Below, piece after piece: positions 1 through 64,000 of a stretch of 64,000 bases of DNA. A model generated the notes under the pieces. The model searched no databases, had not been told where the DNA came from, and saw nothing but the letters and a program-made list of their open reading frames with translations. Numbering within the stretch: position 1 is the first letter of the stretch; every line of letters starts with the position of its first letter. The DNA comes from Candidatus Nanopelagicales bacterium (lineage in GTDB: Bacteria; Actinomycetota; Actinomycetes; S36-B12), in contig JAQTZL010000004.1 of assembly GCA_028687755.1 (NCBI GenBank), positions 1-64,000 of the forward strand, given 5' to 3'. The translations under genes and the position numbers were made by a program.

Positions 1-370
1 AACTCACGAGTCGGCGTTTTGTTTCATTCTTAGGAAGTTTCGGCACTTTGACTGAAACCAAATGCATGACTGGAATTTCCTGAGTGATAGCCATCTGGAA
101 TTCCATTCCAAGGACACGCGCAAGTCGCTCAAGCGTTGTGCTGCTGGGTTCGTGTTCCCCTGCTTCCAAGCGCGCAATAGTCGGTTGTTGCATGCCAAGT
201 TCCTTGGCAAGGGCAGTCTGCGAGAGATTTCGATCAGCACGATAAGCAATCACTTGGATAGCGACTTCGTGAGCGAATGCCATGCGCGCTGCATGTACAG
301 CAACACTTGAATCTTTGAAACTTGTCGCTTTGACATCAGCGGCCTTACGCATTTCCGATAACTTCGCCAT
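1..370 (-). CDS. XRE-family antitoxin (HigA-like), 3' end cut by window edge
   Basis: From an ATG at 368-370 an open frame of 123 codons runs to the window edge without a stop, so the C-terminus is missing. Residues 49-70 form an XRE helix-turn-helix (SQTALAKELGMQQPTIARLE). The start lies 2 bases after the stop of the toxin gene at 373-702, which is the toxin-first order of higBA modules. It should neutralise that toxin and repress the shared promoter; the palindrome at 722-739 is the likely operator. The conserved helix-turn-helix and the position make the antitoxin role likely. The family label HigA rests on gene order and general resemblance. Confidence 0.8.
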   Translation of the reverse strand, partial: MAKLSEMRKAADVKATSFKDSSVAVHAARMAFAHEVAIQVIAYRADRNLSQTALAKELGMQQPTIARLEAGEHEPSSTTLERLARVLGMEFQMAITQEIPVMHLVSVKVPKLPKNETKRRLVS

Positions 371-372
371 CG

Positions 373-702
373 CTATTCCTCTGTCTCCAGTAACCGCTTC
401 ATCGCTGCTCTCACTGCTTTATCGAACGCTCTTCTGTTTTTGTTTGCTTCAGGACAAACGGACAACACCACAAATGTCTCGCTTATCGATCCGTAAATGG
501 CACGCCATGGGCTCGCTCCTCCACGCGGTCTGAGTTCTCGAAGTTCGCCCCCGACTCCCTGAATTCCGCTTGCGTGCGGAAAGGGAAGACGAAACCCGAG
601 GTGTTCAAGTTTTTCAACCGCATTGAGCAGCGAAACTAGTTCGCGCGCAGGAAGTATGAGGCGCTCGTCCTCGGCATCCGGGTGCCACAACACTTCCCAC
701 AT
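373..702 (-). CDS. RelE/HigB-type toxin (Gp49-like)
   Basis: A 109-residue basic protein with the layout of RelE-superfamily (Gp49/HigB) mRNA-interferase toxins: a central ELRELRPRGGASPWRAIYG strand region followed by FVVLSVCPEAN and a C-terminal helix rich in Arg and Lys (NRRAFDKAVRAAMKRL). Such toxins cleave mRNA at the ribosome. I chose ATG 700-702 over the TTG at 703-705 because TAACGT lies exactly 6 bases upstream, fitting a leaderless start. The antitoxin follows after 2 bases. The family assignment is good; cleavage specificity cannot be read from sequence. Confidence 0.83.
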   Translation of the reverse strand: MWEVLWHPDAEDERLILPARELVSLLNAVEKLEHLGFRLPFPHASGIQGVGGELRELRPRGGASPWRAIYGSISETFVVLSVCPEANKNRRAFDKAVRAAMKRLLETEE

Positions 703-708
703 CAAGGA

Positions 709-714
709 ACGTTA
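709..714 (-). promoter_or_regulatory. -10 box (TAACGT) of toxin-antitoxin module
   Basis: TAACGT ends 6 bases before the toxin ATG and there is no Shine-Dalgarno, so the transcript probably begins at or next to the start codon. The palindrome at 722-739 sits just upstream, where a bound antitoxin would block RNA polymerase. Confidence 0.55.
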
Positions 715-721
715 CCAGATA

Positions 722-739
722 TATAGCACGAATGCTATA
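722..739. promoter_or_regulatory. Perfect 7+7 palindrome, likely antitoxin operator
   Basis: TATAGCA-CGAA-TGCTATA is a perfect inverted repeat. It lies between the -10 box of the toxin gene and the 3' end of rmlC. Its place in the promoter of a toxin-antitoxin module with an XRE antitoxin fits autoregulation. It could instead be a weak hairpin terminator of the rmlC transcript, but no T-tract follows it on that strand. Confidence 0.5.
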
Positions 740-742
740 CCC

Positions 743-1339
743 CTATTTCAAGGTTGCGATGAACGACTTGCACTCGTCATAGGTTGGCAACAGACCGAGC
801 TCAGCAGCTTGGGCCAAGGTCGGCGCCGCCGCATCCTTTGGTGAAAGCAATGCAGCCGTGCCCTCGGGGAACGGCAAGCCAAGGGCTGGATCAAGTGGAT
901 GAATGCCATGTTCGCGGCCTGGTGCATAAGGCTCAGAGCACAGATAGCCAACGGTTACAGAATCTGAGAGTGCGCAGAACGCATGCCCCAGGCCTTCAGA
1001 GATGTAGAGCCCGATGCGGTTTTCGTCGTTGAGTTCGATCGCATCCCACTGACCGAAGGTTGGTGAGCCCACCCGAATATCCACAACGATGTCGAGAATG
1101 CGTCCGCTGAAGCACTGCACATATTTGGCTTGACCGGGAGGCACCTGAGCAAAGTGCACACCGCGCACAGTTCCGAGCTTGGAAACCGAAATATTCATTT
1201 GCTCGAGTGCAAGTGAATGGCCAGAAGCGGTGCGCAGCATGTCGGCCTTGAAGGCTTCCAGAAAGACTCCGCGATCATCGGGCCGCTGCAGCGGGGTGAA
1301 CGACCACACGCCTTCGATTGCTAACTCATTGACCTGCAC
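743..1339 (-). CDS. rmlC: dTDP-4-dehydrorhamnose 3,5-epimerase
   Basis: A 198-residue cupin of normal RmlC length (EC 5.1.3.13). It converts dTDP-4-keto-6-deoxyglucose to dTDP-4-keto-rhamnose in the cytoplasm. The RGVHFAQ motif places the catalytic base at His62. Lys72 (AKYVQ) and Tyr132 (VGYLCS) fit the other conserved active-site positions. It starts with GTG 1337-1339, which has TAACCT 6 bases upstream. The divergent GT4 gene has its own leaderless start 68 bases away. rmlA is at 16102-16962; rmlB and an unambiguous rmlD are not in the window, so they must lie elsewhere. Confidence 0.95.
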   Translation of the reverse strand: MQVNELAIEGVWSFTPLQRPDDRGVFLEAFKADMLRTASGHSLALEQMNISVSKLGTVRGVHFAQVPPGQAKYVQCFSGRILDIVVDIRVGSPTFGQWDAIELNDENRIGLYISEGLGHAFCALSDSVTVGYLCSEPYAPGREHGIHPLDPALGLPFPEGTAALLSPKDAAAPTLAQAAELGLLPTYDECKSFIATLK

Positions 1340-1345
1340 CCGTGA

Positions 1346-1351
1346 AGGTTA
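1346..1351 (-). promoter_or_regulatory. -10 box (TAACCT) of rmlC
   Basis: TAACCT is 6 bases before the GTG start of rmlC with no Shine-Dalgarno, so the mRNA is probably leaderless. It is half of a compact divergent promoter pair with 1395-1400. Confidence 0.5.
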
Positions 1352-1394
1352 TCGCCAGTGCGATCAGGAACCGTGGCTGCCACGAAGAGCCAAG

Positions 1395-1400
1395 TACGCT
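1395..1400 (+). promoter_or_regulatory. -10 box (TACGCT) of GT4 gene
   Basis: TACGCT is 6 bases before ATG 1407 with no ribosome binding site. This supports 1407 as the start and a leaderless transcript for the two-gene GT4-GT2 unit. Confidence 0.5.
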
Positions 1401-1406
1401 GACCCA

Positions 1407-2543
1407 ATGCGAATCGCCATCCTGGGCACCCGAGGTGTCCCAGCCACCTATGGCGGATTCGAAACGGCCGTTGAAGAAATCGGCAAGCGCCTGGTTACTC
1501 GCGGATATGAGGTGACGGTCTATTGCCGCAACCCTGGTCAAAAGCAGACCGAGTACCTCGGCATGCATCTGGTGAATCTTCCAGCGATCAAGCATCGATT
1601 CACCGAAACCTTGAGTCACACCACCTTCAGCACCGCTCACGCCATCATCAAAGATCGCCCTGACGTGGTGCTGCTGCTGAACGCTGGAAATGCCCCACTA
1701 CTTCGCCCACTCAAGCTCGCGAAAATCCCCACCGCGATTCACCTGGATGGTCTTGAATCCAAGCGTGAGAAGTGGCGTGGCGCGGGAGCCAAGTACTACA
1801 AGTGGGCCGAAGACGCTTCAGTGAAGCAAGGCCAAGAAGTGATTGCTGACGCGCAAGCCATCGCCGATCACGTGAAAGCGGGATATGGCCGAGATTGTGT
1901 CGTGATTGCCTATGGCGCCCCCGTGATTCATCCGGAAAGTACCCGCCTACATGAACTTGGCCTTGAGCAAGGCAACTATCACTTGGTGGTCGCACGCTTT
2001 GAGCCAGAAAATCATGTGCTCGAAGCAGTGCATGCATACAAGGCAAGTAACGAAACCAAACCGCTGGTTGTGGTTGGTAGTGCTCCGTATTCCCAGTGGT
2101 ACGTGGATGCAGTGCATGGCGCAGCGGCCAATGATCCGCGCATTCGCTTCACCGGCGGTATTTACGACCAAGAACTTCTTGACCAGCTCTATGGAAATGC
2201 AACCACCTATATTCATGGCCATAGCGTTGGTGGCACGAATCCGAGTTTGCTGCGCGCCATGGGTGCAGGCGCCGCAGTGTTGGCATATGAAGTTGAATTC
2301 AATCGCGAAGTGACGAATAACCAAGCACTCTTCTGGGCTGATGCGGATGTACTCACAGCCTTGTTCAATGAGATTGCAACGGGTGCCAAAGACCAAGAGC
2401 TCGCCGAACTCAAAGCAAAGAGCCAACAACGAATTCTTGAGCATTATCAATGGGATCAAGTCACTGATCAATATGAAGCATTGATCAAGAAGCTGTATGA
2501 CAGCAAGAAAAACACAAGCAAAAACGAAGGCGCGAGGAAATGA
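1407..2543 (+). CDS. GT4 glycosyltransferase with DUF1972 N-domain (rhamnosyltransferase-like)
   Basis: A 378-residue GT-B fold glycosyltransferase. Residues 1-185 match the DUF1972 N-domain, with the diagnostic opening MRIAILGTRGVPATYGGFET. Residues 190-340 are the GT4 donor domain with HSVGGTNPSLLRAMGAG. Members commonly transfer rhamnose or related sugars to polysaccharide repeat units at the cytoplasmic membrane face. The frame stays open to 1179, but ATG 1407 fits both the family N-terminus and the leaderless promoter. It overlaps the following GT2 gene by 4 bases (ATGA), so the two are translationally coupled. The sugar specificity is inferred only. Confidence 0.92.
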   Translation: MRIAILGTRGVPATYGGFETAVEEIGKRLVTRGYEVTVYCRNPGQKQTEYLGMHLVNLPAIKHRFTETLSHTTFSTAHAIIKDRPDVVLLLNAGNAPLLRPLKLAKIPTAIHLDGLESKREKWRGAGAKYYKWAEDASVKQGQEVIADAQAIADHVKAGYGRDCVVIAYGAPVIHPESTRLHELGLEQGNYHLVVARFEPENHVLEAVHAYKASNETKPLVVVGSAPYSQWYVDAVHGAAANDPRIRFTGGIYDQELLDQLYGNATTYIHGHSVGGTNPSLLRAMGAGAAVLAYEVEFNREVTNNQALFWADADVLTALFNEIATGAKDQELAELKAKSQQRILEHYQWDQVTDQYEALIKKLYDSKKNTSKNEGARK

Positions 2544-3367
2544 CCGTCGGCGTTGTCATCGTCACGCATAACTCTGCGCATTTCATTGCGCAAACACTGG
2601 AAAGCGTCAAGAACCAAACCCAGTTGCCTGACTTCATTGCCGTGATTGATGATCATTCTGCTGACAATACGATCCAGGTAGTGCATGAACAGCTCGTGAG
2701 TTCTGGTATTCAGTACCTGATTCACCCAGCAAAAACTGAGGAATCAGACCTTCACACCCGCATTGCCCAAAACTTCATGCAAGGCGTGAAGGAAGCGCAA
2801 AACACGGGCATGGAAATCATCGTGCTCGGTGATCACGATGACCTTTGGCATGAACATCGCATTGCGCAGCATGTGAAGAGCTTTGAAGAGAACCCCACCG
2901 CGGTGATGGTGGCTGCCGATGGTCTGATCAAAAGAGATGACAATCCAGCAGTAGATCAAACGTCTTTGCCGCAAACATCTCATCAAGAAACCCTGCGCAG
3001 TTCATTCCCAGTGCCAGCAGATTTCAATGAGCTGCGCACTACGCAGCAATTCAGTTATGTCATGAAGCATTCCGTTGCGACTGGCGGAGCCAGTGCGATC
3101 AAGCCAGAGAAGTTCCAAGGTTTTAATGTGCCAAAGGGTTGGTTACATGATCGTTGGTGGAGTTTGGCAGCAACCGCGCATCGCGGTTTAGTTATCGACA
3201 CCACCCCAGTGATTGATTACCGCATCACGGCAGAACAGCAAGTTGGGCTTGATACTGCGAATCAACAGGCGAGCAAGGCGAGTTGGTTAGGTGGGCACCT
3301 CAAGAGACTTCCTCGCACGATCAAGCGCAGCTACGACCTAGTACCGCTGTACATCGCTAGCCGTTAA
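2540..3367 (+). CDS. GT2 family glycosyltransferase
   Basis: A 275-residue GT-A transferase. It opens with VGVVIVTHNSAHFIAQTLES, then has the nucleotide-binding VIDDHSADNT segment near residue 35 and the metal-binding GDHDDLW near residue 93. It transfers a sugar from a nucleotide donor to a growing lipid-linked glycan. It is coupled to the upstream GT4 gene by an ATGA overlap. No membrane span is visible. It faces the membrane protein gene 3400-5112 tail to tail with a 32-base gap; I see no strong terminator there. Confidence 0.92.
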   Translation: MTVGVVIVTHNSAHFIAQTLESVKNQTQLPDFIAVIDDHSADNTIQVVHEQLVSSGIQYLIHPAKTEESDLHTRIAQNFMQGVKEAQNTGMEIIVLGDHDDLWHEHRIAQHVKSFEENPTAVMVAADGLIKRDDNPAVDQTSLPQTSHQETLRSSFPVPADFNELRTTQQFSYVMKHSVATGGASAIKPEKFQGFNVPKGWLHDRWWSLAATAHRGLVIDTTPVIDYRITAEQQVGLDTANQQASKASWLGGHLKRLPRTIKRSYDLVPLYIASR

Positions 3368-3399
3368 GCGGTAAACGGCGAGAACGCAACAGCCGCGAA

Positions 3400-5112
3400 T
3401 TAAAGCCCGCGCAAATGCGTGACGCATATTGATGCGGTCGGCGATCCAATTCCTAAGTAAGGGACTGTGGTGCATTCCAAGGGTGTAGGTGCAAGAGCTG
3501 CCGGAATTGATGCATAGAACGCATCAACTTGTGATTGCGAAGGTGCATAGAGCGCAAGCGCTGTTGGGCGTAGCAATTGTTGAAGCTCATTCGCGCCATC
3601 ACTAGACAACACAGCACCTTCAGCAACGTTGTTGTATTTACCCCACAGTTGCATTGCTGCAATCGTGCTGGTGAGGCGATCTGGGTCTGTCCAGGTAGCG
3701 ATGCGATCAGTTGGTGAAGTTTGCGAGAGCACAAACTCTTGCGCCGCAACATTTGATCTCATGAGGTCTTCAACTTGGTAATCAAAATACGCAGCGTTCA
3801 TTGGGTATTGGCCGTAGATGCCGAGATTGCCACGGCCATTCTGCAAGAACTGTGATGCCAAGCCCAACACGATCAAGGCGAACATCACGGCAAGCCAACC
3901 TACGAGTGATCCACGTGTTGCGCAGAGCATCAGCGTCACAAACACCACAGCGGAGGTGAGCAGCACAATGGAAAGCCCAGTACTCATATCGAAGATGCGA
4001 TCTGAGTTGCCTGCCCACACCATGAACACGATCAAGAAAGGAATCATGAGCCAGCCAACAAGCGTTACCTGCCGTTGCCCGAAAACAGCAGCAATAGCAA
4101 TCACGATTGCGGCAAGGGCTCCTGGCCAACACATTGCCGCGTAGTGCGGGGCTTCAATCCACGGGCCAGGTATAAGCTGCATGTAGCCAAGGGTGTAAGC
4201 GATGTTGCCAAGTGCCAACACGAGAGCCGTTGATGTCCAGCGGTTTCGCACAAACACCAATGCGAAAACTGCTACGAGCACTGACAGCAGCAGAACCAAG
4301 AAAGCCACGTCTCGCGTCCAGATATGTGGATCACTTATGAACGATGCGTAATCAAGTTTTGCGTTCCACGAGCGATACGTGCCAAACCAATCAAGGCCCG
4401 GGAACATTGTGCGACCAAGCAGAAGAAAAGCCGCAAAGGAAATAGCGAAACCGAGAACAATCCACAGCAATTCGCGCATGAGCGCGAGTGCGCTTACCCG
4501 ATCAACCCACCATGCAACGACGCGAATGCCAAGCCAAAGGAACCCGGCGAGCATTGCGTTGTAAGGGTTGAGCATCACCAGCCAGCCGAAAACCAAGCCA
4601 ACAAGAATTGGTTGCGCGAGGTGATAGCCGCGCCCAGGAACAGCACGTAAGCGCGATGCACCAAGAGTGATGACTACGAACGTTGCAGCCATGGCCGAGC
4701 CAGTTGCGTAGGTATTGCCCAAGTAGCTGAGCACCATGGTGTTGAGGCCAACGAAAAATGCGAGCGCCACTGAAAGTGCTCGACCAGTTAATCGACGCGC
4801 GAGCCAATAGGTCGCACCAATGATGAGCAACAACATCAGGCCCCGCCAGATGGCAAAGCCGCCCCAGATACCGAACATTTTGATCAGCCCATGAACGGGA
4901 GCCAAGTACCCAACACGCGTCCAGTAGTACGAGCCGTCGATTGCTCGGTCGTGCACTGAATGGCCAAAGATCGCCAAGGTTGCAGAGAATTGAGAGTCAG
5001 GGGAGTTAAAGCCGGTCCACCATTTGGCACCCACACCCCACATCACAATGGCCCACACGCCGAGCACCAGAGCGATGTCGGTCAAGGCAGAACGTGAGCG
5101 AATGCGGGTCAT
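3400..5112 (-). CDS. Multi-pass membrane protein, probable GT-C type glycosyltransferase
   Basis: A 570-residue very hydrophobic protein with about 11-12 membrane segments up to roughly residue 450, then a soluble C-terminal domain of about 110 residues ending in a Cys-containing segment. The topology is that of lipid-phosphosugar dependent GT-C transferases or ArnT/PMT relatives that act on the outer face of the membrane. An acidic pair after the first segment (NSPDSQF) may correspond to the GT-C catalytic loop. The gene lies 24 bases downstream of the second toxin-antitoxin pair and may be read through from it. The family is not recognised precisely. Confidence 0.75.
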   Translation of the reverse strand: MTRIRSRSALTDIALVLGVWAIVMWGVGAKWWTGFNSPDSQFSATLAIFGHSVHDRAIDGSYYWTRVGYLAPVHGLIKMFGIWGGFAIWRGLMLLLIIGATYWLARRLTGRALSVALAFFVGLNTMVLSYLGNTYATGSAMAATFVVITLGASRLRAVPGRGYHLAQPILVGLVFGWLVMLNPYNAMLAGFLWLGIRVVAWWVDRVSALALMRELLWIVLGFAISFAAFLLLGRTMFPGLDWFGTYRSWNAKLDYASFISDPHIWTRDVAFLVLLLSVLVAVFALVFVRNRWTSTALVLALGNIAYTLGYMQLIPGPWIEAPHYAAMCWPGALAAIVIAIAAVFGQRQVTLVGWLMIPFLIVFMVWAGNSDRIFDMSTGLSIVLLTSAVVFVTLMLCATRGSLVGWLAVMFALIVLGLASQFLQNGRGNLGIYGQYPMNAAYFDYQVEDLMRSNVAAQEFVLSQTSPTDRIATWTDPDRLTSTIAAMQLWGKYNNVAEGAVLSSDGANELQQLLRPTALALYAPSQSQVDAFYASIPAALAPTPLECTTVPYLGIGSPTASICVTHLRGL

Positions 5113-5136
5113 GATGAATGAAGCGTAGGGAAATAG

Positions 5137-5448
5137 TTAAGCAATCTGCGTTGACTCATCGCCAAAATCGGCGACGATTCGAATCTGACCTCCAAGCGCA
5201 TTGATGTAGGCACGTAACGTTGTGATTTCTGAACGATCGATTTCTCCACGTTCAATTGCTGAAACTCTGCGCTGGGAAACACCCATGACCTTTGCGACTT
5301 GCACCTGGGTGAGTTTCCTGGATTTGCGAAGTTGTGCAAGCTCATATCCAGTAATGAGGTTTTGTATTGCGCGACGACCAGCTTCCTCTTGCTCGGGCGT
5401 ACGCGGCCGCTTCTTCTTAACATCCTCCCAACGAACCCACTCAGTCAT
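5137..5448 (-). CDS. XRE-family antitoxin (HigA-like)
   Basis: A 103-residue protein with a central helix-turn-helix: ELAQLRKSRKLTQVQVAKVM then GVSQRRVSAIERGEI, at about residues 36-70. The remaining C-terminus (TTLRAYINALGGQIRIVADF) is typical of XRE antitoxins paired with HigB toxins. Its ATG overlaps the toxin stop by 4 bases, so it is translated by coupling. It should bind the toxin and repress the operon. It differs in sequence from the antitoxin at 1-370, so the two modules are not a recent duplication. Confidence 0.87.
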   Translation of the reverse strand: MTEWVRWEDVKKKRPRTPEQEEAGRRAIQNLITGYELAQLRKSRKLTQVQVAKVMGVSQRRVSAIERGEIDRSEITTLRAYINALGGQIRIVADFGDESTQIA

Positions 5449-5822
5449 GGTCGTTCTTCCTCTCGTGCGTGTAGCCAGTCTTCAAACCTTTGATCGGCAA
5501 TGGGAATTGCCCTTCGGTACCAGTTGTTCCATTCACCCTGCTTATCTCCGGCCAGGAGGAGCACTGCATTACGCGCCGGGTCGAAGGCAAACAGAATTCG
5601 AAAGGTGCCAATCCGCAGCTCCCTCATATTCGCGAACTTGCTTCCATGTATTCGGTCAACCAGCGGCCTACCCAGAGTCGGCCCGAATTCGCTCAGAGCC
5701 TCCACCCCGTCGCTAATTCGGTCATAAGCGGAGCGATCAAGGGACTGAATCCAAGACGCCACCTCAACCACGACAACCACCACCCATCGTGATTGACGAC
5801 TCTCAGAATAGAACTCTTGCAT
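5445..5822 (-). CDS. HigB/RelE-type toxin (phage Gp49-like)
   Basis: A 125-residue toxin of the Gp49/HigB family: VASWIQSLDRSAYDRISDGV, then a core GRPLVDRIHGSKFANMRELR, IGTFRILFAFDPARNAVLLL, and the characteristic AGDKQGEWNNWYRRAIPIAD tail with a closing helix. The order is toxin first, antitoxin second, with a 4-base overlap. A run of six Val codons precedes the first helix. The ATG at 5820-5822 has TATTTT only 3 bases upstream, so the true start may be slightly different. The presumed action is ribosome-dependent mRNA cleavage. Confidence 0.88.
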   Translation of the reverse strand: MQEFYSESRQSRWVVVVVVEVASWIQSLDRSAYDRISDGVEALSEFGPTLGRPLVDRIHGSKFANMRELRIGTFRILFAFDPARNAVLLLAGDKQGEWNNWYRRAIPIADQRFEDWLHAREEERP

Positions 5823-5979
5823 TCTAAAATAGATCGTGTGAGAAGTAAATATTTGGCATGACCGACCGCTCCTTTGGCTAGAAAACCGCCAGTGTGAGCC
5901 GACAAGGCAGAAGTGATCAAACGGCTATCCACAGGCCACACCCTCATGCGCAAGGCACGGGCAAGAGGAGCATTCCCAC

Positions 5980-5985
5980 TAGGCT
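5980..5985 (+). promoter_or_regulatory. -10 box (TAGGCT) of GT4 gene
   Basis: TAGGCT is 7 bases before GTG 5993. It favours that codon over the GTG at 5894, which has no ribosome binding site or -10 box at the right distance. Confidence 0.45.
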
Positions 5986-5992
5986 CTTTGAG

Positions 5993-7846
5993 GTGTCCGC
6001 CCTGCTGATCGACGTCACTGACCTCGTCGAATTCCTGCAGCGCCGCGAATCCGTCTCTGGTGTCCAGCGCGTAATCGCTGAGACCACCCCGCTCCTCGAA
6101 GGCCACTCGGAAACAGCGGCCCATGCCGTGATCCTGGATCGTGGCCGAGGTGTGTTCGTCCAGCTCAGCCATTCAGAACACCACTTGCTGATCCATCGCG
6201 GAGCCCGAGCCGGCAGCGATGCAAGCCGCGATGAGCTGGCAGCCGCAGCAACCGGAGCACTGAACCGTGCGGCCACCGCAACGCCTGTGAAGATCAATCA
6301 AGGCGATGTGTTGCTCTTCCTCGGAGCGCTGTGGATAAACGATGCGTTGATGTTGGCTGCGCGCGATGCGCATGCTCAAGGCGCGACTCTTGTTGATCTG
6401 CTTTATGACCTCACACCAGTGCTGCAAACAGGTCACACCGCGGCAGTGAACAAACTCTTTGAGCGTTACCTCAATTTGATTTGTCAGACAGCCAGCCGTG
6501 TCCCAGCTATTTCTTATTCAAGCCGTCGCGATTTTGAAACCTATGCACAAGCCCATGGCTATGAAGTAGTGCCAGGAGCAGCAACAGGATTGCCATGCGG
6601 ATTAACACCCCAGAGTTTCGACAATAATCACACGAACACACAATCTTGGCCACGACCATACGTGCTCTTCGTAGGCACAGTTGAGTCACGCAAAAATCAC
6701 ATACTTGCCTTCAATGCGTGGCGCGAACTCATTGAAACTCATGGCGCTGACAATGTGCCCGATTTAGTGTGTGTGGGCCGTTTAGGTTGGCACGCAACGG
6801 AATTTTTAACTCAGTACGTCACTAGCCACGGTCTTGACGGCAAGGTCAGTGTGCTCAGCACGAGCGTGAGTGATGCAGAGCTCGCTGATTTTTATGCAGG
6901 TGCGGAATTCACGATCTATCCATCGAATTACGAAGGATGGGGTTTACCCGTTTCTGAAAGCATTGCCTTTGGCAAGGTTCCCGTTGTTGCGGACAACTCT
7001 TCACTTCGTGAAGCAGGCAGAGATCTCGCCATCTATTTCGAAACGGACAATCAGCAAGCTTTTATCCATGCACTTGACGCAGTACTCAATAAAGAAAATC
7101 GTGCGCAACTTGAAGCACGCATTGCATCAGACACCACACCATCGATCACTTGGGCCAAAGTTGCCGACGTCATCAATCAAGAAATTGCAGCAGCGCAAGC
7201 TGTAGGAAGCAGGCCACTCATGGTTCCCGCAATCGAACTCGGTCGTGAATACATGCTCAGCGTGGGCTCACCTGCTCCCGACTCTGGCTACGCCGACCAA
7301 GTGCTCGAGCATCTTCAAAGCGAAGGCCTGACACCCATGCTGCGCCAGCCACGAGGCGAGCGAGACTTCGAAATCGTTGACGCAGCAGTCATTGGCACCT
7401 TTGGCTCCCCTCAGGTGTGGGGCAATGAACTTCGCCCAGGCAAGCGTGCCGACTTCCGCATTGAGCGCCCGGTTGCCGGCTCGCTCGTGCTGCTCATCTC
7501 TACCCGATCAATGCCCGGCGTGGTCACCATCGATGCCAGTGGCCCAGGTGGTCCCGTCAAAGAAGAGGTCTACCTCGGTTCAGTGATCAAGTTGCCTCTT
7601 GGAGACGGGCGAGCAGGAGAGTCCGCTCAAGTAAGCCTGACCGTTACCGACGCCACGAATTCCATCGAAGGCTTCATGGGTATTCGTTCATTTGTGGTGC
7701 TCAAAGCTGACGACCTCACCGCAGAAGTGCTGGCTCACAAGTCAGCAGCTGAAGCCTTGCGCCAAGAGATCGACTTCATTCAGAACACACGCTCGTGGAA
7801 GGTCACGGCGCCTCTACGCAAAATCAAAGGGCGCGGCGCGAACTAG
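5993..7846 (+). CDS. GT4 glycosyltransferase with C-terminal extension
   Basis: About 617 residues. The GT-B part covers roughly residues 1-425: it opens with LIDVTDLVEFLQRRESVSGV, has the donor-site start LFVGTVESRKNH, and the nucleotide-sugar motif YPSNYEGWGLPVSESIAFG. A beta-rich segment of about 130 residues follows. The protein ends with a basic tag (SWKVTAPLRKIKGRG) that resembles the end of the GT4 at 14361-16061. Start GTG 5993 was chosen from its -10 box. The frame is open upstream to GTG 5894 and some annotators may take that. The gene is flanked by convergent or divergent neighbours, so it is transcribed alone. Donor and acceptor are unknown. Confidence 0.88.
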   Translation: MSALLIDVTDLVEFLQRRESVSGVQRVIAETTPLLEGHSETAAHAVILDRGRGVFVQLSHSEHHLLIHRGARAGSDASRDELAAAATGALNRAATATPVKINQGDVLLFLGALWINDALMLAARDAHAQGATLVDLLYDLTPVLQTGHTAAVNKLFERYLNLICQTASRVPAISYSSRRDFETYAQAHGYEVVPGAATGLPCGLTPQSFDNNHTNTQSWPRPYVLFVGTVESRKNHILAFNAWRELIETHGADNVPDLVCVGRLGWHATEFLTQYVTSHGLDGKVSVLSTSVSDAELADFYAGAEFTIYPSNYEGWGLPVSESIAFGKVPVVADNSSLREAGRDLAIYFETDNQQAFIHALDAVLNKENRAQLEARIASDTTPSITWAKVADVINQEIAAAQAVGSRPLMVPAIELGREYMLSVGSPAPDSGYADQVLEHLQSEGLTPMLRQPRGERDFEIVDAAVIGTFGSPQVWGNELRPGKRADFRIERPVAGSLVLLISTRSMPGVVTIDASGPGGPVKEEVYLGSVIKLPLGDGRAGESAQVSLTVTDATNSIEGFMGIRSFVVLKADDLTAEVLAHKSAAEALRQEIDFIQNTRSWKVTAPLRKIKGRGAN

Positions 7847-7877
7847 CGAGCATTCGATCGAGCAAATAGGAAGCCGA

Positions 7878-9101
7878 TCAGCTCGCAGCGACATCACCCA
7901 CGGTGATTGAGTAACGCACCGACGTTCCAACTGATGTGCTGCTACCAAATGATGTGGCTGTCAGTGTGCAGGAACCCTTACCGATTGCATTCAATCGTGA
8001 ACCAGCCATTACGCACGGGCCATCAACACTGAACAACACAGACGATCCTGAAGTTGCAAAACCGCTCACAACCTGACTCGTCGCACGAGCCATGGCGAAT
8101 GGTGATGCCGGATAAAGCGTTGTTGCGCCAACAGTTGTGGTGATCTGATCAGTGGTTAACGCAGGCAACACTTTGATTTGCTGAGTAGAAACATTGCTGT
8201 AGCCAGGATTGTTGCCGGTGAATTCAGCGCGTAAAAAATGCAATCCTTCTGTTGGCGGAGTCCAATTCATTGATGCCACACCATTGATCGTTGGCACCGA
8301 ACCGCGAAGTGCGACACCATCGAAGAGAAAACCAACACTGCCTTCAACTATGCCTGCACCGAGCACCGCGCTAATTGTTGACGTTTGACCTACGCGAAGG
8401 GCTGGGGCAAAGCGATACGAAACCATTGGTGCGTAGCCAACGATCTCCGGTTGTTCAACCGAAGAAGCGGATGGAGCAAAGGCTGGTGTTTGTTGGTTGT
8501 AGGTACCAACAACTGGGTATGCGCCAAAGGCATCTGGAGTCCACGGAATATTGGCTACCGAAACCAGCGGATCACTTGTTGGTTGCAACCAACCAGTACC
8601 AAGCACCGGACCAGTGGTACCCACCAAGTACTTCCGCAGCGTCACAGAACCTTGCGGCCGAGCAGAGCCTGCTAGTGCACGCACATAAGCCGTTGTCAGA
8701 TTTGACTCGACATTGAACTGCAATTGATTTGGGGTATTCAATGAAATTGAGGTTGCAGTTGCAAGCACGGGAACCTGAGTCGAAACAGACGCAGCGCTAC
8801 CGGTTCCAGTAATAGTCCACACACCACTCGTGGTTGGTATCCACGTGGTTGCACCGAATCCGGCACTATTCAAAGAGATAGGCAACGCAAGAGAAACTGA
8901 ACCAGTAGACGCAGTAAAGGCCACTGAAGTTGAGCGCGCTTTGGGAATAAACACATTCAAGGGTTGCGCAACACCGACCATCGCGTTCGCAGTTGCTACG
9001 TATGGAGCCGGCACAGTGCGAGGCGCACCAAACGCTGGCATAGCAAGAGTGAAGGATGCCGCTGCAAGCACCGCAGCAGTGAGGGAAGTGCGCTTCAACA
9101 T
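7878..9101 (-). CDS. Secreted Ig-like repeat protein (paralogue 1)
   Basis: 407 residues with a clear Sec signal peptide (MLKRTSLTAAVLAAASFTLA, cleavage near AFG-A at about residue 26). The mature part is built of Ig-like beta domains, recognisable by repeats of the W-x-P-x(4)-G-x-(W/H/Y) type (TTWIPTTSGVW, MNWTPPTEGLH). The last domain carries a two-cysteine motif, GPCVMAGSRLNAIGKGSCTL, seen in many actinobacterial secreted repeat proteins. A strong AAGGAGA site precedes the ATG. It is a paralogue of the next upstream gene, from which a terminator separates it. No LPXTG, S-layer homology or transmembrane anchor is visible. Function unknown; a surface or matrix role is inferred. Confidence 0.88.
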   Translation of the reverse strand: MLKRTSLTAAVLAAASFTLAMPAFGAPRTVPAPYVATANAMVGVAQPLNVFIPKARSTSVAFTASTGSVSLALPISLNSAGFGATTWIPTTSGVWTITGTGSAASVSTQVPVLATATSISLNTPNQLQFNVESNLTTAYVRALAGSARPQGSVTLRKYLVGTTGPVLGTGWLQPTSDPLVSVANIPWTPDAFGAYPVVGTYNQQTPAFAPSASSVEQPEIVGYAPMVSYRFAPALRVGQTSTISAVLGAGIVEGSVGFLFDGVALRGSVPTINGVASMNWTPPTEGLHFLRAEFTGNNPGYSNVSTQQIKVLPALTTDQITTTVGATTLYPASPFAMARATSQVVSGFATSGSSVLFSVDGPCVMAGSRLNAIGKGSCTLTATSFGSSTSVGTSVRYSITVGDVAAS

Positions 9102-9151
9102 GTTGTCTCCTTGATCAACGATGACAGTAACCGAATCAGGGCAAAAAGAAA

Positions 9152-9181
9152 GTCGGGGTAGGAGCGAACTCCTACCCCGAC
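9152..9181 (-). terminator. Strong intrinsic terminator after Ig-like gene 2
   Basis: A perfect 13-bp stem (GTCGGGGTAGGAG / CTCCTACCCCGAC) with a 4-base loop. On the minus strand it is followed by TTTCTTTTT. It lies 14 bases after the stop of the gene at 9196-10455 and separates it from the downstream paralogue. Confidence 0.9.
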
Positions 9182-9195
9182 GAATCTGTGAAACG

Positions 9196-10455
9196 TTAGC
9201 TCTTCTTCTTTGGTGCTGCCTTCACTGTGATCGTGTAGGTCTCAGAGCCTGGTGTCAGCTGAGCATTACCTGCAGTAAATGCAGTGACCTGACACTGACC
9301 TGCACCAAGTGCAGTCAGAACTGAACCGTTGATCACGCAAGGGCCTTGTTCGCTGAACAACACCGTGGTGTTTGAGGTAGTGGTTGCAGCAAGAGTGACC
9401 TGCTGACCCACAGTCATCACGATCGGTGCAGCGATATTCCAAGCTGGTTGGCTTGGTGGATCAACAACAATGTTGTCGACTGCACGAGCACCTTGAATAT
9501 TCACTGTTTGTGAATTCGTACCACTTGCCTGGCCTGCTTGACCTGCAACAGGGTTACCTGTGTACGAAACAGCAATGGTGTGAATGCCGGTGGTTGGTGG
9601 GGTCCACTGGTACGTGGCAACACCATTCACCGTTGGCAGTGATCCACTGATGCCTGTTCCGTCCATTGAGAAGGCAACAGATCCGTTAGGGATTCCAGCC
9701 CCGAGCACCGCTTGCAACACTGTTGGTGTGCCTGCGTACAAGTTTGCTGGCCATCGCATTGCAACCGTGGTGTCTGCAGTGGTTGCAAACGGCTGCGAGA
9801 TTGGGCTCGTTGATGAAGTGAAGTTGCCATTGCTTGGCTGGTACGTAGCAACGAGGGCTTGTGATCCACCAGTGCCTGGTGTCCAAGGCAAGCCAACTGT
9901 TGCTGTTGCAGCACCGTAGGCACCGGAGATTGGCTGGGTTGTGATGCCGTTACCGCCAGCAGTGGCCAAGTACACGCTGCCTGTTGGAGCAATCGTGCCG
10001 ATTGGCGCAACTACTGCAGCTTGCAAAGTATTCGAGACAAACTGCTGAACAGCCTGCTGTGCCATCAGCACGGTGTAGGTAGGTACGGGTGCAACAGTGA
10101 TGGTGGTGGAACCAGCAGCAATTGCCGAACCAAGTGCGTTGATCGTCCAAGCGCCAGCAGCTGATGGGGTCCAAGAAGCACTTGCCCAGCCGTTAGCTCC
10201 CACAATCGCATTCACGGTCGAGGAGTTAGCGCCTGACGAAAGCCCAAGAGTGATGGTTTGACCGTTGAGGCCAGAAACCTGAACTGCAATGAGTTCAGGG
10301 ACACCAACCATGCCATTAGGGGCATAGATGCCGGCCTTCGTTGCGGCCTGTGCGCCGGTGCCCACAGCAAGTGTGGTTCCAGCGGCAATTCCAAGTGCCA
10401 GTGCTGCAGTGGCAACACGGCGGGTCGTGCGCGAGCGGCGCGCAGAATTCAACAT
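9196..10455 (-). CDS. Secreted Ig-like repeat protein (paralogue 2)
   Basis: 419 residues. The N-terminus has a long basic stretch (MLNSARRSRTTRR), a hydrophobic core and an AQA-ATKA cleavage site near residue 38, so it is exported by Sec or possibly Tat. It shares domain order with its neighbour: SWTPSAAGAWTINALG, then LGAGIPNGSVAFSMDGTGIS with YQWTPPTTGIH, then GPCVINGSVLTALGAGQCQV. It ends in KAAPKKKS, a basic tail that could hold it to an acidic glycan or membrane. A strong AGGAGG site lies 6 bases before the ATG. It is divergent from the wzm-wzt exporter, with 105 bases to the wzm leader ORF. Function unknown. Confidence 0.88.
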   Translation of the reverse strand: MLNSARRSRTTRRVATAALALGIAAGTTLAVGTGAQAATKAGIYAPNGMVGVPELIAVQVSGLNGQTITLGLSSGANSSTVNAIVGANGWASASWTPSAAGAWTINALGSAIAAGSTTITVAPVPTYTVLMAQQAVQQFVSNTLQAAVVAPIGTIAPTGSVYLATAGGNGITTQPISGAYGAATATVGLPWTPGTGGSQALVATYQPSNGNFTSSTSPISQPFATTADTTVAMRWPANLYAGTPTVLQAVLGAGIPNGSVAFSMDGTGISGSLPTVNGVATYQWTPPTTGIHTIAVSYTGNPVAGQAGQASGTNSQTVNIQGARAVDNIVVDPPSQPAWNIAAPIVMTVGQQVTLAATTTSNTTVLFSEQGPCVINGSVLTALGAGQCQVTAFTAGNAQLTPGSETYTITVKAAPKKKS

Positions 10456-10548
10456 TCAAACCTCCTAGATGGTTTGAGCACAGATTACGCCGAATGAGGG
10501 CTTTATCCCTGCTCATCGTGGGAGCGCAGCCCCTTAGCGCCAGATCGT

Positions 10549-10554
10549 TAGCAT
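10549..10554 (+). promoter_or_regulatory. -10 box (TAGCAT) of the wzm operon
   Basis: TAGCAT is 6 bases before an ATG at 10561 that opens a 16-codon frame overlapping the wzm start. The same box would drive wzm-wzt and the two glycosyltransferase genes behind them. Confidence 0.45.
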
Positions 10555-10560
10555 TGGGGC

Positions 10561-10611
10561 ATGTTGTTTATCGCGCCTCACGAGGGCGCTTGGGGAGAAG
10601 CCACGTGCTGA
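10561..10611 (+). CDS. Possible leaderless 16-residue leader ORF of wzm
   Basis: ATG 10561 is placed exactly as the other leaderless starts of the window, 6 bases after TAGCAT. It opens a frame of 16 codons (MLFIAPHEGAWGEATC) ending with TGA 10609-10611, after passing the wzm GTG at 10605 in another frame. Translation of it would bring ribosomes to the wzm Shine-Dalgarno and could couple or gate wzm expression. It may equally be an untranslated leader that happens to start with ATG. No similarity is recognised. Confidence 0.35.
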   Translation: MLFIAPHEGAWGEATC

Positions 10612-11399
10612 CGGCCCTCAAGAAGCAACATGCCCTGATTTGGGCCTTCGCCAACCGAGATTTTGCGACCCGCTACCGCGCAAGCGTGCTGGGTTGGGCC
10701 TGGTCGTTGGTGCAGCCCCTTGCAACCCTGGTTATTTTCGCTGCCGTTTTCAGCATCGTGTTCCGGGTTCAGGCCCCAAATATGGGCAATGGCGAGAATT
10801 CCTACGCGGCTTATCTCTTCACCGGCATGGTCACCTGGAATTTGTTTTCTAGTTTGGTCACGCTGTCGATGACCCAACTCAAGAGCAACGGTGAGCTGCT
10901 GAAGAAGGTGCACTTCCCGGCCTACGCCCCCGTGCTCGGCGCCAGCATCGTGCAGTTGATTCAGGTAGCTCTTGAGCTCGTCGTATTAATCGGCATGTTC
11001 TTGATCCTGGGCAACATCGGCTTTACCTGGTTCATTGCCATTCCAATTTTGATTGGCACCGCGCTTTTTGCTCAGGGCATTGGCTTGATGCTTTCGATCA
11101 TGAACGCCCGCTTTGGCGATGTGATGTACATCGTTGGTGTTGTGCTCGGTGCTCTCTATTTCTTGACCCCAGTGCTGTATCCAATGAGCTTGGTTGAAAC
11201 ACACAGCAGCGCACTTGCATGGGTCGTGAAACTCAATCCAATGTCTTGGTACGTGCAAGCAATGCACGATGCGATGTACACATTGACTGCGGTGTCAGTG
11301 CTTGAAGTGTTGGCGCTTCTTGTCGGTGGCTTCCTTGTGTTCTGGGCTGGTTTTAGCATCTTCAACCGCTTCAGCGAAGACATCGGAGAAATGCTGTGA
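10605..11399 (+). CDS. wzm: ABC-2 type polysaccharide export permease
   Basis: 264 residues, the usual length for Wzm. Residues 20-45 hold the conserved amphipathic lead-in (LIWAFANRDFATRYRASVLG WAWSLVQPL), then six membrane segments, with the typical LYFLTPVLYPMS near residue 187 and the LNPMSWYVQAMHD loop near residue 210. With Wzt it moves finished lipid-linked glycan chains across the cytoplasmic membrane. GTG 10605 is chosen because GGGGAGAAG ends 5 bases before it; the frame is open further upstream but lacks signals there. The stop overlaps wzt by 4 bases. Confidence 0.95.
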   Translation: MLTALKKQHALIWAFANRDFATRYRASVLGWAWSLVQPLATLVIFAAVFSIVFRVQAPNMGNGENSYAAYLFTGMVTWNLFSSLVTLSMTQLKSNGELLKKVHFPAYAPVLGASIVQLIQVALELVVLIGMFLILGNIGFTWFIAIPILIGTALFAQGIGLMLSIMNARFGDVMYIVGVVLGALYFLTPVLYPMSLVETHSSALAWVVKLNPMSWYVQAMHDAMYTLTAVSVLEVLALLVGGFLVFWAGFSIFNRFSEDIGEML

Positions 11400-12616
11400 G
11401 CGAATACGCAGTCGAAATCTCCAATGTTGGCAAGCGTTTTATGCGCAGCAGCGAGCGTCGCAATTCCATTAAAGAACGCATCGTGCGCGGGCAAGGCAAG
11501 CGCGCTGAAGAGTTCTGGGCTGTCAAAGATGTGTCACTGAATGTTCCAAAGGGCAGTGTCTACGGCCTCATTGGTCATAACGGTTCCGGAAAATCAACAC
11601 TGTTGAAAATGATCGGCGGAATTTACCGACCAACGCAAGGCACCATCACCAGCCAGGGCCGTATCGCTTCGCTGATTGAGCTTGGCGCTGGGTTCCATCC
11701 GGAAATGACAGGCCGGGAAAACATTGGCTTGAATGGTTCGATTCTTGGCCTGCCACGTAAAGAAATAGCAGAAGTAACCGACGAGATCATTGATTTCTCC
11801 GGCCTTCGCGAATTCATTGACGATCCCGTGAAGCATTACTCAAGTGGCATGTATGTGCGTCTTGGTTTCGCTGTTGCTGTGCATATGAAGCCTGATGTGT
11901 TGCTCGTTGACGAAGTGCTCGCAGTTGGCGATGAAGAGTTCCAGCGTAAGTGTTTTGACCATCTCTATTCACTTCGTAAAGCCGGCAAAACCATCATCGT
12001 TGTGAGCCATGGCCTTGGCCAACTAGAAGCACTCTGTGATGAAGTTGCCTGGCTTGAACGCGGTACCTTGCAAGAAATTGGCGAGCCAACTGATGTTGTG
12101 GCGAGTTATCTCAAGCGCGTGAACGCTGAAGAATCTTCAAAGAATCCGCTCGCTGAAGCTAAGCGTGATGAAGCCGATCACGAAGGGGGCTTACAAAGCA
12201 ATCTTCGTTTGAAGTCAGTAGCGCTCACCAGTACCGATGGCACGCCGTTGAATCATGCGGAAACTGGCACCACCTTCACAATCAAGGTCGGCATGCACCT
12301 CACCGAAACAGTGCTTGGGCCAAATGTGCGCATCGCGTTGCAGCATGAATCAGGCCCGCTCGTGACGATGGTTGGCAATCACAAAGCAGGCTTTGATTTC
12401 AGTTACGTACCCGCCGGTGATCACATGGTGGAAATGGACCTGCTTCAAAACCCTTTGCTACCAGGGCGTTATCGCGTACACGTCGATGTGTTTGACCACA
12501 CTGGCGCCAAGTTGCTCGACTCTTGGAATGATGCGGCTGAGTTCCCAGTACGCAGCGCATCCGGTGAAATTGGCCAAGGCTTTGTTCAACTTCAAGCTGA
12601 ATACCGATTGAAGTAA
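11396..12616 (+). CDS. wzt: Polysaccharide ABC exporter ATPase with Wzt C-terminal glycan-binding domain
   Basis: 406 residues. The N-terminal ATPase has Walker A GHNGSGKST at 60-68, signature YSSGM at 148-152, Walker B LLVDE at 169-173 and switch His205. Residues about 255-406 form an extra beta-sandwich like the Wzt C-domain, which in O9a-type systems reads the capped end of the O-chain before export. Its presence suggests that the exported chain carries a terminal modification recognised here. GTG start overlapping wzm (GTGA). The operon continues with two glycosyltransferases. Confidence 0.95.
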   Translation: MSEYAVEISNVGKRFMRSSERRNSIKERIVRGQGKRAEEFWAVKDVSLNVPKGSVYGLIGHNGSGKSTLLKMIGGIYRPTQGTITSQGRIASLIELGAGFHPEMTGRENIGLNGSILGLPRKEIAEVTDEIIDFSGLREFIDDPVKHYSSGMYVRLGFAVAVHMKPDVLLVDEVLAVGDEEFQRKCFDHLYSLRKAGKTIIVVSHGLGQLEALCDEVAWLERGTLQEIGEPTDVVASYLKRVNAEESSKNPLAEAKRDEADHEGGLQSNLRLKSVALTSTDGTPLNHAETGTTFTIKVGMHLTETVLGPNVRIALQHESGPLVTMVGNHKAGFDFSYVPAGDHMVEMDLLQNPLLPGRYRVHVDVFDHTGAKLLDSWNDAAEFPVRSASGEIGQGFVQLQAEYRLK

Positions 12617-12618
12617 TC

Positions 12619-14361
12619 GTGGTCAGTGAATCCAACCCACTGATCAAGGCGAAGCGTCGCGCTGGCCGAGTGAAGCGTTACGTCAAGCGCAAGGTGTATG
12701 AACGCAACATCGGCAAGCATTACAAAGCGTGGTTAGCGCAAGCGGAAACCATTGCGCCTGGAACCACCACTCACGACTTCACTATCTCCATCATCGTTCC
12801 GGTCTATAACCCACCGATTGATTTCCTAGATGAGTGTTTGAACTCAGTTATCAAGCAGCAAGCAAGCAACTGGCAATTAGTGGTTGCAAACGATGGATCA
12901 ACGAAGCCTGAAGTCGCTGAATATCTGGCGGCATTTGCAGCAGCTCACGCAACCGATGCCCGAGTTCGCGTGGTCACCAAAGAAAACGGTGGCATTAGCT
13001 CCGCATTAAATGCAGCCTTAAGCCACGCGCATGGCGAATACGTGGGCATGCTCGATCATGATGATGCCTTGGATCCACGTTGCGTTGAACTCTTTAGCCA
13101 GACGATCGAAACCAATGCGCACCCTGATGCGGTGTATTCAGATGAAGACAAGCTCAGCCCAAAGGGCGAGCACTACGACCTTTACTGCAAGCCTTCGTTC
13201 TCACCAGAACTTCTGCTGACCCAGATGTATTTATGTCACTTCACCGTGTTCAAGCGCGAGCAGATGAATGCTGTAGGTGGGTTGCGAACCAGCATGGATG
13301 GTGCTCAAGATTTCGATCTTGCTTTGCGACTCCTTCCGCAGTTGAAAAACGTGGTGCGCATTCCCCTTCCGCTGTATCACTGGCGAGCATGGAGTGAGTC
13401 GACTGCACTTTCCATTGACGCAAAGCCGTGGGCTCAGCAATCTGCGGCGCGTGCACAGCAAGAACACATCGATCGAACCTTCAATGGTGGAACCGTCGCA
13501 CCAAGTCATATTCAAGGCTTGAATGAAGTGCATCCGAAGATTGAGGGAACTCACAAGGTTTCCGTGATCATTCCGACGATTGGCACCCTCAATGATCGTG
13601 GCACCAGCCGTTATGTCGACGATGCAGTGAAGTCATTGATCGAAAACGAAACTGAAACTGCGCTTGAGATCATCATTGTGACCACAGGTGTGATTCCACA
13701 TGTTGAAGTCGGCAATCTCGACAAGCATGAACTCAAGCACGTTGTGTATGACACCCAAAGTTTCAATTTCTCTGAAGCAATCAATGCAGGCCGCGCGGCG
13801 GCAACAGGTGACTACTTACTTCTTCTGAACGATGACACCACCGTTGCCGAAGCAAATCCGGTAACTAAGTTGCTCGAGATCGGTCAGATCGATGAAGTCG
13901 GAGTAACTGGAGCAAAGCTCACGTATCCGGATACTCGCTTCCAGCATGTAGGCATGGTGTTGTTGCCGAGCGGGCCCACCCATGCATGGATTAGCAAGCC
14001 CAATAAAGAACCTGGCTACTTTGGTTCGACGCTCACCCCACGCAATTACGCAGCAGTGACCGCAGCGGCGTTCTTGGTACGTACCAGTGTGTTCGATCAG
14101 GTTCAGGGCTTTGATGTGGCGTTTGCCAAGGATTACAACGATGTTGATTTCTGTTTGCGCGTACGCGAAGCCGGCTATCGCGTGGCTTGGACCCCGTATG
14201 CCCACTTCGTTCACTACGAAGGTGCGACGATGGCTCGCAAGAAGACAGACCAACAAGAACATGCACTCTTTGTTGAACGCTGGTCATCAATGCTCAACAA
14301 TGATCCTTATTACTCACCAGCACTGAACCCAGAGCTGCAGCGGATTTACGAGGCCCTGTAA
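12619..14361 (+). CDS. Tandem GT2 glycosyltransferase (two GT-A domains)
   Basis: 580 residues with two GT2 domains. The first (about 55-270) has ISIIVPVYNPP, VVANDGSTKP and the metal-binding MLDHDDALDP. The second (about 310-560) has VSVIIPTIG and LLLLNDDTTV. A basic N-terminal stretch (KAKRRAGRVKRYVKRKVYER) may bind membrane lipid headgroups. Two-domain GT2 enzymes often add alternating residues to a repeat unit. GTG start, 2 bases after wzt, so it belongs to the exporter operon. Sugar specificity unknown. Confidence 0.92.
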   Translation: MVSESNPLIKAKRRAGRVKRYVKRKVYERNIGKHYKAWLAQAETIAPGTTTHDFTISIIVPVYNPPIDFLDECLNSVIKQQASNWQLVVANDGSTKPEVAEYLAAFAAAHATDARVRVVTKENGGISSALNAALSHAHGEYVGMLDHDDALDPRCVELFSQTIETNAHPDAVYSDEDKLSPKGEHYDLYCKPSFSPELLLTQMYLCHFTVFKREQMNAVGGLRTSMDGAQDFDLALRLLPQLKNVVRIPLPLYHWRAWSESTALSIDAKPWAQQSAARAQQEHIDRTFNGGTVAPSHIQGLNEVHPKIEGTHKVSVIIPTIGTLNDRGTSRYVDDAVKSLIENETETALEIIIVTTGVIPHVEVGNLDKHELKHVVYDTQSFNFSEAINAGRAAATGDYLLLLNDDTTVAEANPVTKLLEIGQIDEVGVTGAKLTYPDTRFQHVGMVLLPSGPTHAWISKPNKEPGYFGSTLTPRNYAAVTAAAFLVRTSVFDQVQGFDVAFAKDYNDVDFCLRVREAGYRVAWTPYAHFVHYEGATMARKKTDQQEHALFVERWSSMLNNDPYYSPALNPELQRIYEAL

Positions 14362-16061
14362 TGAATCAACCGACGTTCCGCTCCCGTGGTGGGCGCACCC
14401 TTGTGGTGTTTGGTGATGCCGCGCTGCTCACGATGGATCGCATGGAGGAGTTCGGCCGCCGGATCGATCGTGATCCGCGCATTGTTTCGCTTTCACTCAA
14501 CCCCAATGCTCAGTTGACTGATCGCTGGTTGCGTTCAAGTGCCCCGCAAGGCCCAGTGATCGCAATAGCCAAGGATGCTGAAGATCTTGTCGGCGCTTTG
14601 CCAACTCAAGACGATGCTCAAGCTCTAGCCGAGTGGTGCATCAAGGCATCAGAGCGCGGCCTGTGGCATGACTGGTGGCTTTCGAATCACCGCGACGTAG
14701 CAAAGGCCGCGACGTTCATTGAGTTGAGTCAAGTAGATGAAGCCGAAGCGAACGATCCAAGCAGCTCTCACTTCATCACCTCGCATACTCAGCCCCTCAA
14801 GGCACGCAACTTGAACGTCGCCATCGATGCAACGTGGCTGGGGCCTCACCAAACAGGTGCGCAGGTGCTCACCACTGCAGCGATCGAAGCGTTGGCGCAC
14901 GATGATCGCATTGATGTGATCACGCTCTTTGGTTTGGATGAATTGCCTGATTACGCAAAGCATCTTGAGCAGCTCAGCAAGGTACGTCTAGCCGCCAACG
15001 ATGAAGGTTCGTTTGATGAGCCGGCAGATGTTGTCTGGTATCCAAATCAGATTGATGGCCGCAGTGATATTTCCGCGGCACGCGATTACGGGCGACGCGT
15101 AGTCACGACCTATTTGGACCTCATCGCATATGACATCCCTAGGTATCACGCATCAACTGATGCGTGGAATGCCTATCGCAGCATGCAGCGCCGCATTGCG
15201 CTCAGTGTTGATGGCATCACCACGATTAGTGCCGATGTCGCGCACCGACTTGAAGAAGAAACGCCACGCTTGGAAAAAGACCGAGTTCAACCGATTGCCC
15301 TTGGCCTTGATCACATCAAGGCTGCAACCGCTCCTGATGAGCCAGATGAAGATCTCAAAGATCTCGTCAAGAACCTTGGTGATCGCCGCTTTGTGTTGGT
15401 GCTCGGAAATGACTTCCAACATAAGAACCGTGACTTCGCTATTGCTGTGTGGCAGCAAGTGCTGCAAGCCGGTGAATCCTGCGATTTAGTGCTTGCGGGA
15501 TTGCACGTGAAGAGCAGCAGCTCAAAGGAAGGTGAAGAAGCATTGCTCGCAAAGCATGTCGATCTTCGCGGGTCCGTTCACACAATCGGTCACGTCACTC
15601 CAAACTCACGTGAATGGCTGCTCGCCAATGCGCATGCAGTGCTTTACCCCTCAAGTGCTGAAGGCTTTGGCTTTGTTCCTTACGAAGCAGCAGCACTTGG
15701 AACGCCGACAACCTTTGCAAGCTTTGGTCCGTTGAAAGAAATTAGTCAGGTCACCACAACACCAACGCTGTGGACTGTTGATGCCTTTGCCAAGGATCTG
15801 ACCGAGCTCCTCAAGGATCCACAAGCTGCAGATCAGCGCATCGCGCACCTTCAAGCCGCCATTGCGCAACACACCTGGGCGGGATTTGCCGAGAAACTCA
15901 TTGACTTCTTCCAGCACGTGATCGGTATGCAAACGGTGTTTACCAGCACGGTGACCAGCACTGCATCGGCCGATGCAGCACTTGCATCGATTATGTCGAG
16001 CAAGGCCTATCGAGCAACAGAAAAACTGCGCAAGGTTAAAGGCAAGTTCTCGCGAGGTTAG
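14361..16061 (+). CDS. GT4 glycosyltransferase with long N-terminal extension
   Basis: 566 residues. The first 150 residues are not a standard GT-B half and I do not recognise them. The GT4 part starts near residue 152 (VAIDATWLGPHQTGAQ), with LVLGNDFQHKN near 335 and the donor motif YPSSAEGFGFVPYEAAALG near 430. The C-terminus ends YRATEKLRKVKGKFSRG, a basic tag like that of the GT4 at 5993-7846. The ATG overlaps the previous stop by one base (TAATG). It is the last gene of the wzm-wzt operon. Confidence 0.9.
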   Translation: MNQPTFRSRGGRTLVVFGDAALLTMDRMEEFGRRIDRDPRIVSLSLNPNAQLTDRWLRSSAPQGPVIAIAKDAEDLVGALPTQDDAQALAEWCIKASERGLWHDWWLSNHRDVAKAATFIELSQVDEAEANDPSSSHFITSHTQPLKARNLNVAIDATWLGPHQTGAQVLTTAAIEALAHDDRIDVITLFGLDELPDYAKHLEQLSKVRLAANDEGSFDEPADVVWYPNQIDGRSDISAARDYGRRVVTTYLDLIAYDIPRYHASTDAWNAYRSMQRRIALSVDGITTISADVAHRLEEETPRLEKDRVQPIALGLDHIKAATAPDEPDEDLKDLVKNLGDRRFVLVLGNDFQHKNRDFAIAVWQQVLQAGESCDLVLAGLHVKSSSSKEGEEALLAKHVDLRGSVHTIGHVTPNSREWLLANAHAVLYPSSAEGFGFVPYEAAALGTPTTFASFGPLKEISQVTTTPTLWTVDAFAKDLTELLKDPQAADQRIAHLQAAIAQHTWAGFAEKLIDFFQHVIGMQTVFTSTVTSTASADAALASIMSSKAYRATEKLRKVKGKFSRG

Positions 16062-16101
16062 TAAGACTCCTAGAGAACAAAAACACTCACGACAGCAACA
16101 G

Positions 16102-16962
16102 TTATTTAATCAACCCACGCAAGTAATCGCCGTAACCAGATTTCGCCAACGCATCTGCATGCTGGAGCAACTTCTCATCGGTAATCCAGCCATTGCGCCA
16201 AGCGGTTTCTTCAATACAACCAATCTTCGTTCCGGTGCGATCTTCAATCACACGAACGAATTCTCCTGCGTCTTGAAGTGAGCGGAAGGTGCCGGTATCG
16301 AGCCACGCAGTGCCACGCTCAAGAACAGAAACGGTGAGGGTGCCTGCTTGTAGGTAATGATCGTTGACTGAAGTGATTTCAAGTTCACCTCGAGCACTTG
16401 GCTTAATGTGCTTCACAACTTCAACAACTGTTTCGTCGTAGAAGTAAAGGCCAGGTACCGCGAAGTTGCTCTTTGGTGCTGTTGGCTTTTCTTCAATTGA
16501 AATCGCGACGCCATCAGCATTGAATTCCACAACGCCATATTCAGACGGGTTCGCGACTTCATAAGCGAAGACATTTGCGCCTACCTGATGTGTGAGCGCT
16601 GAGAGTTTGCGGCCAAGGGATGGGCCGTAGAAGAGGTTGTCACCGAGTACGAGCGCCGCTTGATCGCCAGCAAGGAAATCGGCGCCGATCAAAAAGGCTT
16701 GCGCCAAACCATCTGGGGATGGCTGCACTGCATATTGGATGTTCATGCCGAGCTCTGAGCCATCACCGAGTAAACGGGAGAAGCTTTCCGAATCATCAGG
16801 TGTCGTGATGATCAGAACATCGCGAAGCCCGGCGCCCATCAAGGTTTCAAGTGGGTAATGAATCATTGGCTTGTCGTAGACAGGGAGCAATTGCTTGCTC
16901 ACGCCCTTGGTGATCGGCCAAAGCCGGCTGCCAGTGCCGCCAGCCAAAATGATGCCCTTCAC
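16102..16962 (-). CDS. rmlA: Glucose-1-phosphate thymidylyltransferase
   Basis: 286 residues, standard RmlA length (EC 2.7.7.24). It makes dTDP-glucose from glucose-1-phosphate and dTTP, the first step to dTDP-rhamnose. Visible motifs: nucleotide loop [11 protein letters not shown] (6-16), [11 protein letters not shown] (23-33), metal-binding LGDN (106-109) and EEKP (157-160). GTG start preceded by GAGGGGAG. It shares a minus-strand run with a rhamnosyltransferase-like GT2 upstream (28-base gap), which suggests that its product is used by that enzyme. Confidence 0.96.
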
Positions 16963-16990
16963 AGGAGCTCCCCTCTAGAAGAATGAAACA

Positions 16991-17830
16991 TTAATGCTTT
17001 GATCCTGGACGCAAACCACGAAGGCCAGCCTTAGCTTTGGCCAAGCGATCTTCTTCAACTAATGCACCAAGGGCCACATTCACGGCAACGCGGCGAAGCG
17101 TGCGCATGGCATGAATGGGTGATTGACGAAATTCTGCTGGCGCGAGCTTTAATCGGTTGCGCACCATCGTGGTTCGTCGCGAAGCGCTGTGCCCTGTTGC
17201 CAATACTGTTTTGCCAAAGATCTGAACTTGGCGGGTGTTGCCTAGATGATGAGTGAGCGAAACATCGGGGGCGAGCACTACGCGGAGCCCTTGCTCGCGA
17301 ATTCGCAAGCACGCTGCAGCATCAACGGCATCAATCCCAAGTGATTCGTCAAAGCCACCAACGCGTTGCATCACTTCCACTGACCACAGTGATCCAGTTT
17401 GAATAACTTCTTCAGTGATCAACTGGCCATCAATCAAACGCGATGGGTAACCAATCGCTCCGCTGGCATCGGCAATGTGTTCAGCAGCGACCACACCAAC
17501 ACCAGCAACTGCCCAAGGAATGAGGGAATCGACGTAGCCAGAAGGCAACACCGTGTCTTGATCAACGGTAAGTAGCCACGAGGCTCCTGCATCGAAGGCA
17601 AAACCCAGACCTTCGTTCAAGCCACGAGCTATCCCGGCATTGCGTTCATGACGAAGAACGGTGACCCCTAGGGCTTCAACTGCACGAAGGGCAGGATCGA
17701 AAGTTGCAGGGGAGGCATCGTCGGTGACTAAGACGGGCAAGCCAGCAGCCTGGAGTGACGTGACCAGAGCCAAGAGTTCGGAGGGTTCGGGCCGATAAGT
17801 CGGTACGACGACAGCCACGGATAAGGACAC
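16991..17830 (-). CDS. GT2 family glycosyltransferase, rhamnosyltransferase-like
   Basis: 279 residues. It opens with SVAVVVPTYRPEPSELLALV, then LVTDDASP near residue 35, NAGIARGLNEG near 65 and the metal-binding LLTVDQDT near 86. The TVDQD form and the spacing match GT2 rhamnosyltransferases of the RfbF/WbbL type. Start GTG 17828-17830 has TAGTGT 6 bases upstream. It lies directly upstream of rmlA, supporting use of dTDP-rhamnose; this is inference. Confidence 0.88.
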   Translation of the reverse strand: MSLSVAVVVPTYRPEPSELLALVTSLQAAGLPVLVTDDASPATFDPALRAVEALGVTVLRHERNAGIARGLNEGLGFAFDAGASWLLTVDQDTVLPSGYVDSLIPWAVAGVGVVAAEHIADASGAIGYPSRLIDGQLITEEVIQTGSLWSVEVMQRVGGFDESLGIDAVDAAACLRIREQGLRVVLAPDVSLTHHLGNTRQVQIFGKTVLATGHSASRRTTMVRNRLKLAPAEFRQSPIHAMRTLRRVAVNVALGALVEEDRLAKAKAGLRGLRPGSKH

Positions 17831-17836
17831 GTGAAA

Positions 17837-17842
17837 ACACTA
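17837..17842 (-). promoter_or_regulatory. -10 box (TAGTGT) of GT2-rmlA unit
   Basis: TAGTGT is 6 bases before the GTG of the GT2 gene, with no Shine-Dalgarno. It fits a leaderless transcript that would also carry rmlA. Confidence 0.5.
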
Positions 17843-17900
17843 GTCAGGCTCACGAGATCTGCATACGGGCATTGTCAGAAGGCTGGGTTATATTTATCGT

Positions 17901-17955
17901 AAGGGTCGCAATTGCGTGGCCGAGAGTTAGCCCCCGAAAGGGGGCTTTCGCTTTT
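17901..17955 (+). ncRNA. Possible short RNA ending in a terminator hairpin
   Basis: Between two minus-strand genes, the plus strand shows TATATT at 17889-17894 (alternatively TTGTCA at 17872 with TATCGT 17 bases on), then about 55 bases containing the palindrome CGCAATTGCG and ending in a GC-rich hairpin with a T-rich tail. No coding frame fits. A terminator needs a transcript, and no plus-strand gene precedes it, so a small RNA is possible. The alternative is that the hairpin serves the DUF3800 gene from the other strand. Confidence 0.3.
17929..17946. terminator. Hairpin AGCCCCC-GAAA-GGGGGCT
   Basis: A perfect 7-bp stem with a GAAA loop. On the plus strand TTCGCTTTTA follows, a usable T-rich tail. 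On the minus strand it lies 7 bases after the DUF3800 stop but is followed by AACTCTCGG, so it would be a T-poor terminator in that direction. Confidence 0.7.
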
Positions 17956-18727
17956 ATGGAAATACCTTCAGGCCGATTCCTTGGTAATTTCCCGCGGCGT
18001 CTGACAAATACTTTATTTTAAGAACCTCGTAGGTGCGGTTTGGCTGCATTGGCCGCAAAACTGACTGTGCGATTGGCCGGGCTGTGAGGTCTGCAAGTTG
18101 CAAGCCTTCGGAATTCATGTGCTTTTCCACAAACACGAGGCGAAGCTGTATTCGGCGAGAGATATTTCTAGAAATGGAAACCACGCCTTGAAAAGCTGTT
18201 CGTAACTCAGCATCCTCACGCTTTCCCCTCGACTCAGCGATGATCGTGAGTTGCGAGGGAACTTCTGCTTGCTGGTCGAGAAATCTTGTCGCTCGTTCAA
18301 GCGCGAATTCGATTGCTAATGCATAGGGATTAGTGGGGGATGTGTACTTGGACTTGAGCAAACGCTTGTTAATCACGACACCGATGAGGCGAAATTGTGA
18401 AGTCTGGATGAGTGAAGTGAGGTCCTGAAGGAGGGCTTTTCGGCGTTCAGGGCCGAGATCCTTAATGATGCCTTTAACTTTGACAAGGTCGGCTTCGTGC
18501 AACACGGCATTGTCGTGACCGAAGTATCTGAGTTTCAAATATTTGAAATTTGGGACGACCTCATACAGGTATTGATCCCAGCGACACAAACACATAGACA
18601 GCGCGAAGACTGGAAAATTGGCGTCAACCGAATCAAGCGAATGGTCACCAGACTCATCAACAAAAGCCACCCAATCGGTGGGAGTTGGCATTCCAGTGAA
18701 TTCTGGGTGCTCGGTATGTGGTGACAT
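17954..18727 (-). CDS. DUF3800 domain protein
   Basis: 257 residues. Near the N-terminus, WVAFVDESGDHS (about 20-31) is the hallmark of the DUF3800 family, which is thought to have an RNase H-like fold with an acidic active site. Further acidic positions are in VLHEADLVKVKG and IIAESRGKRED, and a C-terminal GLQLADLTARPI segment is also typical. These genes are scattered singly in bacterial genomes and sometimes sit near defence or mobile loci; the substrate is unknown. ATG 18725-18727 has TAGCGT 6 bases upstream. It has no obvious link to glycan synthesis. Confidence 0.88.
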   Translation of the reverse strand: MSPHTEHPEFTGMPTPTDWVAFVDESGDHSLDSVDANFPVFALSMCLCRWDQYLYEVVPNFKYLKLRYFGHDNAVLHEADLVKVKGIIKDLGPERRKALLQDLTSLIQTSQFRLIGVVINKRLLKSKYTSPTNPYALAIEFALERATRFLDQQAEVPSQLTIIAESRGKREDAELRTAFQGVVSISRNISRRIQLRLVFVEKHMNSEGLQLADLTARPIAQSVLRPMQPNRTYEVLKIKYLSDAAGNYQGIGLKVFP

Positions 18728-18733
18728 AAAAAG

Positions 18734-18739
18734 ACGCTA
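18734..18739 (-). promoter_or_regulatory. -10 box (TAGCGT) of DUF3800 gene
   Basis: TAGCGT is 6 bases before the ATG and there is no ribosome binding site, so the transcript is probably leaderless. Confidence 0.5.
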
Positions 18740-18779
18740 GTCGCAGGGTCTGACTTCCATTACCTGCAAAAAGAGCCGG

Positions 18780-18785
18780 TAGGCT
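18780..18785 (+). promoter_or_regulatory. Possible -10 box (TAGGCT) of gmd
   Basis: TAGGCT would give a leader of about 55 bases before the gmd TTG start. That leader contains the hairpin at 18805-18824 and the GGAGG site at 18836-18840. Unlike most first genes here, gmd therefore has a real 5' leader. Confidence 0.35.
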
Positions 18786-18804
18786 GCACTTACTCAATTA
18801 CGTA

Positions 18805-18824
18805 GGACAACCCCTCGGTTGTCC
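18805..18824 (+). promoter_or_regulatory. Perfect 8-bp hairpin in gmd leader
   Basis: GGACAACC-CCTC-GGTTGTCC is a perfect inverted repeat ending 11 bases before the Shine-Dalgarno of gmd. It could be an RNA structure that controls initiation or a DNA operator. No T-tract follows, so it is not an obvious terminator. Confidence 0.45.
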
Positions 18825-18845
18825 GATATTCGGTCGGAGGATGTC

Positions 18846-19850
18846 TTGGCAGAGGCAAAGCGCGCGCTCATCACAGGCGTGACGGGTCAAGATGGCTCCT
18901 ACATGGCTGGCCAGCTGTTGGAAAAGGGCTACGAAGTGCACGGCATCGTGCGCCGATCTAGTTCTTTCAACCGTGGCCGCATTGACCACTTGCACCACGA
19001 TGACCACATCCCTGGGAAGAACCTCCACTTGCATTACGGCGATGTCACCGACGCCGCACGCATGCACCAGCTCGTGCGCGAGATCAGCCCGCATGAGGTC
19101 TATAACCTCGCAGCGCAGTCACATGTGCGCGTGAGTTTCGATGAGCCCCTTTACACCGCTGAAGCAACTGGCGTGAGCACTCTGAACATGCTCGAAGCAA
19201 TTCGCAGCCACGACACCAGCATTCGTTTCTATCAAGCAAGCACCAGCGAAATGTTTGGCGCAAGCCCACCACCACAAAACGAAGACACACCTTTTTACCC
19301 ACGCAGCCCATACGGCGCAGCGAAGGTCTACAGCTACTGGATCACGAAGAACTACCGCGAGGCGTACGACATGTTCGCTGTGAACGGTCAGCTCTTCAAC
19401 CACGAATCACCACGCCGCGGCGAAACGTTCGTAACGCGCAAGATCACTCTTGCCGTTGCAAACATCGTCAAAGGCAACATGAGTGAACTGTGGATGGGCA
19501 ACCTTGATTCCATCCGCGACTGGGGCTACGCACCAGAGTTCACCGATGGCATGTGGCGCATGTTGCAAGCAGATGAACCGGATGACTTCGTTCTTGCAAC
19601 CGGAACTGCCTACACAATTCGCGACTTCCTTACCTTTGCATTCCAACACGTTGGATTGAACTGGGAAGATTATGTGAAGTTCGATCCAAAGTTCTTGCGC
19701 CCAACAGAAGTTGATGAACTCATCGGCGATGCTGGCAAGGCAAAGCGCGTTTTAGGTTGGGAAGCAAAGGTTTTGCCACCAGAGCTCGCAAAGATCATGG
19801 TTGATGCTGACCTTGCTCGCCTTGATGGTGCTCCTGAAGGCAAGTTCTAG
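18846..19850 (+). CDS. gmd: GDP-mannose 4,6-dehydratase
   Basis: 334 residues (EC 4.2.1.47), converting GDP-mannose to GDP-4-keto-6-deoxymannose, the precursor of GDP-fucose, GDP-rhamnose and related sugars. NAD(P)-binding TGVTGQDGSYMA is at 10-21. The catalytic residues Thr133 and Glu135 (STSEMFG), Tyr156 and Lys160 (PYGAAK) are all present, as is NHESPRRGETFVTRKI. Start TTG 18846 lies 5 bases after CGGAGG; the frame is open to 18819 but lacks signals there. It is followed after 33 bases by a paralogue. Confidence 0.95.
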   Translation: MAEAKRALITGVTGQDGSYMAGQLLEKGYEVHGIVRRSSSFNRGRIDHLHHDDHIPGKNLHLHYGDVTDAARMHQLVREISPHEVYNLAAQSHVRVSFDEPLYTAEATGVSTLNMLEAIRSHDTSIRFYQASTSEMFGASPPPQNEDTPFYPRSPYGAAKVYSYWITKNYREAYDMFAVNGQLFNHESPRRGETFVTRKITLAVANIVKGNMSELWMGNLDSIRDWGYAPEFTDGMWRMLQADEPDDFVLATGTAYTIRDFLTFAFQHVGLNWEDYVKFDPKFLRPTEVDELIGDAGKAKRVLGWEAKVLPPELAKIMVDADLARLDGAPEGKF

Positions 19851-19883
19851 TTTCATTAATCAGAATCGAGTACGTGCGTCAGC

Positions 19884-20876
19884 ATGAAAGCACTCATCAC
19901 TGGGGTAGCAGGGCAAGACGGCACACTGCTGTCTGAAATGCTGCTTGCTGACGGCTATGAAGTCGTCGGTTTAGTAAAGCCCGATCATGATTACTCGACG
20001 TATCTGAAGTACGCACCAACTGCTGAGGTTTTTGAATGCGATCTTGGCGATCCATACAAACTTGAAGAACTCATCATTGATGCAGCTCCCGATGAGATCT
20101 ATAACTTCGGCGGTATTAGTTCACTCGTTGAAGCATCAGCAAATCCTGAACTCACTCACAAGATCAACGTTGGTGCAGTAGAAGCAATTCTTGCGGGTAT
20201 GAAAACTCTTGCAAGCCGCGCACGTGGCACCACTGCAACAGTGAAGTTCGTGCAAGCGGCATCAGGCACAGTGTTTGAGGGAACCGAAACTTCACCGCAA
20301 GATGAGCGAACACCACGATGCCCTGTAACTCCATACGCAGTCGCGAAAGCGCAAACCCTCGAACTCATTGATGTTGCGCGGGCTCAAGGACTCTTTGCGA
20401 CCGCCGCGATTCTCTATAACCACGAATCACCACTGCGTGGTGAAGGTTTCGTAACTCGACGCATCACTCAAGGCGTTGCAAAAATTGCTGCAGGCCAGCA
20501 GGAGTTTCTTGAACTCGGCAACCTAGATGTTTCGCGTGACTGGGGCTGGGCACCGGATTACGTGCGTGGCATGCGCGCCATGATCGCGGCGACCACCCCG
20601 CACGATTACGTTCTGGCAACGGGCCATAGCCACGAACTGAAAGATTTCATCGCCTTGGCCTTCAAAGCCGCAGGAATAGAAGGCTGGCAGCCGCTGGTGC
20701 GTACGAACGATGATTTCCGTCGCCAAACTGACCCGACCTTGCTTCGGGGGGACAGCTCGCGTGCCTACAAGGAACTGGGTTGGGAACACACCAAGAGCTT
20801 CGAAGAGATCGCTCAGGCCATGGTGGCCTACGACCAACTTCTACTAACTGACCCTCAAGCCCTTTGGCACGAGTAG
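19884..20876 (+). CDS. Gmd-like NAD-dependent sugar-nucleotide enzyme lacking the catalytic Glu
   Basis: 330 residues, a clear relative of Gmd: TGVAGQDGTLLSEML at 6-20, YAVAK with Tyr151 and Lys155, and NHESPLRGEGFVTRRI. The segment aligned to Gmd QASTSE reads QAASGT, so the Thr becomes Ser127 and the Glu required for the 5,6-elimination becomes Thr129. The NLAAQSHV region is also changed (NFGGISSLVEASA). It may therefore be a reductase or epimerase acting on the Gmd product, or a Gmd with altered chemistry. It lies in one unit with gmd. I am sure of the family and unsure of the reaction. Confidence 0.85.
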   Translation: MKALITGVAGQDGTLLSEMLLADGYEVVGLVKPDHDYSTYLKYAPTAEVFECDLGDPYKLEELIIDAAPDEIYNFGGISSLVEASANPELTHKINVGAVEAILAGMKTLASRARGTTATVKFVQAASGTVFEGTETSPQDERTPRCPVTPYAVAKAQTLELIDVARAQGLFATAAILYNHESPLRGEGFVTRRITQGVAKIAAGQQEFLELGNLDVSRDWGWAPDYVRGMRAMIAATTPHDYVLATGHSHELKDFIALAFKAAGIEGWQPLVRTNDDFRRQTDPTLLRGDSSRAYKELGWEHTKSFEEIAQAMVAYDQLLLTDPQALWHE

Positions 20877-20897
20877 CTGAAGTCGATTCCACGACCT

Positions 20898-21038
20898 TTA
20901 GTCAAATTCCACGGATCGTTGAAATTCAGTTCGCAGTGAAAGATCTAAAACTGTTGTACCGAGATACTTTTGAATCAGATCACCCAAATGCTCGGGACCA
21001 TCAACCGATGGCGAATCTGGTGTTAGAGAAATATCCAT
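20898..21038 (-). CDS. Small hypothetical protein, 46 residues
   Basis: A frame of 46 codons fills an otherwise empty minus-strand gap: it begins MDISLTPDSPSVDGPEHLGD and ends RTEFQRSVEFD. AAGGAAA ends 7 bases before the ATG at 21036-21038, and CATAAT lies about 30 bases upstream as a possible -10 box. The peptide is acidic and soluble, with no membrane segment. It does not overlap any other gene, which distinguishes it from shadow frames. No similarity recognised. Confidence 0.45.
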   Translation of the reverse strand: MDISLTPDSPSVDGPEHLGDLIQKYLGTTVLDLSLRTEFQRSVEFD

Positions 21039-21141
21039 AATGATTTCCTTTCACCAAGCCGCGGACTCCAAGATTATGAGAGTCAACATATTCTCTCAAG
21101 GCTTGCTCTCGCGCCTGTGGATAAACCTTCGCTGCACGCCG

Positions 21142-21147
21142 TACGCT
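21142..21147 (+). promoter_or_regulatory. Possible -10 box (TACGCT) of FkbM-GT4-GT4 gene
   Basis: TACGCT is 8 bases before GTG 21156, the far edge of the leaderless spacing seen in the window. It is the reason for preferring GTG 21156 over GTG 21117. Confidence 0.35.
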
Positions 21148-21155
21148 CATTCCTC

Positions 21156-24100
21156 GTGACCGCCCGAAAGATCTCCTACGCGCAAAACGCTGAGGACATC
21201 CGTGTCTGGCGGGCCTTTCGGGATCAGGATCCAACTGGCCTGACCTACGTAGATGTTGGCGCCAATGAACCTCGACATCTGAGCATCACCGCGAGCCTCT
21301 ATGACCAAGGCTGGCGAGGCATCCTCATTGAGGCTGATCCAGACCACGCTGAAGAACTTCGCATTCATCGCCCACATGACACTGTGGTTGAGTGCGCGGC
21401 TGCTGATCACGATGGCGTGCTGACCTTCCACCGCGTACCTGGCACCGGCCTTGGCACATTGGCCGCGAAAGAAGCAGAAGTCGCTGCAGGGCGAGGCTTT
21501 GAAACCTCAACCTTTGACGTGCCAACTCGCAAGCTCAGTGCAATCTTGGATGACAACAACGTCACCACGATTCATTTCATGAGCATCGACGTTGAAGGCG
21601 CGGAAAGCTCAGTGCTGGCCGGCCTAGATCTTGATCGCCACCGCCCTTGGGTGTTGTGTGTTGAAGCAGTGTTGCCCGGCACCAGCGTGCGCTCGCATGA
21701 ATCTTGGGAAACCGCGATTACCAATCACAACTACTCCTTCGCAGCTTTTGATGGCGTGAATGCTTGGTACGTAGCAAATGAACACTCAACACTCATCGAA
21801 TCTGTTGCGACGCCTTTCAATGCCATTGATGCAGGCGCTGATGGCTGGGTGCAATTCGAAGAAGCCACCTTGCGTGATCGATCAAATAAGGCAGACATTC
21901 GCCGCGCTTGGCAACGCGAATTACTTCTGCACGACATCACGAACGAAGTGCCAACCACAGAATATGAAAAGCAGATCGGCGAACTTCGCTCGGCATTGAC
22001 TCAAGTTGAAGGTTCACGAGCCTGGAAGGTTGCTCGCAAGGGGGCCAAGGCTGGGCGCATCGCGCAATTCAAAGCGCGCCAAGGCATGAACCATTTGCCT
22101 GGTCCGCTGAAGCGATCACTTGTGCGTAAGCGACATCTCAAGCACGTGATCATCAATCAAGGCCATCTCACTGATCCTGCCTACCTCGGAAATCCACCAG
22201 CAGACCACGTTGGTTGGATCACCCCAGAGGGCAAACCAGCCCTACCTACCAGTGGTTTTCAGCTCACAGAACTCACCAACACTGACATTGCAGGTGCTCA
22301 GGCGTGGCTCGCGGCTGGCCCGTATGACGACGATGCAACCCTCAACCTTCGAACCGACAATCACAACGATGAGATCGGACGCCTGAAGGCGGCATTGCGG
22401 TTGCGCCTTGCACTGGCTGAACATCCAGCAGATTCAAAGCAAGCTCCAAGCACAACAGTCAACGGCAACAAAATCCTGTTCGATGCACGGAGCCTGCAAA
22501 CAGCAACCTTCGGTGCTCGAGGGATTGGTCGATTTGCTCTGGCTGCAATACAGAGCGCACGCGCAACAGCCAGTGATGACGAACTCGTATTGTTGATTGA
22601 TAAGTCGCTCGAGAAGCTGCCAGAAGCTCTCGTTGGTAAGTGCGAGCAAATCACGCGTGTAAACAAGGCAAACGTTCAGCAGTTTGGCATGCTGATTCAG
22701 CCATCTCCAATGACCGCAAGCGCTGATCCACTCGTACCGTTACTTAAGCAAGACCTGCAAAAGATCGCAATCGTCTTTGACTTCATCCCAATGCATTACC
22801 CAACGATCTACTTGAACAATGTTGCTGCGCGCGCGGAATATGCCGCAGGTCTTGATGCACTTCGTGAATACAACGACTTCATCTGCATCTCACATCTGGC
22901 AGAAACCGAACTCAAAGACTGGCTAGGCAAACCACGCGCCGCGCAGGTCACCACATCGGTTGCTTGGCCAAAAGACGTGCTGCCTCGAAGTCAGCAGGTG
23001 AGTGTTCAGGAACCAAAAACTGGCCCAATAGTGGTGATGACTGGCGATGAGCCACGTAAGAACACCTATGGCGCGCTCGCCGCAATTGGTGCAGCAACAG
23101 CTGGCCGCGATGAAGATCGCAATGTCATGGTGCTGGGCATGGCTGGGCAAGGAACACGCGTGCACCACTGGTCAATCGCAGCAGCGATGCGCCCGGGAGA
23201 AGCCCAAACCCTCGGCCGTATCAGCGATGAGGAAATGCACGAGCTGCTTAGCTGCGCAGAGCTTGTGGTGGTGGCGTCATTTGATGAAGGTCTCTCATTA
23301 CCTGTGATTGAAGCTTTGCGAGCAGGTGCGCCGGTTGTTGCTTCTGATATCCCTGCCCACCGTGAACTCATTGGTTCAAGTGGCTATTTAGCCCCGGCTG
23401 GAGATATCAAGGCGTTGGCGAAGGCCATCAACTTTCACCGCGGCAAGAAGTCAACGCAAAAGCAGCAGCTGAAGAAGTTAATGAGTCATCGTCACGAGGA
23501 TCTAGAAACCTCCATTGCGCAGCGGATCAGTGCACGGAAGAACAACACAACAGCCGAACTTTCCGAACAGCCAATGAAAAAGAACGAACAATTCAGCATT
23601 GGCTTTGCCACTCCGTGGGAACCGCAACGATCCGGTGTTGCAGATTTCTCAGCCGCCACGGTGCGCGAATTGGCGAAGTTGGCTGATGTCACCGTCTATA
23701 CGACCACGGGCGGCAAGGTTGATGAAAACATCAAGCACGCCAACATCGATGAAGTCATCACGAACGGTCACGATCACGATGTATTCGTGACCGTGGTGGG
23801 AAATTCACACTTCCATATTCCATTCATCGAAGTCATGAACAAGGTTGATGCTGTTGCCATTGCTCATGACACGCGAATGGTTGAGTACTACATGGCAATG
23901 CGCGGGCAGGGTGGCGTTGAGCAAGTTATGGTTCGCGGCCAAGCGCAGCGTTCGCTGAAGCCGTCTCTTGATGACCAAATCGACGATATGCGCTTGCTAC
24001 AGAATGCTGGTTTCTGGGAGATCGCAAATCAGGCAACACATTTGATCTTGCACGCCCCAAGTGCGGCCGGCCGCATTGAAGAAGAAACAGGTGTGACTCC

Positions 24101-24755
24101 CAAGCTGCTGCCATTCGCCAATCAGCGCGTTCCGCATACAGATCACATCACCCAAGCAATGCGCGACGAAGCTCGTCAGCGCTTGGGCTTTAACCCAGAC
24201 ACGATTCATTTAGGAACGTTTGGTTTTGTTGATGTTCGAACCAAACTCACCGATGTTGTGGTCGAGGCAGCAGCTTGGTTAAGCCAATGGGGCTACAAGA
24301 TCTCTCTGCACCTTGCTGGCTCTGCTTCAGAATCTGATGCCAAGGCACTAGCCAAGCGCGCGGAAGAAGCAGGCATTGCTGAGTTTGAAGTCACTGGTTT
24401 TCTCACCGACGATCAATTCCGCGATTACCTGCTTGCTGTTGATCTTGGCGTGCAACTGCGTGTGAGCCCACTGCTCGGTGTGAGTGGCCCGTTGAGTGAC
24501 CTTGCAGCCTTTGGCACCACGAGTGTTGCCAGCTCTGGGCTAGCCATCGATGTTGATACTCCCGATTACATCGATCGCCTTCCCGATGATGTGAGTTCGC
24601 TGATGGTTGCTGAAGCAATTGAGCATCGGATCAAGAATCCGATTGCTCACGATGTGCGCGAGCAGCAGCGTCTTGCCTATCTCGATGCGAAATCCCCGGC
24701 CCGTTATGCCGAAGCGTTACTGGTACTTCTGAGGCTTGCTGCGCGAGATGTGTAG
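21156..24755 (+). CDS. FkbM methyltransferase - GT4 - GT4 three-domain fusion
   Basis: 1199 residues, by far the longest gene here. Residues 5-220 are an FkbM-type SAM methyltransferase (ISYAQNAEDI, LTYVDVGANEP, FMSIDVEGAESSVL). A basic tag like those ending other local GT4 proteins follows (SRAWKVARKGAKAGR, about 287-301). Residues about 440-815 are a GT4 domain (ILFDARSLQTATFGARGIGR, donor motif FDEGLSLPVIEALRAG near 710). Residues about 815-1199 are a second GT4 (FATPWEPQRSGVADFSAATV; VTGFLTDDQF). It probably adds two sugars and a methyl group to one glycan, perhaps as a chain-ending unit. Start uncertain (GTG 21156 or 21117). A strong terminator follows. Confidence 0.9.
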   Translation: MTARKISYAQNAEDIRVWRAFRDQDPTGLTYVDVGANEPRHLSITASLYDQGWRGILIEADPDHAEELRIHRPHDTVVECAAADHDGVLTFHRVPGTGLGTLAAKEAEVAAGRGFETSTFDVPTRKLSAILDDNNVTTIHFMSIDVEGAESSVLAGLDLDRHRPWVLCVEAVLPGTSVRSHESWETAITNHNYSFAAFDGVNAWYVANEHSTLIESVATPFNAIDAGADGWVQFEEATLRDRSNKADIRRAWQRELLLHDITNEVPTTEYEKQIGELRSALTQVEGSRAWKVARKGAKAGRIAQFKARQGMNHLPGPLKRSLVRKRHLKHVIINQGHLTDPAYLGNPPADHVGWITPEGKPALPTSGFQLTELTNTDIAGAQAWLAAGPYDDDATLNLRTDNHNDEIGRLKAALRLRLALAEHPADSKQAPSTTVNGNKILFDARSLQTATFGARGIGRFALAAIQSARATASDDELVLLIDKSLEKLPEALVGKCEQITRVNKANVQQFGMLIQPSPMTASADPLVPLLKQDLQKIAIVFDFIPMHYPTIYLNNVAARAEYAAGLDALREYNDFICISHLAETELKDWLGKPRAAQVTTSVAWPKDVLPRSQQVSVQEPKTGPIVVMTGDEPRKNTYGALAAIGAATAGRDEDRNVMVLGMAGQGTRVHHWSIAAAMRPGEAQTLGRISDEEMHELLSCAELVVVASFDEGLSLPVIEALRAGAPVVASDIPAHRELIGSSGYLAPAGDIKALAKAINFHRGKKSTQKQQLKKLMSHRHEDLETSIAQRISARKNNTTAELSEQPMKKNEQFSIGFATPWEPQRSGVADFSAATVRELAKLADVTVYTTTGGKVDENIKHANIDEVITNGHDHDVFVTVVGNSHFHIPFIEVMNKVDAVAIAHDTRMVEYYMAMRGQGGVEQVMVRGQAQRSLKPSLDDQIDDMRLLQNAGFWEIANQATHLILHAPSAAGRIEEETGVTPKLLPFANQRVPHTDHITQAMRDEARQRLGFNPDTIHLGTFGFVDVRTKLTDVVVEAAAWLSQWGYKISLHLAGSASESDAKALAKRAEEAGIAEFEVTGFLTDDQFRDYLLAVDLGVQLRVSPLLGVSGPLSDLAAFGTTSVASSGLAIDVDTPDYIDRLPDDVSSLMVAEAIEHRIKNPIAHDVREQQRLAYLDAKSPARYAEALLVLLRLAARDV

Positions 24756-24823
24756 GACAGGCTTGCGATGTGTAATGCAAACCTGCACAATGAGAACACA
24801 CCCCCGGTCCTTTGCGTCCGGGT

Positions 24824-24851
24824 CGAGGCCTCGGATTACTCCGGGGCCTCG
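24824..24851 (+). terminator. Intrinsic terminator of the gmd / fusion unit
   Basis: CGAGGCCTCGG-ATTACT-CCGGGGCCTCG forms an 11-bp stem with one G-T pair, followed on the plus strand by CTTTTTAT. It lies about 70 bases after the stop of the fusion gene. On the minus strand it starts only 4 bases beyond the NYN stop codon, so it may serve both directions. Confidence 0.85.
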
Positions 24852-24855
24852 CTTT

Positions 24856-25227
24856 TTATCCCCACTCCACTGGCTTCATCACGATACTGCCGTCAGCACG
24901 GGTGATCGGCTGTCCGTCGTGATCCCACTCCCACGGGTGTCTTGGCATTTCGCTGACATCGCGGCGGAAAAACCCCAAATGCACCTCAATATTTGGAAGA
25001 GAACGAAGTACTTCCAGGTACCGCTCTTGGCGCTGTGCAGCGTAGAGATTTCCCTGATGCGGTTTAACAATGGCAGTGAAAAACTTCAGGCGGATAACTT
25101 CGTAGTGTGGCAACGCAATGCTTGCCAATTTGGTGACATCAAGCCAAAGATGCTCAGTACCGATGAGCGACCGGCGAAAAAGATTGAAGCCATCTACGTA
25201 AACGTAAATGGATGGCTTTGAACTCAT
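24856..25227 (-). CDS. NYN-domain (LabA/DUF88-like) protein, apparently C-terminally truncated
   Basis: 123 residues. The N-terminal SIYVYVDGFNLFRRSL motif (6-21), with its metal-binding Asp, marks the NYN branch of PIN-like nucleases, followed by IRLKFFTAIV and the LGFFRRDV region. Full NYN proteins continue with a lysine-glycine-acidic motif (usual form EEKGSDVNLA) and a last strand-helix pair carrying further acidic residues. Here the frame stops at VMKPVEWG, where that motif should begin, 4 bases before the terminator. It therefore looks cut off and probably inactive, or is a minimal version. Second ATG chosen as start: TAGGTT is 6 bases upstream of it. Confidence 0.72.
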   Translation of the reverse strand: MSSKPSIYVYVDGFNLFRRSLIGTEHLWLDVTKLASIALPHYEVIRLKFFTAIVKPHQGNLYAAQRQERYLEVLRSLPNIEVHLGFFRRDVSEMPRHPWEWDHDGQPITRADGSIVMKPVEWG

Positions 25228-25233
25228 CATTGA

Positions 25234-25239
25234 AACCTA
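25234..25239 (-). promoter_or_regulatory. -10 box (TAGGTT) of NYN gene
   Basis: TAGGTT is 6 bases before the second of two adjacent ATG codons, fitting a leaderless start at 25227. The inverted repeat CTTGGCA-TGGT-TGCCAAG at 25242-25259 lies immediately upstream and could be an operator. Confidence 0.45.
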
Positions 25240-25316
25240 GTCTTGGCATGGTTGCCAAGCGAACACTTATCCACAGGCGATGAAGACACAGCTGTGGTGC
25301 TTTTGGAGGCTAAACC

Positions 25317-25330
25317 ATTCCTTGAGGAAT
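25317..25330. repeat. Perfect inverted repeat ATTCCT-TG-AGGAAT
   Basis: A 6+6 palindrome with 2-base spacer that includes the Shine-Dalgarno (GAGGA) of the 23-codon frame at 25332. It could be an operator, or an RNA fold that hides the ribosome site. A wider pair, CCACAG ... CTGTGG, surrounds 25271-25297. Confidence 0.35.
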
Positions 25331-25331
25331 C

Positions 25332-25403
25332 GTGCGTAAAGTATTAACCATCAATGCAGGGGTTTCACTCGAAGAAGCTCTGGCCCTAGTGAGAAAGCGG
25401 TAG
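25332..25403 (+). CDS. Possible 23-residue peptide upstream of HicB-like gene
   Basis: GTG 25332 lies 3 bases after GAGGA and opens 23 codons (MRKVLTINAGVSLEEALALV then RKR), ending with TAG 2 bases before the ATG of the HicB-like gene. The placement suggests a coupled minigene or the stump of a former partner gene. It does not resemble HicA. Small size makes this uncertain. Confidence 0.35.
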   Translation: MRKVLTINAGVSLEEALALVRKR

Positions 25404-25405
25404 CC

Positions 25406-25609
25406 ATGACAATCACAGTCGCCTATCGCGATCACGATGGGTTTTGGGAAGCGAGCAGCGCGCAGGTGCCAGCTCTAATTGTTGGTGATCAAGACCTAGG
25501 TGCGTTGCGAATAATGGTCCGTGAGGCCCTCAACGATTATTTAGAAGATGAACAACTTGAGTTGGTTGAAGTACTCGAACCCATTTCAGCTTCTCAGGTT
25601 TTTGGATAA
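25406..25609 (+). CDS. HicB/DUF1902-like small protein (orphan antitoxin-like)
   Basis: 67 residues with the compact beta-strand/helix pattern of the HicB-like and DUF1902 proteins: ITVAYRDHDGFWEASSAQVP then ALIVGDQDLGALRIMVREAL. HicB antitoxins mimic dsRNA-binding folds and neutralise HicA, but no HicA toxin gene is next to it. It follows a 23-codon frame by 2 bases and precedes a GT4 gene by 9 bases, so it may be co-transcribed with glycan synthesis. It may be a relic of a toxin-antitoxin module or a regulator. Family fold likely, function unknown. Confidence 0.72.
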   Translation: MTITVAYRDHDGFWEASSAQVPALIVGDQDLGALRIMVREALNDYLEDEQLELVEVLEPISASQVFG

Positions 25610-25618
25610 ATAGGTTTC

Positions 25619-26782
25619 ATGACATACGTCGGCATCGACATCGAGCAGTTCATTCGCGATCCGTACGGCACGGGTATTCAGCGGGTGCTTCAGTATTTGG
25701 CCAAAGAATGGCCAAGTGAAGAGGTCCAGGCGGATTTCGTTATTCCAAACCCTGCACGCATTGGCGAATACCTGCTGCTGCAACCAGAACAGGCAGCGGC
25801 CCTCATTGGCTTGGCTTTTCAACACCGCGAACCTGCTGATGATGTGCTTGGCATTGTTCATGCTTATGTTGCTGAACACGTGCAATCGCGGGATTACACA
25901 ATCGTCAAGCTTGGTGATCTCGTCAGTTTGTATGACACCTGGTTACTCCCTGAGGTTTCCTATCTGCCAAGCGTGCTCGAACGATTCGAAATTTTCCGTC
26001 GTTGCATGCGCACGGTGATGATCGGTTATGACACATTGCCGATGACCGAACCAGCGAACTACCGCTTTAAACCAGGAAATTCAGCTTGGGTAAGCGAATA
26101 CTTCAGACTCCTTGCTGTTGCTGATGATGTGGTGTGCATTAGTGACTATGCCCGTGATTCGATTCTTGATCGCCTTCGCCGAGACCGTGCACTACCAATC
26201 CGCGTAGCTCACCCAGGTGGTGACCATCTTGAATCCAGAAAATCAAAGGCGCCAGCGAAAACTCGATTCAGCCGCCTTGGCACCCTTGAAGCTCGCAAAC
26301 GCCCAGTGGAAATCCTTGAAGGTTTCAAACAAGCTGTTGATCAAGGCTTGGATGCCGAACTTCTCTACATCGGCAAGAAATCTTCCTCTGATGAAGCAAT
26401 CAACCAAGCAATCCAACAAGCAATCGATGAGAGCTACCCAGTGGCCTGGGTACGAGGTGCTTCAGATGCTGAGGTGTACAACCTCGTGAATGAAAGTTCA
26501 GTCTTTCTCTCGATCGGTATTGAGGGTTATGGCATCCCCGTGCTTGAAGCAATTCGTGTTGGTACGCCAGTGATTTTTGATGGCGTGCAGCCAGCAGGAG
26601 AACTCATGGTGGGTAAGGGTGCGCTGCAAGTTCCTTGTGATTCAACGCAAAACCTGGCAGCAATGTTTTTGCGCTTTGGCCATCAAGAACACCTGAATGA
26701 AACGAAGGCATCGTTGGATTCAGAGGCTGTACCTACGTGGTCTGCATTTGCGCAGGCTGTAGCCGAGAGTTGCCAGCACTAA
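25619..26782 (+). CDS. GT4 glycosyltransferase
   Basis: 387 residues, GT-B fold. It opens YVGIDIEQFIRDPYGTGIQR, resembling the start of the GT4 at 5993. The donor domain begins FSRLGTLEARKRPVEILEGF near residue 220 and has FLSIGIEGYGIPVLEAIRVG near 297. ATG 25619 is chosen; TAAATA lies 6 bases upstream. The 3' end overlaps the convergent membrane-protein gene by 50 bases. Sugar unknown. Confidence 0.9.
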   Translation: MTYVGIDIEQFIRDPYGTGIQRVLQYLAKEWPSEEVQADFVIPNPARIGEYLLLQPEQAAALIGLAFQHREPADDVLGIVHAYVAEHVQSRDYTIVKLGDLVSLYDTWLLPEVSYLPSVLERFEIFRRCMRTVMIGYDTLPMTEPANYRFKPGNSAWVSEYFRLLAVADDVVCISDYARDSILDRLRRDRALPIRVAHPGGDHLESRKSKAPAKTRFSRLGTLEARKRPVEILEGFKQAVDQGLDAELLYIGKKSSSDEAINQAIQQAIDESYPVAWVRGASDAEVYNLVNESSVFLSIGIEGYGIPVLEAIRVGTPVIFDGVQPAGELMVGKGALQVPCDSTQNLAAMFLRFGHQEHLNETKASLDSEAVPTWSAFAQAVAESCQH

Positions 26783-28004
26783 GAGTTGCCGGCAGCACGA
26801 GCGCAGCAATTGGAATCAGGATCGTCAGCGGAATCAAGTGACGTTCATGTTCGATTCCGTCAGCGCCCCAAATAGCGAATGCAGTGACAGCAGCGGTAAG
26901 TATCAAGAGCACGGTCGAGATGACTCCAAACACTGAAACCCGTAACCGTGATCCCGAAACCAACAAAAAGACAAGTCCGATTGCTAGGTACACCAGAGAG
27001 ATCAACCAGGTAGTCCAATTTGGCATGAGCAGGGTGCTCAATGCATCAGGCATAGCGCGAGCTGCTGAGTATGGGAAGTAATGCCAAGTGATCGCAACAT
27101 CAAAGAAATTCTGAATTGCAGTCGCTGGCATCTGCATCACCCAAGTTGTGAGGCCTGTTTTAGAACTCTGCAGCCATAGAAATGCATCGGGGCAGACGCT
27201 CGCTAAATTTTCCTTGAGTTTCCACATGTCATCCCAAGGCGCTGGCCCATTAATTGCGGTCGTGATCGGCTCGCATTGACCAATGTTTTCCAGTGCATGT
27301 GGTCTAAATGAAGGAGTCTTATCCATCAGGTTGTCGATCGCGTATCGATAGCGGTATTTCGCATCCGAGGAAAGCAAGGTAAGTCGCGCAATACCCCAGA
27401 AAGCCGCTGGCAGAATTGCCAAAAACCCAAGCCCAGCAACAGATAGCTGCCTGCGCATTCGATAGAACCACACAGCACTGATGGCCACCACGACCACAAC
27501 AAGTGGTGTGAGTTGCGGGCGATCAATAATGAGATTTGAGCCTGCAATCACGCTCAAGAACAGTGACCACGTTGTGCGTCGCTGCACCAGCCAGATGATT
27601 GAAGCCAACCATAAAGCTGAGAAGCTAATCGCCAAGCTTTCAGAAGCGAGGAACATGTTCCACGACCACAGTGGCGTGGTCATCGATACGACAAGTGTCA
27701 GTACAGCCAAGACAAGCCCGGACCTCTTCCATGCTGTGCGAGCAAGGATCACGTATGCAAGTAGCAACCAGCAAGCAACATAAATCGCGACCTGCAAGAA
27801 CGTTACGAGTTCAGGACTTTTTGCTGTTGTGTACAGCAACACGGGTGTGAACCCGGGGTTTTGAATGTCAAAGAGCGTTGAGCCGAAGTAGCGGTAAGTA
27901 TCACCAAATTCCTGTGGATCGTTCACGATCCAAGCGATGAAGTTCCATGCCGCGTACAGAACTGCAATGAGTGGAAAAGTGATTCGACGCAATTGACTCA
28001 ACAC
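26733..28004 (-). CDS. Multi-pass membrane protein, probable GT-C type
   Basis: 423 residues with about 9-10 membrane segments. A large outer-face loop before the first repeat region (NDPQEFGDTYRYFG) and a central loop with two Cys (IGQCEPITT, LASVCPDAFLWLQ) resemble membrane glycosyltransferases that use lipid-linked sugars. Its last 50 bases overlap the convergent GT4 gene, so the two C-termini are encoded by the same DNA on opposite strands. GTG start with GGGGGA 7 bases before it. A GT4 gene and neuB-like gene lie upstream on the same strand. Confidence 0.75.
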   Translation of the reverse strand: MLSQLRRITFPLIAVLYAAWNFIAWIVNDPQEFGDTYRYFGSTLFDIQNPGFTPVLLYTTAKSPELVTFLQVAIYVACWLLLAYVILARTAWKRSGLVLAVLTLVVSMTTPLWSWNMFLASESLAISFSALWLASIIWLVQRRTTWSLFLSVIAGSNLIIDRPQLTPLVVVVVAISAVWFYRMRRQLSVAGLGFLAILPAAFWGIARLTLLSSDAKYRYRYAIDNLMDKTPSFRPHALENIGQCEPITTAINGPAPWDDMWKLKENLASVCPDAFLWLQSSKTGLTTWVMQMPATAIQNFFDVAITWHYFPYSAARAMPDALSTLLMPNWTTWLISLVYLAIGLVFLLVSGSRLRVSVFGVISTVLLILTAAVTAFAIWGADGIEHERHLIPLTILIPIAALVLPATLSAGNSRLQPAQMQTT

Positions 28005-28061
28005 GGTGGTATCCCCCGATAGCGGTGACGCTGATGATTACAGGAAGTCTAGGGAAACGAT

Positions 28062-29060
28062 CTAATGCCCAAAGAGCGCAACATCCAGCTGAGCAATGTT
28101 TTGTTGCCAATTTGCTCTAGTCACCACTTGTTCGCGTGCCCGATGAACACTGGCTTCCGAGTTACTTGCAAGAACGGTCATGAGAGCCGAAGCAATGCTT
28201 GCGGGTGATCCGGTCGTGAAGGTTGAACCGGTGACTCCGTCATCTACCCAACCAAGATTGCCAGGGGTTTCTGATGCCACAACCGGCGTTTTGCAGGCCA
28301 TTGCCTGAAGGAGGGTCACGGAGGTGCCATCAACTTCAGAAGCGGTGACGTAGCAGGCAGCCGATCGAAGCCATGGAGCTAATTCGGTTTCAGCGATGGT
28401 GCCGATGAAGCGGACTCGATCCTCGAGCCCTAATTCAGCGACCCGAGCTTGTAACGCAGGAGTCAGTGAGCCTGAATGGCCGATCACGAGTACGGCATCT
28501 GGCTCAAGATCTGCCATCTGTGCGAAGCCTTCGAGGATGTCGCCCACTCGATAGAGCTCTTCGTGGGCACGAAGGGACAACACGACTTGGGAATTTGGAG
28601 CAAGGCCCAGCGACGAGAGATCAACGCGTGGGCCTTCGGGGGTGAACGCATCAAGGTCGATTCCCCAGGGGATGAACGTGACAGATTTCGAGTCAACACC
28701 AGCTGCGTTAGTGATCAGTTTTGTTGGTTCCGAATCGACAATGACTCCCTTAAGTAAAGGCAGCCATGCCAAATTGCGTTGAGCGATGAGTTCGAAGAGA
28801 TCAAAACCCCACGACAAACCAACAACGCGCAAGAACGGTGATTGGGCAATCAGATGTTGCGTGATTGTGGTGAGTGGCCCAGCAAGAACAGGAAGCGAAT
28901 CACCTGCGATGGAGGTTACGTAACTACCTACATCTTCTAGGGAACATTCGCGGCCAACAACCACAACTGCAGGGTTGTGGCCAAGCGTGATGAGCGCTTG
29001 TGTCCACCGTTGATCGTGAATGCCCCAGGTGGCACTCACATATACACAGTCGACACTCAT
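28062..29060 (-). CDS. GT4 glycosyltransferase
   Basis: 332 residues, somewhat short for GT4. The N-domain begins VDCVYVSATWGIHDQRWTQA. The donor domain has VVLSLRAHEELYRVGDILEG near residue 163 and YVTASEVDGTSVTLLQAMAC near 240. ATG 29058-29060 has TAATTT 7 bases upstream. It follows the NeuB-family gene after 10 bases, so it could transfer that product, but a GT4 using CMP-sugars would be unusual. Specificity unknown. Confidence 0.88.
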   Translation of the reverse strand: MSVDCVYVSATWGIHDQRWTQALITLGHNPAVVVVGRECSLEDVGSYVTSIAGDSLPVLAGPLTTITQHLIAQSPFLRVVGLSWGFDLFELIAQRNLAWLPLLKGVIVDSEPTKLITNAAGVDSKSVTFIPWGIDLDAFTPEGPRVDLSSLGLAPNSQVVLSLRAHEELYRVGDILEGFAQMADLEPDAVLVIGHSGSLTPALQARVAELGLEDRVRFIGTIAETELAPWLRSAACYVTASEVDGTSVTLLQAMACKTPVVASETPGNLGWVDDGVTGSTFTTGSPASIASALMTVLASNSEASVHRAREQVVTRANWQQNIAQLDVALFGH

Positions 29061-29067
29061 GGGAAAT

Positions 29068-29073
29068 AAATTA
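29068..29073 (-). promoter_or_regulatory. -10 box (TAATTT) of GT4 gene
   Basis: TAATTT is 7 bases before the ATG. It overlaps the end of the NeuB-family gene, so the GT4 may have its own leaderless promoter as well as read-through from upstream. Confidence 0.4.
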
Positions 29074-30141
29074 CGCAGTCACATCTGACCAGTGAAGTTC
29101 TTCACCGAATACCAGGTCGCGATTCAGAGTTGTTCCAAGCACCTTGGCAAACTCGTGCGCAGGAATTGCATCTGCTGGCGCTGGGCGCAGCACTTCGATA
29201 TCAGCTTCAGTGATCACGTTTCCTGCAGCGATTGGTCGCGCGGCACGCACGCAACGACGTTGTAATACAACGGTTTGTTCTTCATTTGGTTCCACGCGCT
29301 TTTGTCCGGTGCCAAGTGCTGCTTCCAACATTCGAGTGTCATCAACCATTGCTCGCCACGTTGTTGGATCAAGTGAGAAGCCATGATCTGGACCAACGCG
29401 CTTGGTATCATCAGTGAAGTGTTTTTCGACAACGCGAGCACCAAGCGTCACGGCGCCAAGCACAGTGACGTGTCCTGGAGTGTGATCAGAAAGTCCAAGA
29501 GTGACTCCTGGATACATCGAAGCGAATTGCGAAAGCACACGCAGATTCACGTATTGAATATTTTCAATTGAACCCGTGTAGTTGGTATTGCATTGCATCA
29601 ACACAATTGGCACGTTTGCTGCGGCAAGAAGATCCATCGCGCGTTCAACATCTTGCAAAGATGCGGCTCCTGCCGCAATTAAGACAGGCTTGCCAATGTC
29701 AGCGATGAACTGAAGTTCTTCAAGCCAGTTCACGTCACCCGAACCAACCTTGAATGCATTCATGTACGGGTTGAGGTGCGTGACTGCTTCAAGGTCGTAA
29801 GGAGCGGACATGAACTCAATGCCGATGCTTTGAGCATGAGCAGCCAGCTTGGCGGTCCAATCCCAATCAACAGCGGCGTCTTCATAGACCTCAAATACGG
29901 ATTTGGTCCAAGCAGCTTGATGGGACTGCTGGCCACCAAGGGAGCGGAAGCCATAGTCAGAAACGATGTGAGCGGCGCGGAAGTGCTGGAACTTGGCGCA
30001 ATCGGCGCCAGCTTCCTTGGCCAGGGTCATGAGCTCAAGGGCGCGATCGAGGTCGCCATCGTGGTTGGCCGCGATGTCGGCAATGAAATAGGTCGGCTGG
30101 TCAGGGCCAACCAAACGATCACCTAGCGCAAACGTGCTCAC
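29071..30141 (-). CDS. NeuB-family nonulosonic acid synthase with SAF domain
   Basis: 356 residues. The TIM-barrel domain (about 15-290) condenses phosphoenolpyruvate with a 6-deoxy or N-acetyl hexose to give a nine-carbon acid. Metal-binding His220 (LSDHTPG) and His241 (VEKHFT) are present, with IADIAANHDGD, KVGSGD and GPDHGFSLDP. The C-terminal SAF antifreeze-like domain (about 293-356) has ITEADIEVLRPAPADAIPAH. Whether it makes sialic, legionaminic or pseudaminic acid cannot be read. GTG 30139-30141 follows GGAGG by 4 bases; the frame is open further. SpsF-, PseB- and aminotransferase-type genes lie 24-31 kb away in this window. Confidence 0.92.
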   Translation of the reverse strand: MSTFALGDRLVGPDQPTYFIADIAANHDGDLDRALELMTLAKEAGADCAKFQHFRAAHIVSDYGFRSLGGQQSHQAAWTKSVFEVYEDAAVDWDWTAKLAAHAQSIGIEFMSAPYDLEAVTHLNPYMNAFKVGSGDVNWLEELQFIADIGKPVLIAAGAASLQDVERAMDLLAAANVPIVLMQCNTNYTGSIENIQYVNLRVLSQFASMYPGVTLGLSDHTPGHVTVLGAVTLGARVVEKHFTDDTKRVGPDHGFSLDPTTWRAMVDDTRMLEAALGTGQKRVEPNEEQTVVLQRRCVRAARPIAAGNVITEADIEVLRPAPADAIPAHEFAKVLGTTLNRDLVFGEELHWSDVTA

Positions 30142-30167
30142 GAAGCCTCCGTAGTCGAGTTGGCGCA

Positions 30168-30173
30168 ATCGTA
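30168..30173 (-). promoter_or_regulatory. Possible -10 box (TACGAT) of neuB-like gene
   Basis: TACGAT would give a leader of about 20 bases holding the GGAGG site before GTG 30141. It lies in the divergent gap shared with the DUF2142 gene. Confidence 0.35.
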
Positions 30174-30229
30174 CGGAAGAGTGACCAGATCGACGATTGC
30201 CTGCGGTCAATCCGGGGCAAATTCCTCTT

Positions 30230-30235
30230 TAGGAT
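30230..30235 (+). promoter_or_regulatory. -10 box (TAGGAT) of DUF2142 gene
   Basis: TAGGAT is 6 bases before GTG 30242 without a Shine-Dalgarno, a clean leaderless start. Confidence 0.5.
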
Positions 30236-30241
30236 GCCCAT

Positions 30242-31753
30242 GTGAGGAAACGCGCCTGGTGGCTCCTGCCCATTGCCTTCTTCATCATGTGCGCCGGCTG
30301 GGCTGTGACCTCGCCCGTGGGATCCGCCCCTGATGACGATTACCACCTGAGCTCGATCTGGTGTGGCCAAGGCGATCGGGCCAATGCCTGCGAAACAGAC
30401 CCGGCCTATCCCAACACCCGCAAGGTGCCCCGCAATGTGGTGGACGCCGCGGATTGCTACCGATGGCTAGCTGATGTCACAGCTAAGTGCCAATACGCCA
30501 CGATCAACGACACCACGATGATCTGGACTGAACGCATCAACGACATCCAAGGCCTCTACCCACCGGGCTTCTACAAAGTGATGTCGGTGTTCGTTGGGCC
30601 AAACCTTGAACGGTCAGTTGTTGCGATGCGCTTATTCAACGCAATGATCGCCGCACTCTTACTTGCAGCAATTATGCGATTGGCACCCAAAGGAATTTCG
30701 AGTGCGGCTGCGGTTGCGATACCCGCGACCTTTATTCCATTAGGCATCTTCATTACAGCCTCCACGAATCCCAGTGCCTGGACGATTATGGGTATCGCCG
30801 GTTACTGGACTTTCGCCTTGGCTTGGTTGCAATGGCGTAGACATGATGACCCAGAAAATGCTGCAGTTAAAGGGAAATCACGGGATCGGCGAGCGATCTT
30901 GCTGGCCTTCGGAACGATTGTTTGTGCGTTTCTTGCGATGAGCAGTCGTGTAGATGCCAACACGTATGTTGTGCTCACCACCATCGTTGTGTTGACTATC
31001 AATGGTTGGAAGAAAGCACGCCAGAGTCCTCGAAAGTTCTGGACTCTCATTGCAATAAGTGTGATTGCAATTATTTTGTATTTCACAGTTTCGTCGGCAA
31101 CATTGCTCGGTGCCGGTGATGGTGGCGTGATCGGCGATGCAGATTCGGGCGTAGGTCTGTTGCTCACCAACATCACTCAATTGCCTCAACTCTTCCAAGG
31201 CATCGTGGGTGGAGCCCTTGGCTGGTTCGACACCGCAATGCCCGCAAGCGTCACCTTTATCGGTGTGCTCGTAGTTGGTGCGCTGCTCTATCGCGGGCTA
31301 GCCCAAGCAGATAAGCGACAGATCATCGCCATGGCTATCGCTGCTAGTGCACTGGTGTTCGTACCGCTTGCCTACCTACAGCAGCAGCGCCTCAACGTTG
31401 GTGAACTTGTGCAACCGCGCTACCTACTGCCGCTGCTCACAATCTTGGTCGCAACCGCGGGCTTGAGTTTCAAGCCAACTCAAAAACTATCGCTACCTAA
31501 AGCCCCGGCGATCTCGTTGGGTGTATTGCTCTCGATCAGCGCGATGGTTGCGTATTGGGCAAATATTCAGCGCTACATCGCCGGCCAGCAGCACCCTCTC
31601 ATTGAAGGCACCCTCCCGATTAAGTGGGAACCGCTGTTGGGTGTGCCATTCATCCCTGTCAATTTCATCACGGCGGCAGCGACCTGCGTTTGGCTCGTGG
31701 GTCTATTTCTTTGGGTGGGCACGAGCAAGCAGCGAGCCTCGTCCGCGCGCTAG
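30242..31753 (+). CDS. DUF2142 family membrane protein
   Basis: 503 residues with about 11 membrane segments. After the first segment comes WAVTSPVGSAPDDDYHLSSI, the DUF2142 hallmark in which an aspartate-rich loop resembles the catalytic site of GT-C transferases. A long extracytoplasmic loop follows, with four Cys in two close groups (SIWCGQGDRANACETD, DCYRW ... AKCQYA). DUF2142 proteins are common beside polysaccharide genes in actinobacteria and probably use lipid-linked sugar donors. It heads a plus-strand unit with GT2 and DUF2304 genes. Confidence 0.88.
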   Translation: MRKRAWWLLPIAFFIMCAGWAVTSPVGSAPDDDYHLSSIWCGQGDRANACETDPAYPNTRKVPRNVVDAADCYRWLADVTAKCQYATINDTTMIWTERINDIQGLYPPGFYKVMSVFVGPNLERSVVAMRLFNAMIAALLLAAIMRLAPKGISSAAAVAIPATFIPLGIFITASTNPSAWTIMGIAGYWTFALAWLQWRRHDDPENAAVKGKSRDRRAILLAFGTIVCAFLAMSSRVDANTYVVLTTIVVLTINGWKKARQSPRKFWTLIAISVIAIILYFTVSSATLLGAGDGGVIGDADSGVGLLLTNITQLPQLFQGIVGGALGWFDTAMPASVTFIGVLVVGALLYRGLAQADKRQIIAMAIAASALVFVPLAYLQQQRLNVGELVQPRYLLPLLTILVATAGLSFKPTQKLSLPKAPAISLGVLLSISAMVAYWANIQRYIAGQQHPLIEGTLPIKWEPLLGVPFIPVNFITAAATCVWLVGLFLWVGTSKQRASSAR

Positions 31754-31758
31754 TGGAC

Positions 31759-31764
31759 TACCGT
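31759..31764 (+). promoter_or_regulatory. Possible -10 box (TACCGT) of GT2 gene
   Basis: TACCGT is 8 bases before ATG 31773, and the gap after the previous gene is only 19 bases. Read-through from the DUF2142 gene is equally possible. Confidence 0.3.
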
Positions 31765-31772
31765 TACCCCTC

Positions 31773-32498
31773 ATGACATCTAAGAAGACCCTCGTGGCCA
31801 TCCCGGCCTGGAATGAGGAGGGATCGATCGCTGATGTCATCGCCAAGGTCCAGGAACACCGCCCAGATGCGGATATTTTGGTCGTAAATGACGGATCCAT
31901 GGATTCGACGGCTGAAGTGGCCAAGGCTGCCGGCGCGACAGTAGTGAATCTTCCCTTCAACGTCGGTGTTGGTGGCGCCATGCGTACCGCCTTCCTATAC
32001 GCGTCACGCGAGGGATACGACGCCATGGTGCAAGTTGATGCAGACGGTCAGCATGACCCGGCGGACCTCGATCGCGTTCTCGATGGCCTAGATGAAGCTG
32101 ATGTAGTGGTCGGCACTCGATTCCATCCAAACTCGATGTATTTCGTCGGAGGTCCTCGACGTTGGGCAATGGTGTTGCTTTCAAAATCCTTGAGCCGCAT
32201 GAACAGGGGAACGATCTCGGATCCCACTTCAGGTTTTCGCAGTGCAGGACCGAAAGCAATCGCGCTCTTTGCAGTGGATTACCCCGCTGATTACCTGGGT
32301 GACACCGTTGGTTCTTTAGCCATCGCCATTCGCAACGGTCTAGTGGTTCACGAAACTCCAGTGACCATGTATTTCCGCCAAGCTGGTCGCCCAAGTAAGA
32401 ATGCGATTTGGTCTGCTCTGTATCTCGGCCGCGCAACACTTGCGATCATCGCTACGGCGACTCGTTCAAAGAAAACACCGAAGGGTGATGCAGCATGA
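31773..32498 (+). CDS. GT2 glycosyltransferase, dolichyl/polyprenyl-phosphate sugar synthase-like
   Basis: 241 residues. LVAIPAWNEEGSIADVIAKV opens the fold, ILVVNDGSMDSTAEVAKAAG binds the nucleotide and VQVDADGQHDPADL holds the metal. This is the DPM1-like GT2 group that loads a sugar on polyprenyl phosphate. It is immediately followed by a DUF2304 membrane gene (4-base overlap), a pairing common in bacteria, in which the small membrane protein probably anchors the soluble transferase. ATG 31773 is the first good start; the frame is open upstream inside the DUF2142 gene. Its product could feed the DUF2142-type GT-C enzymes. Confidence 0.93.
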   Translation: MTSKKTLVAIPAWNEEGSIADVIAKVQEHRPDADILVVNDGSMDSTAEVAKAAGATVVNLPFNVGVGGAMRTAFLYASREGYDAMVQVDADGQHDPADLDRVLDGLDEADVVVGTRFHPNSMYFVGGPRRWAMVLLSKSLSRMNRGTISDPTSGFRSAGPKAIALFAVDYPADYLGDTVGSLAIAIRNGLVVHETPVTMYFRQAGRPSKNAIWSALYLGRATLAIIATATRSKKTPKGDAA

Positions 32499-32848
32499 CC
32501 GCAAATATTCTCGCGGGCATCACCGCCATCGTCACGTTCCTGTTTGTGCTGAACATGCTTCGCAAAGGTGCGCTTCGCGAAAAGTATGCGGTGCTCTGGT
32601 TGTTCTTCTCGGGTGTCGCACTAGTTTTCGCACTCATTCCGGATTCACTCAATTGGGTCGCGACCAAACTTGGCGTCGCCTATCCAGTGAACCTCGTGTT
32701 CTTTGTACTCGCTGTGTTACTCGTTCTTGTCAGCGTGCAGCTGAGCCACGAACTCAGCCGACATGAAATGCGGATTCGTCGCCTCGCTGAAGAAGTTGCA
32801 TTGCTGCGTCAAGAAATTCAGGAAGAGCGCGAGAATCGTGATCAATGA
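32495..32848 (+). CDS. DUF2304 small membrane protein
   Basis: 117 residues: three membrane segments (about 4-22, 33-52, 66-86, the last with VLLVLVSVQLSHELSR), then a charged helix (RRLAEEVALLRQEIQEEREN) likely to form a coiled coil. The N-terminal half matches DUF2304. It overlaps the GT2 gene upstream by 4 bases (ATGA) and the next glycosyltransferase by 11 bases. A role as membrane partner of the GT2 is inferred from the conserved pairing. Confidence 0.9.
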   Translation: MTANILAGITAIVTFLFVLNMLRKGALREKYAVLWLFFSGVALVFALIPDSLNWVATKLGVAYPVNLVFFVLAVLLVLVSVQLSHELSRHEMRIRRLAEEVALLRQEIQEERENRDQ

Positions 32849-33755
32849 GCCTATTTTGATCATGGCGTTTAATCGCCCCGATCACTTGCAAGTGCTCATC
32901 AATCGGCTTCGCGAAGTGAAGCCCACAAAGATCTATGCAGCAATTGATGGCGCCAGAGCTGCTCGACCAGACGAGCAGCAGAAGGTCGAATCATGCCGCG
33001 CGTTAATTGCAAGCATTGATTGGGATTGCGAAGTTAAGACCCAATTCCAAGATGAAAATCTGGGCTGCGGTCTCGGTGTTTCCACTGCAATTTCTTGGTT
33101 CTTTACTCATGAAGAGCGCGGCATTATTTTGGAAGATGACATCATTCCTCATCCATCATTTTTCCCGTATTGCACAGAACTTCTTGATCGCTATGAAGAA
33201 GATGATCGGGTGTTTGCAATTTCTGGTTGTAACTTCGTGCCTGCAGAATTTCAATCACACCCTGATCAGGCCTACCGGTTTTCTCAAGTCCCACACATTT
33301 GGGGGTGGGCTACTTGGCGCCGTTCCTGGCAGCAGCACGAGCTCGATATTGCTGGGTGGCGCCATGAGTTACCCCCTACAAAATTATGGGCTCGTTCAGG
33401 CCATTCGCTTCCTGCCTCGGTCTATTGGGCGAGCACCTTTGAATTGCTCGCAAGAAAAGAAGTCGACACTTGGGACGGGCAGTTAGTACTCGCCAGCATG
33501 GTCTCGCACCAGTTGACTGCCACGAGCAATGTGAATTTGATTGAAAACATTGGCTTTGGCGAAGAAGCAACCCACACTCTTGTTGATCGCAAAGAACTTC
33601 GCCCCATCGAAGAAATTTCCTTGCCAACCGCACCGGTGAAAGTTGAAATAGATCGCAAAGCAGATCGTTGGACGCGCAAGCATCACTTCAGAGCCACCTG
33701 GCGAGGTATTGCAGGTCAGGCGTACACATATCTGGGCCAGCGCAACAAGAAGTAG
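32838..33755 (+). CDS. GT-A fold glycosyltransferase (nucleotide-diphospho-sugar transferase type)
   Basis: 305 residues. PILIMAFNRPDHLQVLINRL begins the fold, ERGIILEDDIIPHPSFFPYC carries the acidic metal site near residue 100, and HIWGWATWRRSWQQ near 155 is typical of this family of O-antigen glycosyltransferases. GTG 32838 overlaps the DUF2304 stop by 11 bases; GGAAG and GAGA elements precede it. The frame runs further upstream inside DUF2304, but that part is a shadow. The convergent GT4 gene ends 3 bases away. Confidence 0.88.
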   Translation: MINEPILIMAFNRPDHLQVLINRLREVKPTKIYAAIDGARAARPDEQQKVESCRALIASIDWDCEVKTQFQDENLGCGLGVSTAISWFFTHEERGIILEDDIIPHPSFFPYCTELLDRYEEDDRVFAISGCNFVPAEFQSHPDQAYRFSQVPHIWGWATWRRSWQQHELDIAGWRHELPPTKLWARSGHSLPASVYWASTFELLARKEVDTWDGQLVLASMVSHQLTATSNVNLIENIGFGEEATHTLVDRKELRPIEEISLPTAPVKVEIDRKADRWTRKHHFRATWRGIAGQAYTYLGQRNKK

Positions 33756-33758
33756 TCC

Positions 33759-34997
33759 TTAAAGGCTCTGCGACTTCGCAATTTCTTCTTGATAGACCTC
33801 AACATAACTGCGCACAACAACATCGGGTGACCAAGTTGCAACAGCATGTGTGCGTGCTGTGGATGAATAGCCATCGGCATCTTTTCCGAGGGAGCGAATG
33901 ATTCCCGAAGCGAGTTCCTCGGTAACAAAAGCCGATGCGAGTGAACCAGATTCGTTATCGACGACGATGTCAGGCAGGCCACCAATATTGAAGGCAACAA
34001 CGGGAATCCCTACGCTCTGTGCTTCCATGGCCGTTAACGGCATGTTGTCTTCTCTGCTTGGCACAGCGACAACATTTGCAGTGGCGTACAAAGAACGAAG
34101 AGCCTGATTACCTTCAACATGGCCAACCCAATGAATCTTGGTGCCGCAAGGCAATTGGTATTCCCGCGTCGATGGGCCCGCCACAACGACCTCAATATTT
34201 GGCACCTGTCGCTTCACCTGCTCAATTGACTGTGCGAGCAAATCCCATCCCTTTCTCGGATCACCAATGCCAGCGGATGAAAGGAACAGCACAAGTGGGA
34301 TTTCGGCGGGAAGGTTGTGGAGTCGACGCGCAATCATGCGATCCATCGGCGTGAATACATCAGTATCAACGACATGTGCAATTCTCGTGATGGGCCATGT
34401 TGATGCGAGTTCACTCGATGCTGCGCGATCAGCTAGCCAGGTGCTCGCAGGCACAAGGTGCATCGGCTTTGTCCAAAAGTGATGCTTGCGTTCCCATGTG
34501 CGTCGATCGACATCGATACCGCGATCATCGGGCAAACGATTGGCTTTTGTGTAGCCACTGCGCCAGCGTGCATCCGATTCGTCAGCGCCATAGTGCTCAG
34601 CTCCTGAGAACACCCACATGTCATACAGGGACCACACAATTGGCTTCGTGATCCTGCTGATTTCTTTAATCGATAGAAAACCGTTGGTAACCCAGTGCAA
34701 ATTAATGACATCAGCGTCAGATGCATTGAGCACGTCTGCATTCAATGAACCGAAGTAGGCAGGTGAACGCCAAGAGGAATTCACAGACTTCTGCAGGTTC
34801 CATAATTTTCGGTCAGCGAATTGAGCAGCTTTCCAGCGATTTCCACCTGTTTCGCGAACATGTGAATCATGTGAACTCTTTTGCGCGACCAGCATCGAAG
34901 AGTCAATGTTGTGATCACACATGGCTCGATGCAGTGCGAACGCTGCACGCCCCGCACCTCCATTGCCGTCATATGTGCTGACATGTAGCACCTTCAT
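33759..34997 (-). CDS. GT4 glycosyltransferase (WcaC-like)
   Basis: 412 residues. The N-terminus MKVLHVSTYDGNGGAGRAAF with LHRAM is the pattern of GT4 enzymes such as WcaC that bind donor and acceptor across a GT-B cleft. DVINLHWVTNGF, PIVWSLYDMWVFSG and LVPASTWLADRA follow. The donor domain holds FLSSAGIGDPRKGWDLLAQS and AVPSREDNMPLTAMEAQSVG near residue 325. Its ATG overlaps the upstream gene stop (ATGA). Specificity unknown. Confidence 0.92.
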   Translation of the reverse strand: MKVLHVSTYDGNGGAGRAAFALHRAMCDHNIDSSMLVAQKSSHDSHVRETGGNRWKAAQFADRKLWNLQKSVNSSWRSPAYFGSLNADVLNASDADVINLHWVTNGFLSIKEISRITKPIVWSLYDMWVFSGAEHYGADESDARWRSGYTKANRLPDDRGIDVDRRTWERKHHFWTKPMHLVPASTWLADRAASSELASTWPITRIAHVVDTDVFTPMDRMIARRLHNLPAEIPLVLFLSSAGIGDPRKGWDLLAQSIEQVKRQVPNIEVVVAGPSTREYQLPCGTKIHWVGHVEGNQALRSLYATANVVAVPSREDNMPLTAMEAQSVGIPVVAFNIGGLPDIVVDNESGSLASAFVTEELASGIIRSLGKDADGYSSTARTHAVATWSPDVVVRSYVEVYQEEIAKSQSL

Positions 34998-35920
34998 GGC
35001 TGCACCGTTCCCCGAACGACCCAGTCCTCTTCGACTGTGGTTTCTGCATTCTTACCCAGTCCGAGGAATTGCGCACCAACGGAGACTGACTGACTAATCA
35101 GTGAAGGAATAGAACGCGGATGTGCGATGCCATAGCGTGCAAGCCACAGGAGAAGGTGCTTATCTTCTTTGCGAGCAGCTGATCCATACGAAGCTCGATC
35201 GGAGTTAGGTCGGCCATAAATGATGCTGATGGGCTCTGGAAATTCTTCAACATGGGTATTGCACGTGGCTGACGCAATAGCCATCTCAATACGCATGGGC
35301 CCAGTCTTTCGCGGGTGACCGTCGCGGAGTTGCAAAAAGCTTTCAAAGGAGCAGATTGAGCCAGACATCTGCATGTACGTCGGTTGTTTCAATTGGCGGG
35401 CAATCCAAGCGATCACTGGCAACCGAGTTGGTTCCGGCACTGGAAACGAGGTCCAGGATTCAAGGGGCTCATCCCACGGGCCCGGGTAAAGCTCGTCGGC
35501 TTGTTCATGGCGCATTGCCCAGGGGCCGAAATAGGCAGTCCTGGGAGTGAGATTCCAGCTCCCATCCGCACGGGAGATCAACTCAATTCCAGCTGTGCGA
35601 ATTTGATCGTCGTAGGCAAGCCAATAGATCCAGTCCTGCGGTGAGGCGCCTGTTTTCTCAAGGTAGTCAACCCAGAAGGCCTGGTGTTCAAGAGTGGGAA
35701 GTTCAACACCTGTGCAAAGAATCTCGGCCTTTGAGTTGGGATGATCCAAGCTGTACTGCTCTGCAATTGCCATATCTTCTGAATCTGGTGCAGCAGTTAC
35801 GGAGATCAGGATTCGCGAGAAGAATTGCTCTGCTTGCGCCACCGATGCCAAGCATCTTCGGAAACGATCGCCTCCGCGATAGTCCATCAGCACCAAGATG
35901 GGCTGTGACACTGGATCCAT
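34994..35920 (-). CDS. Probable glycosyltransferase, GT-A-like
   Basis: 308 residues. ILVLMDYRGGDRFRRCLASV and a WIYWLAYDDQIRTAG segment with an acidic pair near residue 104 suggest a GT-A fold, and ICSFESFLQLRDG resembles the acceptor part of GT2-like enzymes. It is coupled to the downstream GT4 by an ATGA overlap. The ATG 35918-35920 is provisional; a GTG three codons on is possible. Divergent from the UDP-xylose synthase gene (55 bases). Family not recognised precisely. Confidence 0.7.
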   Translation of the reverse strand: MDPVSQPILVLMDYRGGDRFRRCLASVAQAEQFFSRILISVTAAPDSEDMAIAEQYSLDHPNSKAEILCTGVELPTLEHQAFWVDYLEKTGASPQDWIYWLAYDDQIRTAGIELISRADGSWNLTPRTAYFGPWAMRHEQADELYPGPWDEPLESWTSFPVPEPTRLPVIAWIARQLKQPTYMQMSGSICSFESFLQLRDGHPRKTGPMRIEMAIASATCNTHVEEFPEPISIIYGRPNSDRASYGSAARKEDKHLLLWLARYGIAHPRSIPSLISQSVSVGAQFLGLGKNAETTVEEDWVVRGTVQP

Positions 35921-35975
35921 ATGGGCATGATGCCATCCCAGGCCGGTACGTTAGGCGCAGGTTAGGGAGGAATGC

Positions 35976-36926
35976 ATGAGCATCGTCAAAGGAAGAGCAC
36001 TCGTCACAGGCGGGTCGGGCTTCATTGGCTCACATTTGTGTGAGCGCCTCCTCGACGACGGTTATGACGTTCTTTGCGTGGATAACTTCTATTCCTCCAC
36101 CAAAGACAACATCGCTCACCTGCTGAATAACCCTCGTTTTGAGGTGATGCGGCACGACGTCACCTTCCCGCTCTACGTGGAAGTTGATGAGATTTACCAT
36201 CTCGCATGCCCAGCGAGCCCAGTTCATTACCAACGGGATCCGGTTCAGACGACGAAAACTGCCGTGCATGGATCAATCAACATGCTGGGTTTGGCCAAGC
36301 GCACAGGCGCCAAGATTCTGCTCACCTCAACTTCTGAGATCTATGGCGATCCGCTCGTACACCCTCAAACAGAGGATTACTGGGGCAACGTGAACCCGAT
36401 TGGCCCACGTGCTTGTTACGACGAGGGCAAGCGCGCAGCTGAGACTCTTTTCTTTGACTACCACCGTCAACACAATCTCAAGATCAAGGTTGTCCGCCTG
36501 TTCAATACCTATGGCCCGCGCATGCATCCTTATGACGGCCGAGTGGTCTCAAACTTTGTCGTGAGCGCGCTTAACAACCAGCCCATCACTATTTATGGTG
36601 AAGGCCAACAAACGCGATCCTTCTGTTACGTCAGTGATCTCATTGACGGACTCATCGCAATGATGAATTCTGAAGATGAAGTCACGGGACCAATTAACCT
36701 AGGAAACCCTGGTGAATTCACGATTGCCGAGCTCGCCCACCTTGTAGTCGAGCAAACCAAAACAACGTCAGAGTTCACGTACCTGCCACTTCCCCAGGAC
36801 GATCCGGTTCGCCGCCAACCTGACATCACTCGTGCAATGCAGCAGCTTGGTTGGGAACCGACGATTGCGCTTAATGAAGGTTTAGCTACCACCATCGAAT
36901 TCTTTCGATCAACTTTGCTCGATTAA
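35976..36926 (+). CDS. uxs: UDP-glucuronate decarboxylase (UDP-xylose synthase)
   Basis: 316 residues, EC 4.1.1.35. It makes UDP-xylose from UDP-glucuronate with bound [13 protein letters not shown] at 11-20 binds the cofactor. [20 protein letters not shown] (75-94), [11 protein letters not shown] and YDEGKRAAE with Tyr148 and Lys152 are diagnostic for the decarboxylase rather than 4-epimerases. An AGGGAGG site lies 6 bases before the ATG, and TACGTT upstream is a plausible -10 box. The stop overlaps the next ATG by one base. Confidence 0.95.
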
Positions 36927-38698
36927 TGATCGGTAGTGTTCTTGTCCTCGTTACTTGGGCATTGATAGCAGCGAGTTGCGTTGCGATTGGCTTCGGCCTT
37001 GTAAGTGTTGGACGACCAGTTGAATCGAAATTCGTTATAGCTAGACAAGCACTGTGGTGGGGCTTTGCTGTTGTCGTGCTTGCGATTCTTGTCTTTGGTG
37101 TGTTCGCGCCATTGCGAGATGCATCAGTCGCCGTTGCTATGGGTGCGGTTCTGGTTGGTTTCGGAGCATTCTCATTATTTCGCTACATAACTGGATCGTG
37201 GTCAACTTCTGCCGTTGATCTCAAGAACAGTGTGTTCACGAAAATTCTCTTCGTAGCACTTGCGGTAGCAGTCATCTATCTCGCTTTTGCAGCGTTGGGG
37301 CCAGTAACTAATTACGACACTGGGTTGTATCACCTTGGAGCAATCAAATACGCAGGTGACTATTCAACAATCCCGGGCCTTGCAAATCTATATTTCCCTT
37401 TTGGCTACAACAACAGTTTATTCCCGGTCGCAGCGTTCCTCGGAAATGGTCCCTGGGACGGCGAAGGTTATCGACTTGTCAACGGTCTGATTATTTCCAT
37501 GATGGTTCTTGACTTGGCTTTGCGATGGATTAGAGGGTCACGCACTGTTGGTGCATACGTGTTACTCGTTGGCGCTGTCGTCACTCTGGTTCCAATGGTT
37601 GCGTTATCCGACTACTGGGTGACAAGCCCAAGTTCAGATGCTGCCGTTCTTGCACTAACCATGGTGGCGACCGCCTATTTGTCAGACGTAATTTGGAGTG
37701 AGGCAAATAGAGCCCGAAATGGCGCAACCGCGTTCTTGATCGCAGTGCTGTTAGTGAGTTTGCGTCCACTCATGGGCGTGTTTCTCGTTGGGGTTGTTGG
37801 TGTACTAGTAGTGCGTTACTTCATCACCCGACGATCGCAGGCAAAGGAAACCAGACCGAAAAGCACTGGATCAAAAACTCTGTGGGTCACTGCAGCCGTG
37901 ATTGCTGCTCTGTTCGCGATTGTTCAATCAATTCGAGATTTCATTTTGAGTGGATGGTTGCAGTACCCCCTGTCTCTCCATCCGTTCTCCGTTGAGTGGC
38001 TTGCTCCAGATCCGGTGTGGAATCGCACGCCAACACTTGGTGCGGCACGAGACCCGCTTCATTTGTGGGAGGCGGCGGCAGGTTGGAACTGGATTCCAGC
38101 ATGGCTATCGAGATTGCCTTCGCAGTGGGAAACGTATGTGTGCATCGCCTTGTTCATCACAGCGATTGTGACCTTGATGGTGGCTGCACGAAGTGCGAAT
38201 GTGCGATGGAAAGCAATGCTCTTGGTAATGCTGCCATCGCTATTGACGTGTGCAGCATGGTTTCTGGCATCGCCGCCGTCATTCCGTTTCGCCTGGGGTC
38301 CCGTGTTTAGCCTTGGGGTGATCCCTATTGGTTGGGCACTTTTTGCGATCTCGAGATCATCGCGTCAAACTCGAATGCTCATGCACATGACACCTGCGGC
38401 GCTCTGCGCTTCAAGTTTGGCAGTTTTCTTAGTTGTTGGTTACTGCGCGATCTTTAGGCTGGATACCAATCTTGATACCGAAATAAAGACTTGGGCGTTG
38501 GGGCCAATTTCAGTTGAACTCAAGACAGCGCCAATTGTTTTCGCACCAACCGAAAGCCAACATTTGAGCAGCGGTTTGGCGGTACTTACCCCGTCTGCAT
38601 CTGACCAATGCTGGAATGTCTATCCACTCTGCACTCCGCAGTTCTCAGGTTCGCTTGCATTACGCGGTGCATCAATCCAAGAGGGATTCTTGCCTTAG
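36926..38698 (+). CDS. Large membrane protein, probable GT-C glycosyltransferase
   Basis: 590 residues, about 12-13 membrane segments. After the third segment the outer loop reads VTNYDTGLYHLGAIKYAG, followed by LANLYFPFGYNNSLFPVAAF. This is the layout of the membrane proteins that annotators call LIC_10190 type, thought to be GT-C transferases with an acidic catalytic Asp in that loop. It ends with a soluble segment with two Cys. Coupled to the UDP-xylose synthase by TAATG. The last 4 bases overlap the convergent gene (TTAG read both ways). Confidence 0.78.
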   Translation: MIGSVLVLVTWALIAASCVAIGFGLVSVGRPVESKFVIARQALWWGFAVVVLAILVFGVFAPLRDASVAVAMGAVLVGFGAFSLFRYITGSWSTSAVDLKNSVFTKILFVALAVAVIYLAFAALGPVTNYDTGLYHLGAIKYAGDYSTIPGLANLYFPFGYNNSLFPVAAFLGNGPWDGEGYRLVNGLIISMMVLDLALRWIRGSRTVGAYVLLVGAVVTLVPMVALSDYWVTSPSSDAAVLALTMVATAYLSDVIWSEANRARNGATAFLIAVLLVSLRPLMGVFLVGVVGVLVVRYFITRRSQAKETRPKSTGSKTLWVTAAVIAALFAIVQSIRDFILSGWLQYPLSLHPFSVEWLAPDPVWNRTPTLGAARDPLHLWEAAAGWNWIPAWLSRLPSQWETYVCIALFITAIVTLMVAARSANVRWKAMLLVMLPSLLTCAAWFLASPPSFRFAWGPVFSLGVIPIGWALFAISRSSRQTRMLMHMTPAALCASSLAVFLVVGYCAIFRLDTNLDTEIKTWALGPISVELKTAPIVFAPTESQHLSSGLAVLTPSASDQCWNVYPLCTPQFSGSLALRGASIQEGFLP

Positions 38699-39714
38699 CG
38701 AGCACCGAACCAACCGTGCCGCTTTGGGTAACTCAAACCTGCATGCATATATTCCCCAGCTGTTGCCCGAACCTTGCTCAGCTTGTGAGGTGAAAGCCCG
38801 ATGGAGCGTTCAAAGTGCCCCGAGGCCACAGCGGCTTCATACGCAAATGATGATGCATTGAAGAACACGAGAGCTTCAGCTGCTCCCAGTACACGCCAGT
38901 CAATAAGTGCTGGGTGAGCACTACGTGGATCTGCACGATCCCACACTTCGTGCTCAATGAACCAAGGTGAGAATCCAAGGGTCTGCGCCCGCTTCACCCA
39001 TTCATCACGCGCTGCCGAAGTATCACTTGCGATGAATAAAGATCGAGTTGTAGTGGAATCTCGAAGATGCAATAGGGCACTCTCGATCTGTTTCTTGGAA
39101 GGCACTTGATGCGATCGATCGGTGTATCGCAGATGTAGTGCTACATAAGGAGTGTGATTTTTGATCGCGGTTCTTGCTGGAGTTTCGATCGCATCGTTGA
39201 GTTCGACAGTTTGATACCACTGGGAGCGCTTGGCATGTAATGCCATTTCTTGCTCGGCAGGTGCAAGATTTGCAGTAAATCCAAAATGACCGCCAGCTAC
39301 GAGAACCAGCGTATGAAGTTCTGGATGATCCGAAAGGATGGATCTCAGTTTTGGCATAAACATTTGTTCGCCGCGATCGTGTCCAGCAAGCGTGATCACA
39401 CCTGTGTTGCTATCAAAATTGAGGTAATTCGGTACTTGGGTCAGTTCGAAACCCAGAGAACCTTGCACTTCAGCAGCAGTGCGAACGTTGGTTAGGCAAA
39501 AAGTTTCGCTAAATACAGCGGAAGCTGGAGCAGCGGCGACAGGTTGAGGCTCCCAAGCCACAATGAGCGTCCACCCGAGTTCTTCGGCTAAGAGTGACGC
39601 GCTCGCTACGGCTTGCAAGCGATTGATGTATCCGCTGAGGGGATATACAACAACTCGCTTGCCAGTATCGATACTGATGAGAACCTCCTTAGGCCGTATG
39701 AAGTGTAGAACCAA
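38695..39714 (-). CDS. Fucosyltransferase-like protein (GT-B, NodZ/POFUT type)
   Basis: Up to 339 residues. VVVYPLSGYINRLQAVASAS carries the G-x-x-NRL motif and YVALHLRYTDR the H-x-R-x-x-D motif (His194, Arg196) of fucosyltransferases that use GDP-fucose. LFIASDTSAARDEW and a terminal ASSFAYEAAVASG complete the family pattern. gmd is in the same window. The outer start given is TTG 39712-39714, but it has no ribosome site. A perfect AAGGAGG (39684-39690) instead lies 5 bases before an in-frame ATC at 39676-39678, giving 327 residues and a rare start codon. Confidence 0.78.
   Translation of the reverse strand: MVLHFIRPKEVLISIDTGKRVVVYPLSGYINRLQAVASASLLAEELGWTLIVAWEPQPVAAAPASAVFSETFCLTNVRTAAEVQGSLGFELTQVPNYLNFDSNTGVITLAGHDRGEQMFMPKLRSILSDHPELHTLVLVAGGHFGFTANLAPAEQEMALHAKRSQWYQTVELNDAIETPARTAIKNHTPYVALHLRYTDRSHQVPSKKQIESALLHLRDSTTTRSLFIASDTSAARDEWVKRAQTLGFSPWFIEHEVWDRADPRSAHPALIDWRVLGAAEALVFFNASSFAYEAAVASGHFERSIGLSPHKLSKVRATAGEYMHAGLSYPKRHGWFGAR
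39684..39690 (-). promoter_or_regulatory. Strong Shine-Dalgarno AAGGAGG before a non-standard ATC
   Basis: The minus strand reads AAGGAGG-TTCTC-ATC. TACACT at 39702-39707 fits as the -10 box, giving a leader of about 17 bases. No ATG, GTG or TTG lies at the right distance in frame, so ATC is the implied initiator. Confidence 0.5.
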
Positions 39715-39734
39715 AGGAAATCGAACGAGGCCAA

Positions 39735-39740
39735 TAGAAT
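39735..39740 (+). promoter_or_regulatory. -10 box (TAGAAT) of GT4 gene
   Basis: TAGAAT is 6 bases before GTG 39747, close to consensus, with no Shine-Dalgarno. It is one of the clearest leaderless starts in the window. Confidence 0.55.
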
Positions 39741-39746
39741 CACTAG

Positions 39747-40835
39747 GTGCGCCTAGCCTTTGATGAGCAGATATTTGCTATCCAGGAGTATGGCGGGATT
39801 TCTCGGCTCTTTGCTGAATTGGCCAAGCAATATGTGGCGCACCCAGAAATCGGGGTTGAGCTGGAACCGCTCCGTGCACCGATTGTGAATCGTTACGTTT
39901 TGGACAGCAAGGCCACAACGGCTGCACTCAAGGTTGAATCAGCGGCAAACTCATACAGGGCCCTTGCTCGATATTTCACACGAGTGCGTCCAAAGGTTCG
40001 CGTTGACATCATTCATAACACCTTTTACTTACCGCACGGGCTTTCTGGCTACCCAGGCGCAAAGCGCGTAGTAACGATTCACGACATGATCCCTGAGCGA
40101 ATGCCCGCTACTCGACGTCGCCTAGATTTCATTACGCGTAAGCAACGCTACGTGGAACTTGCAGATCACGTGATTTGTGTTTCAGCTGCCACAAGGGATG
40201 ACCTTTTAGCAACCTACGGTTCGGTAAAAGCACCGATCACCGTGGTACATCACGGTGTCGATCCGATTTTCACACCGGGAGCGGAGCGTTGGAAAGATCT
40301 GCCTGAGAGATACGTGCTTTTTGTAGGCAATCGCAGCCAGTACAAGGATGCAAAAGTGCTTATTCGCGCCTTTGCCCAAATTGCTCCTAAACATCCTGAC
40401 CTGACTTTGCTCTTTATCGGTGGCGGTGAATTCACTAGAGCTGAGAGCCAAATGATTAAGGAATTGGGCATCTCCCGAAACGTTCAACAACGCACATTGC
40501 CTGATGCCGAAATGAGCGCGGCATACGGCAATGCTGATTTGTGCGTATTTCCTTCCAGATTTGAAGGTTTTGGACTGCCCGCACTTGAAGCGATGGCGTG
40601 TGGAACACCCACAATTTTGGCTGCAGCAACTTCATTGCCCGAAGTTGGCGGTGATGCAGCTCGATATTTCATTCCTGGGAACATTTCTGAATTGGCAACG
40701 CTCATGAATGAAGTACTGAACAGCAATGAAGAACGCGCTAGATTGTCGGCATTAGGAATTACTCGAGCCGCACAATTTTCCTGGGAACGCTCTGCGCGTG
40801 AAACTGCTTCCGTATATGAATCGCTGCTGAAGTAA
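39747..40835 (+). CDS. GT4 glycosyltransferase (mannosyltransferase-like)
   Basis: 362 residues with the typical compact GT4 pattern. FDEQIFAIQEYGGISRLFAE opens the acceptor domain, VVTIHDMIPERMP and VICVSAATRDDLL follow, and the donor domain has VLFVGNRSQYKDAKVLIRAF and VFPSRFEGFGLPALEAMACG near residue 270. Such enzymes often use GDP-mannose. GTG start, leaderless. It is followed after 12 bases by the capsule-type glycosyltransferase gene. Confidence 0.93.
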   Translation: MRLAFDEQIFAIQEYGGISRLFAELAKQYVAHPEIGVELEPLRAPIVNRYVLDSKATTAALKVESAANSYRALARYFTRVRPKVRVDIIHNTFYLPHGLSGYPGAKRVVTIHDMIPERMPATRRRLDFITRKQRYVELADHVICVSAATRDDLLATYGSVKAPITVVHHGVDPIFTPGAERWKDLPERYVLFVGNRSQYKDAKVLIRAFAQIAPKHPDLTLLFIGGGEFTRAESQMIKELGISRNVQQRTLPDAEMSAAYGNADLCVFPSRFEGFGLPALEAMACGTPTILAAATSLPEVGGDAARYFIPGNISELATLMNEVLNSNEERARLSALGITRAAQFSWERSARETASVYESLLK

Positions 40836-40847
40836 TCTGTTCCTGAC

Positions 40848-42380
40848 ATGAATGCCGTTTCAGAAAACAACATCCGCGCGGAACACCCGTCTGTCGGTGC
40901 CTACATTGCTTCAGTACTCACTCCTGAGCAGCGCACAAACGTACTATTAAGTTCCTTCAATCATTGGGATTTTGCCCAAGGTGCTCTCGCCGATATCGCA
41001 TTAAGCCTGAAGTCAATCGGATCTGAAGTAACCCTTGCTTTTTGGGCCGGACGCACCCCACTACACGATGTGGGTTGGACCACGAGTCGAAACATCAGTC
41101 GAATTCTCAACTCTCCTGGGCGTGACCAGAGAGTGCGTAAAGGCCTGATTTCCCAAGGGTTAGCCAAGGCTGCCTTCGCCAATCCGCCGATTAAACATTG
41201 GCGTCCTATGGAACGAGTTCAGCTTCCAGAGGTGCTGAATAGAACAAATATTCGTGCAATGCAATATCGAGGAACTGCCGTAGGGCGTGCAATTTTGCAG
41301 GTGCATCCTGATCGTGAAACTCCAGTCACCGATGACTTTCTGTGGCCAAAGAAATGGGTAGAGGCGACTGCAAAGTCCTATGCCTATGTGTATGACCAAA
41401 CCTTGAAGCTCATCGATGATTGCAAAATCACAGCTCTGATTACTTACAACGGTCGGTTCCTTCATGATCGTGCTGCGGCAGCTGCAGCGGAAACTCGCGG
41501 TCTACCTGTGTTGAACTACGACATGGGTGGATCGCACACTGATTTCGATTTGACGATCGACGCAACACACGACTGGGATGCACTGCAAAGGCGCATGCTC
41601 GCAATGTATGAGCAGTGGCCTGTGGATGAGCGCGATGAATTGGGAAGCCGTTGGTTCCTTGAACGCATCAATCACGAGGACCCAGCAAATGCTCTCTTTG
41701 TAGATGCACAGAAAAAGGGAGTTGAAATTCAACTTCCAGAAGCTGAATGCACCGTCGTGTACTTCAGCTCTTCAGGAGATGAAATCGCAGAGCTTGAATT
41801 GGACTGGGATGCCTATTTTGCGGGTCAAAATAATGCACTGAAGGTTCTGGCTGATGAATGCAGAAAGCGCCCCGGCTATTCACTCGTCGTTCGTTCACAC
41901 CCGCATAAGCGGATGAAGCCAAAACTAGATGTTGAAGAATGGCTTGAAGCCGTTGCATACGCCCAGCCTGACATGCATTTGGATCCATTCTCGGAAGCTG
42001 ATTCATACGAGCTCATGCGTCAGGCAGACATCGTGGTCACATATGGATCCACCACTGGAGTAGAAGCCGCTTTTGCTAAGCGACCAGTCATCGTCATGGG
42101 CCCATGTGCTTACGACAAGTTGGGATGCGCAACAGGAGTCGCAACAGTTGAAGAGCTTGGTCATGCCCTTGAAAATCGTGAACCCGGATGGTGGCCCGGG
42201 GCTGTCTCATATGGGCTCATGATGAAGCGACGAGGATTCACCTACGAATTTGTGAACAAGAATGACGTCGGTATGCGTTCGCTCGGTGGCATAGACCTCT
42301 GCGAAGCGAATAAAATTACGTTGGATATGAGTCACCTCGAGAATAGGTTGCAGCGGTGGAGGCTCACGCGTAACAAGTAA
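40848..42380 (+). CDS. Capsule-type GT-B glycosyltransferase / glycerophosphotransferase-like
   Basis: 510 residues. The C-terminal half (about 300-480) has LVVRSHPHKRMKPK, DSYELMRQADIVVTYGSTTG and VEAAFAKRPVIVMGPCAYD, the pattern of capsule synthesis (KpsS/KpsC-related) and CDP-glycerol glycerophosphotransferase-like GT-B proteins. The N-terminal half is less clear. ITYNGRFLHDRAAAAAAETR with LPVLNYDMGG suggests the acceptor domain. It is preceded by a GT4 and followed by a methyltransferase in one plus-strand unit. Substrate unknown. Confidence 0.75.
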   Translation: MNAVSENNIRAEHPSVGAYIASVLTPEQRTNVLLSSFNHWDFAQGALADIALSLKSIGSEVTLAFWAGRTPLHDVGWTTSRNISRILNSPGRDQRVRKGLISQGLAKAAFANPPIKHWRPMERVQLPEVLNRTNIRAMQYRGTAVGRAILQVHPDRETPVTDDFLWPKKWVEATAKSYAYVYDQTLKLIDDCKITALITYNGRFLHDRAAAAAAETRGLPVLNYDMGGSHTDFDLTIDATHDWDALQRRMLAMYEQWPVDERDELGSRWFLERINHEDPANALFVDAQKKGVEIQLPEAECTVVYFSSSGDEIAELELDWDAYFAGQNNALKVLADECRKRPGYSLVVRSHPHKRMKPKLDVEEWLEAVAYAQPDMHLDPFSEADSYELMRQADIVVTYGSTTGVEAAFAKRPVIVMGPCAYDKLGCATGVATVEELGHALENREPGWWPGAVSYGLMMKRRGFTYEFVNKNDVGMRSLGGIDLCEANKITLDMSHLENRLQRWRLTRNK

Positions 42381-42408
42381 GGCAGTACACAAGGGGAATT
42401 GAACTCGG

Positions 42409-43059
42409 ATGTCATCAATGCGTGAACGAATCAAAACAAGTATTCCATGTAGCACCGAGATATATAGATATGTAATTGACCGCAATAATATGGCACCAAC
42501 ACCAAAACGTGTGAAACATCTTCTCGAAACTCAGTCTTCAATCAAATTAGATATTGGTGGTGGTGGCCCAGGCCGTCATGGGTTCACAAGCATTGATGTG
42601 ACGCAGGATTGTGACCTCTACTGGGATTTGCGCCGAGGAATCCCATTTCCCAATGGATCCGTCGACGTTGTGTATTCCTCGCACCTATTTGAGCACCTCA
42701 CATTTGATCAAGGGCAGACGGTGTTGCAGGAATGCATGCGGGTACTTAAGCCAGGAGGAAAATTTTCAATCTCGGTTCCCAATGCACGCCTATACATAGA
42801 GGCATACATGGGATTGCGCGAACTGCCGCAAGAATTCTTAGCCTGGAAGCCAGCATTCAATGATTCAACGGCGATTGATGCAGTGAATTACATCGCCTAC
42901 ATGGGTGGCGAACATCAATACATGTTTGATATCGAAAATCTCAAGCACGTGTTAGAGCGAGCTGGCCTCATCTCAGTTACCGAGCGCACTTTTGATGCAG
43001 AGATCGATGTACCCGAGTGTGAATATGAATCTATTTATGCTGAAGGATTCAAACCGTAA
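42409..43059 (+). CDS. SAM-dependent methyltransferase (class I)
   Basis: 216 residues, Methyltransf_11 type. KLDIGGGGPGRHGFTSIDV (46-64) is the SAM loop, DVVYSSHLFEHLTFDQGQTV follows, and CMRVLKPGGKFSISVPN is the post-motif. A leader AAGGGGA precedes the ATG. It probably methylates a sugar or a glycan end made by the two preceding transferases. Its last 25 bases overlap the convergent dioxygenase gene. Confidence 0.88.
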   Translation: MSSMRERIKTSIPCSTEIYRYVIDRNNMAPTPKRVKHLLETQSSIKLDIGGGGPGRHGFTSIDVTQDCDLYWDLRRGIPFPNGSVDVVYSSHLFEHLTFDQGQTVLQECMRVLKPGGKFSISVPNARLYIEAYMGLRELPQEFLAWKPAFNDSTAIDAVNYIAYMGGEHQYMFDIENLKHVLERAGLISVTERTFDAEIDVPECEYESIYAEGFKP

Positions 43060-44051
43060 CGCTGAAGTACCCAGGGCATTTGTGCTACGCGTTCACGCGT
43101 AAGTTCTGTAGGTGTGAATTCGGGGGTTTCGTAATCCATACCGAAAAGTGATGTTGAGAATTCACTCTCTAAGGCAAGACGGTCTCCACGAAGTGGAGTT
43201 TTCCCTTTATGCAATCCGATCGTGTCGACAGCCATGATTGAGCCGGCTGGGCCACAGATCTCTGCCACGTTGTTCCATAGCCCAGCTGCCCGAACGACTT
43301 CATCAGTCTTACGACCATCACCGCGCAAAGAACGAGGGAGTTTTCGATGAGTGCCCTTGATGTACATGTGAGGGCCCGTCTCTGGGTCGACATCAGTCAA
43401 ATAAATAAAGAACTTTAAGAAGGACAAACGATCGCGATCCTGATGAAAGAGTTGTGCGTTGACATCGGCATCTTGAGCCCGCTGGCTTGTAGTCCACCAA
43501 AATGCCACTTCGTCCATCACAACTGGTTGACCAAGATACTTTTGCGAAATCAGAGCCATCACGGGATCAGTAGCAAATTCTTGAACTTCTGGGCACTGTA
43601 AGCCAGTTGCCTCATCGAAGTCATATCGGCCTACAGCTGGATTTGAACGTGGGTATGTAGCTGCTGGTGTGTTCGCGCCACGTGCAACGCAGGGTGCTTT
43701 TTCTGCAAACGCGCGAATGGCATCCGTAATGCTGTGGTCAACAACGTGATCAAAAACGTAAAAGCCGTCGCGCTGAATTGTGGCAACAGCTCGATCAGCT
43801 TCAGCTAAATCAATGAATCGGCTCGAATTACAGTCAGCGAGTTGCCAAGCCTGTGGATCATTTTCTTTGATCACACGGCGTGACACCCACTTACCAAGGC
43901 GGGGATCGATATCCATAGCTGAACGCATATTGAACTGCGTTTGCCCTGGCGTAGATCTAGGGATGGTTGCGCTCCCATTGAAGCTATGCGCTGCGGCAAC
44001 GGTTTTCGCAAGGCGCGGGAACTTGAGTGCCTTGTCGACCAATTCGCTCAT
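43035..44051 (-). CDS. PhyH-type Fe(II)/2-oxoglutarate dioxygenase
   Basis: 338 residues. The jelly-roll dioxygenase signature is visible: His203-x-Asp205 (LFHQDRD), distal His281 (IGLHKG) and Arg291 for 2-oxoglutarate (GDRLALE), typical of the phytanoyl-CoA dioxygenase family. VMDEVAFWWTTSQRAQDAD and YIKGTHRKLP fit the family. It would hydroxylate a sugar, lipid or small-molecule precursor. ATG 44049-44051 has TAGAGT 7 bases upstream; the frame is open further upstream but looks non-coding. The neighbours on the same strand are a DUF6492 protein, a methyltransferase and a DUF4910 protein. Confidence 0.88.
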   Translation of the reverse strand: MSELVDKALKFPRLAKTVAAAHSFNGSATIPRSTPGQTQFNMRSAMDIDPRLGKWVSRRVIKENDPQAWQLADCNSSRFIDLAEADRAVATIQRDGFYVFDHVVDHSITDAIRAFAEKAPCVARGANTPAATYPRSNPAVGRYDFDEATGLQCPEVQEFATDPVMALISQKYLGQPVVMDEVAFWWTTSQRAQDADVNAQLFHQDRDRLSFLKFFIYLTDVDPETGPHMYIKGTHRKLPRSLRGDGRKTDEVVRAAGLWNNVAEICGPAGSIMAVDTIGLHKGKTPLRGDRLALESEFSTSLFGMDYETPEFTPTELTRERVAQMPWVLQRYGLNPSA

Positions 44052-44058
44052 ATCCGCA

Positions 44059-44064
44059 ACTCTA
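44059..44064 (-). promoter_or_regulatory. -10 box (TAGAGT) of dioxygenase gene
   Basis: TAGAGT is 7 bases before the ATG and lies in the 37-base gap after the DUF6492 gene, so the dioxygenase can be transcribed on its own as well as by read-through. Confidence 0.45.
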
Positions 44065-44088
44065 ATCGATGGAGAGTATGTAGGAGAT

Positions 44089-45012
44089 TCAGCGTTTGAA
44101 GCGGCGCTGAGCGGTGTCCTTGAGTTTTGCCGACAAGACTCCGAGTAGCTCACCATAGGAGAGGTAACGAGCCAAGGAGTCCGGCTTGCTTGCCGAGGCA
44201 TCGACGACACCGAGATCGCGTGAATAGTTGGAGTTCACGACGATACCGAGATAGCCGCGAGCAATGTCTTTGATCGTGACGCCCCGCATTAGGTACTCAA
44301 GATGGTGACCTTCGTGGTGGAATACCTTGATCCAGGGCTCTCGAGCATGGATGGCTATCGGTTGCGCGTACTGCAGCCATATGTTGTACCAACTGAATTC
44401 ATATGGGGACTCGGCAAGCGCGTCTTTGTAATCCCAGCCGCGTGGCGCAAGAAAAGTTTCAACGAAAGAGCGCAACACCGTTGAAGAAAAAACAGTATGG
44501 CCGTGGCAGGTGCGGATGACCGAGGAATCCCACCCAATTAAATCTGCAATGTGCTGAATTTCAGTAGAGCGAGTTTTCCAATACTGGTTGTAGTAAGCAG
44601 GCTCAACTTCCAGCTCATGATCTTCAACGAGCACTGAATAAGGCGTTATCGCATCAAACATGAAATCGGCAATACGGAATTCTCGAATGAATTCAGCATC
44701 AGAGTCAACACAGAAGTAGTTGTCCGCCAATCCAAGTTCCCAGAACGCTAATTTGATGATTTCCTGATTGATGTATCCAGGGCGCATTCCATGAACTGGC
44801 TCAGTTACTAGGTGCTCAGCAAATCGAGACTCACCAAGGAATTCGATATTTTCTGAAGTAAGTGGTGCGAAGAGTTCTAAGTCGTGGTCTGGAACAACCG
44901 CGTATAAGTGCACCCCATCCGCATTGAACGTATTGAATGAGGTAACCAAACGCTGGGCATACTCAAAGTCCGCGCTGTAAGACTTTAAGAGCATTGCGAA
45001 CGGTTGAGTCAT
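44089..45012 (-). CDS. DUF6492 family protein (GT-A-like)
   Basis: 307 residues. The N-terminus AMLLKSYSADFEYAQRLVTS with LYAVVPDHDLELF is the DUF6492 pattern. NYFCVDSDAEFIREF contains a D-x-D (Asp103, Asp105), the metal site of GT-A glycosyltransferases. A WYNIWLQYAQ and FHHEGHHLEY region follows. The family is probably a glycosyltransferase but no reaction is known to me. ATG 45010-45012 lies 2 bases after the methyltransferase stop. Confidence 0.82.
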   Translation of the reverse strand: MTQPFAMLLKSYSADFEYAQRLVTSFNTFNADGVHLYAVVPDHDLELFAPLTSENIEFLGESRFAEHLVTEPVHGMRPGYINQEIIKLAFWELGLADNYFCVDSDAEFIREFRIADFMFDAITPYSVLVEDHELEVEPAYYNQYWKTRSTEIQHIADLIGWDSSVIRTCHGHTVFSSTVLRSFVETFLAPRGWDYKDALAESPYEFSWYNIWLQYAQPIAIHAREPWIKVFHHEGHHLEYLMRGVTIKDIARGYLGIVVNSNYSRDLGVVDASASKPDSLARYLSYGELLGVLSAKLKDTAQRRFKR

Positions 45013-45014
45013 GG

Positions 45015-45893
45015 TCAGGCGTTCTTTACTGCTTCGATGATGCCAGCAGAACATAGGAACATTCCGCGCCAGGTTCCTTCGTGCTCCAGAGCAATCTGAG
45101 CTTCACGGTATTCGCGTGGATCGATCTGATCAGCGAGCATTGGGTACGCAGGGTGGTAGTTGTACCAATGGAACTTCAAGTCTGAGTAGCCAAGTGAGCG
45201 AACAATCTCAGACAATTCAAAAGGATTATGGAAGCGAGCCAGGATTTCGTCGTAGCCGTCGCCAGTAGGGCGTGTGCGGACCGGTGGCTTGTTTACCTCA
45301 AGGCGAGAGTCAAGATCCGATGAGACAACTGCCTTGATCGACTCGGGGACATCAACAAGGAGTTCATCGAGAATGAATTCCTTGGTGAGACGGTTAAACG
45401 TAAACATGGAGAACATCGAATTGCGGAACTGCAAAATTAATTGACCGCCAGGTCGCAGAAATGAATCCATGCCTTGCACAAAAGCGAGGTCATCACTGAC
45501 GTGTGGAATTACGCCGAGAGCCATGACCGAATCAAATTCTCCACGCAGTTCGCGTTCAGCGGCAAGTGCATTCGCATCTTGCGCATCAAGCCAGGTGATT
45601 TGTGAACCTTCGAGGCCACGAGCCTCCATATTCCCACGTGCCACCTTGACCATCTCCGGTGAAATGTCATTGCCAGCAACGCGTAAGCCGGTGGCACCGA
45701 TGGTCGAGAGGGGTGAAGCGTCACCCACGCCAAGTTCGTAGACCGAAGTTGAACCGAATTCGGCAAGGAGTCGCTGCACAAGTTGCAAGCGAAAGAAATT
45801 AGCTGGGTATTCCTCGTTCGTCCAGATCTTTTCTGGGTCGTATTGATCCCCATAACTCGAAGCACTGCCGTCGTAGTGCGATGCGACTGACAT
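45015..45893 (-). CDS. SAM-dependent methyltransferase (class I)
   Basis: 292 residues. VYELGVGDASPLSTIGATGL (52-71) is the SAM loop, VAGNDISPEMVKVARGNMEA holds the acidic ribose-binding residue, and FDSVMALGVIPHVSDD with FLRPGGQLILQF is the C-terminal motif. The ATG shares one base with the DUF4910 stop (TGATG). A cap or insertion of about 70 residues after the core suggests a sizeable substrate. It belongs to the DUF4910-to-dioxygenase set. Confidence 0.88.
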   Translation of the reverse strand: MSVASHYDGSASSYGDQYDPEKIWTNEEYPANFFRLQLVQRLLAEFGSTSVYELGVGDASPLSTIGATGLRVAGNDISPEMVKVARGNMEARGLEGSQITWLDAQDANALAAERELRGEFDSVMALGVIPHVSDDLAFVQGMDSFLRPGGQLILQFRNSMFSMFTFNRLTKEFILDELLVDVPESIKAVVSSDLDSRLEVNKPPVRTRPTGDGYDEILARFHNPFELSEIVRSLGYSDLKFHWYNYHPAYPMLADQIDPREYREAQIALEHEGTWRGMFLCSAGIIEAVKNA

Positions 45894-47212
45894 CAAGCGC
45901 CTTTCCTCAGATGTACTTCAGTGAGCAATCCGTGCTCAAGCAATTCTGTTGCAAGTATCTGGATTTCTTCAACAGGACGGTCCAATAGATCGGCCATGTC
46001 TTGGAGCGAATGCCGCCCGTCTGAATAACTGAGTACGTGGGTGCGCAGCAGAATTTCGCCAGCAACGGTTCGGCCATGCATGGCGTGATAGAGACCACGC
46101 TTTCCAAGCTGTGGCTCACAGTGCTCAGTTGCCTGGTAATACACAGAAGTTTCAAGTTCATGAATTACTGCAGCTACGAGATCGAAGCCTCCTTGCAAGC
46201 CCGCTGGTGTGACAAAGGTGAGGTCATCTGCGGAGGAGTGGTACTGCGGGTATGAGCCGTACTTGGTTCGCATTAATGAAATCAAAGGAAGATCGACACC
46301 AGGCGCGCAGTATTGACGTTCGTCGCTTCCTCGATCGAGATAAGAATATTCAACAGGTTGTGGTGTTTGAGCAATTGCTCGCCGTGCAATTCGATCGATA
46401 GGAAGTCCACCCAAACGCGAGGCCATATACGAGTAGTCGCCTTCGTCGCCGATGCAGGTGAGTTGCATTCCTGCGATCACATGTGATTTGAGGTGATCAA
46501 GATTGCGCGAAATATAAGTAATCGCGCCAATTGTTTCTGGGACGAACACAAAACGGTACGAGTATTTGTGTGAAGGTAGTGACATCAACCATCGAGCAAG
46601 TGCAACTGAAACAACCGGCCCTGAGAGCTCGTTGTTTGCAAGTGACGGGTGGCAGATGTAGGTGGAAATAAAGACTTCTTCTTCGAGTTCACCTGGAATC
46701 ACTAATTCGCCGTAGGTCATCGAACCCGGCTGCAGCGTGCTGTCAATGTAAGCGTGGTATTCACCTGGGAGTAGCGCCTCGCGAACCTCGTGAGGCAGAC
46801 ATAAACCCCAGACCCGGTTGTAATAACTGGTGACATAAGGAATGGCGGTTGGATGTTCAGCATCCGAATGAAGGTGTGCCTGAAGCTCATCGAGGGTGAG
46901 ATGTAGATCTACCGGATCTGAATATCCGACAACATGAACATTGCTGTTGGCAAAATCGATGATCTTGGTTCCGTCTGGGCCAATGAGGTAGGCATCGCGG
47001 ATATTCCACTCATCGGGAATGGTCCAGTCAAAGGCTCGCGTGCCACTGGGTACCTCGTGGGTGACTAAACCTGGGAGATGTTGCTTCAGCACATCGAAGG
47101 TGGCACGGACTCCGTTACCCGTCAGGCTGCGTGGGAAATTCCAGAGCTCCTGGGCCAAGGCATGCATGAATCGACCCTCGGCGAGATTCGCCACGTCGGA
47201 TTCTTCCTTCAC
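45893..47212 (-). CDS. DUF4910 aminopeptidase-like protein
   Basis: 439 residues. The middle domain resembles M28 zinc aminopeptidases: ISTYICHPSLANNELSGP with His188 and Asn/Glu positions, VFVPETIGAITYISRN with Glu226, and YPQYHSSADDL with a late His. The first 130 residues form the DUF4910 lead (LAQELWNFPRSLTGNGVRAT). The last 70 form a winged-helix-like domain (HSLQDMADLLDRPVEEIQIL). Members are found in polysaccharide and natural-product clusters; the true substrate is unknown, and a hydrolase or deacylase of an amide on a sugar is possible. GTG start with GGAG 6 bases before it. Confidence 0.85.
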   Translation of the reverse strand: MKEESDVANLAEGRFMHALAQELWNFPRSLTGNGVRATFDVLKQHLPGLVTHEVPSGTRAFDWTIPDEWNIRDAYLIGPDGTKIIDFANSNVHVVGYSDPVDLHLTLDELQAHLHSDAEHPTAIPYVTSYYNRVWGLCLPHEVREALLPGEYHAYIDSTLQPGSMTYGELVIPGELEEEVFISTYICHPSLANNELSGPVVSVALARWLMSLPSHKYSYRFVFVPETIGAITYISRNLDHLKSHVIAGMQLTCIGDEGDYSYMASRLGGLPIDRIARRAIAQTPQPVEYSYLDRGSDERQYCAPGVDLPLISLMRTKYGSYPQYHSSADDLTFVTPAGLQGGFDLVAAVIHELETSVYYQATEHCEPQLGKRGLYHAMHGRTVAGEILLRTHVLSYSDGRHSLQDMADLLDRPVEEIQILATELLEHGLLTEVHLRKGA

Positions 47213-47258
47213 GCACGCTCCAAAGCAGCAGGATAAGAATCCCTAGACTATCGGGATC

Positions 47259-48044
47259 ATGACTGACCCACGAGTGTTGCTAGTCGTGGCCACTTTGGGC
47301 CAGCGACCCGAATTTCTGCTTCAAACCCTGGAATCCATTCGGGCGCAGGAAGTGCCCGCTGACATCGTGATTGTGGCTCCCGTGAGTGAGCCAAGCGTCC
47401 TGGAGGCGGCAGAGCAGTTTGGCATACCAGTGATCGCAGATCCTGGTTCCCTGACCGGCGCAATCAACCTGGGCGCCAAGGAGCTCCAAGCCCATCACAC
47501 CTACTTCAATTGGCTTAACGACGACGACCTCTTAGAGCCAGGGTCCCTTGCGGCAACTGTTCGAGCCCTAGATGAGAACCCAGACGTTGTTGTTGCCTAT
47601 GGGGCCTGTCGCTATATCGATCCTGAAGGTCGCCAGCTCTGGGTGAGCCAAGCCGGTAAATGGGCAACTCGAATCCTTGGCTGGGGTCCTGACCTGATTC
47701 CGCAGCCGGGCATGCTGGTTCGGGCGTCGGCGTGGGAGGAAGTCGGTGGAGTCGACGAGAGCTACAAACTCGCCTTCGATCTTGACCTGCTACTCAAGTT
47801 GAAAAAGCTCGGTGCATTTGTGGACGTGCAGCAAGTTGTTTCATCCTTCCGTTGGCATCCAACTTCCCTGACTGTTGATGACCGCAATACGAATATTGCA
47901 GAGTCTGAACGTGCCAAGCGCGCTGCATTAAGCCCAATCGCACGGAAATGTAAGTGGATCTGGGAAGCGCCAGTTCGAGTTGCCACGCGATTCGCAGCAA
48001 ATGAAGTGCAGCGACGGGCAAAAAAGTTATCTGAAGGTCAATGA
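47259..48044 (+). CDS. GT2 family glycosyltransferase
   Basis: 261 residues. VLLVVATLGQRPEFLLQTLE opens the GT-A fold, and TYFNWLNDDDLLEPGSLAAT has the metal-binding Asp run near residue 90. IPQPGMLVRASAWEEVGGVD is the acceptor-side motif. ATG 47259 has TAGACT 9 bases upstream, so it is near-leaderless. It is a single plus-strand gene between two minus-strand sets, and its promoter faces that of the DUF4910 gene. Confidence 0.92.
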   Translation: MTDPRVLLVVATLGQRPEFLLQTLESIRAQEVPADIVIVAPVSEPSVLEAAEQFGIPVIADPGSLTGAINLGAKELQAHHTYFNWLNDDDLLEPGSLAATVRALDENPDVVVAYGACRYIDPEGRQLWVSQAGKWATRILGWGPDLIPQPGMLVRASAWEEVGGVDESYKLAFDLDLLLKLKKLGAFVDVQQVVSSFRWHPTSLTVDDRNTNIAESERAKRAALSPIARKCKWIWEAPVRVATRFAANEVQRRAKKLSEGQ

Positions 48045-48066
48045 GTAAGTGGAAATTCAAGAGTCG

Positions 48067-48861
48067 TTAAGACCTAAATATTTTTGACCAGAAGCCTTTA
48101 TAGATTCCGACTGCCGCAATTTGCCGAACGGTGTAAAAGTACTCGATACTTTTTCCTAGTGCGTTTAGATTAAATGTTTCCAAGCGAGCCTGATGAAATT
48201 CAATAAATGAAGCCCTCCAGTTCTCACTAGAGGTTCCACCTTCATAAAAACGCGCTATTGGAAACCCAAGCATTCGTGGACTTCTGATGAGAGTTAGCTT
48301 GAGAAACGCTGAGTAGTCGGCGGCGATCTGAAATCGTACATCGAAACCCCCAACGGCTCTCAAGTCCTCTGTTCTTGCAAACGTTCCCTGATGGGGAGCA
48401 AATTTCCCACGGGCGAACTTCGCTCGCTGTTCCGATTCGTAATCCCACTCTGGCGTCACGACGGTCGAACCATTCACTGAAACGACTTCGACTTGCCCGA
48501 TGAGCCACGTTGCTTGGCATTCAAGACTTGCATCATGAACCTGGCTCAACACGTCAGGAACCAATTCATCGCCCGCATTTAGAAAGTAGACATATGTACC
48601 CTGAACACGAGCTAAACCTGTATTCATGGCTACATAGATTCCTTGTGGTTCAACCCATGAATACGAAAACGAAAAATCCGGTGAATCAAAACCTGATGAT
48701 CCGAGTAACGCATCAACTTCATCGCGATTCGACGAACTGTCAATTACAAGGTATTCAACTCGTTTGAGTTGTTGACTTTTGAGCGAATGTAAGGTGCGAG
48801 TGAGCCCTGCGATGTCGTCTTTCACCACGGTAACAACGCTGAGCCAAGGCTGGTCAGTCAT
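48067..48861 (-). CDS. GT2 family glycosyltransferase
   Basis: 264 residues. LSVVTVVKDDIAGLTRTLHS opens the fold, VEYLVIDSSSNRDEV binds the nucleotide, and IYVAMNTGLARVQGTYVYFL with NAGDEL is the metal region of the WcaA-like GT2 group. ATG 48859-48861 is chosen: it is 4 bases after the TylF-type gene stop, and the upstream extension is a shadow of that gene. Codon use looks more A/T-rich than in the first half of the window. Confidence 0.92.
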   Translation of the reverse strand: MTDQPWLSVVTVVKDDIAGLTRTLHSLKSQQLKRVEYLVIDSSSNRDEVDALLGSSGFDSPDFSFSYSWVEPQGIYVAMNTGLARVQGTYVYFLNAGDELVPDVLSQVHDASLECQATWLIGQVEVVSVNGSTVVTPEWDYESEQRAKFARGKFAPHQGTFARTEDLRAVGGFDVRFQIAADYSAFLKLTLIRSPRMLGFPIARFYEGGTSSENWRASFIEFHQARLETFNLNALGKSIEYFYTVRQIAAVGIYKGFWSKIFRS

Positions 48862-48865
48862 GTAT

Positions 48866-49636
48866 TCAGCCGTTCTTAATGAACACGCGGCCTGAGTAGT
48901 CAATTGGATGCATATATGGCCGATGTCCAAGCGCGGCGAAGTACTCGTCTACCGCAGTTCGAGCCCCTTGCCAGTGGCCGTAATCGTCGAGAATGCACAC
49001 ACCACCTGGAACAAGGCGCGGGTAGAGAACTTCTAGACCAATGCGAGTTGATTCGTACCAGTCAGTATCAAGGCGTAGCAGAGCAATTTTTTCAGGAACA
49101 GATGTTTTCAATGTTTCTGCAACGTCACCTTCAATAAATTGAAAGTTCGAGAATGGGTAACCAGTGATGCGCACATTTGCCTCGACATCTGCGCGGCCAG
49201 CAACGCACCACACATTGTTTCCGTCGCCAACATCGGTTGTTGAAAGCATTTCTGTGGCGGTTACTCCTGTGCCTGCTTCAACGTCGAATTCTGTCGGTTC
49301 GGTCATGCCGGCGTAGGTGTCATAGAGCCAGAATTTGCGATCATTCACGCCAAGGCGGCCGAGTTCCTTGGCCATGGCCATCACGCTGCCACCTCGCCAG
49401 ACACCACATTCAACAAAGTCGCCGGGCAACCCTGCATCGGTCACATAACGAACCGCACCAATCAAACTCCACAGGCGTTCAGCGCTGGTCATGGTGAAGG
49501 GGCGAAGGGATGCAATGAGTTCCGCGTCAGCAGGAGTGGCCTCAACTGGCAGCCGAGTGCCAGCGTTGCTCACCCGGGAGATTTGGAGGCCAAAGCGACG
49601 AGCAACTGAATCGACAACCCGCTCGTAACTTTTCAT
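48866..49636 (-). CDS. TylF/MycF-type sugar O-methyltransferase
   Basis: 256 residues. GDFVECGVWRGGSVMAMAKE is the SAM site. ALLRLDTDWYESTRIGLEVL and GGVCILDDYGHWQGARTAVD contain the Asp cluster that binds the metal in macrocin-type (TylF/MycF) O-methyltransferases, which methylate sugar hydroxyls. ATG 49634-49636 lies 7 bases after the preceding stop. It probably caps or decorates a sugar of the local glycan. Confidence 0.93.
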   Translation of the reverse strand: MKSYERVVDSVARRFGLQISRVSNAGTRLPVEATPADAELIASLRPFTMTSAERLWSLIGAVRYVTDAGLPGDFVECGVWRGGSVMAMAKELGRLGVNDRKFWLYDTYAGMTEPTEFDVEAGTGVTATEMLSTTDVGDGNNVWCVAGRADVEANVRITGYPFSNFQFIEGDVAETLKTSVPEKIALLRLDTDWYESTRIGLEVLYPRLVPGGVCILDDYGHWQGARTAVDEYFAALGHRPYMHPIDYSGRVFIKNG

Positions 49637-49643
49637 TGGCAAA

Positions 49644-50516
49644 TCATCCCATCTCGTGCATTGACATCTGCACGATTGGGGCCGGTTCGACCTGAAGACA
49701 ATCGCCTGCCTTGATTTTCCCATTCGCGTAGAGAGCCATCAGGGCTGCATTCAATTTGAAATCAATGGGGATGACGGGCTCAAGAGGAAGTAGCTCGAAC
49801 TGTGAGACAACTTCATCGAGGAATTCTCTCCGATACACAATCGCGCACACCGTGTTGGATATTGGCCGAGATGCCGACTGAATCGTGCGAATCGCGCCGC
49901 CTTTCCATCGCAGGGATGATGGAGTGAGCAGATGTCGAACGCCGAGTTGGGTGGCATCAAAGGAAGCAGAAATATTGGCGTAGAGCCAATCTGCTCCATC
50001 AGCAGTCAATAATGCATCGAGGCCGGCCGAGAGGTCACCGAGATCTGCGCATCCGCCATCGTCTTCGAGGATCAAGATCCACTGAGCGCCGCTAGCAAGC
50101 CCTTCCCGCCATAAATGCAGGTGGGAAAGCTCAATATTGAGTAATCGCCGTGTCGCGGCCACGGATGATGAGGCAAAACTCGATGAACGAGCGGCAAGCC
50201 CTAATTTCAGGCGACGAGCCTGGAATTCCCCAGAACGGCGAAATCGAGCGGTAATGGAGGTCGAGACACCCTCGTTGAGGTAAGTATCCCAAGTCTGCTC
50301 GAAATCCAGGCTCGCGAATGCCGAGGCACGACCCACCTCGGGGGAAAGAGGCAAAACCTCTGGAGACCAGGCATCAAGGGTATTGACCTGAATCTCAATG
50401 GATCGGCCAAGCATCTCGAGGGCTCGAGCCAGCCCAAATGCCAGCCCGCCTTCCTCCTGATTTTGGGAAAAGCGGCTGCCCAGGTGGCTCACGACACCAA
50501 TGAATAGGTCAGTCAC
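49644..50516 (-). CDS. Glycosyltransferase-like protein, family not recognised
   Basis: 290 residues. It begins LFIGVVSHLGSRFSQNQEEG, and QWILILEDDGGCADLGDLSA near residue 145 has an EDD acidic site like GT-A and GT25-like transferases. WLYANISASFDATQLG and SNTVCAIVYRREFLDEVVSQ resemble the later part of such folds. GTG 50514-50516 with GGAG upstream. It is first in the unit TylF - GT2 and shares a 48-base divergent promoter region with the ABC flippase. Confidence 0.7.
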   Translation of the reverse strand: MTDLFIGVVSHLGSRFSQNQEEGGLAFGLARALEMLGRSIEIQVNTLDAWSPEVLPLSPEVGRASAFASLDFEQTWDTYLNEGVSTSITARFRRSGEFQARRLKLGLAARSSSFASSSVAATRRLLNIELSHLHLWREGLASGAQWILILEDDGGCADLGDLSAGLDALLTADGADWLYANISASFDATQLGVRHLLTPSSLRWKGGAIRTIQSASRPISNTVCAIVYRREFLDEVVSQFELLPLEPVIPIDFKLNAALMALYANGKIKAGDCLQVEPAPIVQMSMHEMG

Positions 50517-50551
50517 AGTTCTCCAAGACCGTAGGAATACGAGGACACCGG

Positions 50552-50557
50552 TACGTT
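50552..50557 (+). promoter_or_regulatory. -10 box (TACGTT) of ABC flippase gene
   Basis: TACGTT is 7 bases before GTG 50565 and there is no Shine-Dalgarno, so the transcript is probably leaderless. Confidence 0.45.
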
Positions 50558-50564
50558 ATCCGCT

Positions 50565-52493
50565 GTGAGTGAGAGTTCCGAGCGACTACCGAGCGAGCCG
50601 GACAATTCCCATAACGGGCTTTCAGTGGCCGATTTTGGAAATCCCGGGGTTAAAGCGTCGATCCAGCGCGCTGTGGAGCTCTTGCCGAAGGAGAAGCGAA
50701 AGCTCCTCTTCTTGGCTGCAGCCATCCAGGTTTCCCTCGGGTTGCTCGATCTCATTGGCATCGCCCTTGTGGGGCTTGTAGCCGCGGTGGCAGTTTCGGG
50801 TATCGGGCTCGATGGCACTCCTTCCTGGGTTCAAAACTTGTTAACCAAACTGGGCTTAGGGGATCTCACTGTTTCTCAGCTCACGGTGCTCATTGCGGTT
50901 AGTGCCGTCGCAATTCTCATTCTCAAAACGGTGCTCTCGGCATTTATGTCGCGCAGAGTGATTCGCTTTCTTGCGAATCGGCAACGCGATGTTTCGGTAC
51001 GCCTTGCCCAGGAGTTCCTGAGCAGACCACTCGTTGATGTGCAGCGTTGGACAACAAGCGAAGCGATCTACGCGCTTGGCTCTGGTGTTGGCGCAGCGAC
51101 GGTGGCGTTGCTTGGGTCAGCAATCACTATTGCGGCTGAGGTATTCCTCTTCACAATCGTTGGTGTTTCGCTGTTGTTGTTTGATCCGATTCTGACGCTG
51201 GTTGCGATGGGCTTCTTCGGATTAGTGGTGGTAGGGCTTGGCCGCTTCCTTAATCGTTGGACGCAGCGCAATGCCCGCATCATCACTGAGAGCTCAATTG
51301 ACACTCTGACATCAGTTTCTGAAGCGCTCGCTACCTACCGCGAAGCAACAGTGTTGAATCGTCGCGATCTTTATATCGGCCGATACGAACGCATCGTTGG
51401 CAACTATGCGAATGCCAGTGCAACGAGCGCATTCATTATGGAAATTCCTAAGTACGTTCTTGAAGCTGCTTTGTATTTCGGTGTGCTTCTCCTCGGTGTT
51501 GTTCAGTTCCTTACTAAGGATTGGGCCGCCGCTGCCGCAACAACGGCACTGTTCCTTGCTGCTGGTTCTCGGGTCGTTCCCGCATTACTGCGCCTGCAAG
51601 GCGCGACGATCACTATCCGTAATGCGTCTGTGCAAGCTCAGCCGACGTTCTTCCTTGCCGATTTCTTAACTTCTAAAGGGATGAATTCATCAAAGCCAGC
51701 AAGTCAGCGCATGACTGCGCAAACCATCCACGAACACATTGCTGCTGGCTACCCGGATTTCGATGCAACTGTTGTTGTAACAGAAGTTTCATTGACCTAC
51801 TCCGATGCAACTGAACCAGCATTGATTGAGGCAAATCTTGTGGTCAAGCCCGGTGAGTCAGTGGCATTGGTTGGTTCAACAGGGGCAGGCAAATCAACCC
51901 TTGCCGATGTTGTGCTTGGTGTTATGGAACCTCAATCAGGCACGGTCACGATTAGCGGCGTAAGTCCACGCGAGGCCATCAACCGATGGCCCGGTGCAAT
52001 TGCTTACGTTCCGCAAGCAGTTGCGCTAGTTGAGGGAACGGTACGCGAAAACGTTGCGCTGGGTCTTCCGAGAGATCTCATCGACGATGCACTTGTGTGG
52101 GATGCCCTAAATCGCGCTCACCTTGCTGATTTCCTTGAAGAAAGCCGCGAAGGTCTCGACACAAAGATCGGTGAGCGAGGTTTTCGTTTAAGCGGTGGCC
52201 AACGCCAACGGCTAGGTATTGCGCGTGCTCTCTATACCCGACCAAGGCTGCTTGTGCTTGATGAAGCGACAAGTGCACTTGATGCTGAAACCGAGCAATC
52301 GATCGTGCAGACCCTGGACGAACTTGAAGGTCAGGTCACCACGATCACGGTTGCCCACCGATTGGCGACAGTGCGCCGCGCAGATCAAATGCTCTATCTC
52401 GAAGGTGGGCGCATCACAGCTCGCGGAACCTTCGATGAAGTACGTGCGCAAGTGACGGACTTCGATCGTCAAGCTGCGCTCCTTGGGCTGTAG
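50565..52493 (+). CDS. ABC transporter fused permease-ATPase (PglK/MsbA-like flippase)
   Basis: 642 residues, half-transporter layout. Six membrane segments fall between about 45 and 345. The ATPase has Walker A GSTGAGKST (437-445), Q-loop Gln484, signature LSGGQ (542-546), Walker B LLVLDE (562-567) and His598. A homodimer of this type flips lipid-linked oligosaccharides (PglK) or lipids. Its place among glycan genes supports lipid-linked oligosaccharide flipping, a second route besides Wzm/Wzt. GTG start, leaderless. Confidence 0.9.
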   Translation: MSESSERLPSEPDNSHNGLSVADFGNPGVKASIQRAVELLPKEKRKLLFLAAAIQVSLGLLDLIGIALVGLVAAVAVSGIGLDGTPSWVQNLLTKLGLGDLTVSQLTVLIAVSAVAILILKTVLSAFMSRRVIRFLANRQRDVSVRLAQEFLSRPLVDVQRWTTSEAIYALGSGVGAATVALLGSAITIAAEVFLFTIVGVSLLLFDPILTLVAMGFFGLVVVGLGRFLNRWTQRNARIITESSIDTLTSVSEALATYREATVLNRRDLYIGRYERIVGNYANASATSAFIMEIPKYVLEAALYFGVLLLGVVQFLTKDWAAAAATTALFLAAGSRVVPALLRLQGATITIRNASVQAQPTFFLADFLTSKGMNSSKPASQRMTAQTIHEHIAAGYPDFDATVVVTEVSLTYSDATEPALIEANLVVKPGESVALVGSTGAGKSTLADVVLGVMEPQSGTVTISGVSPREAINRWPGAIAYVPQAVALVEGTVRENVALGLPRDLIDDALVWDALNRAHLADFLEESREGLDTKIGERGFRLSGGQRQRLGIARALYTRPRLLVLDEATSALDAETEQSIVQTLDELEGQVTTITVAHRLATVRRADQMLYLEGGRITARGTFDEVRAQVTDFDRQAALLGL

Positions 52494-52515
52494 TGAAGGC
52501 ATCGGTAGCGAATCC

Positions 52516-53370
52516 ATGACAATGAAATACACACCAGCCGATGTGTCTGCAGTGGTCTGCACACTGAACTCCATCAGCGGTATCGAAAGATGCGTCAAGA
52601 GTTTGAGATCGGCTGGCATAACCGAGTTGATTGTGGTTGATGCGAATTCGACTGATGGCACCAGAGAAGTTGCTGAAAAGTTTGCGGATAAAGTTGTTAC
52701 CGATCCAGGCAAAGGCCTTGGTATGGCACGCAATATCGGCATTGAGCAGACAACAAAGCACTTTATTCTCAATATGGGCTCCGACAACGTACTGCCTAGC
52801 GGTGAACTTGAAAAGATGATTCAAGCGCTCCAACTTGAGAATCAAGGCAACCTTCAAGGGGTGAGCGCACAAACACTCATTGAAGGTGATGACTACCTTT
52901 CAAATGGACTTAATGCGTGGCGAAAAGGTCGTTTCCTTCCCGGACCGGCCGCAGTAATTGGAACACCAACACTGTTCATCGGTAAGACGCTCAGAGCGCA
53001 CCCGTACGACCCGAATCGCAGATTCAGTGACGATTCAGAACTGTGTGAACGCTGGGCCAAGGACTTCAATGCGACCTTCGCTATCTCAGATGCTGTAGTT
53101 CATGAAGTAGGTAAAACCTCATGGAGTGAAATTGTGGTCCGCTGCAAGATGTATGGAGTGTCGGACTATGAAGTGTTTAAAGAAGGCACGAAATCCGGTT
53201 GGAGTCTTAAGCGAAAAACTAAGTCCTATCTTCATCCAGCTCGAGTCGATCTCGTCGTGCCATTGAAGAACCTTGAAATACACGAAAAGGTGAAGGCTCT
53301 TCCTTTTCTGGTCGCATTTACTGCAATGCGTTACGACTCCTGGATTAAAACGGGATGGAAAAACCGTTAG
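52516..53370 (+). CDS. GT2 family glycosyltransferase
   Basis: 284 residues. VSAVVCTLNSISGIERCVKS begins the fold, ELIVVDANSTDGTREVA binds the nucleotide, GKGLGMARNIGIEQTTKHFI follows and LNMGSDNVLPSGELE is the metal site. It ends with basic DSWIKTGWKNR. ATG 52516 is 22 bases after the ABC gene, so the two form one unit. The stop overlaps the convergent RmlD-like gene (TTAG shared). Confidence 0.92.
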   Translation: MTMKYTPADVSAVVCTLNSISGIERCVKSLRSAGITELIVVDANSTDGTREVAEKFADKVVTDPGKGLGMARNIGIEQTTKHFILNMGSDNVLPSGELEKMIQALQLENQGNLQGVSAQTLIEGDDYLSNGLNAWRKGRFLPGPAAVIGTPTLFIGKTLRAHPYDPNRRFSDDSELCERWAKDFNATFAISDAVVHEVGKTSWSEIVVRCKMYGVSDYEVFKEGTKSGWSLKRKTKSYLHPARVDLVVPLKNLEIHEKVKALPFLVAFTAMRYDSWIKTGWKNR

Positions 53371-54281
53371 CTCAAAATTTGATTTCGCAGTTCGGAGCGA
53401 TCGGTAAATGCATGCTGCAAACCGGCTTCTTGAGTGGGCAAAAGTCGTCCAAGTAACTGCGAGGCCTTCTTGGTATCAAGGCTCAAATTTCGAACCCGAG
53501 AAATTCCGTCAGCACCCGGTGGTGATGAAACCGATTGGATCAAACCAGAGTCCAACCCAAATTGATCAGCAACTGCGACACCAAAATCAAACTTAGAAAG
53601 CGCATTGCCAGCTACGCAATGAAATACACCCGATGCCTTCACCGCATTGAGGTCCCACAAGATCTGCATCAGATCCTGTGCATAAATTGAGGAGACGATG
53701 TAATCGTTGTAGCCACTAACCAATTCACCACGAGTTAATGAGTTGACGAAGAATTCAAGAATAGAGCGGGAACCTGTGGGGCTCCACCCGAAAAAATTTG
53801 TGCGCGCGATAAGTGCAGCAGGATTTTCTTCGAGTACAGCGAGCTCACCGGCTAATTTGCTTTGCCCATATGAAGAAAAGGGAGACGGTGTATCCGTCTC
53901 GTTGTAGTTGCCGCGAGCGCCATCAAAAACAGCATCAGTTGAAATGTGGATGAAGCGTGCGCCAACAGCAGCGGTACTGCGAGCAAGATTACGAGGACCG
54001 ACAACATTGGCATGATGTGCGAGTTCTGGCTCGCGCTCGCATAGTTCATGGCTTGCGATTGCAGCCGTGTTCAGCACTACGTCAGGCTGAATCGCGCGAA
54101 TAACTGAATCAACTGAAGAGCCGTCCGTGATGTCACATTTGACTATCGAACTGAACCCAGGAAGAGGGGAATGGGATCGAACTGTTCCAACAACATCAAC
54201 AGTTCCTTGCAGAAACGCCCCAGCATTACTGCCTAAGAATCCGTTGGCCCCAACCACAAGCCACGTGGAGTCGGCGGTCAC
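53367..54281 (-). CDS. RmlD-like SDR sugar-nucleotide reductase
   Basis: 304 residues, extended SDR fold. GANGFLGSNAGAF (11-23) binds NAD(P)H, ISTDAVFDG has the catalytic Ser/Thr, and SSYGQSKLAGE has Tyr138 and Lys142. The TDAVFDG form is like dTDP-4-dehydrorhamnose reductase, but the FFGWSPTGSRSILEFFVNSL stretch is typical of RmlD relatives placed beside PseB genes. It probably reduces a 4-keto sugar nucleotide made by the PseB-like enzyme with which it overlaps by 4 bases. It might serve as the missing RmlD; I consider that less likely. Confidence 0.85.
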   Translation of the reverse strand: MTADSTWLVVGANGFLGSNAGAFLQGTVDVVGTVRSHSPLPGFSSIVKCDITDGSSVDSVIRAIQPDVVLNTAAIASHELCEREPELAHHANVVGPRNLARSTAAVGARFIHISTDAVFDGARGNYNETDTPSPFSSYGQSKLAGELAVLEENPAALIARTNFFGWSPTGSRSILEFFVNSLTRGELVSGYNDYIVSSIYAQDLMQILWDLNAVKASGVFHCVAGNALSKFDFGVAVADQFGLDSGLIQSVSSPPGADGISRVRNLSLDTKKASQLLGRLLPTQEAGLQHAFTDRSELRNQILS

Positions 54282-55264
54282 AGCCCTAATTCATCCAACA
54301 TGGCGCGAAGTTGTGGAACATCGAGCCACTGGTCGTTGTTATCTGAGGTGTATGCAAAGTCATCAGGGACGCTTTCGCCTACTGATTCCTTGAATCCGCC
54401 CCACATTGCAAGTGTTGGTTGCACCACGTAGCGATCGGCGCGCTTCACCGTGCGGCGCGCATCTTCGGTGGAGATCATCTCTTCGTGGAGCTTTTCACCA
54501 GGGCGAATTCCAATATCAACAAGTGGGGCCCCTGGCGCAATTGCTTCAGCGAGATCAACGACCTTCATGCTGGGAATGCGTGGGACATAAAGCTCGCCGC
54601 CAGACATGTCCGTGAAAGAATCAATAACGAAATCAACGGCTTGAGGAAGTGTGATCCAGAATCGAGTCATGCGGGCATCAGTGATGGGAAGTGGTTGCCC
54701 GGCTGCTGCGAGATTGCGGAAAAATGGAATAACAGATCCGCGTGAGCCCATCACGTTGCCGTAGCGCACAACTGAAAAGCGGGTGCCACCATCAACGGCG
54801 TAATGGTTGCTCGAGATAAAAAGCTTGTCTGCCGTGAGCTTGGTGGCGCCGTAAAGATTGACAGGCGATGAAGCTTTGTCGGTAGAGAGGGCAACGACCT
54901 TCTTCACGCCGGCATCTAAGGAAGCCTGAATAACGTTTTCGGAACCCAAGATGTTTGTCTTGACATATTCCATCGGGTTGTATTCAGCGGTATCGACCTG
55001 CTTGAGGGCGGCCGCGTGCACTACGTAGTCAACGCCACGCAGAGCCATGTTCAGCCGGTCGCGGTCGCGGATATCACCCAAGAAGAAGCGAACTCGAGGA
55101 TCATCGCCCCAGGTTTGCCGCATTTCATACTGCTTGAGTTCATCGCGGGAGAAGATGACTACGCGTGCAGGATTGTGCGTGGTGAGCAGTTGATCCAGAA
55201 AGGCTTTGCCGAACGATCCGGTGCCTCCAGTAATGAGGATGGACGCGCCTTCAAAAGTGGTCAC
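54278..55264 (-). CDS. pseB: UDP-GlcNAc 4,6-dehydratase, PseB/FlaA1-like
   Basis: 328 residues from GTG 55262-55264. ILITGGTGSFGKAFLDQLL (9-27) binds NADP, and IFSRDELKQYEMR is diagnostic. LSTDKASSPVNLYGATK supplies Asp129, Lys130, Tyr138 and Lys142, the residues of inverting dehydratases that start the pseudaminic acid pathway. GGAG lies 6 bases before the GTG; the frame extends 15 codons upstream to an ATG without signals. It is followed by the RmlD-like gene in one unit. The partner aminotransferase (PseC type) is not adjacent. Confidence 0.92.
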   Translation of the reverse strand: MTTFEGASILITGGTGSFGKAFLDQLLTTHNPARVVIFSRDELKQYEMRQTWGDDPRVRFFLGDIRDRDRLNMALRGVDYVVHAAALKQVDTAEYNPMEYVKTNILGSENVIQASLDAGVKKVVALSTDKASSPVNLYGATKLTADKLFISSNHYAVDGGTRFSVVRYGNVMGSRGSVIPFFRNLAAAGQPLPITDARMTRFWITLPQAVDFVIDSFTDMSGGELYVPRIPSMKVVDLAEAIAPGAPLVDIGIRPGEKLHEEMISTEDARRTVKRADRYVVQPTLAMWGGFKESVGESVPDDFAYTSDNNDQWLDVPQLRAMLDELGL

Positions 55265-55454
55265 GTAACTCCTCAATAGCTCATGTTCGTCGACGTTTAG
55301 CGAACCCATATCTTAGCCGGTGGCCTCAGGATATTTCGAAATCAAGATCCTCTCTCCGGCAGTAAAGGCCAGTTGAGTAGTGACAGGGAGCTCGTGTCCA
55401 TGGCAACGACCTTTTAAAATAACTAAGGTATTCCTCAAGGGAGTTTTAAGACCT

Positions 55455-57065
55455 ATGACGAATTACGCCAAAGAAACTTCTGAGTTTCATCCGCCGCATT
55501 TGATGGCCTCGCTATTAAGGGTCCTGGGCAGGAATGGTTTCGCGATCCTCTCAGGAGCGCTCTGCTTCGTCTGGGCGTTCATCGGATGGTTAGCGGTTAT
55601 ACCTAATCAAGATATTTTGGCTGACGGAATACAGGCACAGAGCTTGCTGCGAGATCCACGTGTGGTTCTCGCTTTCCCGGGACAAAAGCACGCAGGGCCG
55701 CTGGAGTATCCGTTTACCGTGTTGGCTGAGGCGATCGCTCCGGGAAACTATTTTGTGAGTGCGGGTATTCGCCCGGTATTGGCTTTCCTCACAGGTTTTC
55801 TTGTGGCCAGGTTATTTCTTAGGCTCTTTCCTTGTGCACCCAAGTGGGCGTTTCTCATTGCAATCGCAGTCGGCCCAACAATCATCCATGGGCTGCTAGG
55901 TCCGGAAGGAAATCCAGTTGGCGTATGGTGGCTGCAACCTAACTGGGACATGGCTTGGCTACTTGTCACAGCCGGAGCGTTGACCCTCTCAAGATCCAAA
56001 GGCGTCACTCAGTTAAGCGCCTTGTCTGGTGGATTATTGATTGGCTTAGGTTTTTATGCGCATCCAGCAATAATTTTGCTCATCGCACCCCTACTCGCGC
56101 TAGTGGTGATTCGTAGAGTTCCTCGTATTCGACAGTTATCTTTCGCGGCTCTAGGAATCGTTATTGGCACAGTTCCTGCGATTATCAGTTACTTCGTAAA
56201 CGCGAATATCAATAAGTGGGACCCGTCTCACGGCGCCTTCATTGCCGTCGATTACTACAAGACCATTGGAGGCACAGCCCTTGGACTCACGGGGGTCTCC
56301 GACTACATGGGAACCCTCTTACCGTACTCGCTCGGCCTTGCTCCGAGCACGCACTTCTTGTCGGGAAGCTGGCAATCAATGCTCATGTGGGTATTTGTTG
56401 CTGTGGTTGTAAGTGTTTCAGTTTTCTCGGTAGTCCAAGCGATTCGAACACGCTGCGAATTGAGTGAAGCGGGTGCTATCGCGGTTGCTTGGCTCGTTGC
56501 GATGGCCACCATGGGAGCGTTTATCACTTTTGTAGATCCGGTATGGATTTACAGTTCGGGACTAGCAATTTTGTTTTGGTTGAGTCTTGGAGCCTTGCCA
56601 AGTCTATTTTCAAAACCGGCAGTGGGTGTCGGCGTAACACTTTTCTGGCTTGTACTCGCAGCACTCAGCACTGTGACCCACAATGCCAAATATCTATTGA
56701 CTCTGCCCCATGAAATTCAGAACAAGATTGACGTCATGAATACCAATCTAAACCTTGCGAATGCGCTGCAAGCGCAAGGCGCTGACGTTGTTTTCGGTTC
56801 GTATTACGATGCAATAAACGTTGGATATGCAGCTAATTGGAAACTGCGCACGATCACGAATCATTACAACCGGTTCCCCCTCAGTAAAGAGGAACTCAAT
56901 GGGAAGCGATTAACGGTCGCAGTCAATTCAAAGCCTACCGACGATTGGGGTAAAGAAGCCTTAGAGTCGATGAAAAATAGTTGCAACGAAAAAGGCACTT
57001 ACAACATTTCGTCAGGTCTGAATTACGCGAAATTCTCTTGTTCACCGAAGGCGCTTCGCTTCTAA
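55455..57065 (+). CDS. Multi-pass membrane protein, probable GT-C glycosyltransferase
   Basis: 536 residues, about 10-11 membrane segments and a soluble C-terminal domain of about 110 residues with two Cys. After the first segment comes IPNQDILADGIQAQSLLRDP, with acidic residues where GT-C enzymes keep their catalytic Asp. PGQKHAGPLEYPFTVLAEAI is likely the first outer loop. ATG 55455 lies 10 bases after AAGGGAG; the frame is open to 55380. It stands between a minus-strand unit and the convergent ligase gene (12-base gap). Confidence 0.75.
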   Translation: MTNYAKETSEFHPPHLMASLLRVLGRNGFAILSGALCFVWAFIGWLAVIPNQDILADGIQAQSLLRDPRVVLAFPGQKHAGPLEYPFTVLAEAIAPGNYFVSAGIRPVLAFLTGFLVARLFLRLFPCAPKWAFLIAIAVGPTIIHGLLGPEGNPVGVWWLQPNWDMAWLLVTAGALTLSRSKGVTQLSALSGGLLIGLGFYAHPAIILLIAPLLALVVIRRVPRIRQLSFAALGIVIGTVPAIISYFVNANINKWDPSHGAFIAVDYYKTIGGTALGLTGVSDYMGTLLPYSLGLAPSTHFLSGSWQSMLMWVFVAVVVSVSVFSVVQAIRTRCELSEAGAIAVAWLVAMATMGAFITFVDPVWIYSSGLAILFWLSLGALPSLFSKPAVGVGVTLFWLVLAALSTVTHNAKYLLTLPHEIQNKIDVMNTNLNLANALQAQGADVVFGSYYDAINVGYAANWKLRTITNHYNRFPLSKEELNGKRLTVAVNSKPTDDWGKEALESMKNSCNEKGTYNISSGLNYAKFSCSPKALRF

Positions 57066-57077
57066 TTCACTCTGTTA

Positions 57078-58328
57078 TCAAGTCTGAAAAGGTCTGGACT
57101 GGGATACTTCGATGTTGGTTTTAGTTCTTGGACCCTCAAGACCCATGAGAGCAGCTAACAATAGAGCCGCCACCGGTACTCCCCAGTAACTCCAAGAAAA
57201 AATGGTTTCAGTTAATCCGGCAGTAAAGATGTATATCGATATTGCGATTGAAGTCGGCCCGATAGTTGGAATTGTTCGAATTCCGAAGGAAAATACCATG
57301 ATGAAAATAATCAAAGTAAGCACGAGCATGATTATTCCGTAGCGCATGAGACCGTCTATGAACACACTGTGTGCATGATTATGTGTGACAAGTCCAGCAA
57401 TTCCGGTCCTACTTTCGACGAAGACGTTAACACCGCTTGTGCCGACTCCAATCAATGGACTGTCTCGCCACAACGCAAAAAAATCATGCCAGATTTGCAT
57501 TCTTCCATTTAATGTCGGGTCTATCCCTACTAAATAAACGACAGATCCGACTAGCAAAAAGAAAAAAGTCGTAATGCGGATAGCGATCCGATGAGTTGCT
57601 TTTTGTATCTGCTCACTCCAGAGAAAGTAAACGGTTAAGGCAATGATCACTGCAATAAGCGAAGTGCGAGCCTGACTCAGAACGAGAATTATTCCGCCGC
57701 CAATTCCCAGAGCCAATTTGTTGCCAAGCCGTTTCTGCGTAAATGCAAACACAAATACAAAGCCGCCAATTGGTCCAGCCGTATTTACGCTGCCAAAGGG
57801 CCCACCCCAACGAGTATCGATTCCCAAAAACTCAGTGAGAAGTGGCACGCGTGTGGAACCGCTATCTGCGATATGAAAACCATCTGGCCCGATTCCAAGG
57901 GGTGAAAGAAGCAAATTCAAGAACACAATCAGAATCAGTGAATATGCAAGGCACAGACCTGCAATTTCAATTCCGCGACGATTGACACTCTTGAATGCCA
58001 GAAGGAGTGCGATTTCTGGAAGTAAAAAAAACGTCTCATTGAAAACTGAGCCGTCGATTTGCGTTCTGAGAATGGAGTACCCCCATGCCAATCCAATTAA
58101 AAGAAGGAAGATTTGAAGTTTTGAGGGGCTCCTAGGGCTACGGTAAGTGAGCCAAAAAAAGTAGATTAGAAGTCCGCCCAAAATTCCAACGAGAACTCCA
58201 AGGTCTTGACCCTTGAAAACGGCTCTACCCGGCGCTAGGGAGTGAAGATAGACGCTCACAGCGGGAAGGCACATCGCTAACCACAAATAGAACGGCTCAC
58301 GGCGAAACAATTCGCGAAGGTTTGACAC
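57078..58328 (-). CDS. O-antigen ligase/polymerase (WaaL/Wzy family)
   Basis: 416 residues with about 10-11 membrane segments. The long outer loop near residue 290-340 has the Wzy_C (O-antigen ligase) pattern: ...DSPLIGVGTSGVNVFVESR, then GLVTHNHAHSVFIDGLMRYG with the conserved His pair. It joins or transfers lipid-linked glycan on the outer face. GTG 58326-58328 has TAGTCT 7 bases upstream and is preferred over the ATG 38 codons upstream. The gene is visibly richer in A and T than those at 1-35 kb. Confidence 0.85.
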   Translation of the reverse strand: MSNLRELFRREPFYLWLAMCLPAVSVYLHSLAPGRAVFKGQDLGVLVGILGGLLIYFFWLTYRSPRSPSKLQIFLLLIGLAWGYSILRTQIDGSVFNETFFLLPEIALLLAFKSVNRRGIEIAGLCLAYSLILIVFLNLLLSPLGIGPDGFHIADSGSTRVPLLTEFLGIDTRWGGPFGSVNTAGPIGGFVFVFAFTQKRLGNKLALGIGGGIILVLSQARTSLIAVIIALTVYFLWSEQIQKATHRIAIRITTFFFLLVGSVVYLVGIDPTLNGRMQIWHDFFALWRDSPLIGVGTSGVNVFVESRTGIAGLVTHNHAHSVFIDGLMRYGIIMLVLTLIIFIMVFSFGIRTIPTIGPTSIAISIYIFTAGLTETIFSWSYWGVPVAALLLAALMGLEGPRTKTNIEVSQSRPFQT

Positions 58329-58335
58329 GCTGACC

Positions 58336-58341
58336 AGACTA
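58336..58341 (-). promoter_or_regulatory. -10 box (TAGTCT) of O-antigen ligase gene
   Basis: TAGTCT is 7 bases before GTG 58328 with no Shine-Dalgarno, which decides the start of the gene. Confidence 0.45.
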
Positions 58342-58436
58342 CATTGGGCGCGCACATCAATAAGGTCCTCAAACTGTGATCCCACATTTGTGTCAGCAGG
58401 GCAAATACTCGTGCAAATTCGTGGAATTATGAAGCC

Positions 58437-59276
58437 ATGCAATCTCTAGTCCTTGGTACTGCCCAATGGGGAAGTGCCTATGGAGTAACGAATCAGACAG
58501 GGCGACTTTCGAATGAAGAAATCGCAAAGGTGATCGCTACCGCGAAGGAAGCGGGGCTAGGTTTCGTTGATACTGCTGCAAATTATGGTGATGCAGAATT
58601 TCGGCTAGCACCATGGGCACAAGATTTTGGCATAACTTCAAAAGTCAAGGGGGCCGACCACCAGTCGATAGAAAAGCAAGTGAGGGAGTCGCTCAGCAGT
58701 CTTCAGATTTCTCGTTTGAGAGTTTGCCTGATTCATGATTGGTCCACAATGGATCTAGTGGCGTCACGAGCAGCTCTTTCTGAATTACGAAGGTTGCAAA
58801 GGGATGGACTGATTGAGAAAATTGGGTTTTCCGCCTACGACGAATCAGATCTTGTTAAAGTTAGTCAATATAATGGCGTTGTTCAGTGTGTTCAACTTCC
58901 TATCAGCGCGCTTGATCAGCGAATGATGCAATCTGAGAGCGTTTGGAACCTCAAGTCCCAAGGCGTAGAGGTTCAAGCTCGCAGCATTTTTCTCCAAGGC
59001 CTTTTGGCTAGTCGCTCTGAAACTACGCAGGGCAGGCACGTTGACGTTATTCGCTTCCATGAGATTTGTGAGAGAGCTGGCATGAACCCGATAGAAGCAG
59101 CACTTGATTTTGTCAAGAGTTTGGTGTGGGTGGACCAAGTAGTAGTTGGAGTGACTTCCGCAGTGGAGCTTCAAACAATCGTGGATTATTGGAACAGTTC
59201 CCCGCCCACGGATCTATCGTTTCTGGGCTCTAATGATCTCAATCTGATCGACCCACGATTATGGAATCTCGTATGA
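58437..59276 (+). CDS. Aldo/keto reductase
   Basis: 279 residues. The aldo/keto reductase tetrad is visible: Asp45 (FVDTAANYGD), Tyr50, Lys69 or Lys71 (ITSKVKG) and His100 (LIHDW). GTAQWGSAYG opens the barrel. It reduces a keto group with NADPH. It is first in a tightly overlapping unit with SpsF-type and class III aminotransferase genes, a set seen in nonulosonic or unusual aminosugar pathways. The 4-base overlap with the next gene supports a shared pathway. Confidence 0.9.
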   Translation: MQSLVLGTAQWGSAYGVTNQTGRLSNEEIAKVIATAKEAGLGFVDTAANYGDAEFRLAPWAQDFGITSKVKGADHQSIEKQVRESLSSLQISRLRVCLIHDWSTMDLVASRAALSELRRLQRDGLIEKIGFSAYDESDLVKVSQYNGVVQCVQLPISALDQRMMQSESVWNLKSQGVEVQARSIFLQGLLASRSETTQGRHVDVIRFHEICERAGMNPIEAALDFVKSLVWVDQVVVGVTSAVELQTIVDYWNSSPPTDLSFLGSNDLNLIDPRLWNLV

Positions 59277-60031
59277 AAACGACTGCAATAGTTCAAGCAA
59301 GGATGAGCTCAACTAGGTTTCCAGGAAAAGTTCTGGCGGACCTTGCAGGTGCTCCGATGATTATTCGGCAACTTGAACGGCTCCGAAGATCCGCGGCTAT
59401 TGACCAAATAGTGGTAGCTACTTCAACAGATCCAAGTGACGATAGTTTAGTGGACTTGCTCATAAAAGAGCAGATCCCAGTTGTGCGAGGAAGCCTCGAT
59501 GATGTCCTTGAACGATTCGTCCAGGTCTTAGATGAGTACCCATCTGAAACAGTTGTTCGGATAACCGGCGACTGTCCATTGATTTCCCCAGAGGTCATGG
59601 ATGACGTGATTGCTTTCTTTTTTAACTCGAAGGCGGATTACGCATCGAATACGATGAACCCGACCTTTCCCGATGGGCTTGACGTAGAAGTTGTTAGAGC
59701 GAAAGTCTTGCGCGCAATTCACGAAATTTCTACCGATGGTGCTGAGCGAGAACATGTCACGCTTGGAATTTACAGACGACCAGAAACGTTCACGATTGCA
59801 AATTTTGAAGGACGCGATGACACCTCTGAATTGCGGTGGACAGTGGACACTCCTGAAGACCTAAATTTTGTGAGAGGTGTATTCGCGGAGCTGTATCCGA
59901 TGAATCCACAGTTCGAATTAGCCGAAATCCATGAGTATTTACAGCGTCACCCAGATCGAAACCGTACAGTTAGAGACGCAAAAAGAAATGCGGCTCTGCA
60001 GGGTTTAGATACAGGAGTGATGAATGCCTAG
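59273..60031 (+). CDS. spsF: SpsF-type cytidylyltransferase-like protein
   Basis: 252 residues. TTAIVQARMSSTRFPGKVLA is the nucleotide loop of SpsF/KdsB-type CMP-sugar synthetases. VVRITGDCPLISPEVMDDVI has the metal-binding Asp and SELRWTVDTPEDLNFVRGVF is the family end motif. It probably activates a nonulosonic acid or related sugar with CTP. ATG 59273 overlaps the aldo/keto reductase stop (ATGA); an in-frame ATG at 59261 lies inside that gene. It overlaps the aminotransferase gene by 8 bases. Confidence 0.93.
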   Translation: MKTTAIVQARMSSTRFPGKVLADLAGAPMIIRQLERLRRSAAIDQIVVATSTDPSDDSLVDLLIKEQIPVVRGSLDDVLERFVQVLDEYPSETVVRITGDCPLISPEVMDDVIAFFFNSKADYASNTMNPTFPDGLDVEVVRAKVLRAIHEISTDGAEREHVTLGIYRRPETFTIANFEGRDDTSELRWTVDTPEDLNFVRGVFAELYPMNPQFELAEIHEYLQRHPDRNRTVRDAKRNAALQGLDTGVMNA

Positions 60032-61322
60032 CCTCACCGAACGTTATGTGCGCTCGGTTGAATATCTGGCGAGGGCTGAAGCGGTCATTCCACTTGGATC
60101 ACAAACATTCAGCAAGTCACGCACTCAATATCCCGCAGGTGCTGCACCACTTTTCGCCCAACGTTCGTTCGGAAGTCGCACTTGGGATATTGACGGCAAC
60201 GAGTATGTTGATTTAGTGAGTTCGCTGGGGGCGGTGGCTCTTGGTTACGGTGATGAAGAAATTCATGAAGCAGTAGTAAAGCAACTCAAAGACGGCGTAA
60301 CCCTGAGCCTTGCGCATCCGATAGAAGCAGAAGTTGCAGAACGTCTTGTTGATCTCATTCCATGTGCGGAAAAAGTCCGGTTTGCTAAGAATGGATCTGA
60401 TGCAACGTCCGCAGCGATAAGACTTGCTCGCGCATTTACTGGCAAGGAACATGTGATCGTGTGTGGGTATCACGGTTGGCAGGATTGGTACATCGGCAGC
60501 ACAACAATGCATCGCGGGGTACCAAATTCAATTAGGGCACTTACTCATTCCATTACCTATAACGATATTGATGCCCTGATTACCGTGGCAGATCGCCTAC
60601 AAGGAAACGTTGCGGCGCTGATTATGGAACCCATGACTTCATCGTTTCCAGATCCGCACTATCTGCGTGAAGTTCGAAGAATCACGCAAGAACGAGGAAT
60701 TGTTCTCGTTTTCGATGAAATGCTCACCGGGTTTCGTTTTGCACCCGGTGGTGCTCAGGAATATTTCGGTGTCACTCCTGATCTTGCGGCCTTCGGTAAA
60801 GCACTAGCAAATGGATTTCCGCTTTCCGCGATTGTTGGGCGTGCTGACATCCTCAACGTCATGCCAGACATTTTCTTTTCAGGAACTTTTGGCGGGGAGA
60901 CCTTGTCACTCACTGCTGCAAATGTAGTACTTCAACGAATGGCAACAGGAGTCCCGACTAATCAGTTGGCCTCGATTGGTAAATCTCTGATCGAAAGAAT
61001 CGATGCGACACGCTCAGAGGTATCGAAACCCGTCCTGACTTTTTCGGGCCATGATTCATGGATTTTCCAGCAGTGGCACATTGACGACTCAGAGGTATTG
61101 GCGCAGGCCAAGACCCTTTTCCTTCAAGAGATGTTGCGACGAGGGGTTCTTGTGCTCAACACCCATGATGTAACCACAGCTTTCAAGGCCGAAGATATTG
61201 AAGTGGTTGCTATTGCCTACGCGGAATCTTTGAACGAAGTCTGCTCAGGACTCACTGGCAGAGATCTCCTGTCTCGCCTCGAGTGTGAGCCGATTCGACC
61301 ACTCTTTCGGGTACGGTCGTGA
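60024..61322 (+). CDS. Class III aminotransferase (glutamate-1-semialdehyde aminomutase-like)
   Basis: 432 residues, PLP fold type I. Lys259 (AAFGKALANGFPL) binds PLP, Asp231 (VLVFDEMLTGFRF) holds the ring nitrogen and NGSDATSAAIRLAR (123-136) binds phosphate. The best-known relatives are GSA aminomutases of haem synthesis. Here the setting beside SpsF and an aldo/keto reductase indicates transamination of a keto sugar in surface-glycan synthesis, a known use of this branch. It ends the unit; a 390-base gap follows. Confidence 0.92.
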   Translation: MPSLTERYVRSVEYLARAEAVIPLGSQTFSKSRTQYPAGAAPLFAQRSFGSRTWDIDGNEYVDLVSSLGAVALGYGDEEIHEAVVKQLKDGVTLSLAHPIEAEVAERLVDLIPCAEKVRFAKNGSDATSAAIRLARAFTGKEHVIVCGYHGWQDWYIGSTTMHRGVPNSIRALTHSITYNDIDALITVADRLQGNVAALIMEPMTSSFPDPHYLREVRRITQERGIVLVFDEMLTGFRFAPGGAQEYFGVTPDLAAFGKALANGFPLSAIVGRADILNVMPDIFFSGTFGGETLSLTAANVVLQRMATGVPTNQLASIGKSLIERIDATRSEVSKPVLTFSGHDSWIFQQWHIDDSEVLAQAKTLFLQEMLRRGVLVLNTHDVTTAFKAEDIEVVAIAYAESLNEVCSGLTGRDLLSRLECEPIRPLFRVRS

Positions 61323-61712
61323 GTGTTATTTGTAACGTTTCCAGTGTCACGATTCATGATGTGTCACTCTGAATTTTCTTAATACCTTTGCTCATCGTGA
61401 GGTAAATTCAGTAGGGCATCGCGAACTCATGATCCACTCGGGCTTTAATGACCGCGCAAATGAGCTGAATCAGCTTGATTCAAATTTATGAAGTCAGGGA
61501 TCGGATGCTATGGGGTTCTAGTCAGATCGCACTTGAGAAAAATTGAGGAAAGCCAGCGTGCTTGCAAGATTGGGTGTAGTTCAAAGAAGTTCTCAGCGTT
61601 CGTTGGTGACATACCTCGTCATCGCGGTGTGAATTATGGATGAAAAAGACCTTGGCTCCATTACAGTTGAAGCCCATAAGACAATTGTCCTTTGTAAGGC
61701 TAGGAGTTCGAA
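61323..61712. other. Intergenic stretch of 390 bases, no gene assigned
   Basis: A-T-rich and without a convincing gene. It holds a direct repeat GTGTCAC at 61344-61350 and 61361-61367 (17-base period) and an inverted repeat TGAATC-AGCTT-GATTCA at 61466-61482. A 26-codon frame (61636-61716) overlaps the next GTG but has no ribosome site. The stretch may carry promoter and operator sites for the dehydratase gene or the remains of a lost gene. Confidence 0.5.
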
Positions 61713-63491
61713 GTGAAGCACGACCGATGGGTGCAACATCGCTTGTTGCAAAGCGGTTGGGATGCTTTCTCTTGGCTGGTGGCCGTTCCGCTTGCACTCG
61801 TGCTGCGTTATGACTTTGAACCGCCCAGTAGCGCGCTGATTATTGGCCTTGTGGCGGGCGCGGCAGCTGCCGTATTGCACTTGATCATAGGCGTGATCTT
61901 CCATCTATACAGGGGTCGGTATGTTGTTGGATCATTTGATGAAGTTCTGGGGGTCACTCTCGTAACGCTTTTTGTCGGAATAGTGGGAAGCGCCCTGGCA
62001 TTTGTATTGCCTGCTACTGAGTTTCCAAGGTCTACCTTCGTTTTGGCCACTGGTATCGCAGGTGCAAGCATGCTTGGCGCTCGCTTCATGTGGAGAAGTG
62101 CGCGTCAGCAGACTGCTCTGCGACGTGAGGGTTCCCGCACACTCATTTATGGAGCAGGCGATGCTGGTTCGCAAATTGCGACCTTAATGCTGTCTGATCG
62201 TTCTAGTGGTTTTCAACCGATCGGATTTATCGACGACGATCCCAATAAGCAGCATTTACGAAGAGCTGGACTCCGGACTTTGGGAAATGTGGATCAAATT
62301 GAGGACTTGATCGCTGAGTATCAAGTAGATGTTGTGTTGGTTGCGATTGCTCAAGTCACGGCACCACGATTGCAGGAGCTTGACCGTAGGTGTACTGCTT
62401 TAGGCGTTAGGGTGCAGGTCATTCCAACCGCATCTGAAATCGTTGGGGGGGCGGTCAAACTTGGAGATATTTCTGATCTCACTGAGGAAGACCTCATGGG
62501 ACGCAGACCAATACGAACCGATGAAGCTCAAATAACGGACTTCATAAGAGGTCGCAGGGTTCTAGTAACTGGAGCAGGCGGTTCTATTGGTTCAGAATTA
62601 GCCCGACAGTTAGTTAGGTATTCACCGAGTCGCCTGATGCTTCTTGACCGAGATGAGTCAGGGCTTCATGCTCTCCAACTCACTCTTGATGGAAGTGGAA
62701 CTCTTACCTCTCCGGATTTGATCCTTGCAGATATACGCGACGGACAGCGACTTTTAGAAATCTTTGAAGAAGTCGAGCCGGAGATTGTGTTTCACGCAGC
62801 TGCACTAAAACACTTGCCACTCCTTGAGCGATACCCAGATGAAGCCATCAAAACGAATGTATTTGGAACGCGCAATGTTCTTTCAGCGGCAGAGTCAGTC
62901 GGAGTGCATGTATTTGCGAATATTTCGACCGACAAAGCAGCTGACCCAACGAGTATTTTGGGATACAGCAAGCTCATAACTGAGAGACTCACCGCAGGAA
63001 TGCCCGGCGGAAATGAATCCAAATACGTTTCGGTTCGCTTTGGAAATGTTCTTGGTTCCCGAGGTTCTGTTATTGAAACATTTAGGTACCAAATCGCGCA
63101 TGGTGGACCCGTAACGGTCACGGATGAGCGAGTGACTCGTTACTTCATGACAGTTCAAGAGGCTGTTCATTTAGTGCTTCAAGCTTCAGTTCTCGGTACG
63201 CATGGGGAGACACTTATTTTGGATATGGGTACGCCGGTGAATATTGCTGATCTAGCGCGACAGATGATTCATCGTTCAGGTCGCGACGTGGGTATCAAAT
63301 TTACGGGACTTCGCCCTGGAGAAAAACTCGATGAAGTTTTAGTTGCGAATAGTGAAAGCGCAGCACGGCCTCTGCACCCGTTGATTTCACATACGGATGT
63401 TGTGAGTCAAAGTTTCGAAACTCTCCATCCTCTAGTAGCGGCAAGTGATCCTGCTTCCACACTGCGTGCAGTAGCGTTGGGGTCTTTATAA
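61713..63491 (+). CDS. Membrane-bound nucleoside-diphosphate-sugar dehydratase (FlaA1/CapD/PglF type)
   Basis: 592 residues. Four membrane segments fall between about 18 and 125. A CoA-binding-like Rossmann domain follows (LIYGAGDAGSQIATLML, about 143-160), then the catalytic SDR domain (VLVTGAGGSIGSELARQLVR, about 283-302; ISTDKAADPTSILGYSK, about 403-419). Such enzymes make UDP-4-keto-6-deoxy-GlcNAc for bacillosamine or QuiNAc/FucNAc-type sugars at the membrane. The position usually held by Met or Tyr before the Lys reads L-G-Y-S-K. GTG 61713 follows AGGAG by 6 bases. A hairpin at 63523 may end the transcript. Confidence 0.92.
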   Translation: MKHDRWVQHRLLQSGWDAFSWLVAVPLALVLRYDFEPPSSALIIGLVAGAAAAVLHLIIGVIFHLYRGRYVVGSFDEVLGVTLVTLFVGIVGSALAFVLPATEFPRSTFVLATGIAGASMLGARFMWRSARQQTALRREGSRTLIYGAGDAGSQIATLMLSDRSSGFQPIGFIDDDPNKQHLRRAGLRTLGNVDQIEDLIAEYQVDVVLVAIAQVTAPRLQELDRRCTALGVRVQVIPTASEIVGGAVKLGDISDLTEEDLMGRRPIRTDEAQITDFIRGRRVLVTGAGGSIGSELARQLVRYSPSRLMLLDRDESGLHALQLTLDGSGTLTSPDLILADIRDGQRLLEIFEEVEPEIVFHAAALKHLPLLERYPDEAIKTNVFGTRNVLSAAESVGVHVFANISTDKAADPTSILGYSKLITERLTAGMPGGNESKYVSVRFGNVLGSRGSVIETFRYQIAHGGPVTVTDERVTRYFMTVQEAVHLVLQASVLGTHGETLILDMGTPVNIADLARQMIHRSGRDVGIKFTGLRPGEKLDEVLVANSESAARPLHPLISHTDVVSQSFETLHPLVAASDPASTLRAVALGSL

Positions 63492-63522
63492 ATCACTTGT
63501 CGATATTCGTAGGATGGACTGA

Positions 63523-63544
63523 CGTAGTGAAATAGACCACTACG
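63523..63544 (+). terminator. Possible weak terminator after dehydratase gene
   Basis: CGTAGTG-AAATAGAC-CACTACG is a 7-bp inverted repeat, followed by GTATTTTCG. It lies 31 bases after the stop. The T-tract is short, so confidence is moderate. Confidence 0.45.
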
Positions 63545-63939
63545 GTATTTTCGTTCAACCTGAAGAATAGAAAATGAGAACACACACATATGCCAAGTAT
63601 GCCTAACTGCTGGAAATTGCGGCGTTTGCTTCGCTATGACCAAGTCGCTCGATTCAGTTGGTGTAAGAACTGAAGCAATTTTGCATGTCACTCGCGCCTC
63701 TTAATTTCCTTTAAAGACTAATGAAAAGGAACTTATCGCACGGCACTAAGTGCCAACAGTGCTGATGTAGGAAAGCAAAGTTAAGACTTGCGTGCGAATA
63801 TGCTGTATAGCCCAGGGAAAAATAGCTTCGATGAGCTAAAGCATTTCGAATTTCCATCGAAACCGTTCGGCAGAATCCAGGTCAGATGTTAAGAGGTTTT
63901 GGCGTGAACAACTCGAATTCAAGTGAATAGAAGCAACGA
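63545..63939. other. A-T-rich stretch of about 395 bases without a recognised gene
   Basis: I see no supported coding frame on either strand. It contains a small inverted repeat (GGCAC-TAA-GTGCC near 63742-63754) and ends in the promoter of the gene starting at 63952. Confidence 0.5.
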
Positions 63940-63945
63940 TATAGT
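63940..63945 (+). promoter_or_regulatory. -10 box (TATAGT) of the last, incomplete gene
   Basis: TATAGT, near consensus, is exactly 6 bases before ATG 63952. The spacing is the same as in the other leaderless starts of the window. Confidence 0.5.
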
Positions 63946-63951
63946 TTGTTT

Positions 63952-64000
63952 ATGCACATTCAAACCTGGTTACCGCTGAGTGCACGAGTATCTATTATGC
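63952..64000 (+). CDS. 5' end of an unidentified gene, cut by window edge
   Basis: An open frame of 16 codons (MHIQTWLPLSARVSIM) runs from ATG 63952 to the window edge. Its only support is the -10 box TATAGT 6 bases upstream and the absence of a stop. Too little remains to assign a family. Confidence 0.45.
   Translation, partial: MHIQTWLPLSARVSIM

Follow-up and report, generated by a model that had tools for sequence, protein, structure and literature searches.

A DUF4910 protein and a methyltransferase as a possible remodelling module for a nonulosonic acid in a freshwater actinobacterium

In rhizobia, NodB removes an N-acetyl group, and the freed amine is then either N-methylated by NodS or N-acylated by NodA. 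For nonulosonic (sialic-acid-like) sugars, the literature precedent is the effect on a glycan of Cj1295 from Campylobacter jejuni. Pseudaminic acid needs this protein to receive its dimethylglyceroyl group at N5, and the role proposed for it is removal of the acetyl at that position; without Cj1295 this acetyl stays in place, and the product that depends on Cj1295 is O-methylated on its acyl chain (PMC3068675). A second member of the DUF4910 family, CA_C2195 of Clostridium acetobutylicum, is embedded in a NeuB-containing cluster, and Das et al. raised transacylation as one option for the family (PMC4000134). Methylation near N5 also has a described enzyme, PtmH, cited in PMC13317340 as the N-methyltransferase of legionaminic acid (Leg5AmNMe7Ac).

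The window analyzed here, positions 1 to 64,000 of contig JAQTZL010000004.1 (assembly GCA_028687755.1, Candidatus Nanopelagicales bacterium), carries a cell-surface sugar locus of a freshwater actinobacterium. Four genes lie on its minus strand at the place originally predicted: a DUF4910 metallopeptidase-like protein (45893-47212, GTG start, 439 aa), a class I SAM methyltransferase or MT (45015-45893, ATG start, 292 aa), a DUF6492 protein with a GT-A fold (44089-45012, ATG start, 307 aa), and a PhyH-type Fe(II)/2-oxoglutarate oxygenase (43035-44051, ATG start, 338 aa). The TGA of the DUF4910 gene overlaps the MT start codon by one base, and two bases separate the MT stop from the DUF6492 start, both as described in the original prediction. 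That prediction had placed the PhyH start too far upstream, at 44210; we moved it to 44051 because homologues align from residue 1 there, giving a gap of 37 bases after DUF6492. All four family labels exceed their Pfam cut-offs and hold, and an NCBIfam search returned no name for the DUF4910, DUF6492, or PhyH proteins. Co-occurrence of the four families elsewhere, proposed as the test of the set, was found: the contiguous order recurs at five other loci (L029 to L033), and one further genome (G024) carries the set on split contigs, so that the arrangement exceeds chance.

The same locus encodes a nonulosonic acid pathway, recognized by a dehydratase, a NeuB-type synthase, and a CMP transferase at one locus; here these are a PseB above cut-off, a NeuB with a SAF domain, and a CTP_transf_3 protein. 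A fusaminic-acid-like sugar was weighed as a conceivable product of the NeuB pathway. Its likely backbone maker is a NeuB-family synthase with a SAF domain (29071..30210, minus strand; Pfam and NCBIfam), the only NeuB match in the source genome, with relatives 52-57% identical in genomes carrying DUF4910 elsewhere. The scores of this protein fall below the NCBIfam equivalog cut-offs of both NnaB (260 against 400 bits) and PseI (224 against 340 bits), and by sequence it belongs to the NeuB family as a type separate from either. Also on the minus strand are the inverting UDP-GlcNAc 4,6-dehydratase PseB (54278..55309; TIGR03589, 492 bits, above cut-off) and, overlapping it, an RmlD-like reductase (53367..54281; PF04321; TIGR01214 at 177 bits, under the equivalog cut-off). 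The plus strand holds an aldo/keto reductase (58437..59276; PF00248), an SpsF-like cytidylyltransferase predicted to activate the sugar acid (59261..60031; PF02348, 113 bits), and a class III, GSA-type aminotransferase (60024..61322; PF00202; NF004856 at 355 bits, under cut-off). The order PseB, aldo/keto reductase, SpsF, aminotransferase was found at two other loci (L039 and L097).

Gene distribution across genomes rules out the proposal that the four genes form one system of equal parts: DUF4910 and MT are the only pair of the set kept across phyla, and they are its core, an ancient two-gene unit. MT directly adjoins DUF4910, in both gene orders, in Actinomycetota, Pseudomonadota, Acidobacteriota, and Thermodesulfobacteriota, and in Robiginitomaculum, Acidobacteria, and Desulfovibrionaceae the pair stands alone among housekeeping genes, with no acyl donor system nearby. 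In a tree, the DUF4910-linked MTs from Actinomycetota, from Robiginitomaculum, and from another proteobacterium group in a single clade (support 99/98), within which MT relatives from three genomes lacking DUF4910 are nested. Ties to NeuB vary among these lineages. One betaproteobacterium unites PseB, aldo/keto reductase, SpsF, aminotransferase, RmlD, NeuB, and a divergent MT beside DUF4910 in a single cluster; Robiginitomaculum has a window-type NeuB beside its flagellin genes and the MT-DUF4910 pair elsewhere in the genome; in acidobacteria and spirochaetes that have the pair, NeuB matches were only weak. An alternative partner is an AAC(3)-type N-acyltransferase, present in 52 of 117 DUF4910 loci. 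MT occurs in 25 of the 117, and the one locus with both holds them 8.7 kb apart, so that they are side by side in none. When corrected for relatedness, this exclusion keeps its direction but falls short of significance (p about 0.25 with 7 independent pairs).

The PhyH and DUF6492 genes appear to be local additions. DUF4910 and window-type NeuB occur together in 14 of 148 genomes of the order, where 2.8 would be expected, and PhyH orthologues are found in exactly those 14, often kilobases from DUF4910 (as in G119, G126, G019, and G057); the tie is confined to the family of the source bacterium. The PhyH protein (Pfam, 33 bits) has the HxD...H triad and 2-oxoglutarate arginine that define Fe(II)/2-oxoglutarate oxygenases, as H203-x-D205, H281, and R291, all invariant in 11 homologues. 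DUF6492 scored 33.8 bits against PF20102 (cut-off, 22.9), and a profile search against solved structures gave no match. Its AF2 model (pLDDT 86) aligned best by VIA-align with the Stealth transferases GNPTAB (Z 17.0) and CpsY (Z 16.2), against Z 12-13 for GT8 proteins, and D103-S104 is invariant and followed by D or E. We propose from this model that DUF6492 is a GT-A-fold transferase nearest to the Stealth sugar-1-phosphate transferases; none of the papers searched dealt with DUF6492 or COG4310.

The DUF4910 protein (322 bits) carries DUF2172 inserted within the domain and a C-terminal HTH_47, all three Pfam models scoring above cut-off, and matches PDB 3k9t over its full length (residues 13-411, E 3.4e-105). 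It belongs to the family of CA_C2195, whose structure is 3k9t, and of Cj1295, the latter placed by its published description. The original description of an aminopeptidase-like metal hydrolase does not extend to an intact aminopeptidase, a reading we reject: the M28 catalytic Asp that follows the first zinc-binding His is Ser190 here, the catalytic Glu is Pro225, and M28's co-catalytic zinc ligands are missing. Of the 3k9t zinc ligands His189, Asp195, and His324, the two histidines are retained as H188 and H325, and Asp195 is replaced by Asn194 followed by Glu195. This replacement is found in 100 of 115 relatives and so reads as a subfamily trait rather than a sign of lost family membership. 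A crystal structure and a role in glycans are both published for the family (PMC4000134, PMC3068675), which counts against an undescribed system.

Taken with the pathway genes, these observations lead us to favor, tentatively, a reading in which the DUF4910 and MT proteins act as a two-enzyme module that remodels a nonulosonic sugar, with PhyH and DUF6492 added locally. The sugar would be made by PseB, the RmlD-like reductase, NeuB, the SpsF-type cytidylyltransferase, and associated enzymes of the locus. DUF4910, a proposed sugar N-deacylase, would hydrolyze an acylamino group at its amide bond, the likeliest target being the N5 group derived from GlcNAc, and MT, its proposed partner, would methylate the amine so freed; in most other lineages the AAC(3)-type enzyme would re-acylate that amine instead. 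In the family of the source bacterium, PhyH may then hydroxylate the decorated sugar, and DUF6492 may transfer a sugar or sugar-phosphate unit as the glycan is assembled. We infer the substrate, the sequence in which the steps occur, methylation at N and not at O, and the PhyH and DUF6492 roles, and the deacylation and N-methylation chemistry is drawn by analogy with NodB, NodS, and NodA. Counting against this reading are the MT relatives in genomes without DUF4910, the altered M28 and zinc-ligand positions of DUF4910, the MT/AAC(3) exclusion that falls short of significance, the weak NeuB matches of acidobacteria and spirochaetes, and the best matches of MT, both to O-methyltransferases. The original suggestion of an acyl or amino-acid glycan decoration survives in part: the glycan locus stands and an acyl- or amine-type decoration is best supported, but not one made by a tight four-gene system.

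The fold of MT (Pfam Methyltransf_11, 42 bits; AF2 pLDDT 90.5 for the model) leaves N- versus O-methylation undecided, because its top matches are O-methyltransferases: CmoM (carboxylate O-methylation) for the predicted structure and UbiG for sequence profiles. Its fold matches mix N-, O-, and C-methyltransferases, and profile and fold matches together include the amine methyltransferases GNMT, GSMT, MitM, NodS, and TylM1. We consider it unlikely, though worth weighing, that MT leaves the sugar amine alone: DUF4910 would take off the acetyl, another acyltransferase such as a GNAT would put on a hydroxy-acyl chain, and MT would O-methylate that chain, on the model of the 2,3-di-O-methylglyceroyl pseudaminic acid that C. 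jejuni makes. The O-methyls of the Cj1295-dependent product (PMC3068675), the UbiG match, and a GNAT-like gene read from sequence directly after NeuB in Robiginitomaculum all suit this scheme. It fits poorly with the stand-alone pairs that have no acyl donor system near them, and with the MT-type genomes, 17 of 18 of which lack AAC(3) and 17 of 18 FkbH, the loader of glyceroyl groups.

A reading in which DUF4910 is no hydrolase but a dead or transacylating scaffold, positioning the sugar for the acyltransferase or MT, draws on the altered M28 and zinc-ligand positions and on the transacylation option of Das et al. (PMC4000134); we find it improbable, as H188, H325, D297, R299, and further residues of the cleft vary little or not at all across 19 diverse sequences, which argues for catalysis, and retention of the N5-acetyl on Cj1295 loss is what loss of a deacylase would give (PMC3068675). 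Slightly less probable still is that the four genes are mere neighbors in a variable surface-glycan locus, acting on separate residues and kept together for operon convenience. DUF6492 does occur without DUF4910 or the other genes in several genomes (L041-L047), deoxysugar genes split PhyH from the set at L034, GT61 takes its place at L036, and L040 lacks MT; against this, the MT-DUF4910 pair is kept outside any glycan locus, and PhyH accompanies DUF4910 and NeuB in all 14 genomes even when not adjacent.

Among the described systems, Cj1295, matched by description, resembles the window protein in its listing (PIRSF015244, aminopeptidase-like, with the C. acetobutylicum homologue; PMC3068675), its placement with PseB/PseC, and its target, the group that a nonulosonic acid carries at N5. 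It differs in acting on flagellin pseudaminic acid beside a putative N-acetyltransferase gene, Cj1296/7, whereas in the window the partner is MT, PhyH lies adjacent, and the NeuB is not of the PseI type. CA_C2195 shares the three-domain architecture but retains Asp195, and its published neighborhood contains ACP and N-acetyltransferases without a stand-alone methyltransferase partner. PtmH, likened by its description as cited, also decorates the N5 substituent of a nonulosonic acid, although its product is described there with the methyl on an acetamidino group. The likeness to the Nod enzymes is a mechanistic analogy only: NodB is an unrelated deacetylase, the Nod substrate is a chitooligosaccharide, and MT is 12% identical to NodS, no closer than to many other methyltransferases. 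We set aside the sfm flagellin modification operon of Shewanella as a parallel, its genes being different.

For over a decade a structure and a mutant phenotype have been available for the DUF4910 family, but no assigned reaction. Its partnership with either an N-acyltransferase or one MT family, together with the stand-alone MT pair, narrows that reaction to one that lays bare a group for the partner to modify. It also leads us to predict methylated sialic-acid-like sugars on common freshwater actinobacteria and on the flagella of Robiginitomaculum. We can imagine, with more doubt than confidence, that NodB/NodS-like logic arose independently here, DUF4910 stripping the N-acyl group, MT giving a cationic N-methylamino nonulosonic acid that PhyH hydroxylates further in the source family, and AAC(3) re-acylating the same intermediate elsewhere. 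If so, the choice of partner, MT or AAC(3), would set the charge of the surface glycan.

The four genes lie in a large surface-glycan locus with ABC exporter genes, many glycosyltransferases, and sugar-nucleotide genes, within the first 64 kb of a 232-kb contig from a 2.5-Mb actinobacterial genome. Among named organisms, those most closely related to it are freshwater Candidatus Nanopelagicales and actinobacteria allied to them. The order and close packing of the four genes on one strand are as originally described. DUF4910 (45893-47212, -), a proposed sugar N-deacylase, shares one base with a methyltransferase gene (MT; 45015-45893, -), which is followed after 2 bases by DUF6492 (44089-45012, -) and, after a further 37 bases, by PhyH (43035-44051, -), an Fe(II)/2-oxoglutarate oxygenase gene whose start was reset to the ATG at 44051; all four match Pfam families above cut-off. 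A second methyltransferase gene (42409-43059) converges on PhyH, with a 25-base overlap at the 3' end of PhyH; among relatives, it is found with the cassette in several (loci L032, L033, and L034) and is absent from L030 and L031.

The suggestion that these families belong together was borne out in part. Among 148 genomes of the order, DUF4910 was present in 18, DUF6492 in 22, PhyH orthologues (at least 48% identity) in 14, and MT relatives (at least 44% identity) in about 22, and the complete contiguous order recurs in the genus and two further genera (L029, L030, L031, L032, and L033). The set also breaks up: a 5-kb deoxysugar module separates PhyH from DUF6492 in L034, a GT61 protein occupies the PhyH position in L036, the cassette lacks MT in L040, and DUF6492 is present without the other three genes in L041-L047. 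DUF4910 and MT stay together in L203 and L204, with DUF6492 elsewhere and PhyH several kilobases distant, and in L039 DUF4910-MT-DUF6492 runs directly into PseB, an aldo/keto reductase (AKR), SpsF, a transposase gene (12454-13434), and a class III (GSA-type) aminotransferase, with PhyH 11 kb off. The L034 module (3208-8242, opposite strand) encodes an SDR, a GT2, a DegT-type dehydrase/aminotransferase, and a CDP-glucose 4,6-dehydratase-like protein. One DUF4910 copy (G072:C100:11368-12624; 39% identity) has an in-frame TGA and may be a pseudogene or an assembly error.

Across 117 DUF4910 places obtained from a scan of 85,000 species with neighbor analysis, the two prevailing partners are an AAC(3)-type N-acyltransferase, present at 52, and the window-type MT, present at 25; only 1 has both, and there an MT-like fragment lies 8.7 kb off. 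Neighboring partners mostly sit within a few dozen bases of DUF4910, on either side depending on lineage, and AAC(3) occurs alone or fused to FkbH, a loader of glyceroyl groups (e.g., in Maritalea). The MT pair stands isolated among housekeeping genes in Robiginitomaculum (L094, L095, L098, and L102), an acidobacterium (L104), a Desulfovibrionaceae MAG (L112), and a proteobacterium (L114), with further cases at L219 and L220. AAC(3) and FkbH were each absent from 17 of 18 MT-type genomes, and 8 of the 13 AAC-type genomes or records examined carried FkbH. In tests of independent pairs MT and AAC(3) never went together, a result that, with only 7 pairs, did not reach significance.

In the MT tree, the DUF4910-linked enzymes of Actinomycetota, Robiginitomaculum, and L114 form one clade (99/98), with L104 and L112 on a branch next to it. 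MTs lacking DUF4910 (genomes G091, G085, G133, and others) arise from within the linked ones and therefore probably represent a derived state. MT carriers are scattered over the DUF4910 tree, for a minimum of 7 to 10 changes, and partners have thus been swapped repeatedly. Tandem paralogous MTs, about 58% and 35 to 38% identical to the window MT, occur at L199 (7748-9527), L200, and L201 (6917-8721) in relatives G091, G085, and G057, the first two without DUF4910; those of L199 adjoin an rdgB-like gene, close to a murI-like gene and a zinc-transport operon.

Gene context points to a nonulosonic acid as the sugar. The sole DUF4910-family member with a mutant phenotype, Cj1295 of Campylobacter jejuni, is needed for flagellin pseudaminic acid to carry 2,3-di-O-methylglyceroyl on N5 and was proposed to cleave the N5 acetyl (PMC3068675). 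Das et al. solved the CA_C2195 structure (3k9t) and assigned the family to modified-carbohydrate clusters, the tabulated one including NeuB (PMC4000134). Among the nearest annotated relatives, DUF4910 lies beside PseB, PseC, PseF, PseG, PseI, and AAC(3) in L072 and beside PseB, an FkbH-AAC(3) fusion, and NeuB in L071. The window itself encodes PseB, an RmlD-like reductase, an AKR, SpsF, a class III aminotransferase, and a NeuB with an SAF domain (29071-30210, -) that falls short of the curated cut-offs for both PseI and NnaB. A betaproteobacterium (L097) combines the PseB/RmlD/AKR/SpsF/aminotransferase/NeuB set with a divergent MT and DUF4910 in one cluster, and 16 of the 18 MT-type genomes examined have a NeuB scoring above 180 bits. 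Robiginitomaculum carries window-type NeuB (52 to 55% identity) with PseB, SpsF, and RmlD beside flagellin genes, and its MT-DUF4910 pair elsewhere in the genome; in its order, window-type NeuB occurs in 5 of 150 genomes, including both with the MT pair. At its loci L214 (1392-9528) and L218, PseB and an SpsF-RmlD-NeuB-GNAT cluster adjoin several flagellin genes. This placement, read from sequence, suggests that flagellin in Robiginitomaculum is glycosylated with the window-type nonulosonic acid.

PhyH orthologues were found in exactly the 14 of 148 genomes carrying both DUF4910 and window-type NeuB (at least 68% identity), and in no others. The overlap with DUF4910 (14 observed, 1.7 expected) gives a Fisher p of 2e-16, or 1e-9 counting only the 53 family genomes, both uncorrected for relatedness; most of the genes concerned lie in one locus. 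The PhyH metal triad and arginine are intact.

Of the 3k9t zinc ligands, the window DUF4910 keeps H188 and H325; like the family at large, it has S190 and P225 in place of the M28 catalytic pair. At the zinc ligand Asp195 of 3k9t, 100 of 115 sequences have Asn194 followed by Glu195. A CDP-sugar-associated branch (rhizobia and Streptomyces) retains Asp-Asn with mostly Gly at position 226 and adjoins PIG-L deacetylase, C-methyltransferase, and rfbC genes. These residues suggest two metal-site types, which the DUF4910 papers cited here do not describe. Members of the second branch (L074, L075, L076, L078, L079, L082, and L087) also keep company with glucose-1-phosphate cytidylyltransferase and often a GSA-type aminotransferase; a branched or amino sugar linked to CDP is their probable product.

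The predicted MT model is confident (pLDDT 90.5), and its nearest folds, CmoM (Z 22.5), ChlM, GSMT, UbiG, NodS (19.6), and TylM1 (19.3), mix O- and N-methyltransferases, as do its profile matches (UbiG, GNMT, and MitM). DUF6492 is modeled as a GT-A fold (pLDDT 86), in which D103-S104 is invariant and the next residue is Asp or Glu. Its best structural matches are GNPTAB (17.0) and CpsY (16.2), with GT8 proteins next at 12 to 13, so that a sugar-1-phosphate transferase role is a real option; sequence profiles gave no support for this role. The predicted fold is thus closer to Stealth sugar-1-phosphate transferases than to ordinary GT8 enzymes.

The alternative partners are most simply explained if DUF4910 exposes a group on the sugar for its partner to cap. 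AAC(3), with or without FkbH, would add an acyl cap, as in C. jejuni, and MT would add a methyl cap. Since the acyl machinery is missing from MT-type genomes, methylation of the bare amine is favored; the substrate, the bond broken, and N-methylation are all inferred. The NodB/NodA/NodS steps of Nod factors parallel DUF4910/AAC(3)/MT, a likeness in logic and not in homology. In the window's family, PhyH would then hydroxylate the product, and DUF6492 would act as a transferase without specificity for the decoration. The original interpretation is partly supported, and the gene arrangement on which it rested is confirmed. The DUF4910 family of nonulosonic-acid remodeling enzymes was already known; what is new here is its conserved methyltransferase partner, joined locally by an oxygenase.
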